A stretch of 14,637 nt of DNA, taken from the NCBI GenBank assembly GCA_017453765.1, contig JAFTEG010000429.1, forward strand, positions 1 through 14,637, given 5' to 3'. The translations under genes and the position numbers were made by a program. The stretch is from Selenomonadaceae bacterium (GTDB lineage Bacteria > Bacillota > Negativicutes > Selenomonadales > Selenomonadaceae). The notes under the pieces are model-generated. The model was not told the DNA's origin and searched no databases. It saw nothing but the letters and a program-made list of their open reading frames with translations. This document shows positions 1 through 14,637 of this stretch, piece by piece; the first letter of the stretch is position 1, and each line of letters starts with the position of its first letter.

Positions 1-93
1 CGCAGTTTCAAGCGTATTCAGTCTAGCTTGTATCCTTTGCGCGAGTTCGCTTAACACCTTTAATTTTGCAATTTTATTTAAATCGTAAGACAT
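1..93 (-). CDS. Tail-fibre-family small structural protein, N-terminus only
   Basis: Only the first 31 codons are in the window; the gene runs off the left edge. It starts at an ATG (93) behind an AAGGAG ribosome site. The visible protein starts MSYDLNKIAKLKVLSELAQR and is a close paralogue of the first 31 residues of the next gene upstream in the operon (MAYDLNKLAKLQAVNDLAQR), including the shared RIQxRLNxLETA stretch. That N-terminus is probably a short helical attachment or trimerisation segment of a phage tail or receptor-binding accessory protein. A terminator hairpin lies directly in front of its ribosome site. The rest of the protein cannot be judged. Confidence 0.75.
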   Translation of the reverse strand, partial: MSYDLNKIAKLKVLSELAQRIQARLNTLETA

Positions 94-107
94 TTTTTAT
101 TCTCCTT

Positions 108-143
108 AAAAAAGAAGGCGGATACAGATAATCTATACCCGCC
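108..143 (-). terminator. Intrinsic terminator ahead of the leftmost gene
   Basis: On the minus strand GGCGG (143-139) pairs with CCGCC (121-117) around an AT-rich, partly self-complementary centre, and is followed by TTCTTTTTT. It ends the transcript of the 168-911 gene and lies immediately before the ribosome site of the gene starting at 93. Confidence 0.75.
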
Positions 144-167
144 AAAGGAATTAATTAATTTCTAAGT

Positions 168-911
168 CTAGCTTGCCGCACCAAAAATTGAATCAAGCAT
201 TTCGGTTACCTCTGCGTTCGTAGCAATGGAAATGCCGGTATCAGAAATTCCGCCGCCTGAAGTGAAGGTGACTAAATTATTGGCGGTAGCTCCCGCCACT
301 TTCGTAAGCACATCTGCACTTGCAATGCCGGTATCGGAAATAGCTCCGTTCGCCGCAAATGCTACAACGTCACCAACAGTACCTACAACTTTGTCCACCT
401 TGCCGCTGCCGTCAACTTTCAAGCCGTTTGCGGTAGTCGCCAACATATTGTCGGAATCGGCGGAGACGTTGGCTTTCACTTTGTAGTCGGTGATAACAAT
501 CGAAGTATCGGACGCTACATAAACGTCTACAAGTGCGGACATATCAAGGAAGCTGTAAGAAATAGTTTCAGTGACGCCGTCATTGTTTCGTGTCTTTACG
601 CCCAATACCATAACCGGTTTTCCGTTCAAATTCGGATCTGTAGCGCCTGTATAAGTTGACGCCGAGAAAGTGAAGTTGGGTACAAGTCCCGTCGACACGC
701 TGTCAAGGAACATTTCCGCCGGTAAATCAATCGTGAACGCGGGCGTAGTAGTGGTGTCGGTAGTCGTGAAAAACTTCAGCGCGTTGCCGTCAACCGTCAC
801 GCTTTTAATAGGCGCGTCCGCAGTTTCGAGCGCGTTCAATCTCGTTTGAATTCTTTGTGCAAGGTCATTAACTGCCTGCAACTTCGCAAGTTTATTTAAA
901 TCGTAAGCCAT
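168..911 (-). CDS. Tail-fibre-like structural protein with repeat region
   Basis: A 247-residue protein. The ATG at 911 is chosen over an upstream in-frame TTG (926) because it has a clean GGAGG site 7-8 bases ahead. Residues 1-35 form a helical N-terminus shared with the gene at 1-93, followed by a beta-rich middle (SVTVDGNALKFF...). Towards the end there are two diverged repeats of VVAFAANGAISDTGI / LVTFTSGGGISDTGI type, typical of phage fibre proteins. The C-terminus (ATNAEVTEMLDSIFG) carries the acidic tail motif shared with its neighbours. There are no membrane segments or signal peptide. It lies 15 bases after the stop of the 927-1190 gene, so the two are probably co-transcribed. The exact virion role is inferred, not shown. 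Confidence 0.75.
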   Translation of the reverse strand: MAYDLNKLAKLQAVNDLAQRIQTRLNALETADAPIKSVTVDGNALKFFTTTDTTTTPAFTIDLPAEMFLDSVSTGLVPNFTFSASTYTGATDPNLNGKPVMVLGVKTRNNDGVTETISYSFLDMSALVDVYVASDTSIVITDYKVKANVSADSDNMLATTANGLKVDGSGKVDKVVGTVGDVVAFAANGAISDTGIASADVLTKVAGATANNLVTFTSGGGISDTGISIATNAEVTEMLDSIFGAAS

Positions 912-926
912 TTTAAAATCCTCCAA

Positions 927-1190
927 TTAATTTAAGATTTTGTCGAGCATTTCGTCGACTTCTTCATCAGTAGCAATCTCTACACCCGCCGCCGCGTCCC
1001 CTGAAAACGAAAATTCGCAGACCACTTTGCCCGTGCCGTCTAAAAACTTCGCGCCGTTATCTGTCTTTTGAACAGTTTGCAGATAACTTTGTAAATCGGT
1101 TTTTGCGGCGTAAGCGTCATCGTCTACAAGTTTTTGAGCAACGCGATATCTGGTAAGCGTGTCAAGAAGTTCAGCTTTACTCACTGCCAT
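927..1190 (-). CDS. Small phage structural protein of the shared-tail family
   Basis: An 87-residue protein with an ATG at 1190 and a GGGAGGTGA ribosome site. It has an N-terminal helix (MAVSKAELLDTLTRYRVAQK), a central segment with the pattern FLDGTGKVVCEFSFSG, and the C-terminal acidic motif ATDEEVDEMLDKIL. The middle resembles the segment FLDGNGNIVCEMYFSG in the 1841-2281 product, so these two proteins share all three elements and are paralogues. It is acidic and soluble, sits in the tail-protein operon, and is probably a minor virion component or an adaptor for fibres. The function is not known. Confidence 0.72.
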   Translation of the reverse strand: MAVSKAELLDTLTRYRVAQKLVDDDAYAAKTDLQSYLQTVQKTDNGAKFLDGTGKVVCEFSFSGDAAAGVEIATDEEVDEMLDKILN

Positions 1191-1220
1191 TAGATCACCT
1201 CCCCTACTGACAAATTAAAA

Positions 1221-1829
1221 TTAAGCCGCGAAAATCGCGGTAATTTCAGCATCAGAAATAGTTTCATTGGCATTGGCTATAAGTGCGGCAAGCTGTTCTT
1301 TTTCTACCGTCGTGTAGTCATTAGTGCTTAAGCCTTTACCCGTTTCTTTGACTACGTAGTTTGAAAGGTCTGTAGCGCCCGCCATAACTACCCAGCCTGT
1401 TTCAGTGTAAGCTACAACGTCACCCGCGCTGATTGTTGTACCATTGGCGTCTGTGCCGCCTGCAGTTTTGATATTGTAAGCGTCGCCGATAGAATTTCCC
1501 GTCGCAGGTAAGTTTGAAAAATTTTCTACCGAGCCTTTAAAAACCAACGCACTTGCAATGTCGGTAACCTTCGCGTAAGCGGAAAGGTCAAGTGCAACGC
1601 TTTTATTCGTGATAGGTTGAGCGTTGCCGTCAATCGTTATGCTTTCAATAACATTAACCTGCGCGCTGTCGGCAATCCCATTTAACTTAGTTTTTTCAGC
1701 CGTTGTATAGTCATTAGTGCTTAATCCTTTACCGTCGACTTTTGCAACGAATTTGCCATTGTAGTAAGTGTCTGCGTGCTTTTTGTACATTGAAAGAGTG
1801 TTGAGCAAAACTTCTTTTGTAATCGCCAT
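1221..1829 (-). CDS. Tail-fibre-like protein with duplicated GKGLSTNDYTT motif
   Basis: A 202-residue protein starting at ATG 1829 (GAGGTG site 6 bases ahead; the in-frame GTG at 1838 lies inside that site). The hallmark phage fibre sequence GKGLSTNDYTTAEKTKLNGI occurs near residue 35 and again near residue 170 (GKGLSTNDYTTVEKEQL). They flank a beta-rich module containing VFKGSVENFSNLPA and GDVVAYTETGWVVMAG, a module often seen in fibre and baseplate proteins of Bacillota phages. The C-terminus ISDAEITAIF is the family tail motif. It follows the 1841-2281 gene by 11 bases. A virion fibre or receptor-binding accessory protein is likely. Confidence 0.8.
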   Translation of the reverse strand: MAITKEVLLNTLSMYKKHADTYYNGKFVAKVDGKGLSTNDYTTAEKTKLNGIADSAQVNVIESITIDGNAQPITNKSVALDLSAYAKVTDIASALVFKGSVENFSNLPATGNSIGDAYNIKTAGGTDANGTTISAGDVVAYTETGWVVMAGATDLSNYVVKETGKGLSTNDYTTVEKEQLAALIANANETISDAEITAIFAA

Positions 1830-1840
1830 TTCTCGCACCT

Positions 1841-2281
1841 CTAATCTTCAAACAAATTTTGTATATCGGCGTCGGTAATCTCATCATCGCCGTTAAAAAT
1901 TTCGGCAATGTCTGATTCTGAAATACCTGAAGTTTCGCCGGTGTTTTCGTATGAGTCATTTAAAATCTTGTCAATATCGGAAGTTTCAATTCCTGCAGTA
2001 TCCTCTGTGTCTTGATAGGTCTCATCAAAAATTGAACTTACTTCCGGTTCTGTGACTGTTTCAGTGTCGCCGCTATTACCGGAAAAATACATTTCGCAGA
2101 CGATATTGCCGTTGCCGTCCAAAAACTGTAAACGATCTTCAACGGTCATGATTGAGCGAATGTAATTTCTTTGTTCGGTTTTGGTGGCGTAGGTTGAGGA
2201 CGCATCGCTTTTAGACAAAAACTTTTCCTTGAGTTTTAGATAAAAAGCCCGCAATCCGTCAAAGTTTAAAAAGTCGAGCAT
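1841..2281 (-). CDS. Structural protein with four tandem acidic C-terminal motifs
   Basis: A 146-residue protein starting at ATG 2281 behind GGAGGGG; a TTG at 2299 would place the ribosome site inside the gene. The N-terminus MLDFLNFDGLRAFYLKLKEK is the family 'GLxxFxxKLKxxF' helix. Next comes FLDGNGNIVCEMYFSG, shared with the 927-1190 product. The last 75 residues hold four spaced copies of the family tail motif: VTEPEVSSIF, IETSDIDKIL, ISESDIAEIF and ITDADIQNLF, separated by acidic, Thr/Gly-rich linkers. Other members have one copy. If the motif docks onto another virion protein, this one would be multivalent; that is inference. A terminator lies just before its ribosome site. Confidence 0.75.
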   Translation of the reverse strand: MLDFLNFDGLRAFYLKLKEKFLSKSDASSTYATKTEQRNYIRSIMTVEDRLQFLDGNGNIVCEMYFSGNSGDTETVTEPEVSSIFDETYQDTEDTAGIETSDIDKILNDSYENTGETSGISESDIAEIFNGDDEITDADIQNLFED

Positions 2282-2300
2282 AAGCGCCCCTCCTGCCAAT

Positions 2301-2322
2301 AAAAAAACGGCTTGACGCCGCT
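2301..2322 (-). terminator. Intrinsic terminator before the 1841-2281 gene
   Basis: On the minus strand AGCGGC pairs with GCCGTT around the loop GTCAA and is followed by seven T (2307-2301). The T-run is followed within a few bases by the GGAGG site of the next gene. The hairpin overlaps the stop codon of the 2321-2485 gene. Confidence 0.7.
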
Positions 2323-2485
2323 AGAAAGTTTCTATGCCTAATGCTCTGTTCAATTCGTCTTCGGAAATTTCGCCGTTATCGAATCGCGCGTTTAAAATAT
2401 TTGTGACTGCCGTTTTCAATGACGCGGGAACTTCTTCAAAAGTCCGCGTACCCGCAAGCAGTCTGTCTACCCATATTTTAGCCAT
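2321..2485 (-). CDS. 54-residue phage protein resembling the CD1375 family
   Basis: A short gene of 54 residues, starting MAKIWVDRLLAGTRTFEEVP and ending in TAG at 2321. It has a good TTGGAGG site 10 bases before the ATG and overlaps the end of the 2478-2798 gene by 8 bases, typical of translational coupling. The 'MAKIWxxRLxAGxRTxxEVPxxLK' pattern matches the small CD1375/XkdX-like proteins found after tail genes in Bacillota phages. The C-terminal part ISEDELNRALG resembles the acidic tail motif of its neighbours. Its function in these phages is not established. I am confident that it is a real gene and less so about the family name. Confidence 0.72.
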   Translation of the reverse strand: MAKIWVDRLLAGTRTFEEVPASLKTAVTNILNARFDNGEISEDELNRALGIETF

Positions 2486-2798
2486 TTTGCAAAGCCTCCA
2501 ACTGTACGCTTAAATCGCACAATGCCTCTTGAATGTCAACAACTTTCAATGCATTTTCGCTTGTCTGTTTCGACATTTCAAAAATCACGGTGCCGCCGTC
2601 AATCTCTTTGATAATTGCAACAGGTCTGTTGTCAATCTGCGGTTTATTCGGCAGGCTGTAAACTTCGCTGTCAACCGCAACACCTTCCGCATTTTCTTTC
2701 GTTGCCTTAATCCACGCGCCGGTTGAATGTTTTTTCTTGACGTAGTTAGGTGCTGATGATGTGTAGTAAATTTTGTTGCCGATAGTAATCTGAAACAT
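2478..2798 (-). CDS. Small phage tail-region protein
   Basis: A 106-residue protein. The ATG at 2798 is preceded by TAGGAGTG, where the TAG is also the stop of the DUF6273 fragment upstream. The ribosome site therefore overlaps the end of the preceding reading frame, an arrangement that normally couples translation of the two. The first half contains aromatic-rich strands (FQITIGNKIYYTSSAPNYVK), the middle mentions no known motif, and the last 30 residues form a helix (VVDIQEALCDLSVQLEALQN). I do not recognise a family. Its position between a fibre-type C-terminal domain and the CD1375-like gene suggests a tail or fibre accessory role. Confidence 0.7.
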   Translation of the reverse strand: MFQITIGNKIYYTSSAPNYVKKKHSTGAWIKATKENAEGVAVDSEVYSLPNKPQIDNRPVAIIKEIDGGTVIFEMSKQTSENALKVVDIQEALCDLSVQLEALQNG

Positions 2799-2810
2799 TT
2801 TTTCACACTC

Positions 2811-3164
2811 CTACGCAATCATAAAAGCAGGTGTCACGCCTTGCGAATATCGCGCATTGTATGTGTTGCATACACCGGCAGAATTGACGCGGCAATAACT
2901 TGTAGAGTTGGAACTCTGCGGACTTCTAAGCCACCAATGACAAGGCGAATTTAAATCTTTTTGAGAAGTATGTACGCGCGAATTGCCGTTTTTGAAGTAG
3001 TCGTACTGCTGTTGAAAATTTTGCTCAGCGGAATTGGAATAAGCCTGTTTGCCGAAAACTTCATACTCTGACAGCAAGAAAATTTTATCTGTTGTCGCGG
3101 TTACGAAAGTTGATTCATTAACGCCGCCTGTGTTGTCTGTGTACTTAGTGCAAGGCGAAAGGAT
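2811..3164 (-). pseudogene. DUF6273 C-terminal domain fragment of a tail/fibre protein
   Basis: About 117 residues with the DUF6273 pattern: a KYTDNTGG lead-in, IFLLSEYEVFGKQAYSN, then WWLRSP, then a Ser/Asn/Tyr-rich stretch ending YSQGVTPAFMI. In complete proteins this C-type-lectin-like domain is the receptor-facing C-terminus of a longer fibre. Here the recognisable sequence starts abruptly at about 3164. No ATG or ribosome site lies in this part, and upstream the frame runs through two terminator hairpins (residues there, up to an ATG at 3254, are not domain-like). The N-terminal part is therefore missing. The break coincides with the edge of the plus-strand ORF6N cassette. The downstream gene is still coupled to its stop codon, so the truncation looks secondary. 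Confidence 0.7.
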
Positions 3165-3174
3165 TTTTTGCAAT

Positions 3175-3197
3175 AAAAAAGCCGCATAAATTGCGGC
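3175..3197 (-). terminator. Intrinsic terminator (minus strand)
   Basis: GCCGCA (minus 3197-3192) and TGCGGC (3186-3181) form a perfect 6-bp stem with a 5-base loop, followed by six T (3180-3175). It is the second of two minus-strand terminators in tandem beyond the antisense promoter at 3350-3322. Confidence 0.8.
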
Positions 3198-3219
3198 ATA
3201 TTTAAATTGTCTCAAAAAC

Positions 3220-3240
3220 AAAAAAATTCGCATTTGCGAA
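3220..3240 (-). terminator. Intrinsic terminator of the predicted antisense RNA
   Basis: TTCGC and GCGAA (minus 3240-3227) pair across a 4-base loop, followed by seven T (3226-3220). It lies about 90 bases downstream of the minus-strand promoter inside the leader of the ORF6N gene at 3372. Confidence 0.7.
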
Positions 3241-3248
3241 AATTCTTG

Positions 3249-3277
3249 TTGCAAATTTATTTTTCAGCTGTTATAAT
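3249..3277 (+). promoter_or_regulatory. Sigma70-type promoter for the 3372 ORF6N gene
   Basis: TTGCAA (3249-3254), a 17-base spacer, then TATAAT (3272-3277). Transcription would start near 3284, giving an 88-base leader before the ATG at 3372. Confidence 0.75.
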
Positions 3278-3296
3278 CTAATTGTTAAAACACATA

Positions 3297-3343
3297 TTAA
3301 CCGCCGCCAAATGGTAAATATATTCTACCAGTCCGGCGGTTAA
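3297..3343. repeat. Interrupted inverted repeat in the leader (operator or RNA hairpin)
   Basis: TTAACCGCCG (3297-3306) and CGGCGGTTAA (3334-3343) are perfect 10-base inverted arms. Inside them TGGTA (3312-3316) pairs with TACCA (3326-3330), so the mRNA leader can form a long hairpin. The right arm lies in the -35/-10 spacer of the reverse promoter, so the repeat could also be a repressor operator on DNA. Confidence 0.7.
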
Positions 3344-3350
3344 AAGTCAA
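3322..3350 (-). promoter_or_regulatory. Reverse promoter inside the leader of the 3372 gene
   Basis: On the minus strand TTGACT (3350-3345), a 17-base spacer, then TAGAAT (3327-3322). It points away from the gene and towards the gene's own promoter, and is followed by intrinsic terminators at 3240 and 3197. Confidence 0.6.
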
Positions 3351-3371
3351 TCGAAAGGGGCTGGTATTTTT

Positions 3372-4082
3372 ATGACCAGGAAGAAAAAATTTAAGTTGCC
3401 CGCGCTTATCGAATATTCCAATGAGCCGGTTTTAACTACGGAGGTTCTCGCCAAATACTACGAGACGTCAGTCAAAATAATTTCTCAAAATTTTATTCGT
3501 AATATAGATCGTTTTGAAGAAGGTAAGCATTTCTTTAAACTGGAAGGAGAAACGCTACAAGCTTTTAAAACCGTTCCTCAAAATGAAGAATGGTTTAAGC
3601 ATTTTTCTGTGTTATATCTTTGGACACGTCGCGGTGCCGCTCGTCACGCTAAAATGTTGAACACCGAAAAAGCTTGGGAAGTTTTTGAAAAGCTCGAAGA
3701 ATTTTATTTTGATCACGAAAAATTTGAATGGAATAAAGCTCGCACCGACGGCAAAATTGTTCGCAAAAAGTTCACTGATGTTATAAAAGAATTTTACGAG
3801 TATGCAAAAGTGCAGGGAACTACACGTCCGCAAGTAGCCTTTCAGATGAAGTATACAAGAATTTGCAATAAATTGGCGGGACTGCCGGCGGTAGGCGGAC
3901 GCGATAAAGCAACTGTTCAGCAAATCGGAATTTGCTCTTGGAGTGAAAATCGTATGGCGGAGATTATTGGCGATTGTATGGAAAAAGCATTGCCGTACAA
4001 AGAGATTGAAAATCAAATTGAACTTTGGGCAAGTGCCGTTGACAATATTTTTAATAAAGCCTATTTTTTGCCTTCTGCGTAA
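3372..4082 (+). CDS. ORF6N-domain DNA-binding / antirepressor-like protein
   Basis: A 236-residue protein and the only convincing plus-strand gene. Residues about 14-115 match the phage ORF6N domain: VLTTEVLAKYY, QNFIRNIDRFEEGKHFFKLE, then LWTRRGAARHAKMLNTEKAW. ORF6N is related to the Bro-N/KilA-N DNA-binding modules of phage regulators. Residues about 120-225 form a second helical domain (KFTDVIKEFYEYAKVQG..., then ENRMAEIIGDCMEKAL) like the C-terminal parts of phage antirepressors. It shares the N-terminal half with the 5882-6523 product but not the C-terminal half. The ATG follows AAAGGGG by about 12 bases. It has its own promoter, leader hairpin and opposing promoter. A weak hairpin with a T-run (about 4109-4145) may end its transcript. 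The role as a regulator is inferred. Confidence 0.85.
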   Translation: MTRKKKFKLPALIEYSNEPVLTTEVLAKYYETSVKIISQNFIRNIDRFEEGKHFFKLEGETLQAFKTVPQNEEWFKHFSVLYLWTRRGAARHAKMLNTEKAWEVFEKLEEFYFDHEKFEWNKARTDGKIVRKKFTDVIKEFYEYAKVQGTTRPQVAFQMKYTRICNKLAGLPAVGGRDKATVQQIGICSWSENRMAEIIGDCMEKALPYKEIENQIELWASAVDNIFNKAYFLPSA

Positions 4083-4129
4083 ATAAATTTTACGGCGATA
4101 AAAATTAAAGCGACGTGGCACCGAAATTG

Positions 4130-5518
4130 TTACGCTGCTTTTTTGTTGTATGTCAATTCAGTGGCTTGCTCCGGCGTTTTGAAAATTACTACACGTTGTG
4201 ACGTCGAACAATTTACACTGCCGTAACTTTTTACTCTGTCGTACATCGCGCCTTTCAAAACGTAATACGTGGCATAAATTTCATCGGTCGGAATTTCCTT
4301 TGCAAAAAGTTTCACCTTGCCGCCGGTAATTTCGCAGGTAGGACACAAGCCGCACCCTACGCAAATGCCGTGATCTTTCGGCGCAATGATTATGTTTACA
4401 ATGTCACTTGAAAATAAATTCGCCTCTTCAAATTCATAGTAGAAATTGAATTTACTGTCGGAATCGGCGTTTTCAATCCAACTTTCAATCGGAATGGTTA
4501 AAGTTTCTTGCGTGATTTTCGGCAAATATTTTTTGCTGATAATATTGCCTTCCGAATCGTACATAGCTTTTTCGGAAAAAGCGGCATTGGTCGTATAATC
4601 AGCACTTACGGCAGTTTCATTTTTGCCGAGAGCGCCTAAAGTTTGTCGTGCAGTTTCGGCGTCGGTATCGTCTAAAAGCGTACGCATAAACGCGGTTAAA
4701 TCTGTCGTGACGTAAGAGTTAAGCGCATTGGCATAAATCATTTTGTCGGCGCTTGTATCAAGGTTAGACAGCGAAGTTAAAGCCGCGTTTAAATCCTGCT
4801 TACCTGCAAGCGTGTCCGCCATTGTTGCCGCAAAATTTTCATCGTTGTTAATCGCGTCCGAAATTTCGCGTAACGTGTCCAATGTTGCAGGCGCAGTGCC
4901 GATTAATTTTTGAATAGCTGTTTGCACAAAGGCAGTAGTTGCAAGCTGATTGTTGTTCGTGCCGTCACTTGCAGTAGGAGCTTGCGGCGTGCCTGAAAAT
5001 ACGGGATTGAAATTCGGCGCATATGTCGTAGCAATGACGTTACCTGCCGCGTCCGAAGTTGCACGGGTAGCGGTTGAAGAGTTGCCGTCAATCGTAGCTT
5101 TGATTTTTGCAGGCAGTTTTATTGTAACGTCGCTTGTGCCGTCAAAATCTACCGTCGTACCGGAATTTAATTCTGTAGCGTCCGTGACGTTAATTTTTCG
5201 CGGCGTTGCCAAGCGCGTAGCATTTTCAGCGTTGCCGGTACAAACTTCCGCAGTTACGGCGTTGGTTGACTTAACTGCCGTGTCGCCTTTTTTCAAATAA
5301 ATTCCTGCCGCGTCTTCTGTCGTCAAGTAAGTTGAATGAATCGGGTTCCCCGCCGCGTCATTAGTAGCTTGATTCGCTTTTGCCGCCGAGTTTGCCGTAT
5401 CCGCGTAACCTGCATTTGTTGCGTACGCCGCTTGAATCGGTTCATTGGCGCTTACAAAATTTTCCTTGATTTTGTCAACAAGATGTCGGGCGCCGTCAAT
5501 GGAAAGATATTTGGACAA
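4130..5518 (-). CDS. Tail fibre protein
   Basis: A 462-residue protein. The TTG at 5518 is chosen as start because GGAGG lies 7 bases ahead; an upstream TTG (5542) would sit before the ribosome site. The protein opens with the family N-terminus SKYLSIDGARHLVDKIKENF. It then has fibre repeats (AAYATNAGYADTANSAAKAN; ATDAAGNxIxxTY twice) and the classic fibre module PTASDGTNNNQLATTAFVQT followed by LREISDAINNDENFAATM and LAGKQD. The last 110 residues are a beta domain with GLCPTCEITGGKVKLFAKE, a pattern I recognise from C-terminal domains of phage tail proteins; its cysteines (C-x2-C-x2-C-x2-C) are unusually dense here. It acts outside the cell as a host-recognition or fibre-stalk protein. A terminator lies immediately upstream of its ribosome site. 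Confidence 0.88.
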   Translation of the reverse strand: MSKYLSIDGARHLVDKIKENFVSANEPIQAAYATNAGYADTANSAAKANQATNDAAGNPIHSTYLTTEDAAGIYLKKGDTAVKSTNAVTAEVCTGNAENATRLATPRKINVTDATELNSGTTVDFDGTSDVTIKLPAKIKATIDGNSSTATRATSDAAGNVIATTYAPNFNPVFSGTPQAPTASDGTNNNQLATTAFVQTAIQKLIGTAPATLDTLREISDAINNDENFAATMADTLAGKQDLNAALTSLSNLDTSADKMIYANALNSYVTTDLTAFMRTLLDDTDAETARQTLGALGKNETAVSADYTTNAAFSEKAMYDSEGNIISKKYLPKITQETLTIPIESWIENADSDSKFNFYYEFEEANLFSSDIVNIIIAPKDHGICVGCGLCPTCEITGGKVKLFAKEIPTDEIYATYYVLKGAMYDRVKSYGSVNCSTSQRVVIFKTPEQATELTYNKKAA

Positions 5519-5540
5519 AGGTGTTACCTCCTTTCCAAAC

Positions 5541-5568
5541 AAAAAACGGCAAGACCTTACCCCTGCCG
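5541..5568 (-). terminator. Intrinsic terminator between the capsid stub and the fibre gene
   Basis: On the minus strand CGGCA (5568-5564 region) pairs with TGCCG (5551-5547), followed by six T (5546-5541). The T-run leads into TTTGGAAAGGAGG, the ribosome site of the fibre gene. Confidence 0.78.
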
Positions 5569-5587
5569 CCTTTTATTTTATTTTGCT

Positions 5588-5878
5588 TTAATCGTCTTCA
5601 GACGCCGTCATTATTTGAATACAGCCGAAATCAGTCAAATTTTCGCCGTCATATTTGAATGAAGTTTTGGCAATTCCGCAGATCCTACAAATGCTGAATC
5701 CTACCTTGTTTCGATAGTCGAAAAATTCTTCTTGCCAAGTAGGCGGTTCGCCGAGAGCCAAAACGCCGGCTTGTGCTCCTAAGAAAAGCGCGTGTCCGAC
5801 TTTCGTTCCGCCTGAACCTGTTTCCGTACGCAAAATCCGGTTGCATTGGTGAATTACAACGCCGTCATCAGGATAGTT
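5588..5878 (-). pseudogene. Major capsid protein (N4-gp56 type), C-terminal stub
   Basis: A frame of 96 residues reads NYPDDGVVIHQCNRILRTET, then GGTKVGHALFLGAQAGVLAL, then PPTWQEEFFDYRNKVG and a beta-strand end (IAKTSFKYDGENLTDFGCIQ). This is the characteristic C-terminal end of N4-gp56-family major capsid proteins, which are normally about 300-400 residues long. The N-terminal two thirds are absent. The frame begins directly after the stop of the ORF6N gene; the two are in the same frame, separated only by tandem stops TGA TAA (5884-5879). There is no good start codon or ribosome site; a TTG at 5833 is the first possible start. I read it as a truncated capsid gene, not a functional short protein. 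Confidence 0.8.
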
Positions 5879-5881
5879 TTA

Positions 5882-6523
5882 TCAAGAATCTTTGCCCAAA
5901 ATCAAATTTGCGGCAGTTTTAATTAATTCGTCCCGAAGTTCTTCATTATTGGTAACCGTTGCGAGATTTTTGAGCGTTTCTGCTTTTTCCATATTTCTTT
6001 CTTCTTTAATTTCCATTACCCTCAGCTGGGTATTTACCAAGTTTTCGCGTTCCCTTTTCAAAAATTCACGGTTTAAATCCAGACGATGAATTTCTTTGCT
6101 AATTTCTTTTTTGATTTTTTCCAGTTCATCTTTGCTAAGTTTGAAGAAAGTATCCTCCATTTTTTCAAAAACTTTCCAAGCTTTATCTGTCGTCAAAATT
6201 TTACAATGACGAATAAAGCCCTTTCGAGTCCAAAGATAAACTATACGTGCGTGTTTGTCTTTGCCAATGAACTGCCCTTCAGGTTGAAGGGTAGTTTTAA
6301 AATCCTTTAAATCGTCGCCTTCAAGCTTAAAGAAATGCTTTCCTTCTTTGAAATACTCTTGGTTACGCCTAAAATTTTGCATTATAATTTCGTCATTGGT
6401 TCCATAAAATTCAGCAAGCTCTTTGGTAGTCAAAACAACTTCATCGTTTATGGCGATGCGTTCGACTTGGCGAAAGTCTTCTTTGCCTCCTTTCACCGGT
6501 GGAAGTATTGAAATGTTTACCAT
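5882..6523 (-). CDS. ORF6N-domain protein with C-terminal coiled coil
   Basis: A 213-residue protein. The ATG at 6523 is chosen because AGAAAGG lies 9 bases ahead; ATG 6529 and TTG 6532 are too close to that site. Residues about 25-125 form the ORF6N domain (VVLTTKELAEFYG, QNFRRNQEYFKEGKHFFKLE, LWTRKGFIRHCKILTTDKAW), about half identical to the same region of the 3372-4082 product. Residues about 130-190 are a highly charged coiled coil (KLSKDELEKIKKEISKEIHR...). This replaces the antirepressor-type C-terminus of the paralogue. A DNA-binding regulator acting as an oligomer is the likely role. It has its own promoter (6687-6659) and an opposing promoter in its leader, and it lies between a scaffold gene and the stub of the capsid gene. 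Confidence 0.85.
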   Translation of the reverse strand: MVNISILPPVKGGKEDFRQVERIAINDEVVLTTKELAEFYGTNDEIIMQNFRRNQEYFKEGKHFFKLEGDDLKDFKTTLQPEGQFIGKDKHARIVYLWTRKGFIRHCKILTTDKAWKVFEKMEDTFFKLSKDELEKIKKEISKEIHRLDLNREFLKRERENLVNTQLRVMEIKEERNMEKAETLKNLATVTNNEELRDELIKTAANLILGKDS

Positions 6524-6558
6524 ACTCATCAACCTTTCTTAAAAGCAAAAAAATACCA

Positions 6559-6587
6559 TTGACAAAAAATATAAAATCCTTTACAAT
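6559..6587 (+). promoter_or_regulatory. Reverse promoter inside the leader of the 5882-6523 gene
   Basis: TTGACA (6559-6564), a 17-base spacer, then TACAAT (6582-6587): a perfect -35 and a 5/6 -10. It points right, against the direction of the surrounding genes, and is followed by a terminator at 6699-6718. Confidence 0.65.
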
Positions 6588-6609
6588 TTGATACGTTAAA
6601 AGATGAAAG

Positions 6610-7578
6610 TTAGGCTACGTAATAGTTTTTCGCGATGTTTATTTTTTTGTCAACGTGAATTTTAGCGTAGAATTGCGTAGTTGTCAACATAGAAAATTCC
6701 GCCGCTCGGCGGTTTTTTCTTGCAAAGGCGTTTTCGGCGCGGTTGAAATAATCTCGAACTATCATCATATCTGCAGGTGACGCTTGATTCCGGCGTAAAC
6801 GTGCAAAAGACGAAGTGATAATTTCCTTGTCAATCGGCGATTGAGCGTTGAAAAATTCTCCCGTTGCAAACTGCCGTACCGCGTCAAAGTTTTCATCAGC
6901 CTGTTTTTGCGCGACGTAGTTGTTATAGTCATTTACAGATTGATTTTGCAAATACTGCATACGCTGAAGTTCCTGCTGTTGAGCCACGTGATTGGCAATA
7001 ATGTCATTGTACACGGACGCTTCTGAAAGTTTCCGTGCGTGTTGCCAAAGTGCAATGCGCGGATCGCCGTCCTCAAAATAATCCATAGACTCCACGTCTT
7101 CTTTTGAAAGACCGCTGATAGCCATAGCGCGCTGCGTTATCGTGTCATCAATTTGCTTTATGACTTCCGCGTTAAACTGCGGCGCATTTTGTACCGGCAT
7201 TTCTTGCGGCGGTTGGTTCTGTGCGGGAGCCTGTGACTGCGAAATATCGCCGTAGCGTTCACGGTACGCCGCAATCTGTTGAGCCAATTCGTTTTTCTGG
7301 TCGATAATTTCTTTAAAGCGCTTGTACGGTACCGCAGTTTCGGCGTCATCAGTTTTAGTTTCTGCAGGGGTTTCAGTTTGAGGCCCTTCTGCAGGTTTAG
7401 ACGCGTTGGAAATTTCGGCGGCTTTTTTCATCACGTCACGCGCAATGTCTTCCGGTATGCCTGACAATTCTTCGGGTATCGGCGGCAATTCTTCTGTACT
7501 TTCTTCAATCGTGCCGTCAAGAATATCGCCGTAGTTTTGAACTTCTTCCTCTGCGAACTTTTGAATATCGAACAACAT
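6610..7578 (-). CDS. Capsid scaffolding-like protein, probably altered C-terminus
   Basis: A 322-residue protein with an ATG at 7578 and a GGAGG site 9 bases ahead. The MLFDIQKFAEE start is typical of phage head proteins. An acidic Pro/Glu-rich segment follows, then VPYKRFKEIIDQKNELAQQI (about residues 84-103), a motif common in phage scaffold or head-assembly proteins. The rest is long helices rich in Gln/Asn (QQQELQRMQYLQNQSVNDYN). It precedes the capsid gene remnant, the expected place for a scaffold. The last 25 residues (298-322) are encoded across the promoter boxes of the ORF6N cassette (TTGACA at 6687-6682), so the natural C-terminus has probably been replaced. Internal head-assembly function is inferred from context and composition. 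Confidence 0.75.
   Translation of the reverse strand: MLFDIQKFAEEEVQNYGDILDGTIEESTEELPPIPEELSGIPEDIARDVMKKAAEISNASKPAEGPQTETPAETKTDDAETAVPYKRFKEIIDQKNELAQQIAAYRERYGDISQSQAPAQNQPPQEMPVQNAPQFNAEVIKQIDDTITQRAMAISGLSKEDVESMDYFEDGDPRIALWQHARKLSEASVYNDIIANHVAQQQELQRMQYLQNQSVNDYNNYVAQKQADENFDAVRQFATGEFFNAQSPIDKEIITSSFARLRRNQASPADMMIVRDYFNRAENAFARKNRRAAEFSMLTTTQFYAKIHVDKKINIAKNYYVA
6659..6687 (-). promoter_or_regulatory. Promoter for the 5882-6523 ORF6N gene
   Basis: On the minus strand TTGACA (6687-6682), a 17-base spacer, then TAAAAT (6664-6659). The start would be near 6652, giving a leader of about 130 bases. The boxes lie inside the last codons of the scaffold-like gene. Confidence 0.68.
6699..6718 (+). 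terminator. Plus-strand intrinsic terminator
   Basis: CCGCC (6699-6703), loop GCTC, GGCGG (6708-6712), then six T (6713-6718). It is oriented to stop the reverse transcript from 6559-6587. The same bases encode part of the scaffold-like protein on the other strand, so chance is possible. Confidence 0.65.
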
Positions 7579-7593
7579 TACTTTTTCCTCCGT

Positions 7594-7797
7594 CTAATTT
7601 TTCACCGCGTTGTAAAGTGCCGTCAACGAATCATAAAACTGCGCGGGATTTTGAACACGTTTGCTGTTTAAATCCTCAATGCCTTTCAAGCCGAGTTTTA
7701 TCAAGCCTACTTTTAACTGTTCAAGCAAGGCGTCAGATTCGGTTTTAATTTCCGCGCCGTTGTCTTCAAAAATGTCATTTTCAAATTTCTTAGCCAT
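7594..7797 (-). CDS. Small head-region phage protein
   Basis: A 67-residue, mostly helical, soluble protein starting at ATG 7797 behind AAGGTGA. It starts MAKKFENDIFEDNGAEIKTE and has an amphipathic helix around LLEQLKVGLIKLGLKGIEDL, ending YDSLTALYNAVKN. It lies 9 bases from its upstream neighbour and 15 bases before the scaffold-like gene, so it belongs to the same head-gene operon. I do not recognise a family. A capsid accessory role is suggested only by position. Confidence 0.65.
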   Translation of the reverse strand: MAKKFENDIFEDNGAEIKTESDALLEQLKVGLIKLGLKGIEDLNSKRVQNPAQFYDSLTALYNAVKN

Positions 7798-7806
7798 AGT
7801 CTCACC

Positions 7807-8184
7807 TTAATCAAAGAGTGAATCAATGTCGGCGCTGGTTGCAACGGCGGCGGCGAAAAGTACAAATTCTCCGCTTGTCGTGTCGTAGGTGTACATAGAT
7901 TTACTGCCGCTGTCCAAGTCAATGTAAATCTTGCCGCTTTCGCCGGTGACCTCTGTTGACGTAATTTCGCCGTTATTGTCCGTGTAATACTTCGTCTGCG
8001 AATTGCTTGACAACACGTGAATAGGAATGACGTTGCTAACCGTAGTTTGTGCAGGAATTTTTTCAGCTTTAATCTTGCCTTCGCCGTCTACAAAATCTGC
8101 CGACGCAATAAATGTGTCCGCATTCACGGCGTCCTGCTTGCTTTTGAAAAGTGCCAAAGTTTCTACTGTTACAATCTTAGTCAT
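7807..8184 (-). CDS. Small structural protein of the shared-tail family
   Basis: A 125-residue protein starting at ATG 8184 (TTGGAGG site 8 bases ahead); an upstream GTG/TTG-type start in the same frame would overlap that site. The N-terminus TKIVTVETLALFKSKQDAVN is the diverged family helix. The middle contains GKIKAEKIPAQ, a form of the 'GKIxxEQLPSY' motif of the 8203-8781 product, then GKIYIDLDSGSKSMYTYDTT, which parallels GKIYYDLAATIDGSYRYSGS in that neighbour. The C-terminus ATSADIDSLF is the acidic tail motif. The two adjacent genes are therefore duplicates that diverged. A fibre or decoration protein is plausible. Confidence 0.75.
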   Translation of the reverse strand: MTKIVTVETLALFKSKQDAVNADTFIASADFVDGEGKIKAEKIPAQTTVSNVIPIHVLSSNSQTKYYTDNNGEITSTEVTGESGKIYIDLDSGSKSMYTYDTTSGEFVLFAAAVATSADIDSLFD

Positions 8185-8202
8185 TTTGAAAACCTCCAAA
8201 CT

Positions 8203-8781
8203 TTATTCTGTGAAAAGTGATTCGATATCCGATATTGCTACCGGCGAAAATTCCGTAGAATCGGCAGGCGTGTAACCGAGTGCGCTTATAATATTTTCCG
8301 CACTTAAACTTATAACGCCGCCTTCACTCAAAGAAATGTTATCGCCGATTTGAACTACACCGAGTGCGGTTTTTGTCGCGGGCGTAGTTGAAACAGTTCC
8401 CAGCTCATCTTTCGTCGCGTACGTTTCAATAATCGGGTTGCCGTTCGCGTCATTAATCGCCTTGTCCGCCGTCGACACGGAAGTACCAACCGCAATGAAC
8501 TGCGAGCCGCTGTACCGGTACGAACCGTCAATCGTTGCGGCAAGGTCGTAATAAATTTTGCCCTTTTCGCCGTCAATCGCAACGGTACAATCAGAATCGG
8601 CGTAAAAATTTACAACGCCTTCATTTGTCTGCGTGTAGCCTTCTATCACGTCATCAACGTAGGACGGCAACTGTTCGGGAGAAATTTTACCGCCGGAAAG
8701 CGTGGCGAATTTCCCCAAGTTATACTCGTCTTGTTTGAGTTTAAATGACCGCAGTCCCGCTAAATCAATGTAAGCCGCCAT
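8203..8781 (-). CDS. Tail-fibre-like structural protein of the shared-tail family
   Basis: A 192-residue protein starting at ATG 8781 (AAGGAG 8 bases ahead). It has the N-terminal family helix AAYIDLAGLRSFKLKQDEYN, then GGKISPEQLPSYVDDVIEGY, a common fibre motif, and the beta module GKIYYDLAATIDGSYRYSGS. Next come NDANGNPIIETYATKDEL and TKTALGVVQIGDNISLSEGG, typical phage fibre repeats, then IISALGYTPAD. The C-terminus ISDIESLF is the acidic tail motif. Its start overlaps the end of the 8787-9230 gene region (TGA at 8789-8787 precedes the ATG by 5 bases). A fibre-type virion protein lying in the head-gene part of the operon is slightly unusual. Confidence 0.82.
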   Translation of the reverse strand: MAAYIDLAGLRSFKLKQDEYNLGKFATLSGGKISPEQLPSYVDDVIEGYTQTNEGVVNFYADSDCTVAIDGEKGKIYYDLAATIDGSYRYSGSQFIAVGTSVSTADKAINDANGNPIIETYATKDELGTVSTTPATKTALGVVQIGDNISLSEGGVISLSAENIISALGYTPADSTEFSPVAISDIESLFTE

Positions 8782-8786
8782 TTTCC

Positions 8787-9230
8787 TCACTCCTTATCAT
8801 CAAATTGAATTAAAAATTTATTTTGCCCTTTCAGTGATTCTTTTGAAATGCTAACCAAGTAATGGTGCGGCAACTCTTTCACTGCAAGCGGCGTCATTTT
8901 AGGTTTATGCGGCTCGTGTAAAAATAAATCGCCGTATTCGTCTAAAATTGTTTCGCTTTCATCGTCGCTTGAACTTTCATCAGCGGCAGTACTTTTTTCA
9001 TCTTCTGCGTCTTGAAATGGTAGTACGGCAAGTGAGCAAGTTCCGGTGTTGCCGATTTTCCGCGCATAAAGTTTCTGATAGAAATTCAGCGTCTGAAAAG
9101 GTTTCAACACAATTCCCGCGTCGTCGGTGCTGTCGGTAACTTCAATATTGGCGTCGCTTGAAAGATTTTGCATAACGCCGTACGTCTCCGCAATTTCACT
9201 GTAATTTTTTGTCAGCGTGTACTTTGTCAT
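8787..9230 (-). CDS. Phage structural protein of unknown role
   Basis: A 147-residue protein starting at ATG 9230, with AAAGGAGGG ahead; a TTG at 9269 would put the terminator and ribosome site inside the gene. The N-terminal 70 residues are beta-rich (ANIEVTDSTDDAGIVLKPFQ, then FYQKLYARKIGNTGTCSLAV), resembling short phage head or tail proteins with a 'VLKPFQT...YARxxG' pattern. Residues about 78-100 are a strongly acidic, disordered linker (DAEDEKSTAADESSSDDESE). The end is basic-to-mixed (KSLKGQNKFLIQFDDKE). The function is unknown. It is the first gene of the small-gene block after the AbiF unit, and a terminator sits just upstream. Confidence 0.72.
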   Translation of the reverse strand: MTKYTLTKNYSEIAETYGVMQNLSSDANIEVTDSTDDAGIVLKPFQTLNFYQKLYARKIGNTGTCSLAVLPFQDAEDEKSTAADESSSDDESETILDEYGDLFLHEPHKPKMTPLAVKELPHHYLVSISKESLKGQNKFLIQFDDKE

Positions 9231-9251
9231 ACCGGTTCCCTCCTTTCCAAC

Positions 9252-9281
9252 AAAAAAAGCACCTGCCAATTTGCAAGTGCT
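9252..9281 (-). terminator. Intrinsic terminator after the AbiF gene
   Basis: On the minus strand AGCACTTGC (9281-9273) pairs with GCAGGTGCT (9266-9258) over a 6-base loop, followed by a run of seven T (9258-9252, the first belonging to the stem). It ends the AbiF transcript, and its T-run leads into the ribosome site of the next gene. Confidence 0.8.
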
Positions 9282-9304
9282 ACAGCCGATTTGCTGATTT
9301 TAGA

Positions 9305-9313
9305 ATTATATCA
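9305..9313 (-). promoter_or_regulatory. Possible extended -10 promoter
   Basis: On the minus strand TGATATAAT (9313-9305) is a perfect extended -10 element, but there is no good -35. A transcript would start near 9298 and meet the terminator at 9281-9252 almost at once, so it would act only with read-through or attenuation. Confidence 0.35.
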
Positions 9314-9361
9314 CGTAATTTTAAAAGTTATCGCCGCGATAAGGAATTTATAAAAAATTTT

Positions 9362-10312
9362 TTAACAATTAAGCTTTGGTTGAAAATGCCAATCGGCAGG
9401 AAAGCCTAATTTCTGCATTATTTCATTAGATGTTATGGAATTCAAATGTTTTTCTAAATGCATATTAGCCAGTTTTCTAATTTTGTTATGTAATTCACAA
9501 TATTCTATTTTGCTTAAAAAACATTGTGTAGACACAAAAACAGAATAAACATTTCTGCGTTCATTTTCAGCAGATATCCCATAATTATCGTGTAAAACAC
9601 TCCAATATTTGCTGTCCCGCCGACAATTAAAACCTATTAAACGATTGGTATGCGCACAAATATTCCGTACTTCGTTCATATTTTCTACAAAACTAATCAT
9701 AATTTCCGGCGGAAAAGTCGAGATTCTTGATAAATTTTGTTTGATAAAATCACATAAATCTTTTGCTACTTTATTCTGTAATTGTACCGTTGAGGCGGTC
9801 AACATATTTCTTAATTCACCAAAATCCAGATGATTAACTAAAACCCAAATAGGCACTTCATTGTGATTTTGAATATAATGAGCTATGCTACTTTCAGGAA
9901 ATTTTTGTTGACGGCTGATTATTTGTGACAGACGGGATATCGTAGAAATTACAGACAATGTTTTCTCTTGTGCATAACATTCAATATTTAAATAAGAGTA
10001 AGGCTTATCTGAAAATACCTCTGCAAAACGATATGCAAATATTGATTTCAAATGAGATTCCGCATTGAGTATTGCCTTAAAAAAAGCCTGTTTCAATTCT
10101 TTATCGAATAAATAAAGACGCGCTACTTCTTCAAATGTAGTGCCACCGATATAATTTTCTCCTTCCATTGGGAAAAATTTACTGTAACCATTTATAATGT
10201 TGTAATAATTGTTGCTTAAAAGATATTTTTTAGCATAATCTTCATCGTTGATTGTAAGATTACGGTTACGTAATAACTGAATTTGTTCGGTGAGTGTTTG
10301 AAAAGGTTTCAA
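9362..10312 (-). CDS. abiF: Abortive infection protein, Abi_2 (AbiD/AbiF) family
   Basis: A 316-residue protein from a TTG at 10312, matching the usual Abi_2 start (KPFQTLTEQIQLLRNRNL). An ATG at 10354 would add 14 residues read through the leader RNA hairpin and is disfavoured. Family landmarks in order: YLLSNNYYNIINGYSKFF (about 30-47), LFDKELKQAFFKAILNAESH and LKSIFAYRFAE (70-98), and EVRNICAHTNRLIGFN (215-229) holding the HEPN nuclease motif R-x4-H (R216, H221). HEPN Abi proteins are thought to cleave RNA and halt the infected cell. It has its own promoter (10423-10396), a structured leader RNA and a terminator (9281-9252), so it is an independent defence or exclusion gene inside the virion operon. 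The local sequence is AT-richer than its neighbours, consistent with transfer. Confidence 0.88.
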   Translation of the reverse strand: MKPFQTLTEQIQLLRNRNLTINDEDYAKKYLLSNNYYNIINGYSKFFPMEGENYIGGTTFEEVARLYLFDKELKQAFFKAILNAESHLKSIFAYRFAEVFSDKPYSYLNIECYAQEKTLSVISTISRLSQIISRQQKFPESSIAHYIQNHNEVPIWVLVNHLDFGELRNMLTASTVQLQNKVAKDLCDFIKQNLSRISTFPPEIMISFVENMNEVRNICAHTNRLIGFNCRRDSKYWSVLHDNYGISAENERRNVYSVFVSTQCFLSKIEYCELHNKIRKLANMHLEKHLNSITSNEIMQKLGFPADWHFQPKLNC

Positions 10313-10341
10313 AAAAATACCCCCTCCGATAAAGGAGAAGG
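10311..10341 (-). terminator. Terminator of the AbiF leader RNA, overlapping the start codon
   Basis: On the minus strand CCTTCTCC (10341-10334) pairs with GGAGGGGG (10327-10320) across a 6-base loop, followed by GTATTTTTTT. The 3' arm is the ribosome site (GGAGG) and the last T of the T-run belongs to the TTG start codon of AbiF. Confidence 0.8.
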
Positions 10342-10389
10342 CACTTTTCCGCACTGCTCCCCGTAGAGATTACAGCACTCTTGCAATTA
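10311..10389 (-). ncRNA. AbiF-associated leader RNA (abiF RNA motif candidate)
   Basis: The promoter at 10423-10396 (start near 10389) and the terminator at 10341-10311 bound an RNA of about 79 nt. Before the terminator it can fold a stem in which TGCT and AGCA enclose CTC/GGG with a 5-base bulge. A structured 'abiF RNA' found upstream of abiF genes has been described, and position, size and terminator overlap fit. I have not matched it to the covariance model. Confidence 0.6.
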
Positions 10390-10395
10390 CTCTCC

Positions 10396-10423
10396 ATTAT
10401 ATCTTTTTTTAGTTGGTTGTCAA
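10396..10423 (-). promoter_or_regulatory. Promoter of the AbiF leader RNA and gene
   Basis: On the minus strand TTGACA (10423-10418), a 16-base spacer, then TATAAT (10401-10396): both boxes perfect. Confidence 0.8.
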
Positions 10424-10473
10424 CAACAATCTCATTATAAGGATTATTTTCGATCAAACAAGAGCATATTTCT

Positions 10474-10543
10474 GCTAACTTGAAATATGGAAGTCATTAT
10501 AGCACTCTTATTTCAATTTAGACAGCTAAGTTGAAATATGGAA
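10474..10543. repeat. Pair of 19-base direct repeats upstream of AbiF
   Basis: GCTAACTTGAAATATGGAA (10474-10492) and GCTAAGTTGAAATATGGAA (10525-10543) differ at one base and are 51 bases apart, start to start, about five DNA turns. A half-site TATTTCAA lies between them in inverse orientation. Such spacing suits a regulator's operator. The flanking 10424-10624 region otherwise has no gene that I can support, only AT-rich sequence and an 8-base inverted repeat TGTCAAAA/TTTTGACA (10552-10559, 10609-10616). Confidence 0.7.
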
Positions 10544-10624
10544 AATGAGTGTGTCAAAAACAGTCCTTTCTGACAACTTACGAAATATGCTTTATCAAAG
10601 AGCCGATGTTTTGACAAGAAAAAT

Positions 10625-11455
10625 TTACAGCGCAAAATCAAGCAAGTACTGATTCTTTTCACGTTCAGCTTTTGTCATGCCCGCTTGCACTCGACCTAAT
10701 CTGTCGGCTTGCTTGCGTTCACGTTCTTTTTTCACGGTGTCGGGACGCACGCCCAATTCTTTCAAGCGCCGTGCATTTTCGGTAGTCGGGTTTTTAATGA
10801 AGGCGTCAACCGCTTTTTGCTTTTCCTTCGTAAGTTTGGCGCGTTCGTTGTAGGTAATGCGCTGAATGTCCGTAGCAAGCGACTCATCAACCGATTTAAA
10901 ACCTGCGCCGCGAATCAGTCTTTCGTAAAAACTTTCATAGACAGAAGTTTTTCTGCCGCGCGAGCCAAACGTTTCACCTTCAAACGCCGCGTAAATGTTA
11001 TAAAGACCGGGACTGACACTTCTTAACGCGTTCAAATATGCGCCTTCCGTGCCGTTTACAGTGCCGTCAAACATATTGCCGACAAAGCCGGTAATTGTCG
11101 AACCCGTAGCGCCTAAAAGAAAGTCGGACAAATTCTGCGGCATTATAGCGGCAAGACCAGCCCTCTTTGACATATCGATATCAAACGCGGCGGGCGCACC
11201 GTACATTGCGATATTTCCCGCCAGCTTTCCAACTTCATTGTCGCCGAAAATTGCCTGCGAACCTTGAATCGCCGTTTTCTGCAGAAAATCTTTCGGGAAC
11301 AATCCAAATTTCTCATCGAACAAATCGTCAAGCCAATCAAGGAAAGGCAAGCCCATAAGTCCGCACATTAAAAGGTAAGGGAACCAAAACGCGATTTTCT
11401 GTTTAGTCGTCGTCTTCGTGTTTGTAGGTAACATATCGCCGATTATTTCAAGCAT
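10625..11455 (-). CDS. Large polyvalent protein C-terminal fragment (LPD38-like)
   Basis: A 276-residue frame. Residues about 20-175 match the C-terminal LPD38-type region of phage large polyvalent proteins: a hydrophobic helix WFPYLLMCGLMGLPFLDWLD, DDLFDEKFG, NIAMYGAPAAFDIDMSKRAG, then LLGATGSTITGFVGN and SPGLYNIYAAFEG. The tail is helical and basic (KEKQKAVDAFIKNPTTENAR, RRLKEL). The ATG at 11455 has no ribosome site, and the frame is open upstream right to the stop codon of the HNH gene. This looks like the severed C-terminal end of the polyvalent protein at 12313-14637, not a separate gene. In intact phages this protein is packaged in the virion and may enter the host with the DNA. Confidence 0.75.
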   Translation of the reverse strand: MLEIIGDMLPTNTKTTTKQKIAFWFPYLLMCGLMGLPFLDWLDDLFDEKFGLFPKDFLQKTAIQGSQAIFGDNEVGKLAGNIAMYGAPAAFDIDMSKRAGLAAIMPQNLSDFLLGATGSTITGFVGNMFDGTVNGTEGAYLNALRSVSPGLYNIYAAFEGETFGSRGRKTSVYESFYERLIRGAGFKSVDESLATDIQRITYNERAKLTKEKQKAVDAFIKNPTTENARRLKELGVRPDTVKKERERKQADRLGRVQAGMTKAEREKNQYLLDFAL

Positions 11456-11484
11456 TTTGAAAAGGGGGCTTTGAAAATTTAGCT

Positions 11485-12147
11485 TTAATGGACATTTTTA
11501 TAAGTTTTTTCGGTAACTACACATTGTATAACGTGAGGAGCAACTTTAAATTTTTTCGCCAATGCCTGTTGTCCAAATTTTCTATCGCCAATTTTATAAT
11601 TTTTACGAATATACCGAACTTGTTCATCAGTTAAAGCTTTTTCGCATCTTTTATTTTTGACCAATCCAATTTTATGGGCGTGAAGTACGTTTTCACTTCG
11701 TGTTGCCCACTCTAAATTTTCTAAGCAATTATTTTGTTTATTGCCGTCCTTATGATTGACCATACTTTTATTTTCAGGATTGGGAATAAATGCTTCAGCA
11801 ATCAGTCGATGAACACTATATGTTTTACGATGGTCATTTTTAAACAAAACTACTCCTAAATACCCGTTCCAATGTTCACCTGGTTTTAAAATTCGCGGCT
11901 CTTTGCCGTAAAAACTTTTAACTCTGCCCAAATTACTAACTTGGTAAATACCCTCAAAATCTTTAACATCACGCCAAATTTCGCTCGGCAAATTCAAGAC
12001 CACGCCAAAAACATTTTCTTTGAGTTCTGAAAAATCTTTCTCTATTTTTTTCAATGCAGACAAAATTGTATTTGTTGCATTCTGCACTTCAGGTGAAAAC
12101 GAAGGAAAACCATCCATTAAAATTTTTGTAGCTTCCTCTACAGTCAT
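11485..12147 (-). CDS. NUMOD4/HNH endonuclease (homing-type)
   Basis: A 220-residue protein starting at ATG 12147, with AAAGGGG about 10 bases ahead. An upstream in-frame start (12261) would read through the leader and is rejected. Residues 1-50 are a helical extension without a known match. Residues about 55-100 are NUMOD4 (EIWRDVKDFEGIYQVSNLGR, VKS). Residues about 110-155 are the HNH nuclease: VHRLIAEAF, then VNHKDGNKQNN with H132, and LENLEWATRSEN. Residues about 172-215 form a DNA-binding helix-turn-helix tail (LTDEQVRYIRKNYKIGDRKF). Such enzymes nick or cut DNA at a site near their own gene and so spread by homing. It sits between two parts of the polyvalent protein gene, and has its own promoter and an opposing promoter in its leader. 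Confidence 0.92.
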   Translation of the reverse strand: MTVEEATKILMDGFPSFSPEVQNATNTILSALKKIEKDFSELKENVFGVVLNLPSEIWRDVKDFEGIYQVSNLGRVKSFYGKEPRILKPGEHWNGYLGVVLFKNDHRKTYSVHRLIAEAFIPNPENKSMVNHKDGNKQNNCLENLEWATRSENVLHAHKIGLVKNKRCEKALTDEQVRYIRKNYKIGDRKFGQQALAKKFKVAPHVIQCVVTEKTYKNVH

Positions 12148-12169
12148 ATACAATCGCCCCTTTGTGAAT

Positions 12170-12198
12170 TTGACACTCCACGCAGAAACGATTATAAT
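12170..12198 (+). promoter_or_regulatory. Perfect consensus reverse promoter in the HNH gene leader
   Basis: TTGACA (12170-12175), exactly 17 bases, then TATAAT (12193-12198): full consensus in both boxes. It points right, against every gene around it, and a terminator-like structure follows at 12209-12286. Confidence 0.72.
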
Positions 12199-12229
12199 AT
12201 TAAAAATTTTGACTCGTCGGTTCTGCGTG
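12179..12229. repeat. Inverted repeat in the HNH gene leader
   Basis: CACGCAGAA (12179-12187) and TTCTGCGTG (12221-12229) are perfect 9-base inverted arms. As in the 3372 cassette, one arm lies in the -35/-10 spacer of the reverse promoter and the other just past its start. It is a candidate operator or leader hairpin. Confidence 0.7.
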
Positions 12230-12286
12230 TTTGGTTTACTTTGACAGTAAAATTTTAACACAAAGCTTTTGGCGGGTCAATTTTTT
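12205..12286 (+). ncRNA. Predicted antisense RNA to the HNH gene leader
   Basis: It starts near 12205 from the consensus promoter. TTGACTCGTC (12209-12218) can pair over 10 positions (two G-U) with GGCGGGTCAA (12271-12280), followed by six T (12281-12286), so an RNA of about 82 nt closed by a long stem is predicted. It covers the first 40 or so bases of the HNH mRNA and its promoter. The large loop makes the terminator weaker than in the other two cassettes. Confidence 0.42.
12252..12280 (-). promoter_or_regulatory. Promoter of the HNH endonuclease gene
   Basis: On the minus strand TTGACC (12280-12275), a 17-base spacer, then TAAAAT (12257-12252). The start is near 12245, with a leader of about 98 bases. 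Confidence 0.65.
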
Positions 12287-12312
12287 ATTATCTTTTCAAA
12301 ACTTAATTTTAT

Positions 12313-14637
12313 TTATGCAATGTTGTGAACCATTGAATCAAAATCCTTGTCGCCCATAATCGGCGCGTAATTGCTTTCGTCCATTCCCAATTCTTTGAAG
12401 TTGGCGATTTTCGGCGCAATATAAATTTCTTCGCCGTCTTGCAATGCGTTGGGATTTTTCTTTTGCCATTCTTCCGCAATTTTAACCGCCTCAACCTGCG
12501 TCCTGCCGCTGCCGATAACACCGCCGTAACCGAACCGCTCAACAATCTTGCCGTCTTTATCCTTCACTCTAATCATATATTCGTGAAATAAATGAGGTAC
12601 GTAGCCGGCTTTGTTCGTAAGTTCCGCAATGCCTTCACGAACTTCGACATAATAAATCTTTTCGCCGTTTTCAATGCCTTTCACCGTAGCTTTCACCACT
12701 TGCATTGCGGGATCTTTCTTAAACCGGTTAAGCACGCTTTCAGTCACGGTGTATTTTTTTTCGGTATGCGCATAACGTTTGTACGTCACCAATCTGTTAC
12801 CGTTTTCGTCGGTGTTGTCGGAAATTCTTGTAATGGTGACGAATTTATTATTTTTCAGCGCGGTTATTTCGGCGTCACTACAGTGTTTGGAATTTATCTG
12901 TGGTCGACGCTTTGCCTCATTTAGCATATGGTAAGCCTGCGTCATCAGCTGACGAATTTTGACATAAGCCTTTGCAACGTTTTCAGACACGCCTGTTTCA
13001 GCGCAGATTTTTTGTATTCGTGCTTGCTGTAATTTTTTCGTGACGTTTTCCGGTGACGTACTTGCCTTGATTGAATCTTTTTCCTGCTCGGTAAGTACGC
13101 CGTATTCCATTTCGTTCGCGTCGCCGTCAATCAGCAGATTAGTCAAGGATTCGTTGTCGTCTTTGTTTTTCAGAAAATCCGTTGCGGCGTTAAGTCCAAC
13201 CGTGAATCTGTCACGAAGTCTTACAAGCTTGTCCATAGCTTTATCCCCCATTCGGAAGTAGGCGCGAAAGGCGGCAACTTTTTCGGCGATTCGTGAAGGC
13301 GAACGGCGGTACATATCGGATAAAGTTAAATCGTTGACGTACTCTTCACCGTTTTTATAGGCGTCAAGCATAAGGCGGCTGATTTTCAATTCTTTCAAGC
13401 GCTGGCGATTTTCTTTCGACGGATTTTTAATATAATCGTCCATAGCCTTTTCACGTTCGGCGCGAAGACGTTTAGCCGCTGTTTCCGCCGTAACAATGTG
13501 GTCGCCGTCAATATGAAGTGCGCGTGAGATTTTTTGTGTTATGCCGTTAAACCATTTGCGTACAGCGCCTTCACTTGAATTGTTGTTGTTTGTATTGCCG
13601 GAATTTGAGCTACTGCCGATAGAAAATTTAAAAACGCCCTGATTTTTATTTTCAGGACGTTGATTCAATTCATTTTTTAATTCGTCATAGAGTTTTAAGA
13701 AATGTTTTCTTGCACCACTTACTTCACCGCCGACGTTTCGTGATAACCCGCGAGTGATTCGTCCACTATCGCTGTTAATTTTTCCAACGGCATTTCCGGA
13801 AAAAGTATGTGGGCTATTTTTATACTCTCGTCCCTGTCGGTCGTCTCCATTAATTTGTCGAACAGATTCAGTTCTGATTCGCTCATCATTTTCAAAACAC
13901 CTCCGCGCATATTCTATTCTAGCCGCAAAATGATTTTTATAATCTTGATTGTTTTGAACTTGATTATACCATATTAACATTTTTCTTATATAAGGCAAAC
14001 GGTCGCGTGCCTGGTCACGTACAACGGGGTCATTCATCTTTGAAAAATCAACGTATTCGTCAATTTCTTTTGCGACGGTTTCACGTACCATTTTCATTAT
14101 GCCTTCGGTAAGATATTTTTCAAAAAGTTTTTGGCTTATTTCGTCATTCTCTTCAAGAGTTCCTGCCGTGTTATCTTCATTGTTACGTGAAAACTTAGCT
14201 CCTGCAAGCGATAAGCCGTCCAAATTAAAAAAGCCCTGTTCATCAGAGCTTTCAATTTCTGTATCATCAAGCAGGTTTTCAAGCGATTCGCCGTTCGCCA
14301 GTTCAAGGTTATGCGTCCGCGTGTTGTAGCGGAAAATCTTATTGCCGTCGGCGTCGGTAAGCTTAGCCGCCATTTTGCCGAATGTGTCAGCCAACTTTGC
14401 ATATTGTCCGCGCGTAAGCTTGCCTTTCGGATTCTGAAACAGGTCTTTGAACTTTTGGAAGGTATCTTTCAACCACGCCAAAAATCTTTGAACTAAGTTA
14501 TGATTTTTCTTAGCGACGCGGCTTAAAATCTTCTGCATAGCGTCGGCAATCATTTCTTCCGTGACGTCTACATTTTTGGTGACGTCGGTGCGCTTTGTTT
14601 CGGCAAGATAGTTTGTAAGCTGAGATTCGGTAATGCC
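12313..14637 (-). CDS. Large polyvalent virion protein, partial (N-terminus outside window)
   Basis: 774 residues are visible and the frame is open to the right edge, so an ATG at 14553 is internal. It is mostly helical and charged, with modules typical of phage large polyvalent proteins: a basic helical start (about 30-75), an Asn/Ser/Gly/Arg-rich linker with FKFSIGSSSNSGNTNNNN (about 280-350), and the helical repeat KAMDDYIKNPSKENRQRLKE (about 400-420). Later come QARIQKICAETGVSENVAKA and the C-terminal GYVPHLFHEYMIRVKDKDGK and IANFKELGMDESNYAPIMGD. The frame stops after DFDSMVHNIA, immediately before the HNH cassette. The helical repeat recurs in the fragment at 10625-11455, supporting a single original protein. 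Such proteins are packaged in the head and are thought to be ejected with the genome; catalytic domains would lie in the unseen N-terminal part. Confidence 0.8.
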   Translation of the reverse strand, partial: GITESQLTNYLAETKRTDVTKNVDVTEEMIADAMQKILSRVAKKNHNLVQRFLAWLKDTFQKFKDLFQNPKGKLTRGQYAKLADTFGKMAAKLTDADGNKIFRYNTRTHNLELANGESLENLLDDTEIESSDEQGFFNLDGLSLAGAKFSRNNEDNTAGTLEENDEISQKLFEKYLTEGIMKMVRETVAKEIDEYVDFSKMNDPVVRDQARDRLPYIRKMLIWYNQVQNNQDYKNHFAARIEYARRCFENDERIRTESVRQINGDDRQGREYKNSPHTFSGNAVGKINSDSGRITRGLSRNVGGEVSGARKHFLKLYDELKNELNQRPENKNQGVFKFSIGSSSNSGNTNNNNSSEGAVRKWFNGITQKISRALHIDGDHIVTAETAAKRLRAEREKAMDDYIKNPSKENRQRLKELKISRLMLDAYKNGEEYVNDLTLSDMYRRSPSRIAEKVAAFRAYFRMGDKAMDKLVRLRDRFTVGLNAATDFLKNKDDNESLTNLLIDGDANEMEYGVLTEQEKDSIKASTSPENVTKKLQQARIQKICAETGVSENVAKAYVKIRQLMTQAYHMLNEAKRRPQINSKHCSDAEITALKNNKFVTITRISDNTDENGNRLVTYKRYAHTEKKYTVTESVLNRFKKDPAMQVVKATVKGIENGEKIYYVEVREGIAELTNKAGYVPHLFHEYMIRVKDKDGKIVERFGYGGVIGSGRTQVEAVKIAEEWQKKNPNALQDGEEIYIAPKIANFKELGMDESNYAPIMGDKDFDSMVHNIA
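13719..13889 (-). CDS. Candidate nested small gene inside the polyvalent protein gene
   Basis: A 56-residue frame in a different reading frame of the same strand as the large gene. The ATG at 13889 has a full GGAGGT site at 13904-13899 with a 9-base gap. The product starts MMSESELNLFDKLMETTDRD, continues IKIAHILFPEMPLEKLTAIV and has the composition of a normal acidic helical protein. In the same interval the large protein is a low-complexity linker rich in N, S, G and R. Against it: there is no family match that I know, and one such frame can arise by chance in a gene of this length. Confidence 0.3.
   Translation of the reverse strand: MMSESELNLFDKLMETTDRDESIKIAHILFPEMPLEKLTAIVDESLAGYHETSAVK

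Follow-up and report, generated by a model that had tools for sequence, protein, structure and literature searches.

To our knowledge, little is known outside T4-like phages about how free-standing homing-type nuclease genes are controlled against harm to the genomes they invade. In phage P22, the sar antisense promoter is convergent to the promoter of the antirepressor-type gene ant, and the sar RNA covers the ant ribosome site. As described in the main text of PMC12802891, helD and pps of Bacillus subtilis, genes that act in rifampicin resistance, have dual convergent promoters; in the published search motif the -10 elements stand 45 to 55 bp apart, spacers of 19 bp occur in the reverse promoters, and the helD antisense RNA is short (~90 nt). 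The words "homing" and "endonuclease" do not occur in that main text. In the account given of EcoRI and Eco29kI, the nuclease gene is restrained by reverse promoters that face its own promoter, with antisense RNA (PMC3874152). For the homing endonucleases of T4 and Aeh1, expression is described as kept low, with RNA structure hiding the ribosome site in read-through transcripts (PMC3014915, PMC2988022).

Predicted facing promoters of three prophage cassettes

In the window, i.e., the whole 14,637-nt stretch of DNA that was analyzed, from a host of the family Selenomonadaceae, we confirmed that three prophage accessory cassettes, two with ORF6N genes (cassettes 1 and 2) and one with a NUMOD4-HNH gene (cassette 3), each have a facing pair of sigma70-type promoter-like sequences, whose promoter activity is predicted. 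The relevant features are as follows.

3240-3227, - strand: predicted terminator-like hairpin of the cassette 1 antisense RNA, TTCGCAAATGCGAA-TTTTTTT
3249..3277, + strand: predicted cassette 1 sense promoter, TTGCAA-17-TATAAT, TG before the -10
3284..3371, + strand: predicted cassette 1 leader; in its fold, hairpin TTAACCGCCG...CGGCGGTTAA flanks the reverse -10
3322..3350, - strand: predicted cassette 1 facing promoter, TTGACT-17-TAGAAT, extended TG before the -10
3372..4082, + strand: ORF6N protein 1 (cassette 1), 236 aa
5588..5866, - strand: C-terminal remnant of the capsid protein gene (Phage_capsid_3)
5867..6711: cassette 2 unit, standing in place of ~250 N-terminal capsid codons and of the C terminus of the scaffold
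5882..6529, - strand: ORF6N protein 2 (cassette 2); the listed frame begins at TTG 6532
6559..6587, + strand: predicted cassette 2 facing promoter, TTGACA-17-TACAAT
6659..6687, - strand: predicted cassette 2 sense promoter, TTGACA-17-TAAAAT
6699..6712, + strand: terminator-like hairpin of the predicted cassette 2 antisense RNA, CCGCCGCTCGGCGG-TTTTTT, coinciding with the cassette edge
9362..10354, - strand: Abi_2 gene, an internal negative control: strong promoter at 10423-10396, no facing promoter
11477..12315: cassette 3 unit, replacing ~305 codons of a long ORF
11485..12147, - strand: NUMOD4-HNH_3 endonuclease-type gene (cassette 3), 220 aa
12170..12198, + strand: predicted cassette 3 facing promoter, TTGACA-17-TATAAT, perfect consensus (12/12)
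12205..12286, + strand: predicted cassette 3 antisense RNA, folding into one long hairpin followed by a U run
12252..12280, - strand: predicted cassette 3 sense promoter, TTGACC-17-TAAAAT, TG before the -10

The pairs lie where the preliminary description had put them in all three cassettes, and the recurring convergent layout with short predicted antisense RNAs, which it had set beyond any single coding sequence, holds. The -10 boxes are 44, 71, and 53 bp apart in cassettes 1, 2, and 3, respectively; the predicted leaders measure 88, 123, and 98 nt; and distances from the start codon are 21, 29, and 22 nt for the beginning of the reverse -35 and 57, 65, and 58 nt, on the upstream side, for the starts of the predicted antisense RNAs, which thus leave the ribosome-binding site uncovered. 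Facing pairs with both scores at 12 or above number three in the window, namely, those of the cassettes, against none in 100 Markov-randomized windows. The sole further promoter in the window scoring at least 12 is the unpartnered one of Abi_2 at 10423(-), so that at this threshold the earlier claim that the other virion genes show no promoters of this kind is supported; weaker promoter-like matches occur throughout (41 found versus 27.2 expected). Coincidence had also been called unlikely, and the randomizations bear this out; the appeal to identical 17-nt spacing, though, is weak on its own, because 17 is the consensus spacing.

The cassettes sit among virion genes. No nuclease domain was found in either ORF6N protein, nor was an ANT domain; both match PHROGs anti-repressor families. 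ORF6N protein 1 has a helical C-terminal part, and its modeled fold weakly resembles the DNA-binding DdrC, the best of several weak matches (E = 4.4e-3; TM, 0.35 to 0.37). The cassette 3 protein does have a nuclease domain, combining NUMOD4 with HNH_3. Scaffold homology to that of a related prophage (L480) ends at 6712 and capsid homology restarts at 5866, the capsid edge being drawn from all five intact relatives among eight prophages (L474, L477, and L481 are themselves broken). These five relatives are uninterrupted at the cassette 2 site, and the long ORF hit by cassette 3 is likewise continuous in two relatives (L482 and L483). The edges of both cassettes enclose the promoter module, and, unlike in simple homing, ~0.9 kb of the virion host gene is missing in each case. 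One of the broken prophages, L477, has an HNH cassette with facing promoters inside its capsid gene. By peptide patterns, 14 viral loci were recovered for the HNH gene and none for either ORF6N gene.

The module within and outside the genus

Judged by sequence pattern, the facing-promoter observation is real and extends far beyond the window. The exact pattern, in which the reverse spacer was fixed at 17 and 25 to 55 bp were allowed between the -10 boxes, was matched at 68 sites, spread over 39 of the 66 genomes searched from the genus; as these come from related species, the elements cannot all count as independent. By eye, 58 of the 68 sites lie upstream of GIY-YIG, HNH, T5orf172, ORF6N, or Bro-N genes or their fragments, with no such gene recognized behind the other 10, and Pfam counts over the 68 give GIY-YIG 45, T5orf172 7, Bro-N 5, ORF6N 5, and HNH_3 2. 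Leaving out 13 sites without a recognized gene or start yields a set of 55 elements. The -10 boxes of the genus set are 42 to 55 bp apart (median, 50; 55 being the cap imposed by the pattern), and 49 of the 55 elements fall within 45 to 55 bp. Across the window and 20 loci (267 kb), 47 strand-wise matches were obtained against none in each of five randomizations.

When families were examined separately, facing promoters were present in 16 of 27 relatives of ORF6N protein 1 and in the leaders of 18/28 NUMOD4, 15/28 Bro-N, and 15/29 GIY-YIG genes, against a background of 7/200 for other ORFs, two of these seven being HNH genes missed by the filter; at the thresholds used, ~35 to 50% of same-family genes are without the module. 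The preliminary description had offered loss of the reverse boxes in homologs as evidence against the arrangement, and in the relatives' leaders that could be compared we found retention. A same-genus relative of ORF6N protein 1 at a contig edge (L118; 59% identical over residues 12 to 55) keeps both promoters, TTGACA-17-TATAAT facing TTGACA-17-TAAAAT, and among relatives' leaders whose gene promoter scores 9 or above a facing promoter is also present in 16/17; at that threshold it is absent from L031. The closest known relatives are 56 to 72% identical, and their sequences come without leaders.

Module-bearing ORF6N/Bro-N proteins often have a T5orf172/MUG113 or HNH domain: T5orf172 was found in 12/31 proteins with the module versus 2/24 without it (Fisher test, 0.013) and HNH_3 in 4 of 31 versus 0 of 24. 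Probably ~15 of the 31 have no recognized nuclease domain (4 to 19 by Pfam counts).

Outside the genus, facing consensus pairs were recovered at no fewer than 80 GTDB loci and at least 80 viral loci. Among the matches listed, the genes behind them, where one was found and named by eye, encode a Cro/CI-type repressor, RpoB, DinB, or others, and the sole GIY-YIG-like gene, also named by eye, behind a pair among the viral matches listed is that of L374. A class-wide draw of 300 genomes gave the exact pattern in 17/25 genomes of the genus versus 17/275 others, and the reversed control in one (G186). None of 10 outside loci inspected leads into a recognized nuclease gene; therefore, the nuclease link of the facing promoters appears, as far as seen, to be lineage specific.

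Terminators, folds, and box strength

An intrinsic terminator beyond each gene's own promoter had been proposed for all three cassettes. Terminator-like hairpins are so placed in cassettes 1 and 2, the former with an additional hairpin on the antisense side at 3197-3181. No short-loop terminator was found for cassette 3, and the long hairpin of its predicted antisense RNA overlaps the sense promoter rather than lying beyond it; this fold (12205-12300) is unusually stable (z = -4.4; 0/200 shuffles equally stable), the antisense folds of cassettes 1 and 2 being less unusual (z = -1.2 and -2.2). The cassette 1 leader fold (3284-3385) has a z of -2.0, and a leader hairpin in 11 hand-cut sequences shows paired changes at three of five pairs. 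Rfam gave no family at E values up to 1, except for a chance-level match elsewhere in the window.

Among 26 ORF6N-type elements, 16 have an antisense terminator against 1.8 expected when shorter stems are allowed and only the region beyond the sense promoter is searched, no short one being found in the other 10; a stricter search of the same elements gave 8/26 versus 3.1 expected. In the exact-pattern set, long-loop antisense terminators are enriched (38/55 versus 13.7 expected) and short-loop ones hardly so (9/55 versus 5.0). The reverse -10 matches the consensus better than the sense -10 (mean, 5.04 versus 4.60 of 6), a figure that expresses consensus match and not measured strength. In a helD-type device the reverse promoter would be the stronger of the two, and sense expression would go up upon inhibition of RNA polymerase. 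By the starts chosen, the reverse promoter lies inside the GIY-YIG reading frame in 23/55 elements, L103 and L449 being doubtful, and in 17 of these 23 the sense-promoter spacer has at least 6 bases complementary to the Shine-Dalgarno region. A regular-expression codon test of the reverse promoter inside GIY-YIG frames returned no match over the collected loci.

Competing explanations and known systems

What can be read directly from the DNA are the facing boxes and their spacing, the genes downstream, the cassette edges in two virion genes, and, for some of the elements, antisense terminators. On balance, and with modest confidence, we favor a leash, specific to this lineage, in which convergent promoters restrain mobile nuclease and DNA-binding genes, the likely mechanism being transcriptional interference of the helD kind. 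Polymerase starting at the reverse promoter would run through the leader and across the sense promoter, in many elements as far as an antisense terminator, and would occlude or dislodge polymerase at the sense promoter. The short antisense RNA would probably be mostly a by-product, except in the in-frame GIY-YIG cases, where its start would lie in the coding sequence and it would span the ribosome site. A drop in reverse firing would free the sense promoter and allow a burst of protein. Weighing against the leash are the same-family genes that lack the module, the ORF6N/Bro-N proteins with no recognized nuclease domain, the -10 distances of cassettes 1 and 2, the ORF6N-type elements in which no short antisense terminator was found, the near lack of enrichment of short-loop terminators in the exact-pattern set, and the elements with a neighboring gene on the antisense side. 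If, as is likely, the cassettes are mobile, and if their nucleases are active, a self-contained off-switch moving with the gene would be favored because uncontrolled nucleases or DNA binders harm the resident genome and because cassettes land in foreign transcription units. A doubtful elaboration is that the switch serves as a takeover alarm, with a strong reverse promoter keeping the gene off while host polymerase is plentiful and with phage infection or prophage induction, by sequestering or inhibiting that polymerase, starving the reverse promoter first, so that the selfish gene fires; if true, firing would coincide with the presence of a cassette-free target genome in the cell.

Of the alternatives, one that is unlikely but deserves some weight is that the reverse promoter serves the neighbor, being an outward promoter brought or kept so that far-side genes stay expressed after insertion. 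In 26/55 elements the antisense side carries a gene of at least 60 aa no more than 200 nt away, among them, all named by eye, mscL beside GIY-YIG genes in 11 and aspS- and typA-like genes twice each; there the reverse promoter may therefore serve, or also serve, the neighbor. However, 29/55 have no such gene, in cassettes 2 and 3 nothing lies ahead of the reverse promoter except virion genes read in antisense, the enriched antisense terminators of ORF6N-type elements would defeat the purpose, and an outward promoter needs no 42- to 55-bp spacing. Another account, in the manner of P22 sar, would have the antisense RNA block translation of an ORF6N antirepressor mRNA by pairing at its ribosome site. 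The facing promoters, the PHROGs matches of two of the three cassettes, and the in-frame GIY-YIG class are consistent with it, but we give it little chance: ANT domains occur in 0/31 ORF6N/Bro-N proteins with the module versus 5/24 without it (Fisher test, 0.012), the antisense RNAs of the three cassettes start well upstream of the start codon, and the module mostly accompanies GIY-YIG endonuclease-type genes.

It is very improbable that the antisense RNA acts as a functional partner of the protein, e.g., by guiding or scaffolding the nuclease, instead of as a regulator. The cassette 3 fold and the paired changes in the leader hairpin would fit such a role, but termination explains the hairpins, the other two antisense folds are less unusual, Rfam offered no useful match, and one leader type spans unrelated nuclease folds and non-nuclease ORF6N proteins. 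Moreover, GIY-YIG and HNH homing enzymes locate DNA via protein domains such as NUMOD. We regard as equally remote the notion of chance promoter-like boxes in AT-rich leaders or of operator repeats merely resembling promoters: the promoters are predicted, and inverted repeats overlap the boxes in cassettes 1 and 3, but against it stand the empty randomized windows, the orientation of pairs in 188 same-genus loci (34 facing, 0 divergent, and 0 tandem), and the reversed-pattern control, which found nothing in the 66 genomes.

Set against described systems, the leash we favor departs from P22 sar, the analogy first drawn for these cassettes, which the predominance of nuclease genes, the ANT counts, and the antisense start positions leave unsupported. 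Membership in the sar class was rejected for two features, the ANT antirepressor gene of the immunity region and the antisense RNA over the ribosome site: the predicted antisense RNAs of the three cassettes miss that site, and the ANT-domain genes of the genus lack the module. Thus, not every ORF6N/Bro-N gene should be annotated as an antirepressor. The possible Shine-Dalgarno masking in in-frame elements recalls T4 and Aeh1, whose endonuclease genes rely on late promoters, hairpins, and autorepression, with no mention of a facing promoter in those accounts (PMC3014915, PMC2988022). The reverse promoters of EcoRI and Eco29kI, as reported, lie within a restriction-modification operon (PMC3874152), whereas here they are mostly in single-gene leaders and span several nuclease folds across one genus. 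That GIY-YIG, HNH, T5orf172, ORF6N, and Bro-N genes share the module genus-wide points to one transferable switch. As far as its published description extends, helD/pps is a close likeness, with two facing promoters, a short antisense RNA, and a -10 distance range that takes in most genus elements and, in the window, cassette 3, cassettes 1 and 2 falling outside it; the differences are the 17-nt reverse spacers, fixed here by the pattern, and the mobile-DNA-type genes. As the measured analogue, helD predicts that expression of these genes would jump when polymerase initiation drops.

Predicted facing promoters in the window

The window is the entire contig C320 (14,637 bases) of an incomplete genome (2.09 Mb), and its genes of interest are arranged as follows:

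Minus strand: virion genes
3372 to 4082, plus strand: ORF6N gene of cassette 1
5882 to 6529, minus strand: ORF6N gene of cassette 2
11485 to 12147, minus strand: NUMOD4-HNH gene of cassette 3

A preliminary description had proposed that each of these genes has a sense promoter and, facing it within the leader, a reverse promoter giving an antisense RNA, and the six promoter-like sites were confirmed in the sequence with their uniform 17-base spacers. When both promoter scores are at least 12, the window has exactly three facing pairs, those of cassettes 1 to 3, and 100 Markov-randomised windows have none. The predicted sense and antisense transcripts, with starts inferred from the boxes, overlap by 32, 59, and 41 bases, respectively. 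The antisense-side terminators described previously were recovered as clear short hairpins at two of the three sites, while the third predicted antisense RNA, that of cassette 3, instead folds into a single long hairpin with a U run after it (fold z, -4.4); the antisense folds of cassettes 1 and 2 have z values of -1.2 and -2.2. On its antisense side, cassette 1 faces a truncated DUF6273 frame (2811 to 3254) that overlaps its terminators. The fourth accessory gene of the window, Abi_2, has a strong promoter-like sequence without a facing partner; upstream of it (10474 to 10543) are two 19-nt direct repeats (GCTAASTTGAAATATGGAA) that are 95% alike.

Phyletic spread and associated genes

The ORF6N gene of cassette 1 has 29 related loci, of which 27 are readable (contig ends truncate L018 and L045; L033, among the 27, encodes a Bro-N protein), and a facing pair is present in the leaders of 16 of these. 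Of the 17 leaders with a gene promoter, 16 also have the reverse boxes, the exception being L031 (threshold 9). Of the 66 genomes of the genus, 39 contain the exact facing-pair pattern and none contains its reversed-pattern control, and we pooled 68 distinct exact sites from three listings (30, 35, and 3 loci). Judged by eye, 58 of them precede GIY-YIG, HNH, T5orf172, ORF6N, or Bro-N genes or fragments, and no such gene was recognised by eye at the other 10 (L095, L105, L110, L111, L117, L120, L422, L425, L440, and L454). Pfam, with one frame per site, recovered GIY-YIG (45 sites), NUMOD3 (26), T5orf172 (7), MUG113 (7), Bro-N (5), ORF6N (5), and HNH_3 (2). Starting instead from 30 high-scoring loci of each family, with cut or unreadable ones dropped and lower thresholds of 9 and 11, facing pairs were found in 18/28 NUMOD4, 15/28 Bro-N, and 15/29 GIY-YIG leaders; the background is 7 of 200 other frames (120 aa or longer and preceded by a ribosome site), two of the seven being cassette 3 itself and an HNH gene in prophage L477, both missed by the filter. 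With equally strict patterns, 188 same-genus loci yielded 34 facing, no divergent, and no tandem pairs. At two loci (L080, 769 to 884; L083, 7671 to 7794), facing-promoter leaders that lack a long gene of their own are arrayed in tandem ahead of a complete leader and gene.

A class-wide draw recovered the exact pattern in 17 of 25 genomes of the genus versus 17 of 275 others. Outside the genus, among the matches listed, other gene types lie behind the facing pairs, with the exception of L374. Three Ruminococcus loci among these matches (L199, L203, and L211) have near-consensus facing promoters ahead of a frame that, by eye, is rpoB-like, an arrangement that would fit an RNA-polymerase-sensing switch. 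A literature search by title and abstract (homing endonucleases, ORF6N, Selenomonas), largely confined to open-access papers and, for PMC12802891, to the text without its gene tables, did not find the module described.

T5orf172 and MUG113 are members of the GIY-YIG superfamily. The 31 module-bearing ORF6N/Bro-N proteins of the genus include 12 with T5orf172, 11 with MUG113, and 4 with HNH_3, versus 2 each with T5orf172 (Fisher 0.013) and MUG113 among the 24 without the module. The ANT domain shows the opposite distribution, 0/31 versus 5/24 (Fisher 0.012), which speaks against the antirepressor link drawn earlier by analogy with phage P22. The predicted facing-promoter layout thus goes with mobile nuclease genes and not with antirepressors. 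A counterpoint is that the proteins of cassettes 1 and 2, like many of the 31, are without a recognised nuclease domain; the predicted model of the former (mean pLDDT 81) comprises ORF6N and helices, with a weak likeness to the DNA-binding DdrC. At L045 (G043:C117), a single open frame runs from the end of an ORF6N domain through a NUMOD4-HNH region, fusing the two cassette types.

Edges of the cassettes

We compared eight prophages with a scaffold relative (L474 to L481), in which the capsid gene is intact in five and broken in three (L474, L477, and L481). At cassette 2, scaffold homology to L480 ends at 6712 and capsid homology to each of the five intact genes restarts at 5866; the unit between these edges comprises the ORF6N gene, its leader, both predicted promoters, and the antisense terminator. 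At cassette 3, L482 and L483 have one continuous ORF, to which homology ends at 12316 and restarts at 11476 to 11494, and a third relative, L485, has the two parts of this ORF in different frames. In L477 (G061:C6, 11640 to 12580), the capsid gene is interrupted between its first ~20 codons and its last 17 by an HNH gene whose facing promoters score 10.9 and 11.8. Each cassette replaces ~0.9 kb of host gene, so the prophages carrying them are probably defective.

At all three sites (window 5867 to 6711 and 11477 to 12315; L477), the lost piece is close in estimated size to the inserted cassette (~0.8 kb). The capsid gene has been broken repeatedly, by an HNH cassette (L477), an ORF6N cassette (window 5866), and, by eye, a fusion of its first ~250 residues to an amidase-like sequence (L474, 6380 to 8170; G006:C35); the breakpoints in the window and in L474 are at almost identical codon positions (~250).

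Promoter geometry and proposed mode of action

A gene start could be chosen at 55 of the 68 exact sites. Their -10 boxes lie 42 to 55 bases apart (median 50; the pattern permitted 25 to 55), 49 of them in the range of 45 to 55; the distances in the window are 44, 71, and 53 for cassettes 1, 2, and 3. The reverse -10 is closer to consensus than the sense -10 across the 55. In 32 elements, the predicted reverse promoter precedes the start codon; in the other 23 (with doubtful starts at L103 and L449), it falls within the first codons. Most of these 23 encode GIY-YIG proteins in which an additional N-terminal peptide terminates in Cys-Gln, encoded by TGTCAA, the reversed -35. Terminators on the antisense side are enriched, with 16 of 26 ORF6N-type elements (one of 27 left out) having one versus 1.8 expected; the exact set has long-loop antisense stems in 38/55 versus 13.7 expected and short-loop terminators in only 9/55 versus 5.0.

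In the main alternative reading, the predicted reverse promoter may serve an adjacent gene on the antisense side, where one exists: in 26/55 elements, a gene (60 aa or longer) begins no more than 200 nt away, and this neighbour is mscL in 11. Once the mscL cases are removed, 15/44 remain, a share that need not exceed chance divergent neighbours, and in the window no such gene is present at cassette 2 or 3. At the 11 sites where GIY-YIG genes with facing promoters are divergent to mscL (L093, L097, L098, L106, L108, L109, L113, L424, L427, L443, and L456), the predicted reverse transcript would form the mscL 5' end.

In 17 of the 23 in-frame elements, the sense-promoter spacer has at least 6 bases complementary to the Shine-Dalgarno region, so that read-through transcripts could mask the latter by pairing, much as the ribosome site of I-TevI is hidden in read-through transcripts (PMC3014915, PMC2988022). 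For the putative reverse promoters themselves, we favour transcriptional interference in view of the geometry and two published systems. At helD, the antisense promoter is the stronger of the two and silences its sense counterpart, rifampicin relieves the silencing, and the published motif has the -10 spacing (45 to 55) seen in most of the genus set (PMC12802891); at EcoRI, reverse promoters restrain a nuclease gene, comparable to what the module of the genus would do (PMC3874152).
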